A stretch of 64,000 nucleotides of DNA from Plantibacter flavus (lineage in GTDB: Bacteria; Actinomycetota; Actinomycetes; Actinomycetales; Microbacteriaceae). The notes under the pieces were generated by a model. It saw only the letters and a list, made by a program, of their open reading frames with translations. It did not search any database and was not told the origin of the DNA. The stretch is from assembly GCF_002024505.1 (NCBI RefSeq), contig NZ_CP019402.1, positions 4,092,001 to 4,156,000 of the forward strand, given 5' to 3'. Both the position numbers and the translations under genes were made by a program. Shown here piece after piece: positions 1 through 64,000 of the stretch; the first letter of the stretch is position 1; every line of letters starts with the position of its first letter.

Positions 1-165
1 CAGAAGCTCGTCGACGCCGGGATCCTCGTCCAGTCCAGCGCAGGCGGACGGAACCGCTACTGGCAGGCCGGCGAGGTCCTGCAGGCGCTGGACGAGTCCG
101 GCGCACGGGCCAGTCGTCGGCGGGGAGGTTTCCGAGCTGGCCGGCCCGGAAGGCGCCGCCGCTGA
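1..165 (+). CDS. C-terminal end of a Fic-family protein (5' truncated by window)
   Basis: Frame 1 is open from the window edge to TGA at 163-165. The residues read like the winged-helix tail of Fic (AMP-transferase) proteins: an LVDAGIL stretch, a GGRNRYW beta-turn and an EVLQALDE helix. The last 20 residues are Arg/Gly-rich and probably disordered. The catalytic HPFxxGNGR motif would lie outside the window, so activity cannot be judged. The family call rests only on this tail. Confidence 0.55.
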   Translation, partial: QKLVDAGILVQSSAGGRNRYWQAGEVLQALDESGARASRRRGGFRAGRPGRRRR

Positions 166-198
166 GCGCAGTCCGGGTGAAGGGACCGATCCGCCGAG

Positions 199-1071
199 CT
201 AGGCGCTTCGCTCGGTCGTCCGGAGCCAGTCCGTGATGGTGGTAGCGACGTGGTCGAGGTCGGATTCGAGGAGGAAGTGTCCGCCGTCGACGAGTTCGAC
301 GCGAGCATCGGGGACGTCGCGGGTGAACGCCGTGGCGCCGGCGGCTGCGAAGATCTCGTCGTTCCGCCCCCAGATCGCGAGCACCGGCACCTGTGAGGTG
401 CGGAGCCAGTCGTGCACCGCGGGGTAGAGGTCCCGGTTGGTGGTGTAGTCGCGGAAGAGTGCCAGCTGCACGTCGTCCTGACCCGGTCGGGCGAGGAGCG
501 CGAGGTCGTGCTCCCAGGCGTCGGGGTCGACGGTCGTCGGGTCCGGCACGCCGTGGTTGTACTGCCACTCGACGGCCTCCCGCCCGAGGGCCGGACGGAG
601 CGCGTCGCGCGTCTCGGTGGTCCGTTCGGCGCCGTCGGCCCAGATCGGGTCCCAGAAGCTCGGTACGAAGCCTTCTTCGTAGGCGTTGCCGTTCTGGGAG
701 ATGACTCCGACGACGGCAGTGGGGTCGTTGAGGGCCAGTCGCCAGCCGACCGGGGCGCCGTAGTCCTGGACGTAGATCGTGTACTGCGTCACGCCGATGG
801 TCGAGAGGAACCGGCCGGTCACCTCTGCGAGGGCCGCGAAGGTGTATTCGAACTCGTCGACCGAGGGGGCGGAGGAGCGACCGAAGCCGATGTGGTCTGG
901 AGCGATGACGCGGTACTGGCCGGCAAGCGCCGGGATGAGGTGCCGGAACATGTGGGAGCTGCTCGGGTACCCGTGGAGGAGCAGGAGCACGGGAGCGTCG
1001 GCAGGGCCGGCCTCACGGTAGAAGACGTCGAGCCCGTCGATCGAGACGGTGCGGTGGTGGACGATGACCAT
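199..1071 (-). CDS. alpha/beta hydrolase, epoxide hydrolase / haloalkane dehalogenase-like
   Basis: 290 residues covering one alpha/beta-hydrolase fold. The oxyanion loop is HGYPSSS (about 33-39). The nucleophile elbow VQDYGAP places Asp103 where esterases have Ser, as in epoxide hydrolases and dehalogenases. An acidic residue follows in IWGRNDE and the catalytic His is in DGGHFLLE near the C-terminus. No signal peptide, so cytoplasmic. An AAGGGG ribosome site lies 8 bases before the ATG. The gene diverges from a CGNR regulator across an inverted repeat that probably acts as operator. The substrate cannot be told from sequence. Confidence 0.85.
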   Translation of the reverse strand: MVIVHHRTVSIDGLDVFYREAGPADAPVLLLLHGYPSSSHMFRHLIPALAGQYRVIAPDHIGFGRSSAPSVDEFEYTFAALAEVTGRFLSTIGVTQYTIYVQDYGAPVGWRLALNDPTAVVGVISQNGNAYEEGFVPSFWDPIWADGAERTTETRDALRPALGREAVEWQYNHGVPDPTTVDPDAWEHDLALLARPGQDDVQLALFRDYTTNRDLYPAVHDWLRTSQVPVLAIWGRNDEIFAAAGATAFTRDVPDARVELVDGGHFLLESDLDHVATTITDWLRTTERSA

Positions 1072-1072
1072 T

Positions 1073-1104
1073 GCTAACCCCTTAAGATTGTTTTACTGGT
1101 TAGC
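1073..1104. promoter_or_regulatory. inverted-repeat operator between hydrolase and CGNR regulator
   Basis: GCTAACC (1073-1079) and GGTTAGC (1098-1104) form a perfect 7-bp inverted repeat around an AT-rich 18-base centre, the only AT-rich part of the divergent spacer. The left arm starts two bases upstream of the hydrolase ATG, so a bound protein would block its translation start region and promoter. The adjacent CGNR protein is the obvious candidate binder (inference). Confidence 0.55.
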
Positions 1105-1156
1105 CAGACGGTAGCATGGATCCAGGGCGCCGGTCGGCGCGACAGAACGGAGAACG

Positions 1157-1654
1157 ATGCTTCGCGACGAGGAGCTGCTGCTGGGCCTGTTGAACAGTGC
1201 GCCGGTCGTCGAGGGCACCCCGACCGATCAGCTCGAGGGGGTGGCCGGGCGAGACCTGGCGCGCAGCTGGGGCGGCACGGGATCCGCGGACGAGTTGACG
1301 CGCCTTCGTCGTGCGAGGCAGGCACTGCAGACCATGGTCCGCGGCGATGACGGAGGAGCGATCAGAGACCTCGCGGGCATCCTCGACGATGCCGTGCGCA
1401 CGCCGCGTATCACCCCGGATGGCGTGGTCTGGGAGCTTCAGGTCCCTGACGACGATCGCTTGGTGGCGGGGGTCGTGCTGGCGTGGTCGAGCGTGATCAC
1501 GGAGTTCCCCGGGCGCCTCCGCGCCTGCGCGAACCACGAGTGCACGCAGTTCCTCGTCGACCACAGTCGACCTGGCACCGCGAAGTGGTGTTCGATGGCG
1601 GTCTGCGGCAACCGGATGAAGGCGCGCACGCATGCGCGCCGCGCTCAGAGCTGA
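1157..1654 (+). CDS. ABATE-domain / CGNR zinc-finger transcription regulator
   Basis: 165 residues. The N-terminal two thirds look like the ABATE domain. The C-terminal 45 residues are a CGNR zinc finger: Cys-x4-Cys in CANHEC, then WC and the diagnostic CGNR with a basic tail. This family is thought to be a ligand-sensing regulator that usually controls a neighbouring enzyme. It diverges from the alpha/beta hydrolase. ATG at 1157 follows a GGAGAA ribosome site. It is slightly shorter than typical 180-200-residue members. Confidence 0.85.
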   Translation: MLRDEELLLGLLNSAPVVEGTPTDQLEGVAGRDLARSWGGTGSADELTRLRRARQALQTMVRGDDGGAIRDLAGILDDAVRTPRITPDGVVWELQVPDDDRLVAGVVLAWSSVITEFPGRLRACANHECTQFLVDHSRPGTAKWCSMAVCGNRMKARTHARRAQS

Positions 1655-2081
1655 GCGGCCCGGCACACGCTTCCTCGCCTCGACGTTGGTCTCGGCGGCG
1701 ATGATGGGACCCCCGGGCCGCCGGAACCAGTACCTCGACGCGATGACGGCGGTGGCGGTCGCCGGGCCGGCCACGGTGGTCGCCTTGCTGGCTGGCGTCA
1801 CGGTGGCGCTGCTCCCCGTGCCGACTCGACGGGCGTTCGCTCCGACCGCGGAGACGTTCTCCATCACCCTGCTCGTCATCGTCACCGCGGTCGCCCTCTA
1901 TCGCGGAGCCGTGGGCGCTGACGACGATCGCCAACTCGACGCCGGAGCGGTCGGCGGATGGCTGTTCGGCGCCGTCGGGATCATGGTTCTGCTGACCGCG
2001 GTCGCGATCCGCGCCGACCGCAGGCGACGAGCCGACCGTCGTGCCACGTCGACGACCGCACGGCGGTCGTCGCGCCGCTGA
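1632..2081 (+). CDS. small membrane protein, unknown function
   Basis: Up to 149 residues with three hydrophobic spans: about residues 37-58, 75-90 and 107-125, then an Arg-rich tail that predicts a cytoplasmic C-terminus. ATG 1632 overlaps the end of the CGNR gene and has AAGG upstream. In-frame ATGs at 1701 and 1704 are alternatives. The opposite strand is also open here but encodes only Arg/Pro-rich low-complexity sequence, so this strand is preferred. No family recognised. Confidence 0.5.
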   Translation: MRAALRAERPGTRFLASTLVSAAMMGPPGRRNQYLDAMTAVAVAGPATVVALLAGVTVALLPVPTRRAFAPTAETFSITLLVIVTAVALYRGAVGADDDRQLDAGAVGGWLFGAVGIMVLLTAVAIRADRRRRADRRATSTTARRSSRR

Positions 2082-2192
2082 CCGCAGCGGCGCGCGGACC
2101 GGGACGAGTGGGGCCGGAGCTCGCATGCGGTGCGTGCGCTCAATCGTCGTCTCGATCTCACTGGGGTTCCTCTGCCGAGCGGGGCAAGCACG

Positions 2193-2438
2193 CTACTGAG
2201 CGGAACGACGCGATTGCGCCTTCTCGACTCGACCTGCGACATACAGCCGAGACAGAATCGCGATCGCGCCCACCGCGGTCCCGATCCAGGACACCCAACC
2301 GTGGTCCGTCATGAAGTTCGTGATCGGGTCGGGGAGGAACCGCAGCACGTTCGGGTTGCTGTTGTGCAGAGTGAAGGAGACGGCGATCAGGATTCCGAGA
2401 CCCGCGAGGACGGCGAGGGCGGCACTCAATTTCTTCAT
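2193..2438 (-). CDS. small two-helix membrane protein under a MerR-type promoter
   Basis: 81 residues with an N-terminal MKKLSAAL start, a hydrophobic span (about 5-25), a short extracytoplasmic loop and a second span (about 50-68), then a basic tail. It diverges from the MerR regulator. ATG 2438 falls where transcription should begin from the promoter with -35 at 2475-2470, so the message may be leaderless. No Shine-Dalgarno is visible. Function unknown; it is probably a target of the MerR protein. Confidence 0.65.
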   Translation of the reverse strand: MKKLSAALAVLAGLGILIAVSFTLHNSNPNVLRFLPDPITNFMTDHGWVSWIGTAVGAIAILSRLYVAGRVEKAQSRRSAQ

Positions 2439-2444
2439 GGAATG

Positions 2445-2520
2445 AGAGGACACCGTGCCCTTGGGGCCGAGTCAAGTCATCCGTTCGCTTGACTCTGCCC
2501 CTGGGGCATCTGCTGGTATT
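2445..2520. promoter_or_regulatory. back-to-back MerR-type promoters
   Basis: Two promoters face away from each other. Leftward: -35 TTGACT read at 2475-2470, followed by CGGCCCCAAGGGCA. Rightward: -35 TTGACT at 2489-2494, followed by the 13-bp palindrome TGCCCCTGGGGCA (2496-2508). In both, the dyad fills a spacer of about 19-20 bases, the over-long spacing typical of MerR activators. They drive the small membrane gene and the regulator itself. Confidence 0.7.
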
Positions 2521-2544
2521 GAGATCGAAGACGGGGAGAAACGT

Positions 2545-3282
2545 ATGGCGTGGAGCACGCAACAGCTGGCCGACCTCGCCGGCACGACGGTGAAAACGGT
2601 CCGGCACTACCATCAGGTCGGGCTCCTCGATGAGCCGGAGCGCGCGCGCAATGGCTACAAGCAGTATCAGACCTCCCACCTGGTGCGACTCCTGCAGGTC
2701 AAGAGGATGAGCGATCTCGGCATCTCCCTCGCGCAGATCCGCGCGCTGGCCACGAGCACGCTCGACACGGACGCCTCCATCGCCGTCCTCGATGCCGAAC
2801 TCGAGGCGAGCATCGAACGACTGCAGCGCGTGCGCGCGGAACTCGCCCTCCTCCTGCGATACCGCGCGCCTCTCGACACGCCCACACCGTTCGCGCACTC
2901 CGCCGACGGCCTCCCGGAGAAGTACCGCGGGCTGCTCACCGTGTACTCCCGCGTTCTGAACGAACCGGCGCTCCACGACACGAGCGATCTCCTGAACGAG
3001 CCGGATGAGGCGAGCGAACCGTTCGAATCCCTCACCGACGAATCGGACGACAGGGCCATCGATGATGTCGCACAGCTCCTCGCGGTGTCGATGGCGGCCC
3101 ACCGCGAACGGTTCCCGTGGGCTTCCGATCTGCGATCGGCTCAGCGGACGAAGGGGAATCTCGCGCAGGAGGCACTCTCCTCCGCGGTCGTCGATGCCTT
3201 CAATCACGGCCAGCTGCGTGCTCTCGCGCGCGCGAACGATATCGTCCGCAAGGCTGACCCAGTGGACGATGAAACGCTGTGA
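2545..3282 (+). CDS. MerR-family transcriptional regulator
   Basis: 245 residues. The N-terminal winged helix is typical: WSTQQLADLAGTTVKTVRHYHQ, then GLLDEP and GYKQY. A coiled region (about 80-115) follows, then a long acidic C-terminal effector region with no Cys cluster, so it is not a metal-type MerR. ATG 2545 has GGGGAG nine bases upstream; the frame is open further up but runs through the promoter. It probably acts on the four nearby MerR-type sites. The effector is unknown. Confidence 0.9.
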   Translation: MAWSTQQLADLAGTTVKTVRHYHQVGLLDEPERARNGYKQYQTSHLVRLLQVKRMSDLGISLAQIRALATSTLDTDASIAVLDAELEASIERLQRVRAELALLLRYRAPLDTPTPFAHSADGLPEKYRGLLTVYSRVLNEPALHDTSDLLNEPDEASEPFESLTDESDDRAIDDVAQLLAVSMAAHRERFPWASDLRSAQRTKGNLAQEALSSAVVDAFNHGQLRALARANDIVRKADPVDDETL

Positions 3283-3309
3283 ACGATCCGCGTCACGGGC
3301 GCCACGGAG

Positions 3310-3377
3310 TTGACCCTGTCGTCAGGGCACAGTGTCCGATGACACCCATGAAGAACCACACATTCTCGGTGGCCTGA
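3310..3377 (+). promoter_or_regulatory. MerR-type promoter followed by a gene remnant
   Basis: -35 TTGACC at 3310-3315, then a 19-base spacer with the CCCTG...CAGGG dyad and GGCACAGTGTCC, matching the other sites. About 8 bases downstream lies ATG 3348, giving only a nine-codon frame that stops at 3375-3377. From 3362 a different frame stays open as a plausible ILGGLTAVSALKR stretch to a TGA at 3449. This looks like the decayed start of a once MerR-controlled, leaderless gene (inference). Confidence 0.45.
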
Positions 3378-3447
3378 CGGCTGTATCCGCGCTCAAGCGA
3401 TCACCCGATTCGCCGAGAGGGCGAGTGATCATTCGAATCGGCGAGGC

Positions 3448-3478
3448 TTGACTCGGCCCCAAGGGCAGGCTGTCGACT
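3448..3478 (+). promoter_or_regulatory. MerR-type promoter of the CPBP protease gene
   Basis: TTGACT (3448-3453), the dyad CCCCAAGGG inside a 19-base spacer, and a weak -10. The run CTTGACTCGGCCCCAAGGGC is identical to the leftward promoter at 2475. The gene starts 44 bases after the -10. Confidence 0.65.
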
Positions 3479-3521
3479 GTCCGTGTCGTGAAGTGCGCGA
3501 CACCGACAGGAGGGCTTTTCT

Positions 3522-4208
3522 GTGAACACCGACACCATGCCGACAGATCGTTCTCGCAGCGTCGGCTGGCCCGAACTCGCCGTCGCGGCGATCACCGCTG
3601 TCGTGCTGTACATCGGCGGCGGGCTTGGCCTCTACCTGCTCGAGCTCCCAGCCGCAGCATCGGGAGTCGCGCAGTTCGCACTCTCTGCCGCCGTCCCCGT
3701 GCTCGCGTTCGTCGCCGCGGTCCTCACTCGTCGGCGATCGCTGAGTGCATTCGGGTTCCGCCGGGTCGCCCCGAGGTGGTTGCTCCTCGCGGCGTTGCTG
3801 GGCCTCGTCGCGATGGGCCTCGCGTCGCTGCTGTCGATCTTCGTCCTCGATCCGCTCTTCCCTGACGACAACACGCAAGCGGACTACGACACCGCCGCGA
3901 CCGCAGGCATCGCATTCTTCCTCGGAACGCTCGCCATGGGCGGAGTCATCGAACCGTTCGGCGAGGAGCTCCTCTTCCGCGGTGTCCTCGCGAGCTTTCT
4001 GAAGCGTTGGGGGCCATGGGTGATGATCATCGGATCGACCCTGGTGTTCGCACTCGCCCACGGCATCAACGTCGTCTTCTTCTCAGCCGTCTTCATGTCG
4101 GTCGTGAGCACCTACCTCTATTGGCGGACCGGATCGATCTGGACGAGTGTGATCGTCCACATCACGTACAACTCCGCCGCCCTCATCGCCAAAGGCTTCG
4201 GACTGTAA
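3522..4208 (+). CDS. CPBP-family intramembrane metalloprotease
   Basis: 228 residues, polytopic (about six spans). CPBP motif 1 is seen as EELLFRG (about 148-154), motif 2 as FALAHG and motif 3 as HITYN, giving the Glu/His/Asn set of Rce1-like glutamic endopeptidases. GTG 3522 follows a strong AGGAGGG. Some family members give bacteriocin immunity or process peptides in the membrane; which applies here is unknown. Controlled by the MerR-type promoter at 3448. Confidence 0.85.
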   Translation: MNTDTMPTDRSRSVGWPELAVAAITAVVLYIGGGLGLYLLELPAAASGVAQFALSAAVPVLAFVAAVLTRRRSLSAFGFRRVAPRWLLLAALLGLVAMGLASLLSIFVLDPLFPDDNTQADYDTAATAGIAFFLGTLAMGGVIEPFGEELLFRGVLASFLKRWGPWVMIIGSTLVFALAHGINVVFFSAVFMSVVSTYLYWRTGSIWTSVIVHITYNSAALIAKGFGL

Positions 4209-4385
4209 AACGGAGACAAATAGGAAGGCACCATCGCGCGATTTCCCGCGGCGTGGAATACCAGAGCGTCCTGACCGGCGATACACGCCGAATCGGTCGC
4301 GGGCTCATGATCTCCCGCTCGCCTTCCGCTTCCTGGGAGGCGCAGAGAGAGCCGGTTGCCACTCCGAGTGAGCCAGAGGGCTACA

Positions 4386-4477
4386 TGTGAACGCGCACGC
4401 AAAGTGTCGCCGCGGGGCCAGTGAACGAGCGGGTTTCCAACGTAAAGTGTCGCCGCGGTTTCCAGCACAAAGTGTCG
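4386..4477 (+). repeat. left end: terminal repeat plus three AAAGTGTCG boxes
   Basis: Terminal TGTGAACGC, then AAAGTGTCG at 4401-4409, 4444-4452 and 4469-4477, all pointing into the element. The boxes sit in longer similar units: two are preceded by GTTTCCA and two are followed by CCGCGG. This matches the arrays of transposase-binding sites in Tn7-like ends. Confidence 0.8.
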
Positions 4478-4867
4478 CTCCGAACAGGCCCGCGTGATTC
4501 CGCGGATCTGAGGCCGCGATGGGGCCATCTGGTGGCGCTCCGCGGCGAGGTCCACGCGTGGAGAGATGAGACGCCGTTGAATGAATCATCCGCAAGTACC
4601 ACGCCGGCCTCTGCCGCGCAGCAACTCCGCTTTGCGTGAGCCCCCGTGCAATCTGCGTCGGGTCGAGGCCGACCGTAGCTCCGTCGTACTCGTGATGCCG
4701 ACCGAGATTCCGGGGCCGTAGAGCACCGCGGCATGTCCGAATGATTGGGCCATGGCCGTGAGCGTCGGATTCAGCTTCGACGTGAACAGTCCGTCGCATC
4801 GACGGCACGCGTTGATCATGCTCGGCACTTAGGGCGTGTCGTCGACGAGCTCGCCTAGGCTGACTTC
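4478..4867. other. stretch without a convincing gene
   Basis: A minus-strand frame from 4828 begins MPSMINACRRCDGLFTSKL and continues 80 codons without a family match. Its first 40 residues look protein-like but the rest is Arg/Ser-rich and runs into the end repeats. It may be the stub of a gene cut by the element end. Nothing else is supportable. Confidence 0.3.
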
Positions 4868-5233
4868 ATGGTGAAGCTCCTCAAGACCGCGAACCCCGAC
4901 GGCGGGCCCAGCATTCCTGTTGTCGTTGAAATCCGTTCTGGGTCGGTCGATGTGACCCACGTCGAGATCACTCGGGGGGAGAACGAGGGCAGCACGCGAG
5001 CATTCCACGCCGCGGTCGGCTTCGATACCAGCACCGCGTCGTTTCCGACAGGCGCATCTCGCACGTTCTACGTCGAGGTCCATGTCCTGACAGAGCACTG
5101 GGTGGCCACGATGCAGGATGCGATGACCGTGGAGAAGGAGCCGGACATCGCGAAGTCGTGGGACGACCTCGCCACGACATCGGGCGGCGACGGCGCGATT
5201 CACGCTGTCCTAGTGAAGACGTGGTTCGAATAA
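4868..5233 (+). CDS. hypothetical protein
   Basis: 121 residues, no Cys, no hydrophobic span, alternating beta-like segments (PVVVEIRSGSVDVTHVEITRG, RTFYVEVHVLTEHW). Probably a cytoplasmic beta-rich protein. ATG 4868 lacks a strong ribosome site. First gene inside the left end of the element, co-directional with the PIN gene 148 bases downstream. No family recognised. Confidence 0.55.
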   Translation: MVKLLKTANPDGGPSIPVVVEIRSGSVDVTHVEITRGENEGSTRAFHAAVGFDTSTASFPTGASRTFYVEVHVLTEHWVATMQDAMTVEKEPDIAKSWDDLATTSGGDGAIHAVLVKTWFE

Positions 5234-5381
5234 GAACAGGCCCGGCGCCGAAGCACCAAGCCTGTAGATAGCCTTATCTGAATATGACCGATCATCTCGG
5301 CCGTGACAGTCTGCGGCTTCCTCGTTCGGGGAGTCGTCATATTTGATCCGACCGCCTGTGGGCGGCTCTGAGGGGGGGAGC

Positions 5382-6395
5382 ATGCTGGTCATCGTCGACG
5401 CCAACATCATCGTCAACGACCCCCTACTTCGCCAGCGCAAGTGGCGAGTAGCGCAGGACGAGATTGCTTCACACCGGCTACGCCTTGTGCTACCGGAGGT
5501 TGCACTACTGGAGGCAATCGGCGGATATCGCCGTGAGCGCACCGAGAAGGCGCGGCAGGTCCGATCCATCATTCGCAAGTCGACACAGAGAGCGAAGGGC
5601 GCAGCGGAAGAACTGTTGAACGTCTACCGAGACGAAGCCAACGCATACGAGTCGATCTTGCGCGCGCGGCTTCGAGAAGTCGGCATTGAGGTCGTCGACC
5701 CATCCGAACACAGCCATCTCGAACTGACTGAACGAGCGGTGAATCGGACGCCGCCCTTCGACGATGACGGGGGCGGGTACCGGGACACGCTAATATGGCT
5801 CACCGCCCTCGAGCAGGTCGGCGAACCGCCCTTCTTCGACTTGATACTTCTATCCGATGACGGCGTGTTCACGAAGCAAAAGAGCATACTTGCCGAAGAG
5901 CTACATGCAGAAACGGGTGCTGAGCTCACGGTTCTGCGTTCGATCGGGAGTTTAGCTTTCCCAGGCGAGTATGAGAGCGGTGACTTCGATCTGTCCGATC
6001 TCGATCTGAGCACTCGGCAGATCATCGATCGGCTCACGCTCGACCTTGCGCACAAGGACATCACGCGATGGAGCCCGCCCGGAGTGGATTACGCCCAAGT
6101 GCAGATCGTCGGTGGCGTAGACCTTCGCTTCGACACGCTCGAAGTCAAGAAGAGATACGGCACGACGGTCTACGAGATCGGTGTAGACGCCATCGCAGAT
6201 GTGGACGCCGAGGTACTTGTGATCCATGACGAGCGCGGAGGCGAGACGGACTTCACGCAGATGTCAGCGCGATGGGATCTGCGTATGCGGTGGCGGGGCG
6301 AAGTCGAGTCGGAGACGAGCGGGCTTAGCCGGCAAAGCGAGCTGGAGGTACGGGGTCTGGACGAACGCCAAAGACCTTCCCCCGAGAGCAGCTGA
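5382..6395 (+). CDS. PIN-domain ribonuclease-like protein (DUF4935 type)
   Basis: 337 residues. The PIN acidic set is visible in the first 190: VIVDANIIVND (Asp6), PEVALLEAIGG (Glu), GGGYRDTLIWL (Asp) and LILLSDDGVF (Asp). These arrange as in Mg-dependent PIN RNases of the DUF4935 group. The remaining ~150 residues form an unrecognised beta-rich domain and a charged tail. ATG 5382 follows a G-rich AGGGGGGGAG. Convergent with the ATPase, with 18 bases between stops. PIN proteins in such islands are usually toxins or RNA-targeting effectors; no antitoxin is obvious next to it. Confidence 0.75.
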   Translation: MLVIVDANIIVNDPLLRQRKWRVAQDEIASHRLRLVLPEVALLEAIGGYRRERTEKARQVRSIIRKSTQRAKGAAEELLNVYRDEANAYESILRARLREVGIEVVDPSEHSHLELTERAVNRTPPFDDDGGGYRDTLIWLTALEQVGEPPFFDLILLSDDGVFTKQKSILAEELHAETGAELTVLRSIGSLAFPGEYESGDFDLSDLDLSTRQIIDRLTLDLAHKDITRWSPPGVDYAQVQIVGGVDLRFDTLEVKKRYGTTVYEIGVDAIADVDAEVLVIHDERGGETDFTQMSARWDLRMRWRGEVESETSGLSRQSELEVRGLDERQRPSPESS

Positions 6396-6413
6396 CGCCC
6401 CTTCTCCTGCTGA

Positions 6414-7607
6414 TCATTCATCATCCTCGTCGTCGACGTTCGGTTGTCGAAGGATGAACGCGTCCATGTTTGGCACCGTGAAGCTAACGTAGCCCCGTCG
6501 TTCCGCATAAATGATGCCCTTGCTGATGAGAGATTGTCGGGCCGGGCTGAGCGCCGATGATACGACTCCCAGGTACTCCGCCACGGCGGTGGTGCTCGCC
6601 GTATTTCCTCCGACTGCAACCATGGCGCGGAGGTAGTGTCGCTCTCCGGCAGTTGTGCGATCCCATCGTGCAGGGAAGAATCCCTGGTCGAGGTCGGCGT
6701 TCCCCTCGGCGATCCCGGCTGCGGCGATCTCGGCGTCAATTCGTTTATCGGGGGCCAGATCCCACACGGCCTTGCCGTAGGTTTGAAGGAAGAACGGATA
6801 GCCCTTCGCCTCTCCCACGATGAGGTCGACCGCTCTCTGATCGAAAATCGCGCCCAGATCGGTGGCAGGCTTTGCAACGGCCTCGACTGCAGCTTCGTGG
6901 CTAAGTGCCCCAATTTCGCGAATCACGAATCGCTCGGCGTACGAGCGAGCTTCGGCCAATGTTCGCCTCAATGTCGAGAGGCCAGCGCCGATCACGTAGA
7001 ACGGCCACTCGGATTGTGACGCCTTGTGTTGAACGGCCAGGAGCGCAGTCAGTAGGTCGCTGTCCAGGTCCTGCATCTCGTCGACGAATATGGCCAGCGC
7101 GCTGTTGTTCCGCGTCAGCGGGCCGGCGAGGTCCGCTACGAGTTCTTCAAGATCGATCTCTATCAGGCCGGAGTTCGCTCTGTTCTCTGCAGCCGGCGCA
7201 TCCAGTTTGAGCGTCATGCCGGCGACCGTTGCGGAGAACGATGCGACGGTCGCAACGGCTGTCCGCACATCGCTGGCCGCGTTCTTGAAACGAGAGGTCA
7301 TCTGCCGGCCAGCCATTGCCACACCGCGGCCGAGCGACTGCCTGGCGACCCGTGAGCCAGCCTCGCCAGGGCGAGCCTCCAACTGCACCGTCACCCATCC
7401 TGCTTTCTCAACGTTCTGCTGGAGCTGGTTCAAGAGCACGGTTTTCCCGACGCCCCGGAGCCCGTACAGAATCATGCCGCCATCGTTGCGCCGACGGCGG
7501 CTCTTAGCGACCATGAGGTCAACGAGATCGATCTCCGACTGGCGTCCAACCAGCTCGGGCGGACGCACGCCTGCGCCTGGTCGAAAGGGGTTCAGGACGG
7601 GCAACAT
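6414..7607 (-). CDS. AAA ATPase (STAND-like ATP-binding protein)
   Basis: 397 residues. N-terminal LVGRQSEID, Walker A GLRGVGKT (49-56), Walker B AIFVDEMQDL (about 172-181), a sensor GAGLSTL and a conserved FFLQTYG region, then a C-terminal winged-helix-like part (LGVVSSALSPARQSLISKGII) and an acidic tail. The order is that of single-gene archaeal/actinobacterial AAA ATPases. No nuclease domain is fused. Its promoter region (7608-7704) is AT-rich with three CTATA repeats. Possible roles are sensor or loader in a defence system; partner unclear. Confidence 0.8.
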   Translation of the reverse strand: MLPVLNPFRPGAGVRPPELVGRQSEIDLVDLMVAKSRRRRNDGGMILYGLRGVGKTVLLNQLQQNVEKAGWVTVQLEARPGEAGSRVARQSLGRGVAMAGRQMTSRFKNAASDVRTAVATVASFSATVAGMTLKLDAPAAENRANSGLIEIDLEELVADLAGPLTRNNSALAIFVDEMQDLDSDLLTALLAVQHKASQSEWPFYVIGAGLSTLRRTLAEARSYAERFVIREIGALSHEAAVEAVAKPATDLGAIFDQRAVDLIVGEAKGYPFFLQTYGKAVWDLAPDKRIDAEIAAAGIAEGNADLDQGFFPARWDRTTAGERHYLRAMVAVGGNTASTTAVAEYLGVVSSALSPARQSLISKGIIYAERRGYVSFTVPNMDAFILRQPNVDDEDDE

Positions 7608-7704
7608 GCCTGCAGTCTACCGCAATATAGCGCTCTATAACTAAAAAGCTATACAACCGCCAGCTCGTCGCGCCGGTGAGCCGGAGCTTGTAGCCTCATT
7701 GACA

Positions 7705-7743
7705 AGAGGGCCCGATCTCAGTTGAGTTGAGATCGGGCCCTCT
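7705..7743. terminator. strong hairpin terminator
   Basis: A perfect 16-bp stem: AGAGGGCCCGATCTCA (7705-7720) pairs with 7728-7743 around a 7-base loop. It lies just after the stop of the small membrane gene on the minus strand and before the ATPase gene, so it insulates the two. Confidence 0.8.
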
Positions 7744-7753
7744 TTCGAGAGAT

Positions 7754-8029
7754 CTACTTCTTGTTCTCGGTGATGCTGGTGTGCGGGTGACGCGCAGCCG
7801 CAGCGGGCGTGATGTAGTGCCCGGTGATGGCGCTACGGTGCTGCGTCTCGCTGGTGCGGTTCGCTCCGGACTCGGTGACGCTGGTGCGCGGGTGACGCGC
7901 CGCGGCTGCGGCGACGAGCAGAGGCAGCCATGGCGGGAAGCTCGTGACTGCTGCGACAACGGTGACGACGAACAACGCAACAGTCCCTGGGCCGAGTATC
8001 CATCCCACCCAGAGTCGGCGTGTCCGCAT
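7754..8029 (-). CDS. small membrane protein with an internal sequence duplication
   Basis: 91 residues: a hydrophobic block (about 5-45), then two related segments, AAAARHPRTSVTES and AAAARHPHTSITEN. The DNA repeats too: CTCGGTGA(t/c)GCTGGTG then CGGGTGACGCGC appears at about 7769 and 7875. The tail may be recently duplicated. Function unknown. Confidence 0.5.
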   Translation of the reverse strand: MRTRRLWVGWILGPGTVALFVVTVVAAVTSFPPWLPLLVAAAAARHPRTSVTESGANRTSETQHRSAITGHYITPAAAARHPHTSITENKK

Positions 8030-8168
8030 CCCTTCTTCGTACTCGGCCGGCCTTCAAATTGCCGATCGCCCTCTGAGCGTTCGGCCCTCAGCGCATGCGT
8101 CGAAGGACCAACGCGAGCGCTACACCGACGATCACAACCACAAAGACGACGACGGCCTATGGCCGCAG

Positions 8169-8300
8169 CGAGGCGTCTTCCGGTCGACGTCGACGAGCAC
8201 GGTCGAGGCCGAGGGCCGCGACTATCCGGCGGCGCGTGCCGCGCTCCGCGCCATGGTGCCCGCGGAACAGTTTGTGCTCTCCGTGCGCGTGCTCGACTAG
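8169..8300 (+). pseudogene. fragment of a small conserved ORF
   Basis: The last 30 codons of an open frame read VEAEGRDYPAARAALRAMV and end FVLSVRVLD, like the ends of small actinobacterial proteins with a compact alpha/beta ending. Upstream codons are low-complexity and no good start is present. Best read as the tail of a broken gene, though a chance frame is possible. It converges with the gene that stops at 8297. Confidence 0.3.
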
Positions 8301-8572
8301 TCGACGTCCAGGACGCCTGGCGCTCCTTGCGACTTGGCGTAGCTGTCCCACTCCTCAATCCGTGAGTCGAGCATCTTGCTCAGCTCATAGGCCGTCGAGG
8401 AATGGAGGTAGTGCCGCACGCCGTGGATAGTCACAACGATGCACTCGGCGTCATCGCTGCCTGTCAGCTCGACGCCAACGTGCCCGTCCGGCCAGTTCTG
8501 CGGCACTTTGGGTTCGTGCGTGGCCGTGATGACGCTGCCGCGCTCGCGCTTGATCCGGCTGGCCTTTCCCAT
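8297..8572 (-). CDS. hypothetical protein with MGKASR N-terminal motif (third gene of operon)
   Basis: 91 residues starting MGKASRIKRERG, the same opening motif as the first gene of this three-gene set (MGKASNRKRDRR). A beta-rich middle (CIVVTIHGVRHYLHSS) and an acidic helix follow. The start sits 4 bases after the previous stop, so it is co-translated. The motif resembles the basic N-terminus of SEC-C-type accessory proteins, but no Cys cluster is present. Function unknown. Confidence 0.65.
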   Translation of the reverse strand: MGKASRIKRERGSVITATHEPKVPQNWPDGHVGVELTGSDDAECIVVTIHGVRHYLHSSTAYELSKMLDSRIEEWDSYAKSQGAPGVLDVD

Positions 8573-8576
8573 GCGC

Positions 8577-8870
8577 TCAGCCCGCCTGTCCGCGAACGGG
8601 TGCTGCGTCGAGCTGATCCGCAATCTCGCGGAACGCGCGCGCAAGGATCTGGTGTTCGCTGGTGCCGCTGAGCTGAATGGTGAAATCCCGTTGCGATTCG
8701 GAGTCTCGCTCCTCTGTTCCGAGCCAGATCGACCCGCCTTGGACATTGAAGCGCACGGATGAGTCACCCGAGTTGCCGTCTAGCGGAGACGAATGCTCCA
8801 CCGTCGCGAGAAGGATCGCGAAATCGGTATAGGTGAACTGCTTGACGATAGGCAACTGAGAGTCATTCAT
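8577..8870 (-). CDS. hypothetical protein (second gene of operon)
   Basis: 97 residues, mixed alpha/beta, no Cys, no membrane span. ATG 8870 overlaps the upstream stop by 8 bases, indicating translational coupling to the transglutaminase-like gene. No family recognised. Confidence 0.6.
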   Translation of the reverse strand: MNDSQLPIVKQFTYTDFAILLATVEHSSPLDGNSGDSSVRFNVQGGSIWLGTEERDSESQRDFTIQLSGTSEHQILARAFREIADQLDAAPVRGQAG

Positions 8871-9450
8871 GCCCCGACACTAGTGGCTGCCGAGTCGACT
8901 GTTCCAAGCGTTCCCGAACGCGCTGCAGCGATTCGAGATAGGACGGTTTCGCCCATTTTTGATCTGCGGTCTTGACCGGGTGCAGAGGCCAGCGGCCTGT
9001 GAATCGTTTGGCTGCAGGAGATGTGCCACGCCCGACCCACGGCGTCTTGCGAATCCCGGGGAACTGGCCGATGGACGGGTCGACGGAGTAGACCGCTTCT
9101 GTCCCGATCCGATATTCCAGCCAGGTGTGCGTCGCGGTCTCTGGTCCAGAGTCGTTCGTGTCGACCAGGAACCATTGTCCGTCGCCGTCATTCAGGCCCC
9201 GATCGAGCAGCACCATCCCAACGGTGTACGAAGAGATGCCGCACGATCCGGCTGGATAGTTCTTGTACTGCGGGAGGTCATCGAGCCGATGCTCGGCGCG
9301 CAGCTGTTCGATCACGTCGAGGGTATCGAGCATGGCTTGACGGACCTGCTTGCCCCAATCCTCGGGTCGCCCGTCAGCCCACATCTCCGGCGCTTCCTCT
9401 TCGGCGCGTGCGAGACGTCTGTCACGCTTCCTGTTACTCGCCTTACCCAT
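8863..9450 (-). CDS. transglutaminase-like Cys-His-Asp protein (first gene of operon)
   Basis: 195 residues. After a basic start (MGKASNRKRDRR) the triad order of transglutaminase-like folds is seen: Cys70 in PAGSCGISS, His108 in THTWLEY and Asp124 in SVDPSIGQF. Spacing (38 and 16 residues) fits small bacterial members, which act as thiol proteases or amidases. No signal peptide, so cytoplasmic. ATG 9450 is preferred over GTG 9456. The fold call is from motif order only. Confidence 0.6.
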   Translation of the reverse strand: MGKASNRKRDRRLARAEEEAPEMWADGRPEDWGKQVRQAMLDTLDVIEQLRAEHRLDDLPQYKNYPAGSCGISSYTVGMVLLDRGLNDGDGQWFLVDTNDSGPETATHTWLEYRIGTEAVYSVDPSIGQFPGIRKTPWVGRGTSPAAKRFTGRWPLHPVKTADQKWAKPSYLESLQRVRERLEQSTRQPLVSGHE

Positions 9451-9502
9451 GACCACGTCCGTTCATCTAGGGGCCTTCGGATCGTCCGCAGGCTGCAGAA
9501 AC

Positions 9503-9524
9503 GGGGCGGCTCGGAAGCCGCCCC
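9503..9524 (-). terminator. hairpin terminator after the 9602-9877 gene
   Basis: GGGGCGGC (9503-9510) pairs with GCCGCCCC (9517-9524) around a 6-base loop. On the minus strand it is followed by GTTTC, consistent with a weak intrinsic terminator. Confidence 0.5.
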
Positions 9525-9526
9525 AC

Positions 9527-9604
9527 CTGTGGATAACTACCCGACTGAAATACGTAGATAACACTGGATTACGAAAGTCTGAGCGTTTCCTCTGTGGATA
9601 ACTA
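9527..9604. repeat. two perfect DnaA-box-like direct repeats
   Basis: CTGTGGATAACTA occurs at 9527-9539 and again at 9592-9604. Each contains TGTGGATAA, the exact reverse complement of the classical DnaA box TTATCCACA. A looser TAGATAACA lies between. They fill the 150-base gap between two minus-strand genes. Could be a replication-linked or regulatory site of the element. Confidence 0.5.
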
Positions 9605-9877
9605 GTCGGTCACCGTCGGCTTCAGATACTCGATCGATGAGAGCTTGAACAGCTGTTCCAGTGCCTGTGCAATCTGGTCCTCGGTCATCCCGTTCGGGCC
9701 GAGGTTGAACTTGAAGGACTGGCCACTTATGTCATGCAGCGTTGCTACGTAGCTTCCATCCTTGGTCGCCTGGCGCACCGTTGCGCGGATGATGTGAGCA
9801 GGATTGAACGCGGAGGTTAGACCTCCGTCGGTCGCACCGCCCGAGTCTCGGCTGATTACTACTACTGGATTCTGCAT
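9602..9877 (-). CDS. hypothetical protein
   Basis: 91 residues, no membrane span. Central beta-rich part (YVATLHDISGQSFKFNLG) and an amphipathic C-terminal helix. ATG 9877 follows AGGGGG at good distance. It lies 45 bases downstream of the Lsr2-like gene on the same strand and may be co-transcribed. No family recognised. Confidence 0.6.
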   Translation of the reverse strand: MQNPVVVISRDSGGATDGGLTSAFNPAHIIRATVRQATKDGSYVATLHDISGQSFKFNLGPNGMTEDQIAQALEQLFKLSSIEYLKPTVTD

Positions 9878-9922
9878 GTGTCCCCCTGGTTCTCGGTCCG
9901 ACCCCCGGACCGTTCTGACACC

Positions 9923-10138
9923 CTACCGCCGACGTCGACGCGGACGGGTCGGCACGATCCGTCGACCGGCCTCCGTGTACGGCTGCAGCGCCTCGCGCAA
10001 AGCTGCAGCATTGTCGTCGCTGAGGTCAATCTCGTAAGCGCGGCCGTCGACGCCGAACCGGATCGTCTCGCCAGATCCTCGCTCGAGTTCTGAACCGTCG
10101 AGGTCGTCGACGAGCGTGGTGATCGTCCGCTGTACCAT
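9923..10138 (-). CDS. truncated Lsr2: dimerisation domain without DNA-binding domain
   Basis: 71 residues. The opening MVQRTITTLVDDLDGSE, then ETIRFGVDGRAYEIDLS and the AAALREALQPYTEAGRR helix match the N-terminal oligomerisation domain of Lsr2, the actinobacterial xenogeneic silencer. Full-length Lsr2 is about 110 residues and ends in an AT-hook-like domain with an RGR motif. Here the protein stops after a short run of Arg residues. The stop is clean, with no remnant of the missing domain downstream. It could join host Lsr2 oligomers and weaken silencing of the element (inference). Divergent from the DUF262 gene, 44 bases apart. Confidence 0.85.
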   Translation of the reverse strand: MVQRTITTLVDDLDGSELERGSGETIRFGVDGRAYEIDLSDDNAAALREALQPYTEAGRRIVPTRPRRRRR

Positions 10139-10182
10139 ACCCAGATCTTGGCAGACTAATTTCGGTCGATAGGCTCAGGGCC

Positions 10183-11325
10183 ATGAGCGAAATCGATGCG
10201 CTGCCCCCGAACGACGAGCCCTCTCCCGTCACGATCAAGGACGGAGACGGAGAGGTCTTCGACATTGACTCTGCTGACGAAGTGATGTCAACCAGCTACG
10301 ACATTGCTTCGTATGGAGCGGACTACGACGTCGAGGGGCTCGTCCGCAGGATGGAGAAGGGCGACATCATCGTTCCCTCGTTCAGTCCGTCGACGCCGGG
10401 GCAAGATGTTGGTGCTTTTCAGCGGGGCTTCGTATGGCGGCAGACTCAGATGAGTCGCTTTGTCGAAAGCCTGCTACTGGGTCTTCCTGTGCCAGGCATC
10501 TTCCTCGTCCGTGATCGTGACAATCGGCTCTTAGTGCTCGACGGTCAGCAGCGGCTTCGCACGCTCCAAGCTTTCTACGCTGGGCGTCTGGGAGACCGGG
10601 TGTTCCGTCTCATCGGCGTGCAAGATCCGTTCAACGACGTGGCTTACGAGGATCTGCGTCCGGAGGATCGGCGGCGGCTGGACGACTCCATCATTCACGC
10701 GACCGTGCTGCGTGAGGAGACTTCTGACGGCTCTCAGAACGCCGTCTACTCGATCTACGAACGCCTGAACACGGGAGGGAGCCCCCTTCAACCTCAGGAG
10801 ATTCGAATCGCTCTATACGAGGGCGATTTTCTTCGCGGTTTGAGCCTCTTAAACGGGCATCCCGCTTGGCGCGAAGTTTACGGTCCACTCTCCCCTCGTT
10901 TCCGCGACCATGAACTGATTCTGCGCGTGCTGGCGCTCTACGACTGGGAGAACCGATACCGGCGACCGTTGAAGTCCTTCCTGAATGAGTATCTTGCAGC
11001 TCACCGCGACACAAGCCTGACGGCAGACAGCGGTATCGGTCAGTTGTTCTTGCAAGCAGTCGAGGTCGTCGAAGAGGCTCTGGGTAAGTCCGCGTTCCGC
11101 CCTGAGCGTGCGCTCAACGCAGCCTTCGTGGACTCGATTCTCGTGGGGATGATGCGTCGTCTAGACGCGTCATCCGTGACTCCCTCAACACCTCTGGTTC
11201 AGCAGTCATTCGTCACACTGACGACCAACCGTGCTTTCATCTCCTCCACTGTGGTTCGCACCTCGGATGAGGACAACGTTCACCAGCGACTCGGTCTTGC
11301 TACTGAAGCGTTCGCCGCAGTCTGA
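10183..11325 (+). CDS. DUF262 (GmrS-N / ParB-like) protein
   Basis: 380 residues. N-terminal DUF262 features: FQRGFVW (79-85) and LVLDGQQRLRTLQAF with DGQQR at 120-124, the ParB/Srx-fold nucleotide-binding signature used by GmrSD-type restriction and DndB/Brxb-like proteins. INTG-type motif NTGGSPLQPQEIR follows. No HNH (DUF1524) domain is fused; the C-terminal half is helical. It shares a TGATG junction with the HEPN gene downstream, so the two are made together. Confidence 0.85.
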   Translation: MSEIDALPPNDEPSPVTIKDGDGEVFDIDSADEVMSTSYDIASYGADYDVEGLVRRMEKGDIIVPSFSPSTPGQDVGAFQRGFVWRQTQMSRFVESLLLGLPVPGIFLVRDRDNRLLVLDGQQRLRTLQAFYAGRLGDRVFRLIGVQDPFNDVAYEDLRPEDRRRLDDSIIHATVLREETSDGSQNAVYSIYERLNTGGSPLQPQEIRIALYEGDFLRGLSLLNGHPAWREVYGPLSPRFRDHELILRVLALYDWENRYRRPLKSFLNEYLAAHRDTSLTADSGIGQLFLQAVEVVEEALGKSAFRPERALNAAFVDSILVGMMRRLDASSVTPSTPLVQQSFVTLTTNRAFISSTVVRTSDEDNVHQRLGLATEAFAAV

Positions 11326-11804
11326 TGCCACAGCTGTATGGCGCTGACGAGGTCGCACGGCTGCAGAACAAGCTCGCTGCCGTTTTTTCACTGGTCGATG
11401 GCGCGGGCCTTGAAGCGGAAGTGTTAGCTCACTACTCGCGCTATCTGGCAGTCCAGCTCGCTGGATTTTCCGAAGAGTCATTGAAGCTCCTAGTCTCAGC
11501 ACACGCCAGGAAGCGTTCAACGGTCCAGATCCATCGATTCGTTGAAGGGAGAATTCGACTGCTGTGGGGAATCAATGCGACCAAGCTCAAAGACACCCTC
11601 GATTCGTTCGACACGAGCTGGTGGCATGAGCTGCAGCAGACTCACAGCCAAGAAGTCGAGGCTCTGAACAGTGTGGGTAAGTTGCGTGACAGCATCACCC
11701 ACGGTGGCAACTCTGGGGTGTCGATGCCAATCGTGAAGCAGTATCGAGACGATGTCTTCCGCCTTTTCCGAAAGCTCAGCCTCCTATTAGATCCGCCGAG
11801 CTAG
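11325..11804 (+). CDS. HEPN-domain protein (MAE_28990 / RiboL-PSP type)
   Basis: 159 residues, all helical. The HEPN RNase motif R-x4-H is seen at Arg121-His126 (KLRDSITHGG), in the usual place near the C-terminus. The ATG overlaps the last base of the DUF262 stop. DUF262 plus a small HEPN protein is a recurrent pair in defence islands; the HEPN part is the likely RNA-cutting effector and DUF262 the sensor or regulator (inference). Confidence 0.75.
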   Translation: MPQLYGADEVARLQNKLAAVFSLVDGAGLEAEVLAHYSRYLAVQLAGFSEESLKLLVSAHARKRSTVQIHRFVEGRIRLLWGINATKLKDTLDSFDTSWWHELQQTHSQEVEALNSVGKLRDSITHGGNSGVSMPIVKQYRDDVFRLFRKLSLLLDPPS

Positions 11805-12060
11805 TTTTCTTCGCCGCAAACCGTCCAGCGCAGCGCTATCAACCAGGAGCTTGGTCGTGGGACACCTCGGTGGTCGGTGACGTTCACATCGGCGCCGTTC
11901 CCCTGCGACCTCGCCTCCTCTTGTGGAGTCTGCATAACGGTTCGATGAGACGTGCTACCGTGATCGCCCACCGTAGGGGTGGATTTCTGCAGTATGCCTA
12001 TAGGAGGCATCTTGAAGAAGCTCAGTAGGGACTGCTGCACGAGTAGGTGACAGTGGTTTT
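11805..12060. other. non-coding stretch after the HEPN gene
   Basis: No supported gene. Short frames on both strands are low quality. It leads into the transposase remnant repeat at 12061. Confidence 0.3.
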
Positions 12061-12173
12061 GTCACGCAGCCAGTGCGGCTGGCGTGTTCATGATGACCTC
12101 GAATTCGATGGGGCCATGTCACGCAGCCAGTGCGGCTGGCGTGTTCATGATGACCTCGAATTCGATGGGGCCA
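12061..12173 (-). repeat. tandem 57-bp repeat: duplicated 3' end of an IS3-type transposase gene
   Basis: A 57-bp unit (12061-12117) is repeated at 12118-12173 with the copies identical over 56 bases. Read on the minus strand it encodes GPIEFEVIMNTPAALAA then a stop, which resembles the C-terminal end of IS3-family OrfB transposases. The rest of the transposase is absent. This is a scar of another insertion inside the element. Confidence 0.55.
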
Positions 12174-12174
12174 C

Positions 12175-12291
12175 ATGGCCAGGATGGCGCTCGAGAACGG
12201 GCACTCATTGGAGGCGATCGCCGATGCAGTCCAACGGCCGACGGTGACCGTGCAGGAATGGTTGGTGGAACCGGATGAGGAGTCGCCGTGA
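12175..12291 (+). pseudogene. helix-turn-helix fragment
   Basis: A 38-codon frame starting ATG 12175 reads ALENGHSLEAIADAVQRP then TVTVQEWL, a plausible helix-turn-helix. It is too short to be a whole regulator and starts inside the edge of the IS remnant. Probably a leftover of a transposase OrfA or a regulator. Confidence 0.3.
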
Positions 12292-12487
12292 CGCCCCGAC
12301 TTCTCGGGTTCTTGCGGGGGTGCGCCTACTCGGGCTGGGCGCTCCGGTCTCGCGCCGAAGCGTGTAGGGCGATTCACGGCACACTTGAGCGCGATCACCA
12401 TGTCGAAACACGCACGCTCTCGCACTGTGGCATCGCAGTAGACATCGAAGGTATGTGACACAGTGTGACCACTGCCCGACAAAGTAA

Positions 12488-12521
12488 AGACGGGAGCGGC
12501 CCCGAGGGGCGACTCCCGTCT
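12488..12521. terminator. hairpin upstream of the 538-residue HEPN gene
   Basis: AGACGGGAG (12488-12496) pairs with CTCCCGTCT (12513-12521), with a GC-rich inner part. It ends 46 bases before GTG 12568. It could end upstream transcription; no T-run follows. The region 12292-12487 shows no gene. Confidence 0.45.
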
Positions 12522-12567
12522 GTCAGAATAACGAGCTCGCGCTCTACCGCAAGGATACACACTCAAC

Positions 12568-14184
12568 GTGGAAAATCAATCGACAACTGGTGAACTTGTG
12601 CTGGCCCGCATGAGGGAGCTGGCTGACAGCCGCACCGCTTGGCATCGCGGTCTCTGGCAGCCCGGAACGCTCGTGCTTCTCGATGAAGTCATCGAGGCGG
12701 TTCTGGCTACATGGGACGGTTCGCTTACCTCTGACGAGGCGATGAAGGACATCATCAACACCACGATGACGCAGGTGCTCCGCGACCCGGGCGTCGGCGA
12801 CCAGACCGTCCGAGAGGCTCTGCACGAGCTACTCCGGCAGCTACGACCGTCCGGCAACGCCAAGTCGAAGCCAACTCCCGATCTCCAGCAGCTTCTGGAC
12901 CGAACCGTCGCCCTCGCTGCGCGAAGCCGAACCGGGTACGTCCTGAGGTGGATCGAACACGTCGAGTCAGTCGGTATCGCACCAGAGCAGGTCGAGCTGG
13001 CGTCACGCCTTCTGGTCGCGCACCTCTTGGACGAGGGATTCCACCGGAATCACGTCCACGGTTGGTTGGTGGCCCAAGGGCGGAAGGTCGAGCTGGCCGC
13101 TGTGCTGCGACGGGGTAGAGAGATGCTGGTCCAGTCGCGACGTACCTTTACCTTCTGTGTGGGCGTCGTCCGAGCCCCACTCGAGGTGAGAGAGGCGCTC
13201 AAGGAACACTGGCTGGACTCCGACACTTACACCAAGCGCTTTCGAGCAGCGAACAACCCAAAGCGCCGGCCCGTGCCACGCGCCGGCGCTGGCGCCATCG
13301 AGTGGAGCGCCGAAGCTCGCGACCCTCACGCCGCGATGTATGAGCTGCTCGAGTGGCAGCAGAAACTGGTGGCGAGGGTCCAACTGGGATACGGCCAGGG
13401 AGACAAGATCGAGTTCGAGGCCGACGTGATCGACGCAACAGCCAACAAGATACGCACTCCTCTCGAGGATCGCCGCTCCATTCGTGTGCCCGCTATCCAG
13501 CGGAGCCGGCTGTTTGTCGGAGGGGCCGACAGTGGCCAACGCTTGGATGGAGCGATCGGGCTCCTCGCCTCCCATAGCGGCGAGATCCGCGGAGCATCCA
13601 TCGCCTCTGTTTGGGCTGCTGCTGAAGGCCTCCTCGGACGACCGGGCGGCAAGGGGACCGATGTCGCCGACAGGCTCTCTGACATCATTACGTGCAGTTT
13701 CCCCCGAGCAGAAGTCGGAGACCTGGCCCGCGCTTGGGCGGACCACGGATCTGGCGAGCTCTTTGACGCGCTTCAAGGACTCCCCAGTGCGGATCAAGCG
13801 CGTCTGATGGCTGAACATCTAGCTAACGCAGGTGACCCAGGATTCGAGTCAGCGGCGGATCGCGCGGCCGCCGCCCGCTATATTCAACTTGCCGCAGACC
13901 CGGTGGGCGTTCTCGAACGAGTTCGGAACTACTACAACAGTGTCTGCCGGCGCCTGTACTACCACCGCAATTTCATCATGCACGCAGCAAAATTTGACTC
14001 CGTCACACTCGGCGTCAGCGTGAGAACCGCCCCGGTGCTCGTGGCTGCAGCACTCGACCGAGTGGTAAACGCCGAGCAGGGCAAGAACCCTGTGTCCCCT
14101 CTTGCGCTCGCGGCTCGAGCACAGAACGAGCTCAGCCTGGTCGGCACCACCGGCGCGCGACCCCTCCACCTGCTCCTCGACTGA
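12568..14184 (+). CDS. large protein with C-terminal HEPN motif
   Basis: 538 residues, mostly helical, no nucleotide-binding loop or membrane span. Near the C-terminus RLYYHRNFIMHAAKF carries an R-x4-H motif (Arg467-His472) preceded by Tyr residues, as in HEPN RNases such as the ApeA-like group. The N-terminal 450 residues match no family I recognise and would be the sensing part if this is an abortive-infection-type protein (inference). GTG 12568 has AAGGA 12 bases upstream. It stands alone, last gene of the element. Confidence 0.7.
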   Translation: MENQSTTGELVLARMRELADSRTAWHRGLWQPGTLVLLDEVIEAVLATWDGSLTSDEAMKDIINTTMTQVLRDPGVGDQTVREALHELLRQLRPSGNAKSKPTPDLQQLLDRTVALAARSRTGYVLRWIEHVESVGIAPEQVELASRLLVAHLLDEGFHRNHVHGWLVAQGRKVELAAVLRRGREMLVQSRRTFTFCVGVVRAPLEVREALKEHWLDSDTYTKRFRAANNPKRRPVPRAGAGAIEWSAEARDPHAAMYELLEWQQKLVARVQLGYGQGDKIEFEADVIDATANKIRTPLEDRRSIRVPAIQRSRLFVGGADSGQRLDGAIGLLASHSGEIRGASIASVWAAAEGLLGRPGGKGTDVADRLSDIITCSFPRAEVGDLARAWADHGSGELFDALQGLPSADQARLMAEHLANAGDPGFESAADRAAAARYIQLAADPVGVLERVRNYYNSVCRRLYYHRNFIMHAAKFDSVTLGVSVRTAPVLVAAALDRVVNAEQGKNPVSPLALAARAQNELSLVGTTGARPLHLLLD

Positions 14185-14393
14185 GCAGCCGGTTCAGCAT
14201 GGGCCACAGGCCACTTCACCTGTCACCCCGGGCTCACAACCGCCCGAGCATCGTCAAGTGATTCGACTCTTGACCAGTCCTCGTCAGCAAACGACAGCAC
14301 CAGTTCTCACGCAGGAGTGAAGCCTGAATGTCGATGTGATGCCCTGAGCCAGAGCGTCACATTCGGCCTGGACAGTCGGTCGGATCAAAGAAA
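14185..14393. other. spacer before the right end
   Basis: No gene or clear signal between the HEPN gene and the right-end repeats. Confidence 0.4.
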
Positions 14394-14438
14394 CGACACT
14401 TTACGCTGGCCAACGACACATTGTGATGGGCGTTCACA
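14394..14438 (-). repeat. right end: terminal repeat plus two boxes
   Basis: Read inward from the right: TGTGAACGC (14438-14430), then AATGTGTCG (complement of 14414-14422) and AAAGTGTCG (complement of 14394-14402). Two boxes here against three on the left, an asymmetry like that of Tn7 ends. Confidence 0.8.
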
Positions 14439-15818
14439 CTACATCCCCGGCGCCATGTCCGCGAAGCGGCTGAAGTGCCCGTGGAAACCGACGGTGATCG
14501 TGCGCGTCGGTCCGTTCCGGTGCTTGGCGATGATCAGGTCGGCCTCGCCGGCTCGCGGGCTGTCCTTCTCGTACGCGGACTCGCGGTGCAGGAGGACCAC
14601 CATGTCGGCGTCCTGCTCGATCGAGCCCGACTCACGGAGGTCGGAAAGCGCCGGCATCTTGTCGGCCCGCTGCTCAGCACCACGGTTCAGCTGCGACAGC
14701 GCGATGACGGGGACCTGGAGCTCCTTCGCCATGAGCTTCAGCGCACGGGAGAACTCCGAGACCTCCTGCTGACGGCTCTCGACACGCTTACCGGACGTCA
14801 GCAGCTGCAGGTAGTCGATGACGACCATCTTCAGGCCCACACGCTGCTTGAGTCGACGGCACTTCGCACGGATCTCGACGAGCGTCATGTTCGGGCTGTC
14901 GTCGATGTAGAGCGGAGCGTCGTTGATGCGTCCGCGCACCTGCGCGATTTTCGTCCAGTCCTGCGAGTCGACGGTTCCCTTACGCATGAGCTGCAGCGGC
15001 ACGGACGCCTCAGCACTCATGAGACGCATTGCGATCTCACTGCGCCCCATCTCGAGCGAGAAGAAGATCGACGGCTGGTTGTAGTGGACCGAGGCGGCAC
15101 GGGCGAAGTCGAGCGCGAGCGTGGACTTACCGATAGCGGGTCGGGCGGCGACGATGATGAGCTGACCCGGGTGCAGCCCGTTCGTCAGTTCGTCGAGCTC
15201 GCGGAAGCCCGTCGGCACGCCGGTCATGGAACCGTCGGTGTGCTTGGCGGCCTCGATCTCGTCGATCGCCGCACTCACCGCGTCGGTCAGCGGGACATAG
15301 TCCTCGACCTCCTGGTTGCCCGAGACGGCGTAGATCTCGGCCTGAGCGGAGTTGACGAGCTCGACGGCCTCACCCTCGGCGGCGTACCCCATCTGCACGA
15401 TGCGGGTGCCGGCCTCGACGAGACGACGCAGCAGTGCGCGCTCCGCGACGATGCGGGCGTAGTAGCCGGCGTTCGCCGCGGTCGGCACGAGACTCGTCAG
15501 CGTGTGGAGGTAGTCCGCGCCACCGGCACGGGACAGCTCACCCGTCTTGACGAGCTCGTCGGTCACGGTGATGACGTCGGTGGGCTCACCGTGCGAGTAC
15601 AGCGTCAGCAGGGCGTCGTAGATGACCTCGTGCTTGGGGATGTAGAAGTCCACACCACGGAGCGTCTCGACCACATCGGCGACCGCGTCCTTCGACAGCA
15701 GCATGCCGCCGAGTGCACTCTGCTCGGCGAGGAGGTCGTGCGGAGGGACCCGCTCGTTGCCGCGCGGCTCGTCGTACGAACCGCCACCTTCGGAGCGGTT
15801 GAGGTGAGCGATCGACAA
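14439..15818 (-). CDS. dnaB: replicative DNA helicase DnaB
   Basis: 459 residues. The N-terminal DnaG-interacting domain (PPHDLLAEQSALGGMLL) is followed by the RecA-like ATPase: Walker A AARPAIGKST, FFSLEMG, Walker B LKMVVIDYLQLL, and the arginine-finger/LSQLNRG region. TTG 15818 (LSIAHLNRSEGG) has AAGGGA upstream and fits the family's usual N-terminus. It unwinds the fork as a hexamer. The stop codon is TAG at 14441-14439 and is part of the element's CTACA duplication, so the insertion leaves the gene intact but removes its native 3' flank. Confidence 0.95.
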   Translation of the reverse strand: MSIAHLNRSEGGGSYDEPRGNERVPPHDLLAEQSALGGMLLSKDAVADVVETLRGVDFYIPKHEVIYDALLTLYSHGEPTDVITVTDELVKTGELSRAGGADYLHTLTSLVPTAANAGYYARIVAERALLRRLVEAGTRIVQMGYAAEGEAVELVNSAQAEIYAVSGNQEVEDYVPLTDAVSAAIDEIEAAKHTDGSMTGVPTGFRELDELTNGLHPGQLIIVAARPAIGKSTLALDFARAASVHYNQPSIFFSLEMGRSEIAMRLMSAEASVPLQLMRKGTVDSQDWTKIAQVRGRINDAPLYIDDSPNMTLVEIRAKCRRLKQRVGLKMVVIDYLQLLTSGKRVESRQQEVSEFSRALKLMAKELQVPVIALSQLNRGAEQRADKMPALSDLRESGSIEQDADMVVLLHRESAYEKDSPRAGEADLIIAKHRNGPTRTITVGFHGHFSRFADMAPGM

Positions 15819-16292
15819 GTGGACATCCCTTCTCGATGTTGACTCGGGTGGTGCGGGTGATGACGACTCAGGTGTAGCAGGAACGTGCGACACGCACGGG
15901 CCCTGCGGGGCGCCCACGGGCTACGGACGAGGGCTGCTCAGCCTGCTCGCCCGGCTGTTCCGAGACGCCGATGACTCACGATAGAGCCACTCGTCTCCAC
16001 AACCAACTCTGCCTGTGTATAACTCTGTGGAGAGATCGGGGGAAACGCCGCGTGTCGTGTGCACAAGCTGTGGGAAACCCTGTGGAGAGAGAAGTTTTTC
16101 CGCCAGTCAATACCGTCCTGACCAGGAGATTCTGATTCCACAGGCTGTGTGTGGAAAGTTCTTTCGATCCTGTGTCGAACGTTGAGGAGAACGGGGGTCA
16201 CCTGTGTACAACTTGCTTGACTCCGAGGGCGAAACGGGTGTAACACGCGGACGCCGAGACGACACTCCACCCCCGTTCTGGGCACAGAAAAA
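15819..16292. promoter_or_regulatory. dnaB upstream region with DnaA-box-like cluster
   Basis: About 470 bases without a gene. TGTGTATAA (16014), TGTGCACAA (16058) and TGTGTACAA (16203) each differ by one base from TGTGGATAA or TGTGGACAA. Several TGTGGAGAG/TGTGGGAAA relatives lie between them, all on the same strand. It may be a DnaA-responsive promoter or titration site. Confidence 0.45.
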
Positions 16293-16330
16293 CGCGATGG
16301 CGGCAGACCTCTCGGTCCACCGCCATCGCG
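16293..16330 (-). terminator. intrinsic terminator of the rpsF-ssb-rpsR-rplI operon
   Basis: CGCGATGGCGG (16293-16303) pairs with CCGCCATCGCG (16320-16330). On the minus strand the stem is followed by TTTTTCTG, a classic T-tract, 58 bases after the rplI stop. Confidence 0.85.
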
Positions 16331-16387
16331 CTCATCACGACGTGCATGAGGCGCCGGACCCGAGGGCCCGACACCGCACGGCGGGTG

Positions 16388-16840
16388 CTACTTGGCCGCG
16401 ACCACCTGAAGGGTGATCGTGGCGACGATCTCGTCGCGGAGGCTGATGGTGGCCTCGTGCTCGCCGACGTACTTGATCGGGGTGTGGATCTCGATCTTGC
16501 GCTTGTCGACCTCGCCCAGCCCGGCTTCCGCCACTGCCTTCGCGATGTCGGCAGGCTTCACGGAACCGAACAGACGGCCTTCGCCACCCGTCTTGACCGT
16601 GAGCTTGACCTTGGTGGCCTGGAGGCGAGCCTTCAGGTCCTGGGCCTCTTCGATCGTGGCGTGCTCGCGCGCAGCGCGGGCCGACTTGATCTGCTCGACC
16701 TGCTTCTCGCCACCGCGGGTCCACGGGGTCGCGAAACCCTGGGGCACGAGGAAGTTGCGGGCGTAGCCGTTCTTGACGTCGATGACGTCACCAGCGGAGC
16801 CGAGGCCGGAGACCTCGTGCGTCAGAATAACTTTCGACAT
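16388..16840 (-). CDS. rplI: 50S ribosomal protein bL9
   Basis: 150 residues, the usual length. Typical N-terminal domain ([28 protein letters not shown]), long connecting helix and C-terminal rRNA-binding domain. Last gene of the rpsF-ssb-rpsR-rplI operon, 12 bases after rpsR. Confidence 0.98.
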
Positions 16841-16852
16841 GTGCGGCGCCTC

Positions 16853-17116
16853 CTAGCGGCCAGAGCCGGCGTAGGGCAGGAGCGCCATCTCGCGTGCGTT
16901 CTTGACCGCACGTGCGATGAGTCGCTGCTCCTGGACGTTGACACCGGTGATACGACGAGCACGGATCTTTCCCCGCTCGGAGATGAATTTGCGAAGCGTG
17001 GCGACATCCTTGTAATCGATGACACCGACGCGGATCGCCTTCGCGGGAGCGACGTTCTTGCCGCCCTTAGCACCGCGGGCAGGCTTGCGGCGGTCGCCGC
17101 TCGACTTTCCAGCCAT
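16853..17116 (-). CDS. rpsR: 30S ribosomal protein bS18
   Basis: 87 residues with a basic N-terminal tail and the conserved [18 protein letters not shown] then RARRITG core. There are no Cys residues, so it is the zinc-free form. Sits between ssb and rplI. Confidence 0.98.
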
Positions 17117-17181
17117 GGTTGTTCCTTTGCGTGTGAATGGAGTGATCGGCTAGCCGGCAGAACCGGACCGATCGAATCTGT

Positions 17182-17703
17182 TTAGAAGGGGGTCTCGTCG
17201 CTGTAGCTGCCCGGAGTGTTCCAGGCATCCGCACCGCCGTTGCCGCCGGAAGCTGCGGGTGCGCTCTGAGCCCAGGGCTCGTTCTGCTGCACCTGCGGAG
17301 CTCCGCCGCCGCGCTGCTGACCACCGCCGCCGCCACCCGAGGGTGCACGGCTGATGGTCGCGGTCGCGTACCGGAGCGAAGGGCCGATCTCGTCGACTTC
17401 GAGTTCCATCGAAGTCCGCTTCTCGCCTTCCTTCGTCTCGTAGGAACGCTGCTTGAGACGCCCGGTCGCGATGACGCGGCTTCCCTTGGTGAGCGATCCG
17501 GCCACGTGCTCGGCGAATTCACGCCAAACGCTCGCGCGCAGGAACAGCGCTTCGCCATCCTTCCATTCGTTCGTCGCGCGATCGAAGTTGCGCGGCGTGG
17601 AAGCGATGGTGAAGTTGGCGACAGCCAGGCCGTTCTGCGTGAAACGCAGTTCCGGATCGCTGGTCAGGTTGCCCACCACGGTGATGACGGTCTCGCCGGC
17701 CAT
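17182..17703 (-). CDS. ssb: single-stranded DNA-binding protein
   Basis: 173 residues. OB fold in the first ~110 residues ([32 protein letters not shown]), then a Gly/Gln-rich linker and an acidic SYSDETPF tip that recruits partner proteins. It follows rpsF by 5 bases; such linkage is standard in actinobacteria. Confidence 0.97.
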
Positions 17704-17708
17704 GAGCC

Positions 17709-18137
17709 CTAGGCTTCCTTGGTCTCAGCCGCAGCCGGAGCCGCGTCTGCCTTGGGAGCCGCGGCGACAGCAGCAGCGGGCTTGGCGGCAGCCTTGCGGG
17801 CGGCCTTCTCTTCGCTGCGCTTCGTCTCGGTGGCGACCTGAGCGATGGCCTCTTCGGCACGCAGCACCTTGGTGCGCATGACGGCCTCGGAGAGCTTCAG
17901 CTGACGGTCGAGCTCCTGCGTGGCAGTGCTCGTCGCAGTGAAGTCCACGACGGCGTAGATGCCTTCGGTCTTCTTGTTGATCTCGTAAGCGAGACGACGA
18001 CGGCCCCAGATGTCGACCTTGTCGATGGTTCCACCATCGTTGCGGATGACGTTGAGGAACTTGTCGAGGCTCGGTGCAACCGTGCGCTCGTCAATCTCGG
18101 GGTCGAGGATGACCATGAGTTCGTACTGATGCGTCAC
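17709..18137 (-). CDS. rpsF: 30S ribosomal protein bS6
   Basis: 142 residues. Core [27 protein letters not shown] and GIYAVVDF are typical, followed by a long Ala/Lys-rich tail common in actinobacteria. GTG 18137 lies 6 bases after GGAGGTGGG; the frame is open further upstream but this start matches the family N-terminus. First gene of the operon. Confidence 0.97.
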
Positions 18138-18320
18138 TAACCCACCTCCTTCGGACTCGAACGGCCACAGACTTTCTGTGGCAGGAGGGTGTAAGCATCG
18201 TTGCGATCGGGCGAGAACAGAGCGGACGCACCCGGGCAACCTTCACAGCGTACCGGACGGGAGCCCGGACCGCCACCGCGGGCCTGTCGCGGAGCCGCCA
18301 CGCATGGGATGCTGGACCCG

Positions 18321-19628
18321 ATGAGCAGCCCAGCCAGCCGACAGCGCGCCGACCGACTGATCGGTCTCGATCTCGCGCGCTTCCTCGCCCTCATCGGCAT
18401 GATGGCCACGCACGTGTGGGCGTTCGACATCGCCACCGGCGGGCACACGCCGATCACGGAGGTGTTGTCGGGCAAGGCCGCTGCACTGTTCGCCGTGCTG
18501 GCCGGCATCGGGATCGTCCTCACGAGCCGGCGAGACCTCGCCGCCGGATCCCCCGCCGCCGCGCGCCTCAATCTCTTCGGCCGCGGCTTCGCCCTACTCG
18601 TCCTCGGCCTCACCCTCGGCGTCCTGCCCGGCGGTATCTACGTGATCATCGCCTACTACGGTGTGACCTTCTGGCTCGCGATCCCGGCCGTCACGTGGCG
18701 TCCGCGCACGCTGTTGATCGTCGCGGCCGTCTGGGCGGTGGTCTGGCCGATCTGCTCGCAGGCGCTCCGCATGCCGCTCAGCGGCGTCGACTCCCCCGAG
18801 ATCGGCAGTGCGTCCTGGTTCGACGTCTCGGGCGGTGGGTTCGCCCGAGGGTTGCTCCTCACCGGGGTGTACCCGGCGCTCACGTGGATCGTCTACGTCC
18901 TCGTCGGGATGGCGGTCGGCCGGCTGCTCATGGATGCGCGGGCGGACGGGACCCTGCGACGGTTCGCACTCCGGCTCGCGGCGATCGGACTCGTCGTCGC
19001 CATCGCCGCGGACCGCCTCGCCGCCCTGCTCCTCGGTCCCGTCGGCGGCGTGCAGGGCATCGCGCGCGCCTGGACCGGCGGGCTCGAACCCGATCCGACG
19101 ACGATCACCGCCGTCGACGACGCCCTCGCCGAGGGGATGTACGGCACGAGCCCCACGGAGTCCTTCTGGTGGCTCGTCGCCCGCGCCCCGCACTCGGGCA
19201 CCACGCTCGACCTCGTCTTCACGATCGGGATCGCGGCGGTCGTCATCGGCCTGTGCCTGGCACTCGGCACGGTCCTGAACCGCGGCTGGTCGCTCGCACT
19301 CCTGCCGGCGACCGGCGCCGGGGCCGCTCCGCTCACCGTCTACTCGGCGCACGTCTTCATGGCGTCGGTGGGCGCCTTGATCGCCGCGATCGCCGGGACG
19401 TATGCGGACACGGCGTGGTTGATCTCGAGCCCACAGCTCTGGGTCGTCCACGTCGCCGGCGCGCTCCTCCTCGGCTGGATCATCGCCCTCACCAAGCGTC
19501 GCGGACCGCTCGAGACACTGGTCCACGCTGCCGGCCGTGCACTCACGGTCGCCGCGAACCGCCCTGGTCGGACGCCCGCGACGATGACGCCCGTGCCCGA
19601 ACCGCACGGAACACCGCACGTACGATGA
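18321..19628 (+). CDS. heparan-alpha-glucosaminide acetyltransferase-like / DUF418-type membrane protein
   Basis: 435 residues with about ten membrane spans. The opening RLIGLDLARFLALIGMMATHVW is the signature of the DUF1624/acyltransferase-like family, with conserved Asp and His in the first span. Members may move acyl groups across the membrane onto sugars or cell-wall parts. ATG 18309 is an alternative start. Divergent from rpsF. The downstream gene overlaps its stop (ATGA), so the two form an operon. Confidence 0.8.
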   Translation: MSSPASRQRADRLIGLDLARFLALIGMMATHVWAFDIATGGHTPITEVLSGKAAALFAVLAGIGIVLTSRRDLAAGSPAAARLNLFGRGFALLVLGLTLGVLPGGIYVIIAYYGVTFWLAIPAVTWRPRTLLIVAAVWAVVWPICSQALRMPLSGVDSPEIGSASWFDVSGGGFARGLLLTGVYPALTWIVYVLVGMAVGRLLMDARADGTLRRFALRLAAIGLVVAIAADRLAALLLGPVGGVQGIARAWTGGLEPDPTTITAVDDALAEGMYGTSPTESFWWLVARAPHSGTTLDLVFTIGIAAVVIGLCLALGTVLNRGWSLALLPATGAGAAPLTVYSAHVFMASVGALIAAIAGTYADTAWLISSPQLWVVHVAGALLLGWIIALTKRRGPLETLVHAAGRALTVAANRPGRTPATMTPVPEPHGTPHVR

Positions 19629-20728
19629 CCGGTCCGATGACGCGAACCTCGACGCTGGACACGCGACCGCTCACGGAACGGATCGACCGACGCGCGCTCC
19701 GCGAGTACCGCACGGGCCTCCCGGGCGAGGTCCGTCCACCACTCATGGCGGCGATCTGGCCCGCCGTCGTGCTGGCGGTTCTGCCGATCTTCTTCCTCTC
19801 CGCCTGGTGGTTCGTACTCGAAGACGGCTCGATGCCGGATGAACCCTTGGACTGGTCGGCCCTGATCCTCCTGCCCTACCTCGCGCTGCCCGTCGGCATG
19901 CTCGTCCTGCTGGTGCGCACGGTCCGACGACGCAGCGGCGTGCGTCAGTACCGGCTGGACCGATTCGCTCGGGCGAACGGCCTGGGCTACCGACCGATCG
20001 CCGTTCCCGTGGCGCTGCCCGGGCTGATCTTCACCATGGGTGGGACGAGCGTGGCCAGGGACCTCGTCTGGCGCGACGGCAGGTCGCCGCTGTCGGTCGC
20101 GAACCTGGAGACGACCATCGGCTCGGGGCGGAACCGGAAGGTGCACCGCTGGGGTTACGTGGCCCTTCGGCTGCCGGTGGCGCTCCCCCACATCGTCCTG
20201 GACGCCGTCGGCAACAACTCACTCCTGCACCCGAGGCTCCCAGTCACGTTCACGAAGGACCAACGGCTGCGGCTCGAAGGCGACTTCGACCGCCACTTCG
20301 AGCTGTACTGCCCGCGCGGGTACGAGACGGACGCCCTCTACCTCTTCACGCCCGACATCATGGCGAGGTTCATCGACACCGTCGCCGAACTCGATGTCGA
20401 GATCGTCGACGACCACCTCTTCCTCTACTCACCCAGAGACCTCTCGACCCTCGACCCCGAGGTGTGGACGTGGCTGATGTCGGTCGTCTACATCCTGACC
20501 GAACGCATCGCGCAATGGGATCGCTGGCGGGATCGCCGACTGGAACCGGTCGACGCGGCGACGATGGCGGCTTCGTTCCCACTGATCCGTCCACCACGAG
20601 GAGTGGCACGGCAGGGAAGACGCCTGTCCCGTCGGACGGAATGGTGGTGGCTCATCGGTCTGGCCCTCGGCGTCTACGGCTGGTACCTCATCATCACCGA
20701 CGCCGTCCGGGCGATCACCGGCGGCTGA
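19625..20728 (+). CDS. membrane protein of unknown function, coupled to the acyltransferase-like gene
   Basis: 367 residues. Two spans at about 42-62 and 75-95, a large cytoplasmic domain (about 100-325) with beta-rich sequence, and a final span (about 338-358). It resembles actinobacterial membrane proteins of the DUF3137 sort in layout, without a clear motif. ATG 19625 overlaps the previous TGA by four bases. A palindrome at 20741 follows. Confidence 0.7.
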   Translation: MTGPMTRTSTLDTRPLTERIDRRALREYRTGLPGEVRPPLMAAIWPAVVLAVLPIFFLSAWWFVLEDGSMPDEPLDWSALILLPYLALPVGMLVLLVRTVRRRSGVRQYRLDRFARANGLGYRPIAVPVALPGLIFTMGGTSVARDLVWRDGRSPLSVANLETTIGSGRNRKVHRWGYVALRLPVALPHIVLDAVGNNSLLHPRLPVTFTKDQRLRLEGDFDRHFELYCPRGYETDALYLFTPDIMARFIDTVAELDVEIVDDHLFLYSPRDLSTLDPEVWTWLMSVVYILTERIAQWDRWRDRRLEPVDAATMAASFPLIRPPRGVARQGRRLSRRTEWWWLIGLALGVYGWYLIITDAVRAITGG

Positions 20729-20740
20729 ACCCCCCATCCC

Positions 20741-20809
20741 AGCCCGCGAACTGTCACGTCGGAACAGTGCGGGCCGCGCACACCCACATCAACTGACAGT
20801 TCGCGGGCT
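20741..20809. repeat. REP-like palindrome, copy 1
   Basis: AGCCCGCGAACTGTCA (20741-20756) pairs perfectly with 20794-20809. Between them a smaller hairpin GTGCG...CGCAC. It lies between two convergent genes, so it can end both transcripts. Confidence 0.75.
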
Positions 20810-21062
20810 AGGGGGCGAGGAAGGCCGCGGCGAGCATCGCCGCCGTCCCGCCGATGCAGATCGTGCCGATCGCGACGGCCCCCATGAAGATGCCGACGAC
20901 GACGACCCAACCGGTGAGACAGCCGATCACCGCGCCGCCGGACTCGAGCAGGCTCGCGAGCGGTCGCTGGTCGTCCGGGGCCACCGCGTCACCGTCGGTC
21001 GGGCGGGCTCCAGCCGCCCAGGCGGGTCGGGTCGGGCGGGTCTGGACGTGTTCGACGGTCAT
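20808..21062 (-). CDS. small membrane protein
   Basis: 84 residues: a Pro/Arg/Ala-rich hydrophilic first half, then a Gly/Val-rich hydrophobic hairpin (about 42-84: GAVIGCLTGWVVVVGIFMG onward). ATG 21062 follows AAAGGATG. The protein ends at the membrane helix with no tail. Function unknown. Confidence 0.65.
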   Translation of the reverse strand: MTVEHVQTRPTRPAWAAGARPTDGDAVAPDDQRPLASLLESGGAVIGCLTGWVVVVGIFMGAVAIGTICIGGTAAMLAAAFLAP

Positions 21063-21124
21063 GGCGCATCCTTTCGAGGGCTGATGCACTCCATCCCACC
21101 GCCCGACCTGTTTCGCCAGCGTCA

Positions 21125-21193
21125 AGCTCGCGAACTGTCACCTCGGAACAGTGTGGGCCGCGCACACCCGCGTCACGTGACAGTTCGCGGGCT
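21125..21193. repeat. REP-like palindrome, copy 2
   Basis: AGCTCGCGAACTGTCAC (21125-21141) pairs with GTGACAGTTCGCGGGCT (21177-21193) with one wobble. Inner GTGTG...CACAC. It overlaps the stop codon of the polymerase gene and probably terminates it. Confidence 0.75.
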
Positions 21194-22913
21194 ACTTGGC
21201 GTCGGCGTAGGAGGTGACGACGGCGGTGGTGACCGGGAACTCGACCGGCGCGGTGCCGAAGATCAGGCGACCGGCCTCGGCCGCCGCCTCGCGCACGAGG
21301 GCGACGACCCGCTCGGTCTGGTGCTCGGGGCAGTGGACGACGATCTCGTCGTGGAGGAAGAAGACGAGGTGGGCCGACTCGGTGAGCGCGGCCGCCGGTC
21401 CGACCGTCTCTGCGGCGAGCGCCTGCAGCCGTGTCCGGAGGCCGGCCATCCAGCACAGCGCCCATTCGGCGGCGGTGCCCTGCACGACGAAGTTCCGGGT
21501 GAAACGACCCCAGCTCCGTGCCTCCATGCGGGCGCGCTGGGTCGCGGCGGCGTTCGCGCCCTCCATCGACGCGGCGGACTGGATCTCGCGCCAGGTCTCG
21601 CCGGGCAGCGGTGAGGTGCGGCCGAGCCGGGTGCTGACCCGTTCCCCGCGCTCCCCGGCACGGGCGGCGGCCTCGACGAACTCGATCGCCCGCGGGAACG
21701 CCCTCGTGAGCCGGGGCAGGAGGCGCCCGCTCTCCCCCGTCGTCGCGCCGTACATGGCACCGAGCATCGCGATCTTCGCATGTGGTCGGGTGTCGACCGC
21801 GCCGACGTCGACCATGCCCTGGTAGAGGTCGACGCCGCGTCCGGCATCGGCCATCGCGCGGTCGCCGGACATCGCCGTGAGGATCCGTGGTTCGAGCTGC
21901 GCGGCGTCGGCGACGACGAAACGCCAGCCGTCGTCCGCGAGGACGGCGCCGCGGACCTGGTGCGGGAGCTGGAGGGCACCGCCGCCGTCGGATGCCCAGC
22001 GGCCCGTGACGACTCCGCCGGGCACGTAGGTGGGGCGGAACCGTCCGTTCTTCACCCAGGTCTCGACCCACGTCCAACCGTTCGCGGTGAGGAGACGGGA
22101 CAGCTTCTTGTACCGGAGCAGCGGCTCGATGACGGGGTGCTCGATCTCCTGCAGCTCCCACTGCCGGGTGGAGGTCGCGTTGATGCCGGCACGCTGGAGC
22201 GCCTTGAGGAGCTCGCCAGGTGACTCGGGGCTGAGCTCCTGCACCCCGAGGGCGGCCTTGACCTCCTCGAGGACCGCGGCCAGCTTCGCCGGACGGACAC
22301 CGGGCGGCACCTTGGGGCCGAGGGCCTCAGCGAGGATGCGGTCGTGGGCCTCGGCGTCCCACGGGAGACCGGCGAAGGTCATCTCCGTGGCGATGAGGGC
22401 ACCGGCGGACTCGGCCGCGAGGAGGAGTCCGAGCTGCGAGCGTCCCTGCGGTGTCGCGCCGTCGACGGCGTCACGCTGGAGCGTGAACTCGGCGACGGGA
22501 TCGCGCTCGCCACCCGGGAGGTCGAGGTCGAAGAGGGTCCCGACGGCCTCCGCACGCTGAGCGACGCGCGGATCGAGGACCTCGTCCCACGGGCCGGCCG
22601 GAGCCATCGCGAGGGAAGAGTCGGCGGTGAAGGCGGCGTTGCGGAGGAGGTTGTGGGAGAGCCGGAGGTCGACGCAGCGGGCGACCCGGACACCCGCGGC
22701 GAGGAGCGCCGGGTACCAGAGCGTGGTGTCGTCCCACACCCAGCGCGGCGGGTTCGGCTCGGCTTCGAGACGCCGGACGAAGGCCGCGAGGTCGGCCCGC
22801 GGCATGGTGGTCTCGGAGACCCGAGGTGGCTCGCCGGATGGAGTGGGGCGGTCCTCGAGGTGCACGACGCGCACGCGGGCGCCGTCGAGCTGCTGGAGGA
22901 TGATGTGCACCAC
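21192..22913 (-). CDS. family A DNA polymerase lacking the 5'-nuclease (exonuclease/polymerase type)
   Basis: 573 residues. Polymerase motif A VVADAAQLEPRIL, motif B KIAMLGAMYG and motif C FLHDEIVVHC are all present, as is the RWASDGGGALQLP region. The first ~200 residues resemble a 3'-5' exonuclease domain, but its acidic DEDD residues are not all evident, so proofreading may be lost. The 5'-nuclease of PolI is absent. Such short PolA paralogues are common in actinobacteria and are linked to repair. GTG start at 22913. Confidence 0.85.
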   Translation of the reverse strand: MVHIILQQLDGARVRVVHLEDRPTPSGEPPRVSETTMPRADLAAFVRRLEAEPNPPRWVWDDTTLWYPALLAAGVRVARCVDLRLSHNLLRNAAFTADSSLAMAPAGPWDEVLDPRVAQRAEAVGTLFDLDLPGGERDPVAEFTLQRDAVDGATPQGRSQLGLLLAAESAGALIATEMTFAGLPWDAEAHDRILAEALGPKVPPGVRPAKLAAVLEEVKAALGVQELSPESPGELLKALQRAGINATSTRQWELQEIEHPVIEPLLRYKKLSRLLTANGWTWVETWVKNGRFRPTYVPGGVVTGRWASDGGGALQLPHQVRGAVLADDGWRFVVADAAQLEPRILTAMSGDRAMADAGRGVDLYQGMVDVGAVDTRPHAKIAMLGAMYGATTGESGRLLPRLTRAFPRAIEFVEAAARAGERGERVSTRLGRTSPLPGETWREIQSAASMEGANAAATQRARMEARSWGRFTRNFVVQGTAAEWALCWMAGLRTRLQALAAETVGPAAALTESAHLVFFLHDEIVVHCPEHQTERVVALVREAAAEAGRLIFGTAPVEFPVTTAVVTSYADAK

Positions 22914-22967
22914 CCCAGTCTGCCGTCACCCGCCGACCTCGCCCGACGCGCGCACTCGCTAGAGACA

Positions 22968-23006
22968 CGAGACCCGGACGGAATCACTCGTTCCATCCGG
23001 GTCTCG
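22968..23006. terminator. hairpin between the 23.1-kb gene pair and the polymerase gene
   Basis: CGAGACCCGGA-c-GGAA (22968-22983) pairs with TTCC-a-TCCGGGTCTCG (22991-23006) with one mismatch and a 7-base loop. Located after the minus-strand gene ending at 23086. Confidence 0.6.
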
Positions 23007-23085
23007 TACTCGTCAACGCAGCTACAGCGCACCGCTCCCGTCGGGCCAAACTACCTGGCTAGAGAAACCGCTGCGCCAGCGTGAT

Positions 23086-23298
23086 TCAACTGGCGCGTCG
23101 CCGTTTGTTGATCCAGCCGATGAGCCACCAGGCGGTAGCGAGCAGCCCCACAAGGAAGATCGCGCTCGCTAGGTAGTCCAACGGCCGGGCGCCACGGGCG
23201 ATCGCACCTAACAGCAGCGGAACGCCGCCGGCGAAACCGCCGGCGATGAGGGCGCGTCGCCTGCGCAAGGGTGGATGCAGGTTACGAGGGTCAGACAC
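23086..23298 (-). CDS. small two-span membrane protein
   Basis: 70 residues with an Arg-rich N-terminus and two hydrophobic spans (about 15-32 and 40-60), ending KRRRAS. GTG 23298 has AGGG at good distance; the GTG six bases earlier is too close to it. It overlaps the end of the secreted-protein gene by 8 bases, so the two are probably co-expressed, as seen for exported peptides and helper proteins. Confidence 0.65.
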   Translation of the reverse strand: MSDPRNLHPPLRRRRALIAGGFAGGVPLLLGAIARGARPLDYLASAIFLVGLLATAWWLIGWINKRRRAS

Positions 23299-23866
23299 GT
23301 ACACACCCTGCCGTCACACCGTTCAAGTAGATCTTCATCTCCTTCCCGTTCTGGCAGACGCCCCAGTTGGACAGGACAGCGAAAGCGATCGTGATGAGTC
23401 CGCCGACAACCAGACATGCTGCTCGTCCGACTCCAGGTATCGCGCAAATCGCGGCTCCGATCGCGAAGCCGCTCCCGCCGATGATGAGGTTCTGGTCGAG
23501 CGCGTTGAAGAGGACATACATGCCGCCGCCATCGATGCCGCCGCCAATTCGCGTCGATGGAGGGTCGACGAACGTGAGATCGAGGCCGGCGCCGAGACTG
23601 AAGGTGGTCGTCACGGTACCGCCCAGGAGTTCCTCCTGGAAGGGGACCGCGGCGGCTTTCAGCTCGACGAAGGCCTGCCGTACATCAGCCTCAGAGATGG
23701 ACGGCAAGGTTTCCGGCTTCACCGACTCCGCGGCCACGTTCTGAGCGCCTGCCTGGCTCGTTTGGTTCAGAACAGGCGCAGCTACGGCACCACCCCCGCC
23801 GCCGGCGACGACGGCCGTCGATACGACGAGTACAAGGACAGCACGAATCATCCACTTTGATTTCAT
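23291..23866 (-). CDS. secreted protein with Gly-rich hydrophobic C-terminal region
   Basis: 191 residues. Signal peptide: basic start, hydrophobic core VLVLVVSTAVVAGG, cleavage likely after AVAA. The middle is soluble; the last 80 residues are Gly/Ala/Ile-rich (IIGGSGFAIGAAICAIPGVG) with four Cys that could form two disulfides. The shape recalls pore-forming bacteriocins, but no family is recognised. ATG 23866 has GGAGCAGGGA just upstream. Codons and the AT-rich promoter differ from the neighbours. Confidence 0.65.
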   Translation of the reverse strand: MKSKWMIRAVLVLVVSTAVVAGGGGGAVAAPVLNQTSQAGAQNVAAESVKPETLPSISEADVRQAFVELKAAAVPFQEELLGGTVTTTFSLGAGLDLTFVDPPSTRIGGGIDGGGMYVLFNALDQNLIIGGSGFAIGAAICAIPGVGRAACLVVGGLITIAFAVLSNWGVCQNGKEMKIYLNGVTAGCVRV

Positions 23867-24050
23867 TCCCTGCTCCATTTCGATACGAGAGGACTCCCTC
23901 TCGGTGAGATATATGATCATGAAACTCTTCATTCAAGAGTATTCCTGGTCAAAAAACGAGAGCGCAGAAGTTCGGAAAGCTGACCCGCGATTGCGTCGCG
24001 TGGCTCGTCGATCACTGCGCTTTCAGCGTCGACCGCAGTCGCTACCGGGA

Positions 24051-24070
24051 CATCCCCCCTATGGGGGTGG
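24051..24070. promoter_or_regulatory. CsoR-like palindrome upstream of ybjQ-type gene
   Basis: ATCCCCCCTATGGGGGTG resembles the C-run/G-run pseudo-palindromes bound by CsoR/FrmR-family regulators. It lies 25 bases before the YbjQ start. No csoR gene is in the window. Confidence 0.35.
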
Positions 24071-24094
24071 GCGCAGCGGTGCCAGACTGCGAGC

Positions 24095-24409
24095 ATGCTG
24101 ATCTCGACGATGAACGATGTCCCCGGCCGCCAGGTCACCGAGGTGCTGGGCGAGGTGACCGGACTCACGGTCCGTGCACGCAACGCGGGCGTGCAACTCG
24201 GCGCCAACTTCAAGGCACTGCTGGGCGGTGAGCTCTCCGGGCTCACCAAGCAGCTCGCTGAGAGCCGCGAGGAAGCGAAGCAGCGACTCATCGAGGCGGC
24301 CACCGCGCTCGGTGCCGACGCGGTGCTCGCGATGCGGTTCGACGCGGCCGAGGTCGGGCAGAACTACCAGGAGGTCGTCGCCTACGGCACCGCCGTCAAG
24401 CTCGGCTGA
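24095..24409 (+). CDS. YbjQ/DUF74-family protein
   Basis: 104 residues, full length for the family. Conserved features: an ISTMNDVPG start, EVTGLTVRARN and the LGADAVLAMRFD strand. Members form pentamers and are loosely tied to metal binding; function unproven. Monocistronic. Confidence 0.9.
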   Translation: MLISTMNDVPGRQVTEVLGEVTGLTVRARNAGVQLGANFKALLGGELSGLTKQLAESREEAKQRLIEAATALGADAVLAMRFDAAEVGQNYQEVVAYGTAVKLG

Positions 24410-24500
24410 GGTCACACACCACCGCTTGGCGACAGGAGAAGCGCCTGAGGGCAGGACCGAACGCGACGTTCGATCCTGCCCTCGTGCAGATCTCCTGCTG

Positions 24501-26222
24501 TCAGGCGCGGAGGCGCTTGAGCTCCTCACGACGGACGGCCTGCTCGGCCGGGTCTGGCACGGGGAGCGACGCGAGGAGACGGCGCGTGTAGTCGTCGTTC
24601 GGCGCACCGAGCACGGTGGAGCCCGGCCCCTCCTCGACGATGTCGCCGCGGTACAGCACGACGATGCGGTCGGCGAGCACGTCGACCACCGCGAGGTCAT
24701 GGCTGATGAACAGCGACGCGAACCCGAACTCGCGCTGCAGCTCGGCGAAGAGCTCCAGCACGCGAGCCTGCACCGACACGTCGAGTGCCGAGGTCGGTTC
24801 GTCGGCGACCAGCAGTGCCGGTTCGAGCGCCAACGCCCGCGCGAGCGAAGCGCGCTGCCGTTGCCCACCGGAGAGCTCGTGCGGGAACCGGTCGCCGAAC
24901 GCCTTCGGCAGCTGGACCGCTTCGAGCAGCTCGTCCACCCGGCGTCGGGCCGCCCGTGTGTCGCCGAAGCGACCGTGCACGATGAGCGGCTCCGCCACGC
25001 ACTCCGCGATCGTGAGCAGTGGGTTGAAGCTCGTCGCCGGGTCCTGGAACACGAACCCGATCTCGCGGCGCTTCGGAGCGAACTCGCGCTCCTTCACCCG
25101 GTTCATCTCCACACCGAGCACCGACAGCGAGCCACCGGTCACCTTGGTGAGCCCGGCGATCGCGCGGCCGATCGTGGTCTTGCCCGACCCCGACTCCCCC
25201 ACCAGGCCGAGGACCTCGCCCGCGTGGATCGTGAAGTCGACGCCCTTGACCGCCCGGAACCCGGCACGCCCGAAACGGCCCGGGTACTCGATCTCGAGCC
25301 CCTTCGCGACCACCACCGGCTCACCGAGCTGCAGCTGCTTGCCGCGCTCGACCTCGGCCGGCGCGGAGCTCTTGCCGCGGCCGACGTGCGGCACCGACGA
25401 CAGGAGCTTCTTCGTGTACTCGGCCTTCGGTGAGGAGAACAGCTCCTGGACGGGAGCCTCCTCGACGATGTCGCCCTGGTACATGACAACGACGCGGTCG
25501 GCGAGGTCGGCGACGACGCCCATGTTGTGGGTGATGAGGACGATGGCCGTCCCGAACTCGTCGCGGCACCGACGCAGGAGGTCGAGGATCTCCGCCTGCA
25601 CCGTGACGTCGAGCGCGGTCGTCGGCTCGTCGGCCACGATCAGTCCGGGGTCGAGCACGAGCGCCATCGCGATGACGATGCGCTGCTTCTGCCCGCCGGA
25701 GAACTGGTGCGGGAAGTAGTCGACCCGCTCCTCCGGCTCCGGGATGCCGACGCGACGCAGGATGTCGATGGCCTTGGCCCGTGCCTCGGCCTTCGTGTAC
25801 GAACCGTGCGCGCGGAGACCTTCGGCGATCTGCCAGCCCACCTTGTAGACGGGGTTGAGCGCGGTCGACGGTTCCTGGAACACCATCGCCGCGTCGCTGC
25901 CGCGGATGGACCGCAGCTGCTCAGCCGACGCCGTGACGACGTCCTGCTCGGTCGAACCGTCGCGGGAGCGCAGCACGACCGCGCCGGAGGCCGTCGCCGT
26001 CTCCGGGAGCAGGCCGAGGATGGTCTTGGCCGTGACCGTCTTGCCCGAGCCGGACTCGCCGACGATCGCGACGATCTCGCGCGGTGCGACCGACAGCGAG
26101 ATGTCGTTGATCGCCTTCACCGCGCCGGCGTCGGTCGAGAACGAGACCCCGAGGTCGCGGATGCTGACGATGTCCGTGGTACCGAGGTCGCGTGGACCGG
26201 TGGTCGGCGTCGACTGGCTCAT
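24501..26222 (-). CDS. oligopeptide ABC transporter, fused double ATPase (DppD-DppF type)
   Basis: 573 residues holding two complete ABC ATPases. Half 1: Walker A GESGSGKT (55-62), signature FSGGQKQR, Walker B LIVADEP. Half 2: Walker A GESGSGKT, signature LSGGQRQR, Walker B LLVADEP, and H-loop SHD. Fused DppDF is common in actinobacteria. It energises import with the two permeases upstream; its ATG overlaps the permease stop by four bases. Last gene of transporter 1. Confidence 0.95.
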   Translation of the reverse strand: MSQSTPTTGPRDLGTTDIVSIRDLGVSFSTDAGAVKAINDISLSVAPREIVAIVGESGSGKTVTAKTILGLLPETATASGAVVLRSRDGSTEQDVVTASAEQLRSIRGSDAAMVFQEPSTALNPVYKVGWQIAEGLRAHGSYTKAEARAKAIDILRRVGIPEPEERVDYFPHQFSGGQKQRIVIAMALVLDPGLIVADEPTTALDVTVQAEILDLLRRCRDEFGTAIVLITHNMGVVADLADRVVVMYQGDIVEEAPVQELFSSPKAEYTKKLLSSVPHVGRGKSSAPAEVERGKQLQLGEPVVVAKGLEIEYPGRFGRAGFRAVKGVDFTIHAGEVLGLVGESGSGKTTIGRAIAGLTKVTGGSLSVLGVEMNRVKEREFAPKRREIGFVFQDPATSFNPLLTIAECVAEPLIVHGRFGDTRAARRRVDELLEAVQLPKAFGDRFPHELSGGQRQRASLARALALEPALLVADEPTSALDVSVQARVLELFAELQREFGFASLFISHDLAVVDVLADRIVVLYRGDIVEEGPGSTVLGAPNDDYTRRLLASLPVPDPAEQAVRREELKRLRA

Positions 26223-27343
26223 GAGCGCTCGTCCTCTCGTCGGTTCTCCAGATCGCTGTCCGCCGCGGCGTCGCTCACGGCTCCCAGCGATTCGGCGTCC
26301 ATCATCCCGGCGCCACCGGGGCTGTCGGGCGTGCCACCGGTGGTCGTGATGCTCGACGTCGCAGCGACCGATCCACTCGACGCACCGACCCGACGACGGC
26401 TGCGCAGACGCGGGTCGGACAGGTCGTTGAGGCTCTCACCGACGAGGGTGATGCCGAGCACGACGAGCACGATCGCGAGGCCGGGGAACAGCGCGGTCCA
26501 CCAGATCCCGCTCGTGACGTCGGAGACGGACCGGTTGAGGTCGTAACCCCACTCGGCGGCCGCGGTCGGCTCGATGCCGAACCCGAGGAAGCCGAGCCCA
26601 GCGAGCGTGAGGATGGCCTCGGAGGCGTTGAGGGTGATGATGAGCGGCAGCGTCCGGGTCGCGTTCCGCAGCACGTGGCGGAACATGATGCGGGAGCTCG
26701 ACGCACCGATGACCTTCGCCGACTCGACGAACGCCTCGCTCTTGATGCGCACGACCTCGGAGCGGATGACCCGGAAATACTGCGGGATGAAGACCACGGT
26801 GATCGAGATCGCGGCGGCGAGGATGCCGCCCCAGAGGCTCGACTGGCCGCGGCTGATGACGATCGACATGACGATCGCGAGCAGCAGCGACGGGAAGGCG
26901 TAAACCGCGTCGCAGACGACCACGAGCACGCGGTCGAGCCAGCCGCCGAAGTATCCGGCGACGAGCCCGAGCAGGACGCCGATGAAGATCGACAGGATGA
27001 TCGCGGCCACGATGACGAAGAGCGCGGTCTGGGCTCCCCAGAGCACCCGGGACAGGACGTCGTACCCGCCGACGGTCGTGCCGAGGAGGTTCGTCGCGTT
27101 CGGCGCCTGCTGCGTGCCGAACGAACCGTCGTCGCCGCGCAGCTGGTTGAACCGGTAGGGCGCGACGAGCGGCGCGAGGATCGCGATGAGCACGAACACG
27201 CCCGTGACGACGAGACCGATGACGAGCATCGCCCGCTGCAGCCCGACCGACTGCCGGAACTGCTTGACGACGGGGAGACGTTCCCGCAACGGTCGCTTCG
27301 CCGGCGCGGTCTGAACGGCCGTGGTGGCTGTCGGAGCACTCAT
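26219..27343 (-). CDS. peptide ABC transporter permease (DppC type), transporter 1
   Basis: 374 residues, about six spans, with the DppC N-terminal OppC_N segment and the EAA loop (FVESAKVIGASSSRIMFRHVLRN). A 65-residue hydrophilic Ser/Gly/Asp-rich tail after RLRSRRR is longer than usual and probably cytoplasmic and disordered. Confidence 0.93.
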   Translation of the reverse strand: MSAPTATTAVQTAPAKRPLRERLPVVKQFRQSVGLQRAMLVIGLVVTGVFVLIAILAPLVAPYRFNQLRGDDGSFGTQQAPNATNLLGTTVGGYDVLSRVLWGAQTALFVIVAAIILSIFIGVLLGLVAGYFGGWLDRVLVVVCDAVYAFPSLLLAIVMSIVISRGQSSLWGGILAAAISITVVFIPQYFRVIRSEVVRIKSEAFVESAKVIGASSSRIMFRHVLRNATRTLPLIITLNASEAILTLAGLGFLGFGIEPTAAAEWGYDLNRSVSDVTSGIWWTALFPGLAIVLVVLGITLVGESLNDLSDPRLRSRRRVGASSGSVAATSSITTTGGTPDSPGGAGMMDAESLGAVSDAAADSDLENRREDERS

Positions 27344-27345
27344 GC

Positions 27346-28419
27346 TCAGTACCTCACCCTCGGGTCGATGATCGCCGCGATGATGTCGACGATGAAGTTG
27401 GTCAGGGCGACGATGACGGCCAGCAGCGCGACGATCCCCTGGACGGCGACGAAGTCACGCGCCTTGAGGTACTCGCTCAGCATGAAGCCGAGGCCCTTCC
27501 ATTCGAACGTCGTCTCGGTGAGGACCGCGCCCGCGAGGAGGAGCGCGATCTGGAGGCCGATGACCGTGATGATCGGGATGAGCGCCGGACGGTAGGCGTG
27601 CTTCGTCACGAGCCGGAACTCACTGACGCCGCGCGACCGGGCCGCATCGACGTAGCCGGAACCGAGCGTGCCGATGACGTTGGTGCGGACCAGCCGCAGG
27701 AAAACGCCGGCCGTCAACAGGCCGAGGGCGATCGCCGGGAGCACCGCGTGGGCGAGGACGTCGCTGATCGCCGTCGGATCGCCGAGGCGGATCGCGTCGA
27801 TCAGGTAGATGCCGGACGGGCTCGAGATGGTCTGGAGCGTCAGCTCGGTGCCGGTGCTCGCTCGCCCGGCGACCGGGAGGATCCCGAGCCAGACGGAGAA
27901 GATGAGCTTGAGCAGCAGGCCGGCGAAGAACACCGGGGTGGCGTAGCTGAGGATCGCGAAGACGCGGAGGCCCGCGTCCTGCCAGCGGTCACGGCGGGCG
28001 GCGGCGAGCATGCCGAGCGGGATGCCGACGATGAAGGCGACGATGAGCGCGTAGATCGCGAGTTCGAGGGTCGCGGAGCCGTACGTGAGGAGGACCTCGA
28101 TGACCGGCCGGTTGTCGGAGATCGTCGTGCCGAAGTTGCCGACCGCGATCTGTCCGAGGAACTCGACGTACTGGATGAAGATGGGCCGGTCGTAGCCGGC
28201 GGCACTGATGCGTTCCGCGAGCTGATCGGCCGGGAGTCGGCCTCCGAGCGCTGCGGTGATCGGATCACCGGTCAGGCGCATCAGGAAGAAGACCATGGTG
28301 ACGAGGATGAACACCGTCGGGATGATCAGCAGGAAGCGGATGACGAGGTACCGCCAGAGTCCGCCACCTCCGGAACGTCTGGCCGCCTTGGGGGGTGGGG
28401 TTGCGACAGCTGCCGTCAT
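27346..28419 (-). CDS. peptide ABC transporter permease (DppB type), transporter 1
   Basis: 357 residues with the DppB opening RFLLIIPTVFILVTMVFFLMRL, the TGDP segment and an EAA loop (YVDAARSRGVSEFRLVTKHAYR). ATG 28419 has GGAGGATCC upstream; longer in-frame starts have no ribosome site. Two bases separate its stop from the next gene. Confidence 0.93.
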   Translation of the reverse strand: MTAAVATPPPKAARRSGGGGLWRYLVIRFLLIIPTVFILVTMVFFLMRLTGDPITAALGGRLPADQLAERISAAGYDRPIFIQYVEFLGQIAVGNFGTTISDNRPVIEVLLTYGSATLELAIYALIVAFIVGIPLGMLAAARRDRWQDAGLRVFAILSYATPVFFAGLLLKLIFSVWLGILPVAGRASTGTELTLQTISSPSGIYLIDAIRLGDPTAISDVLAHAVLPAIALGLLTAGVFLRLVRTNVIGTLGSGYVDAARSRGVSEFRLVTKHAYRPALIPIITVIGLQIALLLAGAVLTETTFEWKGLGFMLSEYLKARDFVAVQGIVALLAVIVALTNFIVDIIAAIIDPRVRY

Positions 28420-28465
28420 TGCAGTGGATCCTCCTCGATCACCGACTCGGTAGAGCCCGGACAGA

Positions 28466-28499
28466 CGATCGGGGCGGCTCTGTGGAGCCACCCCGATCG
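28466..28499 (-). terminator. hairpin between binding-protein and permease genes
   Basis: CGATCGGGG-c-GGCTC (28466-28480) pairs with GAGCC-a-CCCCGATCG (28485-28499). Such stems allow more binding protein than permease by partial termination or by protecting the upstream message. Confidence 0.65.
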
Positions 28500-28543
28500 C
28501 GACGTCCGACTCACCATAGTCGGATATCAGTTGGTCAGGCTAG

Positions 28544-30175
28544 TCAGCCCTTGGTGATGGGCGCGTAGCGGAACTTGAACGACGCGTCGAGGACGGTTCC
28601 CTCGACGTCCTTGCCGACGACGGCCACCTGAGCGCCCTGGAGCAGCGGGATGGTCGACAGGTCGGCCGCCTCCGTGTCCTGGATCTGCTCGATGAGCTTC
28701 GTCCGTGCGTCGGCGTCCGTCGTCGAGCGCTGCTCGTTGATCAGGTCGTTGACAGCCGGGTTGTCGTAGTGGTTCGCGAGGAAGTTGTCCGTGGCGAAGA
28801 ACGGCGACAGGTAGTTGTCGGCGTCGGAGTAGTCCGGGAACCAACCCAGCTGGTAGGCCGGGTAGACGTCCGTCGTGCGGTCCTTGGCGTACTGGACCCA
28901 CTCGGTCTGCTGCAGGTTGACGGTGAACAGGCCGTCGGCCTCGAGCTGGTCCTTGATGAGCGCGTACTCGTCGCCGGAGCCGGAACCGTAGTGGTCACCG
29001 TTGTACTGGAGGTTGAGCGCGACCGGAACGGTCACACCGGCTGCCTCGAGCGTCTCCTTGGCCTTCGCGGCGTCGGGGCCGCCGTCGCCGTCGCCGTAGA
29101 GGCCCTTGAGGGACTCGGTGGCACCGGTCAGGCCGGCGGGCACGTAGGAGTAGAGCGGGGTGTAGGTGTCCTTGTAGACGTCCTTGGCGATCGCAGCGCG
29201 GTCGATCAGGTCGGCAGCGGCCTGGCGGACGGCGAGCGCCTTCGCGGGGTCGGCGTCGGCGGTGGTCGCACCGTAGGGCATCGTATCGAAGTTGAAGACG
29301 AAGTAGCGGATCTCGCCACCGGGGCCGTCGACGACCTTGACGTTCTTGTCCTTCTTCAGGTCCTCGATGTCGGTCGCGGAGAGGCTGCGCGACGCGACGT
29401 CGATGTTGCCCTGCTTGACGTCGAGCTTCAGGTTGGACTCGTCGGTGTAGTACTTCACGTTGACGGTGTCGTTCTTCGCCGCGCCGAGGAGGCCCTGGTA
29501 GTCGGCGTACTTCTTGTACGAGATGAGCTCGTTGAACTTGTAGCTGTCGATCGTGTACTGGCCGGCGAACGCCTTGCCCTTGACGATGTCGGCGTCCGGG
29601 GTGATCTCGGTGGCGGAGAAGACGTCCTCGTCGACGATCGGGCCGACGGGGCTCGAGAGCACCTGCGGGAAGGTCTGGTCGTTCTCGGTCTTCAGCGTGA
29701 AGACGACGGTGAGGTCGTCGGGCGCGTCGGTCTTCTCGAGGTTGCCGAGGAGCGAGGACGGTCCGTTGTCGTCCGCGATGGCGAGTTGACGGTCGAAGCT
29801 GAACTTCACGTCGGACGAGGTGAGGTCGTTGCCGTTGGCCCACTTGAGGCCCTTCTTGAGCTTCACCGTGTACTCGGTCGGCGAGGTGAACTCGGCCGAC
29901 TCGGCGATGTCGGGCTCGACGTCGGGGCTGTTGTACGGCGTGTTCAGGAGGAACGGGAAGACCTGGTTCATGACGGCGAAGGAGCCGTTGTCGTACGATC
30001 CGGCCGGGTCGAGCGTCGTGACCTTGTCGGTCGTGCCGATGACGATCGTGCCACTGGCGCCGCTGCTGGATCCGCTCCCGCCGCCGGCGGCGCAGCCGGC
30101 GAGGGCGAGGGCGGTGATGGAGAGACCCGCGAGCGCGACGGCGCTCTTCCGGAATCCGCTACGTGGGGATGACAT
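28544..30175 (-). CDS. peptide-binding lipoprotein (SBP family 5), transporter 1
   Basis: 543 residues. Lipoprotein signal with lipobox LALAGC, then the family 5 layout: VTTLDPAGSYD, FPFLLNTPYNSP, a long two-lobed body and YPAYQLGWFPDYSDADNY. It captures peptides outside the membrane for the permeases downstream. Substrate not predictable. Divergent from the aminotransferase gene. Confidence 0.94.
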   Translation of the reverse strand: MSSPRSGFRKSAVALAGLSITALALAGCAAGGGSGSSSGASGTIVIGTTDKVTTLDPAGSYDNGSFAVMNQVFPFLLNTPYNSPDVEPDIAESAEFTSPTEYTVKLKKGLKWANGNDLTSSDVKFSFDRQLAIADDNGPSSLLGNLEKTDAPDDLTVVFTLKTENDQTFPQVLSSPVGPIVDEDVFSATEITPDADIVKGKAFAGQYTIDSYKFNELISYKKYADYQGLLGAAKNDTVNVKYYTDESNLKLDVKQGNIDVASRSLSATDIEDLKKDKNVKVVDGPGGEIRYFVFNFDTMPYGATTADADPAKALAVRQAAADLIDRAAIAKDVYKDTYTPLYSYVPAGLTGATESLKGLYGDGDGGPDAAKAKETLEAAGVTVPVALNLQYNGDHYGSGSGDEYALIKDQLEADGLFTVNLQQTEWVQYAKDRTTDVYPAYQLGWFPDYSDADNYLSPFFATDNFLANHYDNPAVNDLINEQRSTTDADARTKLIEQIQDTEAADLSTIPLLQGAQVAVVGKDVEGTVLDASFKFRYAPITKG

Positions 30176-30480
30176 TGATGTCGACCTCGTTTTCTGTGTG
30201 TGAGAGACGGCACGGCTGTGTGCAGGTTCTTCGCACGTGCTTGTAGAGGATTACAGCACGCTCCGAACAAATCCCTCAAACCCAGAAGGCTTCCGGTGCT
30301 GATTCGTTACGAGCACGAAACGTGCGCATGCGGCAGCTGTCGCGCAAGGACCGCGCGTTTGGCCCGCAGTCCGTGGAACTCGCCATCTCGCACCGATCAT
30401 GGATCACCGGTTGTCGATAGTATACAGTCTACAGATGACAGGTCCGGATGAGGCGGACCTCAAGACTCTGAGGAGCTCGT
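30176..30480. promoter_or_regulatory. divergent promoter region with GntR-type operator
   Basis: 305 bases without a gene. The operator is at 30411-30434: TTGTCGATAGT, then AT, then ACAGTCTACAG. It includes GTATAC, a common FCD-GntR core. 19 of 24 bases match the site beside the GntR gene at 45438-45461. It sits 47 bases before the aminotransferase start. Confidence 0.65.
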
Positions 30481-31770
30481 ATGTCTGTGCACCCGCCTGC
30501 GGCCACCACCGCTCAGCTGGGCGGCGACACGCCCGCCGCTCCCGAGTTGCGCCCGGCGCAGAGCGCTCGCGTGGCGCGGACGCACCTCACCTATCGGGAG
30601 GCGGCTCCCGGGCTCTCCGTCCGTGCAGCGGACCTGTCGCTCAGACTCGACGGCGGCGGTCACGGGCTCCTCGACACGACGCACTTCGACACCGTCCGCT
30701 TCCCGCCACCGGCCTGGGCCGACCAGGCCATCCGCGAGGCCGTCGCCACCGGCGAATGGGCGTACACCCCGTACCGAGGCGACCCCGGCGTGCTCACCGA
30801 CCTCGCCTCGGCGATCAGCGGCTTCCTCGGCAGCCCGGTGGGTCCCGGCAACCTCGCCCTGACCCCCGGGACGCAGGGTGCCCTGTTCACGACACTGTCC
30901 TCGATCGTCGACGAGGGCGACCTCGTCCTCCTCGCCGACCCGGACTACCTGTTCTGCGAGCGGATCCTCGCGTTCCTCGGAGCACGGGTCGAGCGCATAC
31001 CGCTCATCCTCGACGGCGAGCGCCCCGGCCTCGACCTCGACGTGGTCGAACGGTTCCTGCCCGAGCAGCCGAAGCTGCTCATGTTCTCGCACCCGAACAA
31101 CCCGACCGGCGCCGTCTATCCCGCGGAGATGATCTCCCGCGTCGCCGAGCTCGCCGTCGCCGGCGGCTTCCGCGTCCTCGTCGACGAGCTGTACAGTCGC
31201 CTGCTCTACACGGACACCCCGTTCCCACACCTCCGCTCCGAACCCGGCATGGCCGACCGCACCATCACCCTGCTCGGCCCGTCGAAGACCGAGTCCATGA
31301 GCGGTTTCCGGATCGGCGTCGTGGTCGCCCCGGAGGACGTCATCGCGTCGGTCGAGCAGACGCTCGCGATGACCTCCCTCCGCGCCCCCGCCTACGCGCA
31401 GCGCATGCTCGCCCGGTGGCTCGTCGACGACGACGACTTCCTCCGCGAACGCATCGCCGACCTGGAGGCGATCAAGCGCACCACCGTCGAGAGCCTGTCG
31501 CGGGTCCCCGGCCTGCGCATGACGCCGCAAGACGGGACCGCCTACCTGTTCCTCGACGTCTCGGCGTTCGGGGTGTCGGACGTCGAGGTCGCCGGAGCCC
31601 TGCAGCGCGAGGCGCAGGTCGTCGTCTCGCCCGGGTACCAGTTCGGCCCCTCCGGCAGCGGGCACTTCCGGATCTGCTACGCCCGCGACGAGACGGAGTG
31701 GGCTGCGGCGCTCGAGCGGATGGTCGTGTGCCTGACTGGCCTCGCGACCGCAGCCGGTATCGACGCGTGA
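30481..31770 (+). CDS. PLP-dependent aminotransferase (class I/II)
   Basis: 429 residues, fold type I. Seen: GEWAYTPYRGDPGVL (substrate/phosphate loop), SHPNNPTG, DELYSRLLY, the PLP lysine in LGPSKTESMSGFRIG and the C-terminal Arg in GHFRICYA. Closest in style to aspartate/branched-chain-type aminotransferases. An N-terminal extension of about 25 residues is low-complexity. A strong AGGAGC precedes ATG. It overlaps the RidA gene (GTGA). Confidence 0.92.
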   Translation: MSVHPPAATTAQLGGDTPAAPELRPAQSARVARTHLTYREAAPGLSVRAADLSLRLDGGGHGLLDTTHFDTVRFPPPAWADQAIREAVATGEWAYTPYRGDPGVLTDLASAISGFLGSPVGPGNLALTPGTQGALFTTLSSIVDEGDLVLLADPDYLFCERILAFLGARVERIPLILDGERPGLDLDVVERFLPEQPKLLMFSHPNNPTGAVYPAEMISRVAELAVAGGFRVLVDELYSRLLYTDTPFPHLRSEPGMADRTITLLGPSKTESMSGFRIGVVVAPEDVIASVEQTLAMTSLRAPAYAQRMLARWLVDDDDFLRERIADLEAIKRTTVESLSRVPGLRMTPQDGTAYLFLDVSAFGVSDVEVAGALQREAQVVVSPGYQFGPSGSGHFRICYARDETEWAAALERMVVCLTGLATAAGIDA

Positions 31771-32219
31771 CCGACGGCGCGCCTCGCGACCCGGGGCTCC
31801 AGCCGGCCGGCGCATACTCCGTCGCACGCCTCGTCGGCGAGCTCGTCCACACCGCCGGCATGACCCCGCGGGTCGATGGCGCGCTCGTGGCGACCGGCCG
31901 GATCGGTCGCGAACTCGACGACGCCCAGGCGCTGTCCGCCACCCGGATCGCGACCGAACGGGCGCTCGCTGCCGCTACGAGGGCCGTCCCCGAGGGTGCC
32001 CTCCTCACCGGAGTGGTCTCCCTGACCGTCTACCTCGCCGTGGCCGACGGCTTCGTCCGGCTGAGTGAGATCGCCGACGCGGCGAGCGCCGTGGTCGTCG
32101 AACGGTTCCCGGACGCCGAGCTCCCCGTCCGTGCTGCGCTGGGCGTCGCCGCGCTGCCGGGCGACGCGCCCGTCGAGATCCAGCTCGTCGCCCGATGCGC
32201 CGACCGGACGAGCACCTGA
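31767..32219 (+). CDS. RidA (YjgF/UK114)-family protein
   Basis: 150 residues. AGAYSVARLVGELVHTAGMTP and VSLTVYLAVADGF fit the RidA fold. Family members hydrolyse reactive enamine/imine intermediates made by PLP enzymes. The GTG overlaps the aminotransferase stop by four bases, so it likely protects or completes that enzyme's reaction. The usual catalytic Arg is hard to place in this divergent sequence. Confidence 0.8.
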   Translation: MTDGAPRDPGLQPAGAYSVARLVGELVHTAGMTPRVDGALVATGRIGRELDDAQALSATRIATERALAAATRAVPEGALLTGVVSLTVYLAVADGFVRLSEIADAASAVVVERFPDAELPVRAALGVAALPGDAPVEIQLVARCADRTST

Positions 32220-32258
32220 TCAGCGCCCGTCGCACGACGCCTGTGGTCTGATGGTGGG

Positions 32259-32564
32259 ATGGCCGTCTCGTTCAGTTTCACCGTCGGAGTCCGCGAGCCC
32301 CATCACGTCACGGTGCGGGTCGCCGGCATCCGGAACCGGGTGACGATCGAGGTCGACGGGTGGCTGGCGGCCGACAGCGGGGGCAATCTGGGGCGCATCA
32401 TGCCGAACGTCTTCGACGTCGAGGTCGGGGTGCAGGAACGACACATGGTGTCGATTCGGGTGATCATCCAGGAACCGATCGACGGTGGCGCACGCTACAT
32501 CGACGTGTTCATCGACGGCCGCTTCGCCGCGCGGCACGACTGGCGGGCGATCCGCGAGCGGTGA
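32259..32564 (+). CDS. hypothetical beta-rich protein
   Basis: 101 residues with two similar halves: FTVGVREPHHVTVRVAG and VEVGVQERHMVSIRVII, each followed by a variable strand pair. It looks like an internal duplication of a beta unit. No signal peptide. Follows RidA by 39 bases and may be in the same transcript. Confidence 0.6.
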   Translation: MAVSFSFTVGVREPHHVTVRVAGIRNRVTIEVDGWLAADSGGNLGRIMPNVFDVEVGVQERHMVSIRVIIQEPIDGGARYIDVFIDGRFAARHDWRAIRER

Positions 32565-32579
32565 CCGTGGGTCGACAGG

Positions 32580-33599
32580 TCAGTAGCCCCGGTCGGCGTC
32601 GAAGCGGTTGAGCAGCGACTCCCCCGCGCGGTACCGGGCGAGGTTCTCGATGAAGAGCGCGGTGAGCGTCGCGTTCTCGCTCTCCACCGTGGACGCGGAG
32701 TGCGGTGAGATGAGCACGTTGTCGAGGTCCCAGAGGGGCGAGTCGGCGGGCAGGGGCTCCTCACGGAACACGTCGAGGGCGGCACCGCCGAGTCGACCCG
32801 AGCGGAGGGCCTCGATGAGGGCGTCCTCGTCGATCACCTGACCGCGCGAGATGTTGACGACGGCGGCCCCCTCGGGGAGGAGCGCGATCCGGTCCGCACT
32901 GATGAGGTTCTCGGTCTCGGGGGTGAGCGCCGTGCAGAGCACCAGCACGTCCGTGGTCGGCAGCACCTCGTCGAGCCGGTCGACATCGCTCAGCTCGACG
33001 CCCTCCGGCAGCTCGTAGCTCCCGCCCACACGACCAACCGCGGTCACGCGGGCGCCGATCGCGTCGAAGGTCCGGACCACGTTCGAGCCCATGCCGCCGA
33101 CGCCGACGACGGTGACCCGCATGCCGGCCAGCTGCCGGGTGGTGTACCGCTCGAACCGGTGCTCGCGCTGCTGACGCTGCAGGTACGGCAGGCCCTTCAC
33201 GACGAAGAGCGCGCCGGTCAGGGCGAACTCGGCGAGCGGCACGGCGTGCACGCCACCGGCCGTCGTCGCGACGATGCCGCTCCGGTCGAGACCCGTGCGA
33301 CGCATGAACGCACCGATGCCCGCACTCGTGGCCTGGATCCACTTCAGGTTCGGCGCCCGCTGCGGCAGGGCCGCTGGATCCTGCCAGTCGAAGTCGAACG
33401 CGACCTCGGCCCGCGCGAGCATGTCCTCCCATCGCTGCTGCTCAGCGGCGGAGAGCCGGGGCGTCGGACCGTGGTGGTCGGCCACGTACTGCGGGACGCC
33501 GATGAGCGACGGGTCGTAGAGCACCTCGACGTCCGGGTGCGAGGCGCGGATCGCCTCGACGTGCTCGGCTTCGAGGTGGCTGGCGATGAGGATCTGCAT
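32580..33599 (-). CDS. D-2-hydroxyacid dehydrogenase
   Basis: 339 residues. Substrate domain, then NAD domain with VGVGGMGSNVV, the conserved LPEGAAVVNISRGQVIDE helix (Arg), the EEPLP glutamate region and the catalytic His in LISPHSAS. Reduces a 2-oxo acid or oxidises a D-hydroxy acid. Last gene of the long minus-strand set, 72 bases after the DUF4438 gene. Substrate unknown; an amino-acid-derived oxo acid would suit the context. Confidence 0.92.
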   Translation of the reverse strand: MQILIASHLEAEHVEAIRASHPDVEVLYDPSLIGVPQYVADHHGPTPRLSAAEQQRWEDMLARAEVAFDFDWQDPAALPQRAPNLKWIQATSAGIGAFMRRTGLDRSGIVATTAGGVHAVPLAEFALTGALFVVKGLPYLQRQQREHRFERYTTRQLAGMRVTVVGVGGMGSNVVRTFDAIGARVTAVGRVGGSYELPEGVELSDVDRLDEVLPTTDVLVLCTALTPETENLISADRIALLPEGAAVVNISRGQVIDEDALIEALRSGRLGGAALDVFREEPLPADSPLWDLDNVLISPHSASTVESENATLTALFIENLARYRAGESLLNRFDADRGY

Positions 33600-33671
33600 G
33601 ATGGTCCATCCTGCCGCGGGTGCGGCGATGCGTCGGTCGCGGCGCGGTGCGTCGCGCGTTCCTTCGGTCGG

Positions 33672-34556
33672 TCAGTCGGTCGGCCAGGGCGCGACCGCCG
33701 CGAGCCGCTCCGCCGTGAGCGCAGGCCGGACACCGCCTGCCTCCTCGCTGACGATCCGGGGCTGGAGGACCGATCGAGGACCGCAGGCGATCGGCACGAA
33801 TCCGGGACCGTGACCGGGCATGGGCGAGCCGCCGTGGACGATGATCCCCACGGTGATCCAGTCGCGCCGGTACCCCATGTTGTGGCGGACGTCGAGGTGC
33901 TCGACCGCGAACAGGTCCCCGAGCCGCATGTCGACCCCGGCGAGTTCGGGCGATTCCGGCACCACGGCGAGGTCGACGTCCCACTGGTGCGCGGGTCGGC
34001 CGATACCGTTCCCGGCCACCTTGCCCGGCAGCACCCCGACCACGTCGAAGCCGGCGACACCGTCCTCGACGCGCAGTGGAAGCGCGTCGAGCAGGGCGGG
34101 GTCGATGTTCAGCAGGACGATCTCCTCGGGCAGGTCCTCGCGGCGCAGCCCCTGACCCATGGCGTGCACCGCGATCCGGTCCCCGGGCAGCAGGGCGGCC
34201 ATCGTCTCGTCGTCGAAGGAGACGATGACCCGGCCCGCCTCGCCGCGCTTGCCGACGACGGACCCCGTCGCCCCCGTCGCCGCGCCGGACCGGACGGTCG
34301 CGCGGTTCCCGATGCAGGCGAAGGACGTCAGTCCGAAGCGCGACCCGGCGTCCGGGTGCACGAGCGTGACCCCGGGTGCGACGTGGTCGGTGTCTGAGGC
34401 GAAGACCGAGTCTCCCAGGTGCACGCCGAGGACGACCCCGCCGTCGCCGATCGGCACGTAGGGGTGCCCGTCGCGGTCGATCCGGTACGACACCATGGGG
34501 GTGAGGCCGGCGTGCTCGACGAAGCCGAGCAGGTTGTTGGCGATGATCGAGCTCAT
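33672..34556 (-). CDS. DUF4438 protein, paralogue B
   Basis: 294 residues starting MSSIIANNLLGFVEHAGL. Conserved DUF4438 features: PYVPIGDGGVVLGVHLGDS, FACIGNRATVRSGAA-TGATG, NIDPALLDALPL and WITVGIIVHGGSPMPGHGP. Family function unknown. ATG overlaps the stop of the upstream paralogue. No signal peptide. Co-encoded with TldD/TldE, so it may share or shape their substrate (inference). Confidence 0.88.
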   Translation of the reverse strand: MSSIIANNLLGFVEHAGLTPMVSYRIDRDGHPYVPIGDGGVVLGVHLGDSVFASDTDHVAPGVTLVHPDAGSRFGLTSFACIGNRATVRSGAATGATGSVVGKRGEAGRVIVSFDDETMAALLPGDRIAVHAMGQGLRREDLPEEIVLLNIDPALLDALPLRVEDGVAGFDVVGVLPGKVAGNGIGRPAHQWDVDLAVVPESPELAGVDMRLGDLFAVEHLDVRHNMGYRRDWITVGIIVHGGSPMPGHGPGFVPIACGPRSVLQPRIVSEEAGGVRPALTAERLAAVAPWPTD

Positions 34557-35461
34557 GCGGCCGTCTCCGTCGTGGTCGTGGTGGTGGTCGTCGCCCGGCC
34601 CATGCCGGCGAGCGCGGTGCCGAGGTTGGCGGCCCGGTCGTCGACGACCGTGAACGCCGACGCCGGTCCCGACAGCAGGGTTGAGGGCCCGGGGCCGTGC
34701 CCGAAGAGGCGGCACTCCCCCGTGGAGATGACGCCGATGGTGATCCAACCGGGCCGGTAGCCGCGTCCGTAGGAGTGGTCCTGGTCCTCGAGCACGACGA
34801 TGTCGCCGATGCGGAGGGACTCAAGGCCGAGCGACAGGTCCTCGCTGAGGCCCGGGTAGGCGCCCATGAGGTCGGTGTTGGCGAACTCGGAGAGCATGCC
34901 GCCTCCTGCACCCGCCGCCTCGGCCGGGACGCGCATGGCGACGCCGACCTCGAGTGTGCCGTCGGCCGCCGTCGAGAACGGCAGGTGCGGCAGGAGCCGC
35001 GGGTCCAGGTTCTTCACCCGGACGTCCGGGTGGTCGAGGAGGCGAAGGCCCTGACCGCGGGCCTCGACGCTCACGGCGTCGCCGGTCGTCACCTGGCGGA
35101 GCGCCCCGTCGGCGAAGTCGGCGAGGACGTAGGCGTGCTGGCCGATGACGACACCCTCGGCTCCTGCCGCCGCCCCCGAGCGCACGGTCACGACGTTGCC
35201 GACGCAGCTGAGGAACTGCAGTGCGGCGTTCGCCTCGGCACCCGCGTGCCGGATCGACAGCCCGGGTTCGAGATGGTCGCTCGCGTGCCCCGTGGCGGCC
35301 TCTCCGACGTGCGCGCCCATCGTGACCCCGCCCATGCCGGGCAGGATGAAGGGGTGGCCGTCGGGATCCACCCGGTAGCCGTGACGGTCGGCCTGGGGCG
35401 GCCAGACCTCTCCGGTCAGGATCTGCGTGACCAGCCGGTCCTCGTTGGTCCTGAGACTCAT
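34553..35461 (-). CDS. DUF4438 protein, paralogue A
   Basis: 302 residues with the same block order as paralogue B: PFILPGMGGVTMGAHVGE, LSCVGNVVTVRSGAA-AGAEG, NLDPRLLPHLPF, WITIGVISTGECRLFGHGP. The two share these blocks but differ elsewhere, so they are old paralogues, maybe a heterodimer. A Thr-rich tail ends the protein. ATG overlaps the TldE stop by four bases. Confidence 0.88.
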   Translation of the reverse strand: MSLRTNEDRLVTQILTGEVWPPQADRHGYRVDPDGHPFILPGMGGVTMGAHVGEAATGHASDHLEPGLSIRHAGAEANAALQFLSCVGNVVTVRSGAAAGAEGVVIGQHAYVLADFADGALRQVTTGDAVSVEARGQGLRLLDHPDVRVKNLDPRLLPHLPFSTAADGTLEVGVAMRVPAEAAGAGGGMLSEFANTDLMGAYPGLSEDLSLGLESLRIGDIVVLEDQDHSYGRGYRPGWITIGVISTGECRLFGHGPGPSTLLSGPASAFTVVDDRAANLGTALAGMGRATTTTTTTTETAA

Positions 35462-36897
35462 GCCGTCGCTCCCTTCGGGGCCGGTGCGGTGCCGAGGGCG
35501 AAGCCGCGGATGCGGAGTGGTGGCGCGGTCGCGGCACCGTTGAACACGTTCATGAGCGGCTGGCTCAGCGAGACCGATCCGACGCCGTCGACCCGCGCGA
35601 GACTGTCGAGCACGCTCACCGTGAAGCGCTGCGACTCGACCGGCCGCGTGATGCGACCGTTCTCGATGAGGAAGCACGCGTCGCGCGTGACCCCTGTGAT
35701 CGTGGAGCGGACCGGATCGACGGTGCGCGTGTACCAGAAGCGCTGCAGGTACACCCCGCGCTCGACGCCCGCGATGAGGTCGAGCTCGGTCGTGTCGGCT
35801 GCACGGAGGATGACGTTCATCGGGATCGCATGGGGCGCCTCCTCCCGGGCGATGTGGAAGTTGCCGGTCGATGCCGTCCCGAGCGCGAAGGCGGTCTCCC
35901 GGTCGGTGACGACCTCCGCGACCCGGCCGTGGTCGAGGAACGGGACGTCGCGCTTCGTGGTGCCCTGGAAGTCGAACGGGAACGGCAGTCCGAGGTCGGC
36001 CGTCGCGTCGTCGTGCACCGAGACGAGCGACGAGGCCGCCTGCTCCCCGGCGCGGGTCGCGGCCGTGCCGAATCCCGAGGCGAGGGCTCCGCCCGTGAAC
36101 CCGAAGGCGCCGAAGAAGTCGAGGAACTCTCCGGCGGCGAGCGCCCCGAGCACGACGTCGTACTCGCCGGGGGCGAGCGGGGCGCGACCCCGGGCGGCGG
36201 ACGCCTCCGAGAGCGTCCGCTCGACGGACTCCGCCGCCAGCAGGCGGTCCGACGACCGGGAGAGGTCCTTCCAGTGGGAGGAACCGTCGTCGATGCGGAC
36301 GGTCAGGGAACCCTGCGCCTCGGTCGCCGCGGCGTACCGGGAGGTCCCGCGCTCGCGGTCGTGGAAGGCGACCTCCGTGACCGCCCGGCCGAACATGCCT
36401 GCGGCCACACCACCGGCGCGATCGGCCTCCGCCATCGCCCGGTCGGCGAGGGCGACGTGCTCGCCGACGTCCCAGGCCGCCGTGTCCTCGCCCCAGAGCA
36501 GGGCGCCGGACGCGGTGCGACCCGACACGACCGGCTCGTCGACAGGGCCCGGTTCGGCTCGCGGTGGCGCGGCGGGGAGCCCCTGCCTGGCCTGTTCGCG
36601 CGCGGCGGCGCTGGCGTTCGCGACCGCCCGGCCGAGCCCGGAGATCGAGCTGGCCGCAGCGAGCGACGCCCGCCCGTCGACCTCGGCGCGGACCATGATC
36701 TGCACCTCGTCGATGGCCTGACTCTGATGCACCCGGCGGCCGGCGAAGCGGGTGAAGTCGCCGCGCCGCCCGGTGAGGAACGCCTCGATGCGGTCGGCCG
36801 GGGCGTCGCGGAGGGCGGCCTCGAGCGCTTCGGCGGCCCGCTCACCGCCGACGACGGGCCCGAAGGCGGTCGTGGTGGTGCTGTCGGTGTCACTCAT
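35458..36897 (-). CDS. pmbA: TldE/PmbA-family peptidase subunit
   Basis: 479 residues. N-terminal domain with DFTRFAGRRVHQSQ and the C-terminal domain with YDVVLGALAAGEFLDFFG, GTASTGNF and a TITGVTRDACFLIENGRI strand typical of TldE. It lacks a HExxxH site, as expected for the non-catalytic partner of TldD. The pair forms a metallopeptidase that digests unfolded peptides. Overlaps its neighbours by four bases on both sides. Confidence 0.93.
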   Translation of the reverse strand: MSDTDSTTTTAFGPVVGGERAAEALEAALRDAPADRIEAFLTGRRGDFTRFAGRRVHQSQAIDEVQIMVRAEVDGRASLAAASSISGLGRAVANASAAAREQARQGLPAAPPRAEPGPVDEPVVSGRTASGALLWGEDTAAWDVGEHVALADRAMAEADRAGGVAAGMFGRAVTEVAFHDRERGTSRYAAATEAQGSLTVRIDDGSSHWKDLSRSSDRLLAAESVERTLSEASAARGRAPLAPGEYDVVLGALAAGEFLDFFGAFGFTGGALASGFGTAATRAGEQAASSLVSVHDDATADLGLPFPFDFQGTTKRDVPFLDHGRVAEVVTDRETAFALGTASTGNFHIAREEAPHAIPMNVILRAADTTELDLIAGVERGVYLQRFWYTRTVDPVRSTITGVTRDACFLIENGRITRPVESQRFTVSVLDSLARVDGVGSVSLSQPLMNVFNGAATAPPLRIRGFALGTAPAPKGATA

Positions 36898-38420
36898 CGG
36901 TCCACTCCGATCCGGAGGTTCCGCACGAGCGTCGGCGAGGCGCCGTGCCCGAGGAACCCCCATTGCTTGGGTTCGCCCTTGCCGCAGGGCATGCCGAAGG
37001 CCTTGAACTCCTCCGGTCCCGCGACCGCTTCGACGGACTGCCAGAACTCGGGCGTCGTACCGCCGTAGGAGAAGCCGCGGAGGAGGCGACCCCGACGGCC
37101 GTTCTTCACCTCGTACGCCACCTCGGTGCCGAACTGGAAGTTGTGACGCCGCTCGTCGATCGACCAGCTGCGGTTGTCGTCGATGTAGTACCCGTCCCCG
37201 AGACGCTCCTGGAGTTCCTCGGTCGACCCGCTGCCGGGCTCGAGGAACACGTTCGTCGCGAAGCAGACCGGGGTGTACCCCCACCCGTCGGAGCGCGCGG
37301 CCCCGATCGACGGCACCCCGATCCGGGCGGCGGAGTCCCGCGTGGAGAGGAAGTTGCGGATGATCCCCTCCGAGATCAGCGGTTGCCGGGAGGCCGGGAC
37401 ACCCTCGTCGTCGAACGCGAAGGAACCCCGCGTGCCGGGCACCGTCGGGTCGGACGTGATGTTCACCGCCTCGGAACCGTAGCGGAGCGAACCGACCGCA
37501 TCGGGTCCGATGAAGGAGGTGCCGGCGTAGTTCGCCTCGTCACCGAGGATCCGGTCGAGTTCCAGGGCGTGACCCGTCGACTCGTGGATCTGCAGCGCCA
37601 TCTGGGCGGGCCCGATGATGACGTCGGCCGTGCCCTGCGGCGCGAGCGGCGCGGTCAGCAGTTCGACGGCCTCGCGTCCGATCCGGTCGGCCTCCTCGAC
37701 CATCCGGAGCCCCTCCACGTACTCCCATCCCGCCTGCGCGGTGTTGCCGTGGAACGAGTTCGGGAAGGATCGACGCTGCATCGTGCCGTTGCCGACCGCG
37801 TTCACGAGCGCCATAGCCCCGCTCTCGATGAGGTGCTGGTGCTGCATCGAGCCCTCGGTGTTGGCGAAGTGCCGATGCTGCCGTTTCGCATTCAGGCCGG
37901 CCTGCGCCATGACGACTTCGACGGGCGCGCTGGCCGCGCTCAGGATGTCGCCGAGCAGCGCCTGCCGCGTCGACGCCGACACCGCGAAGGGGTCGAGCAC
38001 GACGTCGGTCGCGTACCGACCGCTCACCGCCGGCATCGGTGGCAGCTCGGTGCGGTACGCGTCGGACACCCGGTCGGCGTTCCGCGCGTTGGCGAGCGCC
38101 CGGTGCGCGGCGAGCGTGAGGTCGTCGGCGTCGTCGATCGGCACGGAGGCGAACCCCCAACTGCCGTTGAACAGCACCCGGACACCGACGCCGAGGTTGT
38201 GCTCGATCCGCTCGTCCAGACCGGACTCGAGGGTGGAGTAGAGGCGCACCTCCTCGGCCTCGATGAGTCGCGCATCGGCGTAGCCGACCCCCGGGACGTC
38301 CAGGGCGGCGAGCACCCTGGTGAGCATGGTCGCCGCGGTCCCATCGTCCGCGAGTTCACCCCAGGCGTGGGCCGCGGCGTCCACCGCGGCGAGCGGCGCG
38401 ACCGTGTCGGCGCTCGTCAC
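36894..38420 (-). CDS. tldD: TldD-family metallopeptidase subunit
   Basis: 508 residues. The zinc motif HESTGH is at 279-284 in ALQIHESTGHALELDR; further ligand region in the FATNVFLEPGSGS part. VRVLFNGSWGFAS and GDGYYIDDNRSWSID are family features. With TldE it degrades peptides and matures microcin B17 in E. coli. GTG 38420 overlaps the dehydrogenase stop (GTGA). Its place behind a peptide importer suggests it processes imported peptides. Confidence 0.95.
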   Translation of the reverse strand: MTSADTVAPLAAVDAAAHAWGELADDGTAATMLTRVLAALDVPGVGYADARLIEAEEVRLYSTLESGLDERIEHNLGVGVRVLFNGSWGFASVPIDDADDLTLAAHRALANARNADRVSDAYRTELPPMPAVSGRYATDVVLDPFAVSASTRQALLGDILSAASAPVEVVMAQAGLNAKRQHRHFANTEGSMQHQHLIESGAMALVNAVGNGTMQRRSFPNSFHGNTAQAGWEYVEGLRMVEEADRIGREAVELLTAPLAPQGTADVIIGPAQMALQIHESTGHALELDRILGDEANYAGTSFIGPDAVGSLRYGSEAVNITSDPTVPGTRGSFAFDDEGVPASRQPLISEGIIRNFLSTRDSAARIGVPSIGAARSDGWGYTPVCFATNVFLEPGSGSTEELQERLGDGYYIDDNRSWSIDERRHNFQFGTEVAYEVKNGRRGRLLRGFSYGGTTPEFWQSVEAVAGPEEFKAFGMPCGKGEPKQWGFLGHGASPTLVRNLRIGVDR

Positions 38421-39583
38421 GCGCGGGCCGCCTCGGCGTCGTTCGCGTCCGACGGGGCGAGCGCGAGGGGGAAGTCGCACCAGGCGCGGGTGCGGAAGGA
38501 CAGCTCGAACGCGTTGATCGTCTCCTGGACGAGCGCGCCCTGGTCGAAGTTGCCCTGGTTGAAGTCCTCACCGGAGAGGATCTCGGTGGCGAAGTCCTTG
38601 CAGAGGTTCGAGTAGAAGAGGAACGGCCAGGGCTCGGTGGACGCCCCACCCTCGGGGAAGAACTCCTGGGGGATCTCGAGCTCCTCGAATTCGACCTGGT
38701 CCTTCTTCGCGACCTTGATCGTCTGGCAGATACCCGCCTCCTCGACGAGGCGGACGATGATCGCGCCCTCCGAACCGTAGATGCGGGCCTCGATGCCGGG
38801 GAAGTTGCCGACGGTGACGTAGGACGACTGGATCGACGCCAGACGGCCCTGCTCGAACTCGGCGATCCACATGTCGCCGTCGTCGATGTTCATCCGCTGC
38901 ATCGCGCCCGTGTCGCGGACCATCCGCTCCGGGACGAAGTTGCGCATCGTCCCGACGACGCTCGTCATGGGCGCGTCGAGCCACCAGTGCATGATGTCGA
39001 TGATCGGCGCGCCGTAGCCCTCGATGGAGGAGACGGCGATGACCTCGGGGTCGGCGTCCGGGTCCACCTGACGCAGCGGCGTCTTCGGATCGATCCACTG
39101 GCTGTTCTGCTCGTAGCCGTTGAAGATGTAGGGCTCGCCGATGAACCCCTGGTCGATGAGGTGCTTCGCGTACTGGATGGCGGGGGCGAAGCGGAAGGTG
39201 AAGCCCAGCTTCGTCTTGACGCCACGCTCGGCGGCGAGCGCCGCGGCGCGCCGGGTCTCGGTGTAGTCGCTGTTGACGGGCTTCTCGCAGAGGACGTGCT
39301 TGCCCGCCGCGATGGCCGCCATGGAGATCTCGAAGTGCATGGCGTTGCCGGTCGCGACGTCGATGACGTCGATTTCGGGGTCGTCGATCAGTTCGCGGTA
39401 GTCGGTCACGGCACGCTCGACGCCGAACTCCGCGGCCGCCGACGCGAGCGCCTCCTCGTCGATCTCGGCGAGCGCGACGACCTCGACACGCGGGTCGCGC
39501 TGCCAGCCGGGGATGTGGGAGCGGACGGCCCAGCGGCCGGCACCGACGACGGCGACTCGGAGCTTGCGATCGGACTCGGACAT
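38417..39583 (-). CDS. Gfo/Idh/MocA-family oxidoreductase
   Basis: 388 residues. Rossmann VAVVGAGRWAVRSH, the CEKP motif (HVLCEKPVNSD) with catalytic Lys, and IIDIMHWWLD in the substrate domain. NAD(P)-dependent oxidoreductase for polyols, sugars or amino-acid-like compounds. Placed between the permeases and TldD, so it may modify a released product. Confidence 0.93.
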   Translation of the reverse strand: MSESDRKLRVAVVGAGRWAVRSHIPGWQRDPRVEVVALAEIDEEALASAAAEFGVERAVTDYRELIDDPEIDVIDVATGNAMHFEISMAAIAAGKHVLCEKPVNSDYTETRRAAALAAERGVKTKLGFTFRFAPAIQYAKHLIDQGFIGEPYIFNGYEQNSQWIDPKTPLRQVDPDADPEVIAVSSIEGYGAPIIDIMHWWLDAPMTSVVGTMRNFVPERMVRDTGAMQRMNIDDGDMWIAEFEQGRLASIQSSYVTVGNFPGIEARIYGSEGAIIVRLVEEAGICQTIKVAKKDQVEFEELEIPQEFFPEGGASTEPWPFLFYSNLCKDFATEILSGEDFNQGNFDQGALVQETINAFELSFRTRAWCDFPLALAPSDANDAEAARA

Positions 39584-39655
39584 GGTGGTTCTCCTTCTGC
39601 GGGTGCCGGCATCGTGCGATGCGCGGACGGTGGTGGGATCGGTCGGAGGTTCAGG

Positions 39656-40591
39656 TCACGCGCGCTGCAGGCGGACGCGTGGGTCGATGACGGAGTAGAG
39701 GAGGTCGACGATGAAGTTGACGACCACGATGAAGAGGGCCGAGAAGAGCACGGTGCCGACGATCATCGGGGTGTCGAGGTTGGAGATCGCGTCGAAGGCG
39801 AGCCGGCCGATGCCGTTCAGTCCGAACACGGTCTCGACGATCACGACGCCTCCGAGGAAGTATCCGAAGTCGAGTCCGATCATCGTGACGAGCGGGATCG
39901 CGACGTGCCGGAAGCAGTGGCGCCAGAGGATGGTCCGCTCGGGCATGCCCTTCGCCCTGGCCATCCGGACGAACGGCGAGTCGAGCGTCTCGATCATGTT
40001 CGTCCGCGTCATGCGGGCGTACCAGGCACCGCCGCCCGACCCGAGCGTGAAGGTCGGGAGCACGAGGTACCAGATGATCGGGTCACCGAGCCCGTTGAGC
40101 GGGAACAGTCCCCAACTGAACGCGAAGTAGTAGATGAGGAGCAGGCCGAGCCAGAACGACGGCGCCGACAGTCCGATCAGCGAGACGAAGGTCACCGTGC
40201 GGTCGACCCAGCCACCGCGACGGTAGGCGGCGTAGATGCCGGCCGGGACACCGAGGATGATCTGCCAGACGAGCCCGCCGATCGCTACGAGGACCGTCGT
40301 CGGCAGAGCGGAGACGATCCGCTCGAACACACTCGTCTCCCGCAGGACGTACGAGGTGCCGAGATCGCCGCTCAGGAGCCGGCCGATGAACCCGAGGTAC
40401 TGCTCCCACAGCGGGGCGTCGAGGCCGAGCTGTGCGCGGATGGATGCGATCGTCTCGGCACTCGCGTTCGGCCCGGCGAGGGTCGCCGCCGGGTCCGCGG
40501 GGACGGCGTAGACGAGGAGGAACGCGAGGCTGACCACCCCGAAGAGGACGAGGGCCATCTGGCCGAGTCGTCGTGCAAGCCACCAGAACAC
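39656..40591 (-). CDS. peptide ABC transporter permease (DppB type), transporter 2
   Basis: 311 residues: FWWLARRLGQMALVLFGVVS first span, DPAATLAGPNAS, EAA loop (FVRMARAKGMPERTILWRHCFRH). Starts 4 bases after the other permease. Standard length. Confidence 0.93.
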   Translation of the reverse strand: MFWWLARRLGQMALVLFGVVSLAFLLVYAVPADPAATLAGPNASAETIASIRAQLGLDAPLWEQYLGFIGRLLSGDLGTSYVLRETSVFERIVSALPTTVLVAIGGLVWQIILGVPAGIYAAYRRGGWVDRTVTFVSLIGLSAPSFWLGLLLIYYFAFSWGLFPLNGLGDPIIWYLVLPTFTLGSGGGAWYARMTRTNMIETLDSPFVRMARAKGMPERTILWRHCFRHVAIPLVTMIGLDFGYFLGGVVIVETVFGLNGIGRLAFDAISNLDTPMIVGTVLFSALFIVVVNFIVDLLYSVIDPRVRLQRA

Positions 40592-40594
40592 GGT

Positions 40595-41527
40595 CTACCT
40601 CGCCATCGGTGCAGCTGAGTCGAGCATCTCGGACAACCAGTCGCCGACGAGGTTGAACGCCATCACCGTCACGATCAGGCAGATGCCGGGGATGAAGAGC
40701 ATCCAGGGGGCGATCTGGAAGTAGGTGCTCCCGTCGGAGATCATCTGCCCCCACGAGGCCTGCGGGATCGGGACACCGATGCCGAGGAACGACAGGGCGC
40801 TCTCGATGAGGATCGAGGAGGCGACGCCGAGCGTGGCGTACACGATGATCGCCGGCAGCAGGTGCGGGATGATGTGCTTCCACATGATGCGGAGGTGCCC
40901 GACACCGAGCGTCCTGGTCGCGACGACGAACTCGCGGTGCTTCAGGGAGATGACCATGCCGCGGATGATGCGGGCGAGCGTCGTCCAGTAGATGAGGGCG
41001 ATGACGATGATGACGTTCGTGGTACTCCGGGTCGTGACCGCGATGAGGGCCGTGCAGAGCAGGAGGATCGGGAAGGAGATGACGACGTCGGTGATGCGCA
41101 TGAGCACCGCCTCGACGATGCCGCCGAAGTAGCCGGCGATCACCCCGACCGTCACCCCGACGATCGTCGCGAGTCCGTTGGCCACGATCCCGATCACGAG
41201 GGACACCTGCGTGCCCGAGATGAGCCGCGAGAGCACGTCGCGACCGAGCGCATCGGTCCCCAGGAGGAACCCGGGCGTCCCGGGCGGGAGCGGCTGCCCC
41301 TGCGGCCCGAGTCCGATGTCGTTGTAGGTCTGCAACGGGTCGTGGGGCGTGATGAGCGGAGCCAGCACCGCGATGAGCGCGATGAGGAGCAGCACGATGA
41401 GCGACACGAACGCCGCGGGGTCGCGTCGGAGACTGCGCAGCACCTCGCGGGCGCGCATCGGTCGGTCATCGTCGGTCGCCGCCAGGTCGACACCCTGGCC
41501 GATGACGGGAGGCAGTGCTTCACTCAT
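40595..41527 (-). CDS. peptide ABC transporter permease (DppC type), transporter 2
   Basis: 310 residues with the OppC_N segment, PHDPLQTYNDIGL, GTDALGRDVLSRLISG and an EAA loop (FVVATRTLGVGHLRIMWKHI). ATG 41527 overlaps the ATPase stop by four bases. Confidence 0.93.
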   Translation of the reverse strand: MSEALPPVIGQGVDLAATDDDRPMRAREVLRSLRRDPAAFVSLIVLLLIALIAVLAPLITPHDPLQTYNDIGLGPQGQPLPPGTPGFLLGTDALGRDVLSRLISGTQVSLVIGIVANGLATIVGVTVGVIAGYFGGIVEAVLMRITDVVISFPILLLCTALIAVTTRSTTNVIIVIALIYWTTLARIIRGMVISLKHREFVVATRTLGVGHLRIMWKHIIPHLLPAIIVYATLGVASSILIESALSFLGIGVPIPQASWGQMISDGSTYFQIAPWMLFIPGICLIVTVMAFNLVGDWLSEMLDSAAPMAR

Positions 41528-42591
41528 GCGTCGGCTCCGATCCGAGCGGGTTCCGGGACCAGGACGGGATCCGCGAAGTGGCACGCCGCGTCCTGCCCCG
41601 ATGTCGTGGTCCGCAGCGGCGGCGCGACGGTCCGGCAGACCTCCTGGGCCATCGGACACCGCGGGTGGAAGCTGCACCCGCTCGGCGGGTTCGCGGCGCT
41701 CGGCGGTTCGCCCGTGAGACGGACGCGCGGCAGGCGGGTCGAACGATCGCGGACGATCGGCTCCGGCACCGCCGACAGCAGGGCTCTCGTGTACGGATGC
41801 TGCGGGTTCTCGAAGATCTCGTCGCGCGTCCCGATCTCGACCAGACGTCCGAGGTACATGATGCCGACGTGGTCCGCCATGAACCGGAGGGTGGACAGAT
41901 CGTGCGAGATGAAGAGGTACGCGAGACCGAGCTCCTCCTGCAGGTCCTTGAGCAGATTGAGCACCTGCGCCCGGACCGAGACGTCGAGCGCGGAGACGGC
42001 CTCGTCGCAGAGGATGAGGCGCGGATCGACGCAGAGCGCGCGAGCGATCGACACGCGTTGCCGCTGTCCGCCGGACAACTCGCGCGGACGCCGATCGATG
42101 AAGCTCCGCGACAGGCCCACCTGGTCGAGGATGCCCTCGACCGCCCGCCTCGGGTCGGTCGGCTTGGTGGTCCGGAGCGAGATCGCCTCGAGCAGGGTCT
42201 CCCCCACCTTCATCCGCGGGTCGAGCGAGTCGTAGGGGTCTTGGAAGATCATCTGCATCGTGCGGCGGTACTCCGCGAGCCGACGTCCTCGCAGCGCTCC
42301 CACGTTCTCACCGTTCAGCCGCATGCTGCCGGCGGAGGCCTGGTTGATGCCCATGAGCGTCCTGGCGATGGTGCTCTTCCCGGAGCCCGACTCGCCGGCG
42401 ATGCCGAGGGTCTCGCCGGCACGGAGCTGGAAACTGACGCCCTGCACGGCGGGGACGCGGGACGCCCGTCGACCGATACCACCGGAGCGGCGGAACGTGA
42501 CCTCGAGGTCCCGCACCTCGAGCAGCGCCTCGCCGGCCCGCGAGCGGCTGCTGGGACCGTTGACGAGGTCCGAACCGTCGAGCCGGCTCAT
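41524..42591 (-). CDS. peptide ABC transporter ATPase (DppF type), transporter 2
   Basis: 355 residues. Walker A GESGSGKST, Q-loop FQDPYDSLDPR, signature LSGGQRQR, Walker B LILCDEA, SHD switch. C-terminal oligopeptide/dipeptide domain with a Cys cluster (GCSFHPRCPMAQEVC) that may bind an Fe-S group. Overlaps both neighbours. Confidence 0.95.
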   Translation of the reverse strand: MSRLDGSDLVNGPSSRSRAGEALLEVRDLEVTFRRSGGIGRRASRVPAVQGVSFQLRAGETLGIAGESGSGKSTIARTLMGINQASAGSMRLNGENVGALRGRRLAEYRRTMQMIFQDPYDSLDPRMKVGETLLEAISLRTTKPTDPRRAVEGILDQVGLSRSFIDRRPRELSGGQRQRVSIARALCVDPRLILCDEAVSALDVSVRAQVLNLLKDLQEELGLAYLFISHDLSTLRFMADHVGIMYLGRLVEIGTRDEIFENPQHPYTRALLSAVPEPIVRDRSTRLPRVRLTGEPPSAANPPSGCSFHPRCPMAQEVCRTVAPPLRTTTSGQDAACHFADPVLVPEPARIGADA

Positions 42592-43601
42592 GCGGCCGAC
42601 TCCTGCTCGACCACGAAGGCCTCCGGTGCGACGACGCCGCACGCGACCCGCTGCCCGACACCGCCGAGCGGTGCCTGGACGAGCGCCGGGTCGTTCGTGA
42701 GACACGCGTCGACGGCTGCTGGGCAACGCGGCGCGAACGCGCAACCGCTCGGCCGACGGCCGGCCGTCGGTGGCGCCCCGGAGATGGTGCGGAGCCGCGG
42801 CGGGATCGGCTCGGACAACTTGAGGATGGAGCCGAGCAGCGCGTGCGTGTACGGGTGCTGCGGGTCGCCGACGATCTGCTCGGCCGTGCCCTCCTCCACG
42901 ATGCGCCCCGCGTACATGACGAGGATGCGGTCGCAGAAGCTGGAGATGACACCGAGGTCGTGGCTGATGAGGATGACGCCCGTGTCCTGCTCGGAGACCA
43001 TGTCGTCGAGCAGGTCGAGCACCTGGGCCTGCACGGTCACGTCGAGCGCCGTGGTCGGCTCGTCCGCGATCAGCAGCTTCGGTGAGCAGGCGGTCGCGAT
43101 GGCGATGCAGACGCGCTGCCGCATCCCGCCGGAGAACGCCCCGGGGAAGTCGTTCATGCGCGCCTCCGCGTCGGGGATCCCGACGCGGCGCAGCAGGTCG
43201 ACGGCGCGGGCGCGAGCGGCGACGCGGCCCATGCCCAGGTGCGTCTCGAGCGACTCCGTGATCTGCCGGCCGACCCGCATGAGCGGGTTGAGGCTCGACA
43301 TGGGGTCCTGGAAGACCATCGCGACCTGCGAACCGCGCCACTGCTGCAGCGCCCGGTCGGAGTAGGCGAGGACGTCCTCCCCGCCGAACCGCACCGATCC
43401 GCCGGCGATCACACCGGGGTCCGACACGAGCCGCATCACGGCCTGCGACGTCAGGGACTTGCCGGAACCCGACTCCCCCACGATGCCGACGCGCTCACCC
43501 GCGGACACCTGGAACGAGACGCCGTCGACGGCGTGGAAGGGGTCCCCCGAGGAGGTCGGGAAGTCGACCACGAGGTTGGAGACGTCGAGCAGCGCACTCA
43601 T
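42588..43601 (-). CDS. peptide ABC transporter ATPase (DppD type), transporter 2
   Basis: 337 residues. Walker A GESGSGKSL, FQDPMSSLNP, signature FSGGMRQR, Walker B LLIADEP, SHD. C-terminal Cys-bearing domain (GCAFAPRCPAAVDAC). First ATPase gene after the binding protein. Confidence 0.95.
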   Translation of the reverse strand: MSALLDVSNLVVDFPTSSGDPFHAVDGVSFQVSAGERVGIVGESGSGKSLTSQAVMRLVSDPGVIAGGSVRFGGEDVLAYSDRALQQWRGSQVAMVFQDPMSSLNPLMRVGRQITESLETHLGMGRVAARARAVDLLRRVGIPDAEARMNDFPGAFSGGMRQRVCIAIATACSPKLLIADEPTTALDVTVQAQVLDLLDDMVSEQDTGVILISHDLGVISSFCDRILVMYAGRIVEEGTAEQIVGDPQHPYTHALLGSILKLSEPIPPRLRTISGAPPTAGRRPSGCAFAPRCPAAVDACLTNDPALVQAPLGGVGQRVACGVVAPEAFVVEQESAA

Positions 43602-43624
43602 GTCGCGTCCTTTCGGTGGGGGCG

Positions 43625-43656
43625 CCGCGGGTGGTCCGTCGAGGGACCACCCGCGG
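43625..43656 (-). terminator. hairpin after the transporter 2 binding-protein gene
   Basis: CCGCGGGTGGTCC (43625-43637) pairs perfectly with 43644-43656 around a 6-base loop, in the 120-base gap before the ATPase genes. Same place as the hairpin in transporter 1, so likely partial termination. Confidence 0.65.
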
Positions 43657-43721
43657 TTCGGGTTCCGTGGTGCGGTGATGCGGGTGGCGCGCCGGTGCGC
43701 CGGGTGATGCGTATCCGGTGG

Positions 43722-45347
43722 CTACCGCTTGGCGGTGCCGTCGGACTTCCAGTACTCGGCCATGTCCCAGCCCCAGATCGGCTGCGGGAAGTACCCCTCG
43801 ATGCCGGTGCTGTGGAGCTCGGTCTTGGTACCGAAGTACAGCGGCACGATCGGGTTGTCGGCGAGCATGAGCTTCGACGCCTCCTCGTACTTCGCGGTCG
43901 CCGCATCCGGGTCGGTCTCGGCGAGCGCCTGGGCGACGAGGTCGTCCATCTCCGGGTTGCAGTAGTACGCGTAGTTGTGGCCCTGCGGGACCGCCGAGGC
44001 GCACGACATGAGCGCCTGCAGGAAGTCCGAGCCCTCGGGGTAGTCGGCCACCCAGAAGGTGAGGGCGAGCGGCGCCTTGCCGGCTCCCGCCAACTCGCTG
44101 AAGGTGTTCGGGGCCAGCGTCTGGAGGTTGACGTCGATGCCGATGGCCTTGAGGTCCTGCTGCATCTGCGGCGCCAGGGCCGAGAAGGGCGGGACGTTCC
44201 AGGCGTACATGTCGGTCGTGATGCCGTCCGCGAACCCGGCCTCCGCCAGCAGCTGCTTGGCCTTCTCGACGTCCTGTTCGTGGGTCATCTCGTCGCCCGT
44301 GTAGCCGAGGACCTTCGGTGGGATGAACTCGGTCGCCGCAGAGCCCTGGCCGTTGACGAGCTTGAGCAGCGCCTTCCGGTCGAAGGCGAGGGAGACGGCC
44401 TCACGCACCTTCGGGTTGTCGAAGGGGGCGGTGTTGACGTTCATCGTGAGGTAGTAGGTGCTCGGCTTCTCGATCTCGACGAGCTGATCCTTGAGCTTCG
44501 GATCCGAGGTCACCTGGATGAACTTTGCGGGCGGGATCGGGCTGCCCATCAGGTCGATGTCGCCCTTCTGCAGCATGAGCACCTGGTTGTCGGGGTCGAC
44601 ACCGAGGATCATGCGGATGTGGTCGACGTACGGACGCGGGGAGTCCCAGTAGTCGGCGTTGCGGTCGAGCGTGATCTCCTTGCCGGCGCTGAAGGTGTTC
44701 AGCGTGAACGGCCCGGAGCCGACGGGCTCGGTCGCGACGGTGCCGCCGCTGCCCTCGGGGATGATCGAGCCCGCGGGCATGGCGAGGATGTACTTGAACG
44801 AGGAGTTGGGCGTCGTCAGCGTGATCTTGAGGGTCTGATCGTCGACGACCTCGATGCCGCTCGGGAGTCCGGTCGGGTTCGCGGCGTATTCCTCGGCGCC
44901 GGCGATACCGCGCCAGAACTCGGCGAGACCCGCCTTCGTCGCGGGGTCGAGGACCCGGGCGTAGGAGTAGGCGACGTCCTTGGCCGTGAGCGGGTCGCCG
45001 TTGCTGAAGGTGAGCCCCTCCTTGAGCTTCATCGTGTAGGTGAGCCCGTCGTCGCTGACCTCCGGGAACGACTCGGCCGCCTGGAGCTTCAGCTCGCTGG
45101 TGTCGCGGTCGTAGTCGTACATGCGGTCGAACATCATCCGCATCATGTTCCAACACGTCGCTCCCGTGCAGACGGCCGGGTCGAAGGTCTCGGGGTCGGA
45201 CGCCGCGGCCGTGGTGATCGTGCCGCCGTACTTGGGGTCGCCACCAGTGGCGGAGGTGCTGCCGCCGCCGGCACCGCCAGCGCTGCACGCCGTCAGAGCG
45301 ACCGCGAGCGCTGCTCCGAGCAGCGCGCCTCGCAGTGATTTCTTCAC
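43722..45347 (-). CDS. peptide-binding lipoprotein (SBP family 5), transporter 2
   Basis: 541 residues. Lipobox ALTACSAGG, then DPETFDPAVCTGATC, YTMKLKEGLTFSNGDPLTA and FWVADYPEGSDFLQAL as in family 5 proteins. Heads the long minus-strand gene set; divergent from the GntR gene. Confidence 0.94.
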   Translation of the reverse strand: MKKSLRGALLGAALAVALTACSAGGAGGGSTSATGGDPKYGGTITTAAASDPETFDPAVCTGATCWNMMRMMFDRMYDYDRDTSELKLQAAESFPEVSDDGLTYTMKLKEGLTFSNGDPLTAKDVAYSYARVLDPATKAGLAEFWRGIAGAEEYAANPTGLPSGIEVVDDQTLKITLTTPNSSFKYILAMPAGSIIPEGSGGTVATEPVGSGPFTLNTFSAGKEITLDRNADYWDSPRPYVDHIRMILGVDPDNQVLMLQKGDIDLMGSPIPPAKFIQVTSDPKLKDQLVEIEKPSTYYLTMNVNTAPFDNPKVREAVSLAFDRKALLKLVNGQGSAATEFIPPKVLGYTGDEMTHEQDVEKAKQLLAEAGFADGITTDMYAWNVPPFSALAPQMQQDLKAIGIDVNLQTLAPNTFSELAGAGKAPLALTFWVADYPEGSDFLQALMSCASAVPQGHNYAYYCNPEMDDLVAQALAETDPDAATAKYEEASKLMLADNPIVPLYFGTKTELHSTGIEGYFPQPIWGWDMAEYWKSDGTAKR

Positions 45348-45437
45348 TGAGTTCTCCTGTCAGGGTTGTGCCGGACCTCCTGAGGAAGCGAGCCGCCGAC
45401 GGAACGTTCGTGTGCTGTTGGTGGACGATATCACAGA

Positions 45438-45461
45438 CTGCACACTGTCGACAATCGACAA
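45438..45461. promoter_or_regulatory. GntR operator between transporter 2 and its regulator
   Basis: On the minus strand: TTGTCGATTGT, then CG, then ACAGTGTGCAG. The plus strand holds the perfect inverted repeat TGTCGA-caa-TCGACA (45446-45460). The same 24-base pattern is found at 30411-30434 with 19 identities. It lies 30 bases before the regulator's start codon. Confidence 0.7.
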
Positions 45462-45490
45462 CACCGATTCGTTTGAGCTAGGATTCGGGC

Positions 45491-46189
45491 ATGGAAACTC
45501 TCGAACGAACCGGCTTGACAGGAGCCGCGGTCAACGAGCTGCGGGAGGCGATCCTCGAGGGTCGCCTCGTCCAAGGTGAACGCCTCAGCGAGGTCAATCT
45601 GTCGACCACCCTCGGCGTCAGCCGCGCCCCGGTGCGAGAAGCCCTCCTCCACCTCGAGCAGGAGGGGCTCGTCGTGTCTCTCCCGTACAAGGGAGCGTCG
45701 GTCGTCACGCTGTCACCACAGGACTTCCTCGAGTTGTCCACGCTCCGCACCGCCCTCGAACGGCTCGCCTGGTCGCGTGCGATCGAACGCACCGGCGACG
45801 ACGAGGTCGCGGCCATGCGCGCGATCATCGAGGAGATGCGTGTCGCCGTGGAGACGGACCAGAAGGCGAAGCTCGTCCGACTCGACATCGACTTCCACGA
45901 CCAGGTGTTCCTCCTGGCCGACCACTCACGGCTCTACACCGCCTGGCAGGCCATCAAGTGGCAGGTCGCGCTCTTCCTGCTCACCCGGCGTGTGAAGGTG
46001 GACGACTACCACAGCATCATCGTGCAGGAGCACACCGAACTCCTCGACCTGCTCGTCGAACGGCGTTCGGGTGCGATCGACGAGACCATCGAGCGGCACA
46101 TCGGTTCCGGGTACGGGCGGGTCAGCGAACGACTGGCCGGAGACGCCCGCGCTGCTGCAAGCGACGGAGCGGTCGTCGAACCGGTGTGA
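45491..46189 (+). CDS. GntR-family regulator, FCD subfamily
   Basis: 232 residues. N-terminal winged helix (AILEGRLVQGERLSEVNLSTTLGVSRAPVREALLHLEQEGL) and an FCD effector domain with DIDFHDQVF and HTELLDLL metal/ligand residues. FCD regulators sense small organic or amino acids. Divergent from transporter 2, with a shared operator motif also at transporter 1. Confidence 0.93.
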   Translation: METLERTGLTGAAVNELREAILEGRLVQGERLSEVNLSTTLGVSRAPVREALLHLEQEGLVVSLPYKGASVVTLSPQDFLELSTLRTALERLAWSRAIERTGDDEVAAMRAIIEEMRVAVETDQKAKLVRLDIDFHDQVFLLADHSRLYTAWQAIKWQVALFLLTRRVKVDDYHSIIVQEHTELLDLLVERRSGAIDETIERHIGSGYGRVSERLAGDARAAASDGAVVEPV

Positions 46190-46254
46190 GCCCTCGGGCG
46201 CGGTGACCCGTCAGGACTCGGAAGCGCTCGACGTGCGCCCGGCCCGGTGCCGAC

Positions 46255-47570
46255 TCAGTCGTTGATGGCGGCGTTGGCCGCCTCCTGCGCCTTCTTGAGG
46301 CCGTCGGCGACGGGCGTCGTGCCGGCGAAGATCTCCTTGAAGATCGGGTCGTAGGCGGCGAGTCCCTTCGCATACCCGGCACCCGTCGGCGGTGCGATGG
46401 TCTTCGCGTCGTCGGCGATCACGTCGAAGAAGGGCTGAACGTCGACGTCCTGGCCCTTCCAGTAGTCGAAGTACTGCTGCTGAGCGGCGGTGACGGCCGG
46501 GACCGCCGAGCCGGATGCACCGACGGGCGCGTTACCCTCGGAACTGCCCAGCCAGGCGAGCACCTTCTTCACCTGGTCGGGGTGCTTGGTGGCCGCGTTG
46601 CCCGCTGCGGCGATCCCGTTCGTGACGCTGACCTTGCCCGCGGGCCGGCCGGGAGCTCGGCGACACCCCAGCGGAAGTCGGCGCCGTCGTGCACGGCCTT
46701 CAGGCTGTAGAGCCCCGACTGGAACATCGCGACCTTGCCCTGGATGAAGGCGTCGCGGGCGAAGTCACCGTCGGCGTTCGTGGAGGCGGCCGGCGGGGCG
46801 ACCTTGGTGCCGTTGATCGCGTTCACGAGGTAGCTCACGGACTCGCTCGTCTTCGGGTCGTTGAACGCGAAGTCGTCGCCGTCCTGGTACTTCCCGCCGT
46901 TCGAGCCGATGAACGGCAGCAGCACGGCCTGCAGGTCGTACCCGAGGCCGGTGCCGTAGGTCGCGGGCGCCCCGGGGTTGAAGCCGGGCTGGTCGGCCGA
47001 GACCCCGGCCGCGTCCTTCGTCAGCTTCTTCGCCAGGGGCAGGAAGGTGTCCTTCGTCGCATCGGGCGACCAGGTCGCCTCCCCGAGTTCGGCGGGCTTC
47101 ACGCCGGCCGCGTCGAGGAGGTCGGCGTTGTAGTAGACCGCGATACCGGCGTCGGACAGCTGCGGAACGGCCCAGAGCTTGTCGTTCCGGGTGAACTGGC
47201 TGACCACGCTCGGTGCCCAGTCCTTCGAGGCGTCCTTGCCGAGCGTCTGCCCGACGTCGAGCACGCTCCCGCTGTCCGCGTACCCGGCGAGATAGGAGTT
47301 GTTCAACCAGAAGACGTCTGGAGCGCTGTCCGCCGCGACGTCGGTGCGGAGCTTCGTCCAGTAGTCGGCCCATTCGACGACGTCGACGCGGACGCGGATG
47401 TCGGGGTTCTCGCGCTCGAAGGCGGCGAACGAGGTCTCATAGGCGTCGGCGACGGCGGAATCCCAGACGCGCACGGTGACCGTCGTGCGCTCCGTGGATC
47501 CGGCTGCGCAACCGCTCAGCATCAGGGCGGAGGCGGCCGCGATCGCGAGGGCGGCGTGTCTCTTGAGCAT
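46255..47570 (-). pseudogene. frameshifted extracellular sugar-type binding lipoprotein (SBP family 1)
   Basis: The first part (47570 down to 46569) has lipobox MLSGCAAG and the family 1 layout (VTVRVWDSAVADAYETSFAAF, APDVFWLNNSY, GKVAMFQSGLY). At about 46640-46647, in CCGGCCCGCGGGC, the frame slips: after GVAELPAGP the old frame becomes Arg/Ser-rich, while the next frame goes on with GKVSVTNGIAAAGNAATKH to the stop at 46255. One missing C would explain it. No permease genes adjoin. Real decay or a sequencing error. Confidence 0.8.
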
Positions 47571-47621
47571 GAGGATCCTTCGTTCCGTGAACCTCAGGGA
47601 GGCTAGCAGTTCAGTCTGAAC

Positions 47622-47688
47622 GCCCGCGAGCTGTCAGAAACGGTCAGTGTGACGCCGTCGGACTGTGCGTTCGTGACAGTTCGCGGGC
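47622..47688. repeat. REP-like palindrome, copy 3
   Basis: GCCCGCGAGCTGTCA (47622-47636) pairs with TGACAGTTCGCGGGC (47674-47688), one mismatch. Same outer stem as copies 1 and 2 but a different centre. Just after the CCA-enzyme stop (minus strand). Confidence 0.7.
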
Positions 47689-47699
47689 AGGTGGGGGCG

Positions 47700-49151
47700 T
47701 CACCGGGAGGACCACCAGTCGAGGAGGCGACGGGTCGCCTCCTCCTCGCCGAGCGGGCCCTCGTCGAGACGCAGTTCCAGCAGCCAGCGGTACGCCTCGC
47801 CGACCTCGCGACCGGGTGCGATGCCCAGCACCTCCTGGATGCGGTTGCCGTCGAGGTCGGGCCGGACGGACTCGAGCTCCTCCTGCTCCTGGAGCTCGAC
47901 GATGCGCTGCTCGAGGTCGTCGTAGGCGAAGCCGAGGCGGTCGGCCTTGCGCCGGTTGCGGGTCGTGACATCGGCACGGACGAGCATGTGCAGTCGCTCG
48001 AGCAGCGGACCGGCGTCGCGGACGTAGCGCCGCACCGCGGAGTCGGCCCAGACGCCCTCCGAGTAGCCGAAGAACCGCATGTGCAGTTCGACGAGCCGCG
48101 CGACGCTCTTGATCGTGTCGCCGTCGTACCGGAGCGCGGTGAGGCGCTTCTTGGCCAGCTTCGCCCCCACGAGGTCGTGGTGGTAGAAGGTGACGGCTGC
48201 GCCTGGTCCGGTCTTCTTCGTCGCCGGCTTGCCGATGTCGTGGAGCAACGCGGCCCAACGCAGGACGAGGTCGGGCGCCTCACCGGGGTGTCGCGAGTGC
48301 TCGTAGCCGATCGCCTGCTCCAGCACCGTGAGCGAGTGCTGGTAGACGTCCTTGTGGTGATGGTGCTCGTCGGGCTCCAGCCGGAGTGCCGGCAGCTCGG
48401 GCAGCACGAGGTCGGCGATGCCGGTGTCGACGAGCAGCTCGAGGCCCGCGCGCGGGTGGTCGGTCGCGAGCAGTTTGCCGAGCTCGGCCTGGACGCGCTC
48501 GGGGCTCACGATCGAGATGGTCTCGCGACGCTCCTCCATCGCCTCGATCACGTCGTCGGTCGGCCGGAAGCCGAGTTGCGAAGTGAACCGCGCGGCCCGG
48601 AGCATGCGCAACGGGTCGTCGCCGAAGGACACCTCGGGCGAGCTCGGCGTCCGCAGCAGGTGGGCGACGAGGTCCTCGACGCCGCCGGACGGGTCGACGA
48701 GGGTGATCTCGGGGATGCGGAGCGCCATCGAGTTGACGGTGAAGTCGCGCCGACGCAGGTCGTCTTCGAGGGTGTCGCCGAACGCGACGACCGGCTTGCG
48801 GGTCACGCCGTCGTAGGCATCGGCCCGATAGGTGGTGATCTCGACCGTGTCGGCGTGCTCGACGCCGTCGTCGTCGATGACGGTGACCTTCGCGCCGATC
48901 GTGCCGAAGTCGCGGCCGACGTCCCACCAGACGCTCGCCATCGGCTTGAGGACCGCGAGGATCTGGTCGGGCGAGGCGTTCGACGTGAAGTCGAGGTCGC
49001 TCACCGTGCGACCGAGCATCGCATCGCGGACCGGTCCGCCGACGAGGGCCAGTTCGTACCCGGCTTCGGCGAACGCCGACGCCACCCGAGCGACCACGGG
49101 CGACGAGGCCAGGTCCTGCAGGCGCACCAAGGATTCCGCCACGCTCACCAT
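47700..49151 (-). CDS. cca: CCA-adding tRNA nucleotidyltransferase
   Basis: 483 residues. Class II nucleotidyltransferase head: LVGGPVRDAMLGR and SDLDFTS, RRRDFTVNSMAL, then an HD domain (HHHKDVYQHSLTVLE, LLHDIGKP). Builds or repairs the tRNA 3' CCA end. Conserved near this locus in Microbacteriaceae. Confidence 0.95.
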   Translation of the reverse strand: MVSVAESLVRLQDLASSPVVARVASAFAEAGYELALVGGPVRDAMLGRTVSDLDFTSNASPDQILAVLKPMASVWWDVGRDFGTIGAKVTVIDDDGVEHADTVEITTYRADAYDGVTRKPVVAFGDTLEDDLRRRDFTVNSMALRIPEITLVDPSGGVEDLVAHLLRTPSSPEVSFGDDPLRMLRAARFTSQLGFRPTDDVIEAMEERRETISIVSPERVQAELGKLLATDHPRAGLELLVDTGIADLVLPELPALRLEPDEHHHHKDVYQHSLTVLEQAIGYEHSRHPGEAPDLVLRWAALLHDIGKPATKKTGPGAAVTFYHHDLVGAKLAKKRLTALRYDGDTIKSVARLVELHMRFFGYSEGVWADSAVRRYVRDAGPLLERLHMLVRADVTTRNRRKADRLGFAYDDLEQRIVELQEQEELESVRPDLDGNRIQEVLGIAPGREVGEAYRWLLELRLDEGPLGEEEATRRLLDWWSSR

Positions 49152-49339
49152 GGGGTCAATCGTACCCGGACGCCGCCCGCGACCCCGTCGCCGTCAAGCC
49201 GCGAGCGCTCCTGGGCGACGGCCGTACAATAACGAGGAACCCACTCCCCAGCAGACCAGAGGCGGACACGATCACGAACGAACTCGACGACCAGCGGCCA
49301 ACCGTCGGCACTCAGGCACCGACGGCCTTCACCAGTACC

Positions 49340-50980
49340 GTGAAGGACCCGATTCCGCCGGAACTCCCGTTCACCACCGCCCCTGAACTCGTCCTCGTGA
49401 CCGGAAGTTCACGGTCCCAGCGCTTCGACCGACCGGACGTCGTGCAGCGCAAGGGCGTCTACACCCTCATCAACGGTCACCTGACCCCACAGCAGTCGAT
49501 GGTGGAGGACCTGCTCGCCGTCGCCGACGTGCTCGATGCGGCCGAGATCGAGTACCTCCTCATCCGGGGCGAGCACGACCGCCCGGTCATCGTCGTCGAC
49601 CGCTCCCTGCGCAAGCGCCTGCAGACCGCACTCGCGGAGGCGTTCGCCGACGAGCCCTTCTACAGCGTGCCGCTCAAAGCACGCATGTCGACGATGAAGC
49701 CGGCCGGCGATCCGCACCTCCTCTCCGACGGCCTGCTCACCGGTGCCCGCAAGGCCGAGGTGTTCCGGCTGTACCGGCCGCGCATCGAACCGCTCGGTCG
49801 CCTCCGCTACGGCATGGAGACCGCCCTGCAGCTCGAACTCTGGCGCTTCGGCGACGAGGAGATCACCGCGCCCGTGGAGAACGTCCTCATGCGGACGTAC
49901 ATGCCGCGGACGGAGGCCGTCGAGACGACCGTCGAACGCTACGGCCGCAGCTGGCGGACGCTCGAGCACATGTTCGGCGCGCTCGCGAGCGACGTCACCT
50001 TCGACATCGACCTCGTCTTCTCGTGGGTGGACGGCTCCTCCGAGGAGTTCCAGCGCGCCCGCGCCAAGCGGATGCAGAGCTACGTCGTCGGCGACGGCGA
50101 CGACTCCGACGCCCGTTTCCGCCAGATCAACGAGCTCAAGTACGCCCTCCGCAGCGTGCACACCTTCGCCCCGTGGATCCGACGCATCTTCATCGCGACC
50201 GACTCCCCCGCGCCCGAATGGCTGGCGGAGCACCCGAAGGTCACCATCGTGCGCAGCGAGGAGTTCTTCCGCGACCTCGACGCCCTGCCGACGCACAACT
50301 CCATGGCCGTCGAGAGCCAGCTCCACCGCATCGAGGGGCTGTCGGAGCACTTCCTCTACTCCAACGACGACATGTTCCTCGGGCGACCGATCAGTCCCGA
50401 ACTGTTCTTCTCACCGGGCGGCATCAGCAAGTTCGTGGAGGCGACCACCCGTATCGGCCTCGGGGCGAACGACCCCTCGCGCAGCGGCTTCGAGAACGCG
50501 GCCCGCGTGAACCGTCGGCTCCTGCACGAGCGCTTCGGACGCGTCACCACCCGCCACCTCGAGCACTGCGCCGCCCCCCTCCGCCGGAGCATCATGGCGG
50601 AGATGGAGCGGGAGTTCGCCGAGGAGTTCCGCGCGACCGCCCACAGCGCCTTCCGCGCTGCGGACAACATCTCGGTGACCAACTCGTTCTACCACTACTA
50701 CGGCCTCATGACGGGTCGCGCGGTCCAGCAGACCCAGGCGAAGGTCCGCTACATCGAGACGACGCTCAAACAGTCGCTCGGGCAGATGGAGCGACTCCTC
50801 AAGCGACGCGACCAGGACATGTTCTGCCTCAACGACGGTAGCCGGCCGGAGATCTCGGTGGAGCAGCGCACCACCGCCGTGATCGACTTCCTCGAGCGGT
50901 ACTTCCCGTTCCCGGCGCCATGGGAGCGCGAGGCGGCCGTGCCGAACGCGCTCGAGATCGAGCCCGCCAAGCTCAGCTGA
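49340..50980 (+). CDS. Stealth-family sugar-phosphate transferase
   Basis: 546 residues. Stealth CR1 to CR4 blocks: DIDLVFSWVDGSSEEF, LKYALRSVHTFAPWIRRIFIATD, SNDDMFLGRP and DQDMFCLND. These enzymes move hexose-1-phosphate to make phosphodiester-linked surface glycans. GTG 49340 is the first ordinary start, but good coding sequence (TNELDDQRPTVGTQAP) runs about 25 codons further up to an ATC after GAGGCGG, so the true N-terminus may lie near 49271. A TACAAT -10 box lies at 49224. Confidence 0.9.
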   Translation: MKDPIPPELPFTTAPELVLVTGSSRSQRFDRPDVVQRKGVYTLINGHLTPQQSMVEDLLAVADVLDAAEIEYLLIRGEHDRPVIVVDRSLRKRLQTALAEAFADEPFYSVPLKARMSTMKPAGDPHLLSDGLLTGARKAEVFRLYRPRIEPLGRLRYGMETALQLELWRFGDEEITAPVENVLMRTYMPRTEAVETTVERYGRSWRTLEHMFGALASDVTFDIDLVFSWVDGSSEEFQRARAKRMQSYVVGDGDDSDARFRQINELKYALRSVHTFAPWIRRIFIATDSPAPEWLAEHPKVTIVRSEEFFRDLDALPTHNSMAVESQLHRIEGLSEHFLYSNDDMFLGRPISPELFFSPGGISKFVEATTRIGLGANDPSRSGFENAARVNRRLLHERFGRVTTRHLEHCAAPLRRSIMAEMEREFAEEFRATAHSAFRAADNISVTNSFYHYYGLMTGRAVQQTQAKVRYIETTLKQSLGQMERLLKRRDQDMFCLNDGSRPEISVEQRTTAVIDFLERYFPFPAPWEREAAVPNALEIEPAKLS

Positions 50981-50983
50981 CCG

Positions 50984-51003
50984 CCCTTCGACAGGCTCAG
51001 GGA
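50984..51003. repeat. 20-bp dispersed repeat, copy 1
   Basis: CCCTTCGACAGGCTCAGGGA, a short hairpin (CCCT/AGGG), just after the Stealth stop. An identical copy is at 52187. Confidence 0.7.
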
Positions 51004-51025
51004 CCGGAGTGGAGCTCCGAGACCG

Positions 51026-52105
51026 CTACGGGACGATGCGCTCTGCGCGGAGTCGGTCGAAGATCGCGGAGAAGGCGTCCAGCGTCCGCCGGTAGCCGGT
51101 GAAGCCAGCGAGTCGACTCTTGCTCATGTCGGTGACGACCTCGATGTCCCGGCCGAGGTCGCCGTCGGTGTGCCACCACGACGCCACGCGGGAGAGGTCG
51201 GCCTCGACGAGACCGTGTTCGGCCACCACCTCGGCCCAGGTGCCCTCGACGCCCGCCATCTGCTGCTCGAGCGGACGCGGCGCGGTGTCGAAACCCTCCG
51301 GCTCGACGCCGAGGTGCGCCGCCAGGCGCGGCCACATCCAGCGCCAGCGGAAGACGTCGCCGTTGACGATGTTGAACGCCTCGTCCGCACCGGCCGGTGA
51401 AGTCGCCGCCCACAGCATCTGCTCGGCGAGGAGTCCGGCGTCGGTCATGTCGGTGAGGCCGTTCCACTGGGTCTCGGAACCGGGGAACACGAACGGTCGG
51501 TCGAGTCGCTTGCAGAGCGCCGCCTGCACCGCGAGCGTGGACGCCATGTTCATCGCGTTGCCCACCGCATGTCCGATCACGGTGTGGGAACGGTGCACCG
51601 ACCAGGTGAAGCCCGCTCGCGCAGCCGCGGCGAAGAGCTCGTCCTCCTGCTCGTAGTAGAAGTTGGGCGTGTCGAGTCGCTCCTCGTCCTCGTGGAACGG
51701 GGTGTCGGGCATCTCTCCCGCCGCGTAGGCCTCGAACGGGCCGAGGTAGTGCTTGAGGCCGGTGACCAGGGCGACGTGCTGAACGGGCTCGGCGGCGAGG
51801 GCGGCGAGCAGGTCGCGGACCATGCCGCCGTTGACCCGGATGTTCTCGGCCTCGGTGTCCTGACGCGACCAGGCGGTGAAGAAGACGTGGGTGACACCGG
51901 TGCCGCCGAGGGCGTGCGCGAGGTCGTCCGCGTCCCGGAGGTCGGCCGCGACGTGTTCGACCTGCGGGTGGGCCGCGGGCGCGCGGCGAGAGAGGGCGAG
52001 GATCCGCCAGCCGCCGTCCTCGAGGAGCTGCGACACGATCGCGGAACCGGTGATGCCGCTGGCGCCGACGACGAGTGCGGTGCGGGGTGCTTCTGGGGAG
52101 GTCAT
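51026..52105 (-). CDS. SDR-family NAD(P)-dependent oxidoreductase (PRISE type)
   Basis: 359 residues. Rossmann ALVVGASGITGSAIV, then FFTAWSRQDTEAENIRVNGGM, VTGLKHYLGPFE (catalytic Lys) and PNFYYEQED (catalytic Tyr). This pattern is that of progesterone 5-beta-reductase/iridoid synthase-like enzymes, which reduce C=C next to a carbonyl. ATG 52105 follows GGGGAGG-like bases. Confidence 0.85.
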   Translation of the reverse strand: MTSPEAPRTALVVGASGITGSAIVSQLLEDGGWRILALSRRAPAAHPQVEHVAADLRDADDLAHALGGTGVTHVFFTAWSRQDTEAENIRVNGGMVRDLLAALAAEPVQHVALVTGLKHYLGPFEAYAAGEMPDTPFHEDEERLDTPNFYYEQEDELFAAAARAGFTWSVHRSHTVIGHAVGNAMNMASTLAVQAALCKRLDRPFVFPGSETQWNGLTDMTDAGLLAEQMLWAATSPAGADEAFNIVNGDVFRWRWMWPRLAAHLGVEPEGFDTAPRPLEQQMAGVEGTWAEVVAEHGLVEADLSRVASWWHTDGDLGRDIEVVTDMSKSRLAGFTGYRRTLDAFSAIFDRLRAERIVP

Positions 52106-52186
52106 CCGTCCACGATAGGCGCGTCCGACCGGGGAGGCTCCCGGAACGGCGGACCCGCCGGGTTGCGGTACCCTGCCGCGGTGCGG

Positions 52187-52206
52187 CCCTTCGACAGGCT
52201 CAGGGA
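52187..52206. repeat. 20-bp dispersed repeat, copy 2
   Basis: Identical to 50984-51003. Located between the SDR and phosphoesterase genes. Confidence 0.7.
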
Positions 52207-52235
52207 CCCGAAGCAAGCTCAGGGATCGGTCGTCG

Positions 52236-53174
52236 TCAGACGAGGACGCCGATCGGCATCGTCAGCGGCGGCTCCGGCTGCACCGGCACCGTGTCCGACA
52301 CGGGCAGCTCGATGCCGTCGCGAGCGAGCAGGCGCGCACTCTCCTCGGCGTCGATGTAGTGCAGCGGCGGGGTCTCCCCCAGCGGCACCACCGAGTGCAG
52401 GACCGTCTTGCCGTAGACGTGGACGAGGTTGAACGCCCGCGCGCCGTCGCGACCACGCGTCCCGCCGACGGGCACGTTGAGGTCCTGCGTGTAGCACGTG
52501 GCCGACGCGACCGACACCGGGATGCCCGCGAAGGTCGCGGTCGACGAGTAGTGCAGGTGCCCGGCGATGATGCTCCGGACGTCGGACCCCTCGAGCACTT
52601 CGGCGAGCTTCGCCTGGTCGCGCAGCTCGACGCTCACGGCGAGGTCGAGCACGCTCGGGACGGGCGGGTGGTGCATCGCGAGGATCGTGCCGTGAGGCGC
52701 CTTCGTCGAAAGCTCCTCGGCGAGCCAGTCGAGCTGCTCGTCCGACACCTCACCGTGGTGGCGCCCGGGGACGCTCGAGTCGAGGGTGATGACGCGGAGG
52801 CCGTTGACGTCGTAGACGCGGTCGACCGGTCGGGTGGTCGGCACCTCACCGAACAGCCCGGCCCGGAACGCCTGGCGGTCGTCGTGGTTGCCCATCACCC
52901 AGATGATCTGCGATCCGAGGCGCTCGGCGACCGGCTCGACGATCGAGCGGATGCGGTCGTACGCGTCGGGTTCGCCCTTGTCGGCGAGGTCACCCGTGAA
53001 GACGATCGCTTCGGGCCGACCGCCGGACGCCTCGAACTCGGCGAACAGGTGACGCAGGTGCGTCTCGCTGTCGACACTGTCGTAGAGGCTCCCCCCGCCG
53101 GCGAGGAGGTGCGTGTCGCTCACATGGAGCAGGAAGTGATCGGGCCTCGGGTACTCGGCCGTGCGAAGACTCAC
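52236..53174 (-). CDS. metallophosphoesterase (CpdA-like)
   Basis: 312 residues. Metal motifs in order: LHVSDTHL, VFTGDLADKG, VMGNHDDR, AMHHPP and AGHLHYSS, the calcineurin-like five-motif set of class III phosphodiesterases. Possible substrates are cyclic nucleotides or phospholipid head groups. GTG 53174 is preferred; ATG 53213 would add 13 residues without family likeness. Confidence 0.9.
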   Translation of the reverse strand: MSLRTAEYPRPDHFLLHVSDTHLLAGGGSLYDSVDSETHLRHLFAEFEASGGRPEAIVFTGDLADKGEPDAYDRIRSIVEPVAERLGSQIIWVMGNHDDRQAFRAGLFGEVPTTRPVDRVYDVNGLRVITLDSSVPGRHHGEVSDEQLDWLAEELSTKAPHGTILAMHHPPVPSVLDLAVSVELRDQAKLAEVLEGSDVRSIIAGHLHYSSTATFAGIPVSVASATCYTQDLNVPVGGTRGRDGARAFNLVHVYGKTVLHSVVPLGETPPLHYIDAEESARLLARDGIELPVSDTVPVQPEPPLTMPIGVLV

Positions 53175-53353
53175 GTGACAACTCTCGTTCGAGCGATGCT
53201 CTCCGAACCGCATCGCAGCTGTTTGACCATCTGACCAGACTCGGTTGAACGGCGACGGAACGCCACGCTACGACGCGGGAAACTCGTGAGCAAGGTCAGG
53301 AGCCGACATCCAGGGGACTCACACCTGACGGTGGGCTGCGGGAGGATGTCCGC

Positions 53354-54121
53354 ATGCCCTACCTCGACGACGATGAGCAGCCGCTGCAGCGGATCGATCT
53401 GGCGCAGATCCCCCCGACCGGACGCCGGTTCCGACTCGAGCGGCGGATCGGGTTCCAGGAGCACGCCCCTGACGGTCCCGTCGTGTGGGCACCGGCGTCC
53501 GACGACGGGCACGACGGCGACCGCGCGGAGGGATGGACCGACCTCGCGTCCGTCCCGGGCGTCCTGTGGAGCTTCATCGGCAGCTACGGCCGACAGTCCG
53601 CGCCGGCCGTCGTGCACGACCACCGCGCGCTCCTCGCACTCGGGCTCCCGGCGGACCAGGCACTCGAGCAGCGGTTCGAGGACGATCGACAGTTCCGCGT
53701 CGGACTCCGCCAGCAGCGGGTGCCGCTCCTCCGGGCCTGGCTCATGTGGGCCGTCGTGTCGGTCGAGCGGTACGTCAGGCACGCTCCAGGCGTCGCCGCC
53801 GTGCTGATCGGGCAGTCGGTCCTCGGGGTCCTGGCCGTCTGGGTCGCGACGATCGGACTCGTCACGCCCGTGCTCGGCGCTCCGACGCCCGGGTGGCTCG
53901 GCCTCGCGATGGCACCCGCGGTCCTCGCCGTGTGCTGGCGGGAGGAACGGAGACTCCTCGTCTGGCTGCCGTACGCCGGTGCGCTCCTCGGTCCCCTGCT
54001 CCTCGTCCAACTCGCAGCGGTCGGGGCGTTCCGCCTCATCGAACTCCTCGTGCGGGAGACCATCGACCGCCCGTTCATCGACGACTCCCCCGGCCCCGTC
54101 GGCCCGCCGACCCTCCGCTGA
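53354..54121 (+). CDS. DUF1353 domain fused to membrane spans
   Basis: 255 residues. The N-terminal DUF1353 part has GWTDLASVPGVLWSFIGSYG and APAVVHDHRAL. The second half has three to four hydrophobic spans (about 148-236). DUF1353 is normally a stand-alone phage-linked domain of about 100 residues, so the fusion is unusual. Function unknown. Confidence 0.75.
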   Translation: MPYLDDDEQPLQRIDLAQIPPTGRRFRLERRIGFQEHAPDGPVVWAPASDDGHDGDRAEGWTDLASVPGVLWSFIGSYGRQSAPAVVHDHRALLALGLPADQALEQRFEDDRQFRVGLRQQRVPLLRAWLMWAVVSVERYVRHAPGVAAVLIGQSVLGVLAVWVATIGLVTPVLGAPTPGWLGLAMAPAVLAVCWREERRLLVWLPYAGALLGPLLLVQLAAVGAFRLIELLVRETIDRPFIDDSPGPVGPPTLR

Positions 54122-54126
54122 CCGGT

Positions 54127-54199
54127 TCCCTGTCTCAGGAACGCCTCGGCGTGTCGAGCGCGGGGGACCCGACACGCCGAGACGCTCCTGAGACAGGGA
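54127..54199. terminator. long imperfect palindrome between convergent genes
   Basis: TCCCTGTCTCAGGA (54127-54140) pairs with 54186-54199, and CTCGGCGTGTC (54145-54155) with GACACGCCGAG (54171-54181). Probably terminates both the DUF1353 gene and transporter 3. Confidence 0.7.
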
Positions 54200-54215
54200 C
54201 GGAGCAGGGGTCCGG

Positions 54216-54995
54216 TCAGGCGCCGGGGAGGGTGCCGAGTCCGTCGACGACCGGGATCGCCGCGAGCAGCCGCTGCGTGTAGGCGTCCTGCGGGTCGGAC
54301 CAGACGCGGTCGACCGGACCGTGCTCGACGATGCGACCGGCGCTCATGACCGCCACGTCGTCCGCGATGACCCGGACGACGGACAGGTCGTGGCTGATGA
54401 AGAGGAGCGCCGCACCCGTCTCGACCGCGAGCTTCCGCATGAGCTTCGCCACCCGTGCCTGCAGGGAGGCGTCGAGCGACGCGATCGGCTCGTCACCGAT
54501 GAGCAGCTCGGGACCCGCCGCGATCGCCCGGGCGATCGCGATGCGCTGCCGCTGGCCGCCCGAGAACTGGTGCGGATAGCGGGTGCGGCTGGCTGCGTCG
54601 AGCTCGACGTGCTCGAGCAGCTGACCGACATCCCACGCGTCGCGCACCGGGTTGACCCGGAGGCCGTCCTCGATCTGACTCCCGACCGTGCGGCGCGGGT
54701 TCAGCGAGGCGTACGGGTTCTGGAAGACCATCTGGATCCGCAGCAGCTCGGGTGCGCGCTTCCGGAGACCCAGCTTGCCGATGGGTGTCCCGTTGAACGT
54801 GATCGCGCCACCCGAGGTCGGTTCCAGCCCACAGACCGCTCGTGCGAGGGTCGACTTGCCGCAGCCCGACTCCCCCACCAGGCCGAGCACCTGTCGCGGC
54901 TCGAGGTCGAAGCTCACGCCGTCGACCGCGTTCAGCGTGCCGCGACCGGGCAGCTTGTACGTCACATGGACGTCGTCGAGGTGCAGCAGCGTCAT
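54216..54995 (-). CDS. peptide ABC transporter ATPase (DppF type), transporter 3
   Basis: 259 residues. Walker A GESGCGKST, FQNPYASLNP, signature FSGGQRQR, Walker B LLIGDEP, SHD. Lacks the C-terminal Cys-bearing domain of transporter 2, so it is short. ATG overlaps the upstream stop. Confidence 0.94.
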   Translation of the reverse strand: MTLLHLDDVHVTYKLPGRGTLNAVDGVSFDLEPRQVLGLVGESGCGKSTLARAVCGLEPTSGGAITFNGTPIGKLGLRKRAPELLRIQMVFQNPYASLNPRRTVGSQIEDGLRVNPVRDAWDVGQLLEHVELDAASRTRYPHQFSGGQRQRIAIARAIAAGPELLIGDEPIASLDASLQARVAKLMRKLAVETGAALLFISHDLSVVRVIADDVAVMSAGRIVEHGPVDRVWSDPQDAYTQRLLAAIPVVDGLGTLPGA

Positions 54996-55810
54996 GACGC
55001 CGCCTCCGTTCCCGTGTCGGGCAGCGCGTCGATGAGCGCCTTGGTGTACTCGTGCTGCGGAGCGGTGATGACCTGGTACCGGCTGCCGTGCTCGACGATC
55101 TCGCCGAGCCGCATGACCGCGATCGTGTCGGCGAGCGCCGACATCACCCCGAGGTCGTGGGTGACGAGGATGATCGCGATCCCGAGCTCGTCGCACAGCT
55201 TCCGCAGCAGGCGGAGGATGCCGGCCTGGACCGTGACGTCGAGGGCCGTGGTCGGTTCGTCGGCGATGAGCACGGAGGGCTCGCACATCAGCGCCGAGGC
55301 GATCGCGATGCGCTGCAGCTGTCCCCCCGAGAACTGGTGCGGGTACTTGCGCAGCGCCGCCTCCGGGTTCGGGACGGCGACGAGGCCGAGCATCTCGAGC
55401 GCCCGCGCGTGGGCGGCCGCCTTCGAGGCTCCCGTGTGGTGCCGGTAGTGGTCGACGAGTTGGGCCTCGACCGTGAGCATGGGGTGCAGGCTCGCGGTCG
55501 GGTCCTGGAAGATCATCGCGATCTCCGTGCCGCGGTACCGGTTCATGGTGCGCTGCTTGAGCCCCACGAGTTCGGTGCCGTCGAAGCGGATGCTGCCGCC
55601 GAGGTCCGCTCCGGCCGGCAGGAGCCCGCAGATGGCGAGCCCGGTCATGGTCTTGCCGGACCCCGACTCACCGGCCAGCCCGGTGATGCGACCGGCGGGG
55701 ACCTCGAGGTCGATGCCGCGGAGGATCTGCTTGGTGGCGGCGCCGCGACCGAAGCCGAGCGTGAGCCCCTCGATGACGATCCCGCCGCCACCGCCTGCTG
55801 CCTGCGTCAT
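54992..55810 (-). CDS. peptide ABC transporter ATPase (DppD type), transporter 3
   Basis: 272 residues. Walker A GESGSGKTM, FQDPTASLHP, signature FSGGQLQR, Walker B LIADEP, THD switch. Also short, without the Cys domain. Confidence 0.94.
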   Translation of the reverse strand: MTQAAGGGGGIVIEGLTLGFGRGAATKQILRGIDLEVPAGRITGLAGESGSGKTMTGLAICGLLPAGADLGGSIRFDGTELVGLKQRTMNRYRGTEIAMIFQDPTASLHPMLTVEAQLVDHYRHHTGASKAAAHARALEMLGLVAVPNPEAALRKYPHQFSGGQLQRIAIASALMCEPSVLIADEPTTALDVTVQAGILRLLRKLCDELGIAIILVTHDLGVMSALADTIAVMRLGEIVEHGSRYQVITAPQHEYTKALIDALPDTGTEAAS

Positions 55811-55848
55811 GTCGCGTCCTTTCGGGTCGCCCGCACCGCGTGCGCCGC

Positions 55849-56730
55849 TCACAGTGCGCGCCCCTGCACGGCTTCCTGCGACCGGGGGTCGAGGGCGTCG
55901 CGAAGGGCGTCGCCGAGGAAGTTGAAGGCGAGCACCACCGTGAGGATGGCGAGTCCCGGGAAGACGGCGATCCACCAAGACGAGAAGTTCTGCACCCCGT
56001 CGGACACCATCGCACCCCAGTCCGGCGTCGGCGGGACGGCACCGAGACCGAGGAACGAGAGACCCGACAGCAGCAGGATGGCCGTGCCGACGTCGAGCGT
56101 GGCGAGCACGACGACCGGCGACACGACGTTCGGCAGGATGTCCTTGCCGAGCGAGGTGAACGGCCCGTTGCCGAGCAGACGACCGGCGATGACGTACTCG
56201 GCTCCCCTGGCTCCGATGACGAGTGAACGCGTCACGCGGGCGTACGCCGGCCACGACACGATGAGCATCGCGATGACGGCGTTCGTGAGGCTCGGGCCGA
56301 GCGCTGCGGCGATGACCATCGCGAGGATGATCGTCGGGAACGCGAACACGAGGTCGGCGATCCGCATGATGGTCTCGTCGAGTGCCTTGCCGAAGTAGCC
56401 CGCGATCGCGCCGAGCAGCGAACCGATGAGCATCGCGAAGATCACGAGCATGAGGGCGAGCGGAATCGAGACCTGCGCGCCGCTGACGACCCGGGACAGG
56501 ACGTCGCGGCCCACCTGGTCGGTGCCGAACCAGTGCGCGGCACTCGGGGCCTGCAGCCGGTCGAAGTCCTGGGCGAGCGGGTCGAACGGCCGGATCCACG
56601 GCGCGAGCAGCGCGACGAGCAGCCAGAAGAGCACGATGACACCACCCGCGACGGCGAGCGGAGTGCGCAACTGCTTCGAGATGCGGAGGCGGCCCCTGCG
56701 CTTGGTCTGGACGGCGAGGACGTCGGTCAT
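55849..56730 (-). CDS. peptide ABC transporter permease (DppC type), transporter 3
   Basis: 293 residues, FGTDQVGRDVLSRVVSG and EAA loop (YVIAGRLLGNGPFTSLGKDILPN). ATG 56730 overlaps the DppB stop. Confidence 0.93.
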   Translation of the reverse strand: MTDVLAVQTKRRGRLRISKQLRTPLAVAGGVIVLFWLLVALLAPWIRPFDPLAQDFDRLQAPSAAHWFGTDQVGRDVLSRVVSGAQVSIPLALMLVIFAMLIGSLLGAIAGYFGKALDETIMRIADLVFAFPTIILAMVIAAALGPSLTNAVIAMLIVSWPAYARVTRSLVIGARGAEYVIAGRLLGNGPFTSLGKDILPNVVSPVVVLATLDVGTAILLLSGLSFLGLGAVPPTPDWGAMVSDGVQNFSSWWIAVFPGLAILTVVLAFNFLGDALRDALDPRSQEAVQGRAL

Positions 56731-57800
56731 GCCACCCTCACTCTCGGGTCGATGAAGCCGTACAGCACGTCGACCAGGAAGTTCAGGCCGATGTACACGA
56801 AGCCGACGATGAGCCCGACGCCCATGATCGCGGGCAGGTCGAGCTTGGTCGCCGCGGAGTACGCGTACTCGCCGAGGCCGTGCCACGAGTACACCTTCTC
56901 GACGAGGACCGTTCCGGACAGCAGCGATCCGAAGGCGACGCCGAGCACGGTGATGATGGGGACGAGCGCACCGCGGAGCACGTACCGGGTCACGACGACG
57001 TGGCCGGGAAGGCCTTTCGCCCGCGCTGCCCGGACGTAGTCGAGGTCGAGCACCTCCAGGATCGCCGACCGCGCGAACCGGGTGAGCAGGCCGATCGTGT
57101 AGAGCGCCAGGACGGAGGCGGGCAGGATCAGGTGGGCGATGGCGTCGCCGAAGGTCGACCACTGGCCGGCGAGCAATGCGTCGACCGTGTACATCCCGGT
57201 GACCTTCGGTGGCGGGATCGCCGCGGGCGAGAGCCGCCCGGAGCCCGGGAACCAGTGCAGCTGGGAGAAGAACACGAAGTAGACGACGAGTGCGAGCCAG
57301 AACGACGGCACCGAGATGCCGATGAGACTCACGACCCGGATGACCTGGTCGGTGATCGTCTTCCGGCGCAGCGCGGCCCACATGCCGAGACCGACGCCGA
57401 TGACGATCGAGATGACGATGGCGGTGAGCGCCAGTTCGGCCGTGGCCGGGAAGGCGCGACCGAGTTCGTCCGCGACGGCGCCCCGGGTCTGCTGCGAGGT
57501 CCCGAGGTCACCCTGGAACAGGTTCGCGACGTAGGTGACGTACTGGACGGGCAATGGCTTGTCGAGGCCGGCGTTCTCGCGGAACTGCGCGACGATCGTC
57601 GGGTCCGCCGCGGCCTGCTCACCGAGCGCCGCCTGCACGGGGTCCGCGGGCACGAGGTTGGTCAGCGTGAAGGTGACGAGCGTCACCCCGAACATCAGGA
57701 GGACCGTGAGTCCGAGCCGGATGCCGAGGTAGCGCGCGAGCGGGTGGAGACCCGCTCGCGCGCTGGACGTCGTCGGCGCGACGCTACTTGATTCCGGCAA
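56727..57800 (-). CDS. peptide ABC transporter permease (DppB type), transporter 3
   Basis: 357 residues. First span LGLTVLLMFGVTLVTFTL, NLVPADPVQAALGEQA, EAA loop (YVRAARAKGLPGHVVVTRYVLR). Overlaps the binding-protein gene by 17 bases. Confidence 0.93.
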   Translation of the reverse strand: MPESSSVAPTTSSARAGLHPLARYLGIRLGLTVLLMFGVTLVTFTLTNLVPADPVQAALGEQAAADPTIVAQFRENAGLDKPLPVQYVTYVANLFQGDLGTSQQTRGAVADELGRAFPATAELALTAIVISIVIGVGLGMWAALRRKTITDQVIRVVSLIGISVPSFWLALVVYFVFFSQLHWFPGSGRLSPAAIPPPKVTGMYTVDALLAGQWSTFGDAIAHLILPASVLALYTIGLLTRFARSAILEVLDLDYVRAARAKGLPGHVVVTRYVLRGALVPIITVLGVAFGSLLSGTVLVEKVYSWHGLGEYAYSAATKLDLPAIMGVGLIVGFVYIGLNFLVDVLYGFIDPRVRVA

Positions 57801-59367
57801 GGTCGACGGTCCACGTCGGGTTCAGCGGAACCTCGGTGATCGTGGTCGCGGTGACCACGTTCTGCGCCGGCTGCAGGAGCGGGATGAACGGTCCGCTCGC
57901 GTTCTGCGCCTTCTGGAGGTCCTGGTACGCGGCGGCACGGGCGTCCGTGTCGGTCGCGGCGAGCGCAGCGTTCGCGAGGTCGGTCACGGTCGGGTCGGCG
58001 CCTGCCGGCCAGCCAGCGCGGAGGCCGACGAGCTCACCCGGCGTGAACGCGAGGTAGTTCGACGGGTCCGGGAAGTCCGGGCCCCAGTACCAGAGACCCA
58101 CGGTCTCCTTGCCGTCGCGGTAGGCGTCCAGCTCGGTGGCGACCGGAGCCGGGGCCAGCGTGATGGTGATGCCGACCGACTTCAGCTGCGCCTGGACCGA
58201 CTCGGCGATGCTCTGGAGCGACAGCCCCTGCACCGTGATGTCGTTCGGGAAGTTCAGGGTGACGGCTTCGCCGGCGTACCCGGACTCCTTGAGCGCAGCC
58301 TTCGCCGCATCGGCGTCGAACTGATTGCCGTCGGCGGCGTCGAGCGCCCCGTTGAAGATCGAGGGGATGAAGCCACCGGGACGGACGGAACCGTCGCCCG
58401 CGAGGTCGACGATCCTGTCGTAGTCGATGCCGAGCTTGACGGCCTCGAGGAACTTCGGGTTGCTCGTGATGTCGCTGATCGCGGGGTCCTGGTTGAGCAT
58501 GAGGAAGATCATGTAGCGCGAGGGGTTCGCGATGATCTTCACCTTCGAGTCGTCGAGCTCGGAGACCTGGTCGGGGTTCAGATCGAGGGCGACCTGCGAG
58601 TCACCGGCCTCGACGTTGAGCTTCTGCGTCGGGCCCTGCACGTTGCGGAGGACGACGCGCTCGTACGCGGGCTTGGTCCCCGTGTACTCGGGGTTCGCCG
58701 TGAAGACGACCTGCGAGGCGGCGTCGAAGGACTCGAGCTTGTACGGGCCGGAGCCCGCGGACGTCGTGTTGAGGAACGACTCGGCCGCATCGTCGGCGGT
58801 CGCGCTGCCACCGTTCTCCTCGACGACCTTCTTGTTCACGACACCGAGGGCCGGGTTCGGAAGGATGAACGGGAGGGCGGGGTTCGGCGTCGCCGAGGTG
58901 AGCGTGAGCGTCGTGTCCGAGGTCTTCTCGATCGTGACGCCGTCGAGCAGGAAGGACGGGTTGCCCTTCACGCCCTGGACGCGCTGCAGCGAGAACACCG
59001 CGTCGTCGACGGTCACGTCGGAGCCGTCGGAGAACTTCTTGCCGTCCTTCATCGTGAGGGTCATCACCGTGTTGTCGGCGTTCATCTCGTAGCTCGCGAG
59101 GCCGTCGACGGGCGCGGTGACGTCGTCGTCCTTGAAGGTGAGGAGGGTCTCGTAGAGCGCCTTCGCGACGATCGAGCCGGTGGTCTCGTACTCGCGGTTC
59201 GGGTCGGCGGTCTTGAGGTCGAAGGACGCGTCGACGACGAGCGACTTGCCCGCGCTGTCATCGGAGCCGCCTGAGGGGGAACAGGCGCTGAGCGCGAGGC
59301 CGGCGGCGAGGGCGAGGCCGAGGGCCGCCATGCCGCGCCGGCTGGTGCGGCTGAAGGATCGTGACAA
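57784..59367 (-). CDS. peptide-binding lipoprotein (SBP family 5), transporter 3
   Basis: 527 residues. Lipobox ALSACSPSG, DLKTADPNREYETTG, GLWYWGPDFPDPSNYL. First gene of transporter 3. Unlike transporters 1 and 2 there is no hairpin before the permease; the genes overlap. Confidence 0.94.
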   Translation of the reverse strand: MSRSFSRTSRRGMAALGLALAAGLALSACSPSGGSDDSAGKSLVVDASFDLKTADPNREYETTGSIVAKALYETLLTFKDDDVTAPVDGLASYEMNADNTVMTLTMKDGKKFSDGSDVTVDDAVFSLQRVQGVKGNPSFLLDGVTIEKTSDTTLTLTSATPNPALPFILPNPALGVVNKKVVEENGGSATADDAAESFLNTTSAGSGPYKLESFDAASQVVFTANPEYTGTKPAYERVVLRNVQGPTQKLNVEAGDSQVALDLNPDQVSELDDSKVKIIANPSRYMIFLMLNQDPAISDITSNPKFLEAVKLGIDYDRIVDLAGDGSVRPGGFIPSIFNGALDAADGNQFDADAAKAALKESGYAGEAVTLNFPNDITVQGLSLQSIAESVQAQLKSVGITITLAPAPVATELDAYRDGKETVGLWYWGPDFPDPSNYLAFTPGELVGLRAGWPAGADPTVTDLANAALAATDTDARAAAYQDLQKAQNASGPFIPLLQPAQNVVTATTITEVPLNPTWTVDLAGIK

Positions 59368-59541
59368 GGTGGAGCTCCTTATCTGGTTGGAGGGATGAGC
59401 TGAAAGTAGTGCGATACGCGATCATTCGTCAATCCACAAGCCGTTATCAAAGAAGAAATATCTCGATTTCGCAGTGAATCTGCCATATCCTCTCAATCGA
59501 CCGCCAGGACCACCGCCGAATCTGGACGTTTGGAGCAATCG
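59368..59541. promoter_or_regulatory. AT-rich divergent promoter, transporter 3 / Lrp gene
   Basis: Much more AT-rich than its surroundings. On the minus strand TTGACG (about 59434-59429) with TACTTT 17-18 bases on can serve transporter 3. AAATATCTCGATTTC near 59455 may be the Lrp site. Confidence 0.45.
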
Positions 59542-60102
59542 ATGCAACTCGACGACACCCACATCCGCATGCTGGAGCTGCTCCGGGAGGACGGGCGGGC
59601 TTCGGTCGCCGCTCTCGCGGAGGAGCTCGGGATCTCCCGTTCGAACGCCTACTCGCGGTATGAGGCCATGCTCCGCGCCGGCGTCCTGAAGGGGGTCCAC
59701 GCGGAGATCGAGCCGGCGACGGTCGGGCTCGGCGTCGCGGCGATGGTCTTCATCACGCTGCGCCAGAGCCAGTGGGCCGACTTCCGCGCGCGGCTGTCCT
59801 CGGTCCCGGAGCTCGAGTACTTCGCCGTCACGACCGGCGAGCACGACGCGATGATGCTGATCCGGGCCCCTGACGTGGCGGCGATCCACGAACTGGTCGC
59901 CACCCGGCTCGCACAGTGGCCGTCCATCAAGGCGACGACGACCGTGTTCCTCATGGACGAGGAGCGGTCGAACGTGTCGCTCCGCATGACGAGGTCCGAG
60001 CGCACGAGCGTCGAGGACTCCGGCGAGCGCTTCGGCATGACCCGGTTCGTCCGGACGAGCGACGAGCGCGCCCAGCGGGTGCCGGAGCGACGCGGACGCT
60101 GA
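59542..60102 (+). CDS. Lrp/AsnC-family regulator
   Basis: 186 residues. Winged helix (LDDTHIRMLELLREDGRASVAALAEELGISRSNAYSRYEAM) and an AsnC ligand domain (VFITLRQSQW, YFAVTTGEHDAMM). A charged 35-residue tail is extra. ATG 59542 has GGAG 7 bases upstream. Divergent from transporter 3, which it probably controls in response to an amino acid. Confidence 0.93.
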   Translation: MQLDDTHIRMLELLREDGRASVAALAEELGISRSNAYSRYEAMLRAGVLKGVHAEIEPATVGLGVAAMVFITLRQSQWADFRARLSSVPELEYFAVTTGEHDAMMLIRAPDVAAIHELVATRLAQWPSIKATTTVFLMDEERSNVSLRMTRSERTSVEDSGERFGMTRFVRTSDERAQRVPERRGR

Positions 60103-60135
60103 CCCGCCGGCGGTGGCGTGCCGACCCCGACCGGT

Positions 60136-60519
60136 TCAGGCGGCGACGATCTCCCGACAGATGCTGACATGAGCCTGTCCGTCCGGACCGATGAAGTCCT
60201 CGGTGAGGATGAACGAGCCGTCCTCCGCGCGGGAGATGATCGAGCTCGCCTCGCCGCGCGTCGTCAGGTCGCCGGCACGGTTGCGGTGCACGAACGAGAT
60301 GTCGATGCGTTCGCCGGTACGCACCCCGCAGAACCGTCCGATGGAGACGGTGTCACCGACGTATTCGCCCCACAGCACGCCGTGCGTCTCGTGGTAGACG
60401 AATCGCGTGGGCGCGTCGGCGTCGACGACGCTCGCGGACGACGACACCATGTCGAACACCTTCGCATCGAGGTTGAAGTCGAGCGTCGAGCTGGTGCCGG
60501 TGTCGGCGGTTCCTGTCAT
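60136..60519 (-). CDS. conserved small protein, beta-rich
   Basis: 127 residues. The core FVYHETHGVLWGEYVGD, GRFCGVRTGERIDISFVHRN and TTRGEASSII matches small proteins often listed, doubtfully, as N-acetylglutamate synthase. It looks like a beta-barrel. No catalytic motif. Confidence 0.6.
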   Translation of the reverse strand: MTGTADTGTSSTLDFNLDAKVFDMVSSSASVVDADAPTRFVYHETHGVLWGEYVGDTVSIGRFCGVRTGERIDISFVHRNRAGDLTTRGEASSIISRAEDGSFILTEDFIGPDGQAHVSICREIVAA

Positions 60520-60694
60520 GCCGTCATTCTGCGGAGGCGTCCGAACGGGTGTCAACCTGCCGACGATCCGTCCATCCCGTCCATCACCTGAGCCGGTCGG
60601 GCAGGACGAAACGATGGATCGGACCCCATGGGCGGGATGTTCCGCTGGCTCCGGAGGTCGCAGCTTGACGGCGTCCACCGCGGGTGGCTTACTG

Positions 60695-62113
60695 ATGTCC
60701 ATGTGTCCAGACAGCCTGCAGTTCCGCGACCCCCGCACCCAGCCACTCCCCCGGGACGACGCGTTCCGCGAGTACCTCGCGACGGGCTGGGGTGCGGTGG
60801 ATCGCTCCGTCGACCTCGCCGAGGGTGCCGGCGCGGCCGCCGGACGTCACCGCGACGCCATCAGCGCGCAGTTCCCCGGCCACTGGCTCGTGGTCACCGC
60901 GGGACGCGCCGTGACGCGCGCGAACGACACCGAGTTCCCGTTCCGTCCGGACAGCGACTTCGTGTGGCTCACCTCCTGTCAGGCGGAGGGCGCGGTCCTG
61001 GTGATGCGGCCGACCGCCGGTGGGCACGACGCGACGCTGTACCTCGCCGAGCCCGTCGGTCCCGGTGAGGAGGCGTTCTACGCCGACGCCATGCGCGGCG
61101 AGCTCTGGATCGGCCCGTCCGCCGGACTCCCCCAGTGGGCGGAGGCGCTCGGCATCGAGGTCCGCTCCCTCGAGGTGCTGGACGAGTCCCTCGCGCTCCT
61201 GCCCGCCGACGCGCTCCGCGCAGGCGCCCCGGAGCCCCGGGTCGACGGTCGATTCGCGGCGTCGCGAGCGCTCCTCATCGCCCTGTCCGCCGCGAAGCTC
61301 GTCAAGGACGACTGGGAGATCGCGCAGCTCCGCGCCGCCGTGGACGCGACGGTCGGCGGGTTCCGCTCGGTCGTGCGCGAACTGCCCGCCGCCATCGAGT
61401 TCGGCGGAGAGCGCTGGTTGCAGTCGACCTTCGAGCGCCACGCCCGCACGTTCGGCAACGGTGTCGGGTACTCGACCATCATCGGCAGCGGACCACACGC
61501 TCCCACGCTGCACTGGACGCGCTGCGACGGTCCGGTCCTCCCCGAGCACCTCATCCTCATGGACGCCGGCGTCGAAGCCCGCTCGCTGTACACCGCCGAC
61601 GTCACGAGGACCTTCCCGGCGAGCGGGTCGTATTCCGCGGCCCAGCGCGAGGTCCACGACCACGTCGAGCGGGCCCACCGTGCCGCGATGTCGCAGGTCG
61701 GCCCCGGCCGCTCGTTCATCGACATGCGGAACACGGCGTACGAGCAGATCGCCACGAGCCTTCGCGACCTCGGCATCCTGCAGGTGTCGGTCGACGAGGC
61801 GATGTCGCCGAACGGCCAGCAGCACCGCCGCTACCTGCCGAGCGGCACCGGCCACCACCTCGGACTCGACGTGCACGACTGCGCCCGCATCGGCGACGAG
61901 CGGTACCTCGACGAGCCGCTGCAGCCGGGCGCCGTCCTGACGGTCGAACCAGGTCTCTACTTCCACGCGAACGACCTCACCGTGCCGCCGGAGCTGCGCG
62001 GCATCGGCGTCCGCATCGAGGACGACCTGCTCGTGACCGCCACCGGACACGAGGTCCTCTCCGCGGCACTCCCGATCAGCGCGGACGGTCTCGAGGCCTG
62101 GTTGCGGAGCTGA
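60695..62113 (+). CDS. M24 Xaa-Pro aminopeptidase
   Basis: 472 residues. Creatinase/prolidase N-domain (FPFRPDSDFVWLTSCQAEGAVLVM), then the pita-bread fold with metal ligands Asp/Asp in LMDAGVEARSLYTADVTRTFP, His in GTGHHLGLDVHD, Glu in TVEPGLYF and Glu in GVRIEDDLLVT. Removes N-terminal residues before proline. Lies next to transporter 3, so may trim imported Pro-containing peptides. ATG 60701 is an alternative start. Confidence 0.94.
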   Translation: MSMCPDSLQFRDPRTQPLPRDDAFREYLATGWGAVDRSVDLAEGAGAAAGRHRDAISAQFPGHWLVVTAGRAVTRANDTEFPFRPDSDFVWLTSCQAEGAVLVMRPTAGGHDATLYLAEPVGPGEEAFYADAMRGELWIGPSAGLPQWAEALGIEVRSLEVLDESLALLPADALRAGAPEPRVDGRFAASRALLIALSAAKLVKDDWEIAQLRAAVDATVGGFRSVVRELPAAIEFGGERWLQSTFERHARTFGNGVGYSTIIGSGPHAPTLHWTRCDGPVLPEHLILMDAGVEARSLYTADVTRTFPASGSYSAAQREVHDHVERAHRAAMSQVGPGRSFIDMRNTAYEQIATSLRDLGILQVSVDEAMSPNGQQHRRYLPSGTGHHLGLDVHDCARIGDERYLDEPLQPGAVLTVEPGLYFHANDLTVPPELRGIGVRIEDDLLVTATGHEVLSAALPISADGLEAWLRS

Positions 62114-62223
62114 CCGACGGTTCGCAACTCAGGACGGTCGCCGCGTGTCGCGGCCCTTCCGTTCGGTGCTACCAGCGACTCGCCCGGTGCGTCCTGCGTT
62201 GCGAACGAGCCTAGGCTTGCACG

Positions 62224-63723
62224 GTGAGTCAGCCCGACGCCCCCATGCGCACCGCCGTCCGCCCGAGCCCCGGCGTCCTCGCGACCCTGCGGAACCCCAG
62301 GGCCTTCAGCGTCGAGATCCTCGCCGGGATCGTCACGACGTTGGCGCTCATCCCCGAGGTCATCTCCTTCTCGATCATCGCCGGCGTCGACCCGAAGGTC
62401 AGCCTGATCGCCTCCGTGGTCCTCGCGCTCTCGATGTCGATCCTCGGCGGGCGTCCGGCGATGATCACGGCCGCCGCGGGCGCCGTCGCCCTGGTCGTCG
62501 CGCCGCTCGTCAAGGAACACGGCGTGGAGTACCTGCTCCCCGCGGTGATCCTCGCGGGCCTCATCCAGATCGTGTTCGGCGTCACCGGTCTCTCCCGACT
62601 CATGCGGTTCATCCCCCGCTCGGTGATGATCGGCTTCGTCAACGCGCTCGGCATCCTCATCTTCGTCGCCCAGGTCCCCCACCTGCTCGGTGTCCCGTGG
62701 CTCGTCTACCCGCTGTTCGTCATCACGGTCCTGATCGTCCTCCTGCTCCCCAAGCTCACCACCGCGGTGCCGGCGCCGCTCGTCGCCATCGTCGTCGTCA
62801 CCGCGATCACGATGATCGCGCACGCCGCCGTGCCGACCGTCGGCGACCAGGGCGACGTCTCCGGCGGCCTCCCCGGGTTGACCGCGCTGCTCGTGCCGCT
62901 GAACCTCGAGACGCTCGGCATCATCTGGCCGACCGCGCTGAGCGTCGCGTTCGTGGGGCTCATGGAGACCCTCCTCACGGCGAAACTCGTCGACGACATC
63001 ACCGACACGACGTCGTCGAAGGGGCGCGAGTCGTGGGCCCTCGGCGTCGCCAACATCCTGGCCGGGTGGTACGGCGGGATCGCCGGCTGCGCGATGATCG
63101 GTCAGACGGTCGTGAACGTCAAATTGGGGCGCGCTCGGACGAGGATCTCCACCTTCGTCGCCGGCGTCTTCCTCCTGCTGCTCGTGACCGCGCTCAGCCC
63201 GGTGATGGCGCAGATCCCGATGGTCGCGCTGGCCGCCGTGATGATGATCGTCGCCATCAAGACCGTCGACTGGCACAGCGTGCGCCCGGCGACCCTGCGA
63301 CGGATGCCGATCCCCGAGACCGTCGTGATGGTGTTGACCGTCGCGGTGGTCGTCATCACGCACAACCTCGCGATCGGCGTCGCTGCAGGAGCCGTCCTCG
63401 CGATGGTGCTCTTCGCGCGGCGCGTGGCCCACGTGATCCGCGTCCGTCGGGTCCTCGCGGAGGACGCTACCTCCGTCCGGTACAGCGTCATCGGCCCCCT
63501 GTTCTTCGGCAGCAGCAACGACCTCGTCGAGCAGTTCGACTACGCGGCCGATCCTGCGGACGTCGTCGTCGACTTCACCGCCTCGCAGATCTGGGACGCC
63601 TCGAGCGTCGCCGTCCTCGACGCCGTGCAGGAGAAGTACGCCGCGCACGGCAAGCAGGTCGTGTTCACCGGACTCGACGAACGCAGCTCGGCCTTCCACG
63701 GAAAGCTCACCGGCCACCTCTGA
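62224..63723 (+). CDS. SulP-family anion transporter with STAS domain
   Basis: 499 residues. About 12 spans with the SulP opening GIVTTLALIPEVISFSIIAGVDP, GRPAMITAAAGAVA and GLMETLLTAKLVDD, then a C-terminal STAS domain (VVVDFTASQIWDASSVAVLD). Likely sulfate or bicarbonate transport. GTG 62224. Confidence 0.92.
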   Translation: MSQPDAPMRTAVRPSPGVLATLRNPRAFSVEILAGIVTTLALIPEVISFSIIAGVDPKVSLIASVVLALSMSILGGRPAMITAAAGAVALVVAPLVKEHGVEYLLPAVILAGLIQIVFGVTGLSRLMRFIPRSVMIGFVNALGILIFVAQVPHLLGVPWLVYPLFVITVLIVLLLPKLTTAVPAPLVAIVVVTAITMIAHAAVPTVGDQGDVSGGLPGLTALLVPLNLETLGIIWPTALSVAFVGLMETLLTAKLVDDITDTTSSKGRESWALGVANILAGWYGGIAGCAMIGQTVVNVKLGRARTRISTFVAGVFLLLLVTALSPVMAQIPMVALAAVMMIVAIKTVDWHSVRPATLRRMPIPETVVMVLTVAVVVITHNLAIGVAAGAVLAMVLFARRVAHVIRVRRVLAEDATSVRYSVIGPLFFGSSNDLVEQFDYAADPADVVVDFTASQIWDASSVAVLDAVQEKYAAHGKQVVFTGLDERSSAFHGKLTGHL

Positions 63724-63744
63724 GCCGATCGCTCCGGCACCACC

Positions 63745-64000
63745 TCAGAGGTGCAGCACTCGACGGAGCCCCGCGTCCAGATCCAGTGACAGGGTGAAGG
63801 GCACCCTTCCGGCGGCCGGACCGAGGTCCTCCTCATCGAGGGTGAGCAGCTGCGTGGTGTTCACGACGGAGTCCTTCGGCAGACCGGAAGCCGTCGCAGG
63901 GAGGAAGACGTTGCCCGGGAGCTCGGCGAGCGCCGTGTTCGACGTGACGACCGCGACGATCACGGTCCGGAGTGCGCTCCGCGTGTAAGCATCATGTTGG
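63745..64000 (-). CDS. MazF/PemK-type toxin (5' end outside window)
   Basis: 85 codons are visible and the frame is open to the window edge. QHDAYTRSALRTVIVAVVTSN, NVFLPATASGLPKDSVVNTTQLLTLD match the second half of MazF/PemK endoribonucleases. The antitoxin would lie beyond 64000 if present. Confidence 0.85.
   Translation of the reverse strand, partial: QHDAYTRSALRTVIVAVVTSNTALAELPGNVFLPATASGLPKDSVVNTTQLLTLDEEDLGPAAGRVPFTLSLDLDAGLRRVLHL

Follow-up and report, generated by a model that had tools for sequence, protein, structure and literature searches.

The window analysed here, i.e., a stretch of 64,000 nucleotides from a Plantibacter genome, was confirmed to contain, at positions 4386-14438, a real element that is bounded by its own ends and located at the stop codon of a gene which we take to be dnaB, the gene of the replicative helicase (a name taken over from the initial annotation of this DNA rather than from a search of protein families). 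The element is very probably a non-autonomous form of a Tn7-like transposon that carries cargo only, targets the dnaB 3' end and would receive its helper proteins (TnsA, TnsB, TnsC and TniQ) from outside; its ends match those of autonomous elements, a 5-bp duplication flanks it, and uninterrupted sites are present in relatives. The initial annotation had proposed a non-autonomous carrier with a transposase encoded elsewhere, and this proposal is supported by ends, attachment site and orientation that are common to elements encoding TnsA, TnsB, TnsC and TniQ in two sister species. Among the families that it had named (Tn7, Tn5053, Mu and IS21 relatives), the four genes of these partners point to a Tn7-like element.

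Ends and target site of the element

The ends and the target site comprise the following features:

4381-4385 (unstranded): left target-site duplication, 5 bp, CTACA; a single CTACA is found at the uninterrupted site of genome G175
4386-4509 (+): left end (LE), with the terminal inverted repeat (TIR) TGTGAACGC and three direct repeats centred on AAAGTGTCG (4401, 4444 and 4469)
14364-14438 (-): right end (RE), with the TIR GCGTTCACA (14430-14438) and two inward repeats (14394-14402, exact; 14414-14422, 8/9)
14439-14443 (unstranded): right target-site duplication, 5 bp, CTACA, overlapping the dnaB stop codon
14439-15917 (-): dnaB, the target gene, with its 3' end kept intact; an open reading frame with homologous DNA in all seven genus genomes

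The 9-bp TIRs, which are exact (TGTGAACGC at 4386-4394 and GCGTTCACA at 14430-14438), and the CTACA on both sides (4381-4385 and 14439-14443) are as initially described. With regard to the inward repeats, which had been counted as three on the left and two on the right, exact copies of AAAGTGTCG are located at 4401, 4444 and 4469 (+) and at 14394 (-); as the second right-hand copy at 14414 (-), AATGTGTCG, matches AAAGTGTCG at 8 of 9 positions, the right array consists of one exact and one near-exact copy rather than two exact ones. The paired end array is unique to this element across the window's own genome (G000; one contig of 4,211,582 bases), and a control with the reversed pattern gave 0 matches. 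Models (nhmmer) that left out both the window element and its near-identical copy recovered LE at 4386-4509 (E=1.4e-39) and RE at 14438-14375 (E=1.6e-8), and models built from two autonomous elements alone matched both ends as well (LE, E=3.5e-34; RE, E=1.7e-5); the window RE, with a leave-out E-value of only 1.6e-8, is by eye the most divergent among the REs compared.

The homologous dnaB DNA present in 7/7 genus genomes adjoins these ends in five of them. The complement of the dnaB TAG stop codon lies inside the right CTACA and the reading frame is therefore not disrupted. Empty dnaB sites, for which the initial annotation had suggested looking in related strains, were found in G175 (AGAGGG-CTACA-TCCCCGG, with a single CTACA) and, set against the insert of G299, in G120 (TCGCC-CTACT-GCCCCGG, with a single CTACT); the left-flank match between G000 and G175 is short (AGAGGG plus CTACA), and the G299/G120 pair is the better one. 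The 3' coding end of dnaB is well conserved in both empty and filled genomes, which is consistent with recognition by a TniQ/TnsD-type protein.

Relatives with the same ends and their tns modules

A common LE and RE were identified in five of the seven genus genomes, in seven elements bounded at dnaB and in one off-site mini-element. All seven bounded elements either lie directly at dnaB or adjoin an element that does, with RE towards dnaB; exceptions, both outside the seven, are the mini-element and a right end in G285, which are not at dnaB. The count of seven includes the G299 element despite its altered RE terminus, and leaves out the dnaB-located elements of G063, represented by two right ends and a single left end, the right ends of G040 and G285, a degraded LE of G050 (2149-2262), and the mini-element; in the stretches fetched, no left-end partner was found for the first G063 element, G040 or G285. 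Only two of the seven (G224 and G050-E2) carry tnsA-tnsB-tnsC-tniQ at the dnaB-proximal end. The other five, including the window element, are cargo-only, and their cargo, i.e., defence-type genes or, in G266, glycoside hydrolases, is unlike among elements; the initial annotation had suggested looking for other cargo between the same ends.

A near-identical copy of the window element, also without tns genes, is G050-E1; the two are 99.2-99.8% identical vs. only 94.0% and 96.3% for their flanks (in two species), and their left-flank sequences differ. G050-E1 is flanked by CTACA on the left and CTTAC on the right, and hence by no 5-bp duplication. In G266, tandem elements show CTACA before, between and after them. 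The mini-element, found in G050 away from dnaB, is 651 bp long, lacks tns genes and has ACCGC on both sides; its left terminus is TCT, not TGT.

The two tns-bearing elements have TnsA, TnsB, TnsC and TniQ encoded in one module inside the ends, as is characteristic of an autonomous Tn7-like element; G050-E2 has homologues of all four G224 proteins, and the two modules, whose genes are adjacent and identically ordered close to the right end, are 54-64% identical to each other. In G224, TniQ matched PF06527 (E=1.1e-12), and a TniB/AAA match was obtained with E=2.5e-7; the identity of TniQ rests on Pfam, as the PDB search was weak (best TniQ match, E=0.052). G224 TnsB matched PF00665 with an E-value of only 0.0023 and the TnsB of ShCAST with E=1.9e-8, and the TnsB residues D270, D369 and E405 are conserved in no fewer than 29 of 30 sequences. 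The putative TnsA, which found no TnsA match in the PDB by sequence and profile searches, has homologues named TnsA-like and carries the motifs H-T-P-D166 and V-D-V-K182; its probable identity is based on sequence, gene order and the names of relatives. The full-length form of a small HTH-like protein, 'y', sits beside the right end of these autonomous relatives.

More distant TnsB loci (n=5, L145-L149; 30-34% identity) had no dnaB within the 16-18 kb fetched. TnsB relatives in plasmids (140 records) all fell below 60% identity, the 10 listed among the 140 lying at 28.5-30.6%, and thus no close plasmid-borne helper was seen; viral contigs yielded no TnsB relative.

Cargo genes and transposition genes in the window genome

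The cargo of the window element consists of the following genes:

4868-5233 (+): 121-aa ORF without a family match in Pfam, PADLOC, NCBIfam or PHROGs
5343-6395 (+): PIN_12-domain protein, putative RNase, 350 aa (Pfam PF16289, E=6.6e-19)
6414-7607 (-): AAA_16-type ATPase, 397 aa (Pfam PF13191, E=1.4e-15)
8297-9877 (-): four small ORFs, possible genes without a family match (8297-8767, scanned as 8297-8572 in Pfam, PADLOC and NCBIfam; 8577-8870; 8863-9456; 9602-9877)
10183-11325 (+): DUF262/GmrSD N-terminal protein with a DGQQR motif (PF03235, E=5.5e-25)
11325-11804 (+): HEPN protein, 159 aa, with an RDSITH motif, adjoining the DUF262 gene (PF18735, E=2.5e-6)
12175-12291 (+): truncated copy of the 'y' protein (tblastn, E=5.6e-7)
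12568-14184 (+): ApeA-family antiviral protein by similarity, 538 aa (phmmer vs. PDB 9hxl, Thr1ApeA, E=1.8e-37)

In PADLOC, the DUF262 protein matched NsnA and PD-T4-2_A (E=6.4e-55 and 6e-45, respectively). The 159-aa HEPN protein scored 28.0 bits against PF18735, for which the cut-off is 28.4, and matched a PADLOC CARF-HEPN model weakly (E=0.002). The truncated 'y' copy was also recovered by hmmsearch with E=1.4e-18, using a model for which this copy is one of the four sequences. The 538-aa protein found no match in Pfam, PADLOC, NCBIfam or PHROGs; it aligns over residues 7-537, i.e., nearly its full length, with the solved ApeA structure and carries a HEPN-type RxxxxH motif (R467-N-F-I-M-H472), of which R467, N468 and H472 are invariant in 16 aligned sequences, and an ApeA-like activity is predicted for it. 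Among called genes, blastp found this protein in the near-identical G050-E1 and in no other element. With regard to a CRISPR-associated transposon, which would hold Cas genes, Pfam identified no Cas families among 10 window proteins. For the Lsr2-like cargo initially annotated, scans of 10 proteins against Pfam, NCBIfam and PHROGs returned no Lsr2 match.

No TnsB, TnsC or TniQ/TnsD, which an autonomous Tn7-like element would encode together, was detected in the window element. Searches of the whole of G000 gave no match for TnsB, TniQ or TnsC (all candidates were scored, i.e., 21/21, 16/16 and 4/4, respectively), and tblastn with TnsA, TnsB, TnsC and TniQ against the window returned nothing below E=0.2; TnsA was searched for in the window and the fetched stretches. 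The end arrays were found beside a transposase of the predicted type in relatives (G224 and G050-E2), but TnsB, TniQ and TnsC went undetected in G000. The PF00665 (rve) profile, a weak model given its E-value for G224 TnsB, had no match in G000, G224 or G266, and the absence of transposition genes is therefore judged by the TnsB, TniQ and TnsC searches; elsewhere, rve matches occurred in G285 (n=28) and in G120, G050-C5 and G063 (n=1 each), none of them tied to these ends. The AAA protein (6414-7607) was considered as a TnsC candidate and dropped (best blastp match to a helper TnsC, E=0.11; no TniB match in Pfam). In wider collections, the window left end had no match in plasmids, TTTCCAGCGTAAAGTGTCG had one clostridial match across the genome contig collection, about the number that we estimate for chance, and the end pattern matched 17 viral contigs, again near our estimate for chance.

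Proposed mobilisation, alternative explanations and known systems

Under the reading of a non-autonomous derivative, the element would be mobilised in trans. A helper element in the same cell would supply TnsA and TnsB, TnsC and a selector of the TniQ/TnsD type; TnsB would bind the AAAGTGTCG repeats of both ends, TniQ/TnsD would read the conserved last dnaB codons, and TnsC would direct insertion to the stop codon, with the right end towards dnaB, leaving DnaB unharmed because the 5-bp duplication contains the stop. Holding PIN and AAA, DUF262 and HEPN, and ApeA genes, which may serve defence, and no transposition gene, the insert would persist and spread as a satellite carried between cells by some vehicle. 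Speaking against this reading, no helper was found in G000, a point against present mobility, and the unlike flanks of G050-E1 (CTACA and CTTAC) are not explained by clean transposition alone; cargo could also be moved by recombination at dnaB between resident elements. The altered RE terminus of G299, the TCT terminus of the mini-element, the divergence of the window RE, the short left-flank match to G175 and the lack of a PDB profile match for TnsA likewise count against it.

The flanks of G050-E1 would also fit an alternative that we consider unlikely, i.e., that the element is a decayed relic of an autonomous Tn7-like element that lost its tns genes after insertion at dnaB and is now immobile, with spread between species by homologous recombination at dnaB or between the ends of resident elements; the degraded left end upstream of G050-E1 could have served such recombination. 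Decay is further suggested by the truncated 'y' copy (12175-12291), as the full gene lies at the right end of autonomous elements, and by a TniQ fragment just outside the G224 left end, which indicates that decay does happen at the dnaB site. By contrast, tns genes are lacking in 5/7 bounded elements with unlike cargo, the form without tns genes shared by G000 and G050-E1 is more similar (99.2-99.8%) than its flanks (94-96%) and has different left-flank sequence, the off-site 651-bp element without tns genes has its own 5-bp duplication, and both TIRs and the duplication are intact in the window element. The two explanations overlap partly, since a non-autonomous derivative may also originate by tns loss.

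Several of the IS21, Mu and Tn5053 groups likewise have TGT...ACA ends, arrays of repeats at the ends and duplications of 5 bp, which would fit an element of one of these types; we nonetheless regard this as improbable, given that the partners encode TnsA and TnsB together with a long TniQ and a TnsC resembling TniB, and insert right end first at the 3' end of one gene, and that PF00665 has no match in G000, though this model is weak for TnsB of the G224 type. An unrecognised recombinase inside the element, e.g., the 538-aa protein, is more improbable still: a relative of this protein is called integrase in 4 of 18 plasmid records, and a 68%-identical relative in a Microbacterium MAG bears the annotation 'Integrase, catalytic region', but the match to Thr1ApeA, the invariant RxxxxH, the lack of recombinase matches in Pfam, NCBIfam and PHROGs, and its restriction, among called genes, to the window and G050-E1 copies led us to drop the integrase assignment in favour of ApeA. 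Finally, a single AAAGTGTCG-type 9-mer with one mismatch allowed is about as frequent in the window as chance predicts (10 matches vs. 8.8 expected, a number reached by 43 of 100 shuffles), as would be expected for chance repeats around an ordinary genomic island; this explanation is refuted, to near certainty, by the models built without the window element, by the control with the reversed pattern and by the repeated occurrence at the dnaB stop across the genus.

We tentatively propose, as a possibility that falls somewhat short of a favoured conclusion, that the dnaB-homing Tn7 family sustains a satellite economy. In it, tns-encoding helpers would be the minority, and the majority of copies would be cassettes of defence or sugar-use cargo that have nothing but their ends in common with the helpers; these cassettes would accumulate in tandem at a single safe site and pass from species to species into helper-less cells. 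If so, island content would be exchangeable even where neither the island nor the genome around it has a mobility gene, and would be invisible to tnsB-based surveys. Tn7-like islands are found via their tns genes; should the majority of a family's islands be satellites lacking these genes, both the extent of Tn7-like transposition and the available pool of mobile phage-defence genes would be underestimated. With dnaB, the system offers an attachment site within an essential gene of replication, and its natural ends come matched with two sets of helpers; trans-mobilisation of natural defence islands is therefore directly testable.

Tn7 itself has 5-bp duplications and TGT...ACA ends. The dnaB family resembles it in that the 3' end of an essential gene is the target and a single orientation is used, in unequal left and right repeat arrays and, in the autonomous relatives, in tns genes near one end. 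According to passages of one source, TnsD of Tn7 binds the end of the glmS coding DNA and insertion occurs about 20-25 bp downstream (PMC2918618), whereas the dnaB family inserts at the stop codon itself and the window element is devoid of tns genes. Tandem insertion, common in the dnaB family, also differs from the target immunity that passages of another source describe for Tn7 (PMC11406308). The survey by Benler et al. 2021 reports a Tn7-like clade made up mainly of transposons from Actinobacteria, of which none has been characterised by experiment, and lists defence systems as part of the cargo of Tn7-like elements (PMC8649781). As described there, it started from tnsB homologues and examined up to 125 kb on either side, and an element without tns genes in a genome without tns genes would therefore escape it; 'dnaB' does not occur in its main text. 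Our literature search found neither a dnaB attachment site nor a defence-carrying Tn7 element without tns genes. MITEs and other non-autonomous elements are described, in passages of PMC10969869, as keeping their ends and using the transposase of a relative; the 651-bp mini-element of G050 comes close to these, whereas the window element is 10 kb long, carries several defence-type genes and occupies a specific attachment site.

Ends and target site of the element

The element at the 3' end of dnaB (4386-14438) is a non-autonomous Tn7-like satellite, with ends consisting of the following features:

4381-4385 and 14439-14443, CTACA duplication, one copy on each side
4386-4394, left terminal inverted repeat (TIR), TGTGAACGC
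14430-14438, right TIR, GCGTTCACA
4401, 4444 and 4469 (starts), three left-end repeats, AAAGTGTCG, all exact
14394 and 14414, right-end repeats, AAAGTGTCG, exact and with one mismatch, respectively

The TIRs and flanking CTACA described in the initial annotation were confirmed at 4381-4394 and 14430-14443, while its three left and two right repeats held fully on the left and in part on the right. The paired repeat array occurs once in the 4,211,582-base, one-contig genome of the window (G000), in which a reversed control pattern did not occur. Left-end (LE) and right-end (RE) models, trained without the window element and its near-identical copy, matched 4386-4509 (E=1.4e-39) and 14438-14375 (E=1.6e-8), respectively.

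Comparison with empty dnaB sites bore out the expectation of a single uninterrupted junction in relatives without the insert. In two members of the genus, G175 and G120, neither LE nor RE was found in the 18-kb dnaB stretch (nhmmer, E up to 1). G175 carries a single CTACA (AAGAGGG-CTACA-TCCCCGG), the counterpart of which in G000 is AGAGGG-CTACA ahead of the left end and CTACA-TCCCCGG beyond the right end; G120 carries a single CTACT (TCGCC-CTACT-GCCCCGG), matched ahead of the left end of the insert in genus member G299 by TCGCC-CTACT plus further alignable left flank. The 3' coding end of dnaB is well conserved whether or not the site is occupied and, as the stop codon is duplicated by insertion, dnaB is intact.

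Related elements and their transposition genes

The double repeat was present in 7 of 299 family genomes drawn and the TIR-plus-repeat pattern in 6 of 398 (G000 counted in both); the pattern was present in five of the seven genomes of the genus. Both boundaries could be set for seven elements at dnaB, all of which have the right end towards dnaB.

Elements at dnaB with both boundaries set (E1 and E2, tandem elements within one genome)
G000 (window): 10.05 kb
G050-E1 and G050-E2: 8.2 kb and 69 kb, tandem
G224: 31.5 kb
G266-E1 and G266-E2: 12.9 kb and 5.4 kb, tandem
G299: about 13 kb, right terminus altered

Only two of these seven, G224 and G050-E2 (the proposed helpers), contain a transposition module, located at the right end with the same gene order. 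In G224, this module encodes TnsA (302 aa), TnsB (713-aa form, P0001), TnsC (376 aa; TniB, E=2.5e-7), and TniQ (766 aa as called; PF06527, E=1.1e-12), to which the G050 homologues show 54-64% identity. G224 TnsB matched ShCAST TnsB (E=1.9e-8), and D270, D369, and E405 of TnsB are conserved in at least 29 of 30 sequences. Some relatives of TnsA bear the name TnsA-like; among 22 aligned sequences, H-T-P-D166 and K182 are invariant and D180 near-invariant. Searches for TnsB, TniQ, and TnsC were each positive in two of the seven genus genomes, with none of the three detected in G000, G266, G299, G120, or G175, and TnsA-C and TniQ as tblastn queries had no match below E=0.2 in the window; the window element is thus tns-less, and its genome has no detected TnsB, TnsC, or TniQ. 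The genus genomes examined hold five bounded tns-less elements, including this one, and tns-encoding partners with matched ends occur in two sister species. The claim of a non-autonomous carrier was right in substance, and the suggested search for end arrays beside a transposase yielded proposed helpers in G224 and G050 and no TnsB, TnsC, or TniQ in G000.

Next to their right ends, both helpers share two further conserved genes, i.e., a 347/356-aa gene and a small HTH-like gene, "y" (G224 34897-35940 and 36181-36432; G050 79351-80421 and 80490-80873; concatenation coordinates), possibly with an accessory or regulatory role. A degraded third LE lies upstream of the G050 tandem pair (G050 concatenation 2149-2262, L020). 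Fragments of TniQ and the HTH-like gene next to it (L023/L024 concatenation 4487-5056 and 3835-4365) lie just beyond the G224 left end, left over from an earlier autonomous element at this dnaB site.

Among genomes of other genera, G063 reads by eye, at dnaB, as RE, GCCTA, LE, 1.8 kb, RE, GCCTA (two RE, one LE), and in G040 the RE terminus would fall about 7 bp beyond the dnaB stop. The RE in G285 (L029, near 776,916 of contig 1) has three repeats, two direct and one inverted, with neither dnaB nearby nor an LE found within L029. Among the papers matched in literature searches, no title or abstract opening reported a dnaB attachment site or a defence-carrying tns-less Tn7-like element; the term "dnaB" is absent from 20 papers matched in one such search and from the main text of two Tn7-like surveys (one being PMC8649781).

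Proposed mechanism and movement between genomes

In Tn7, TnsD binds where the coding sequence of glmS ends, and insertion occurs about 20-25 bp downstream (PMC2918618). By analogy, helper TniQ would read the dnaB end and helper TnsB would bind the repeats of any matching ends; the presence of TnsA in the helpers predicts cut-and-paste transposition. Tandem stacking beside dnaB, as in G266 (CTACA-E1-CTACA-E2-CTACA-dnaB), suggests that each newcomer inserts on the dnaB side of its predecessor, and that divergent ends confer little target immunity on one another.

The window element and G050-E1 share 99.2-99.8% identity over three blocks, above the identity of the G000 and G050 flanks (left, 94.0% over 1.66 kb aligned; right, 96.3% over 5.1 kb), and their immediate left flanks are unlike; the tns-less form itself was thus most likely passed between species. 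Another G050 contig carries a 651-bp element that has the two ends (the left terminus being TCT, not TGT), a "y" ORF, and ACCGC on each side, and a minimal tns-less copy thus also seems to have transposed. Mismatched flanks of G050-E1 (CTACA left, CTTAC right) count against tns-less transposition, and cargo may possibly have moved through recombination between resident ends. A further alternative, a decayed relic of an autonomous element that lost tns in situ, shares ground with the non-autonomous satellite favoured here, and confidence in one does not exclude confidence in the other. A second "y"-like ORF lies directly upstream of the 651-bp element (L021, about 8019-8318), which may therefore have landed beside an older element or host homologue.

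Cargo

The window cargo encodes PIN_12 (E=6.6e-19), AAA_16, DUF262/GmrSD_N with DGQQR (E=5.5e-25; PADLOC NsnA 6.4e-55 and PD-T4-2_A 6e-45), a HEPN protein scoring slightly under the Pfam cut-off, and an ApeA-family protein (PDB 9hxl, E=1.8e-37; R467 and H472 invariant) that has no matching model in Pfam, PADLOC, NCBIfam, or PHROGs. Among the other tns-less elements, G299 carries GajA (4.3e-168), GajB (5.9e-129), and a type IIG R-M enzyme (8.9e-299), G266-E1 carries GH2, GH3, LacI-type, and NmrA proteins, and G266-E2 carries an MFS transporter and an alpha-L-rhamnosidase. By blastp of called genes, no window cargo gene is common to other elements except G050-E1. The "y" ORF, the sole gene seen in both tns-encoding and tns-less kinds, lies next to the right ends of G224 and G050-E2 and within the mini-element, is truncated in G000 and G299, and was not found in G266-E1 or G266-E2. 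The element family may be wider than the elements described.

The full-length PIN-AAA pair was confined to G000 and G050 among 398 family genomes, with diverged pieces elsewhere. Diverged PIN or AAA relatives (63-70% DNA identity) were found in L155 (G217), L156 (G250), L158 (G077), and L161 (G175 C9:287449), the last away from G175 dnaB (C9:75625). The G050 copy lacks a 2.4-kb module (9870-12279) that contains the DUF262 and HEPN genes; as a few bases are shared at the G050 junction, loss in G050 seems likelier than gain in G000. A 57-bp direct duplication at 12060-12173 is similar in sequence to DNA next to rve genes in G285 and may be an IS-related remnant by which the "y" gene was truncated.
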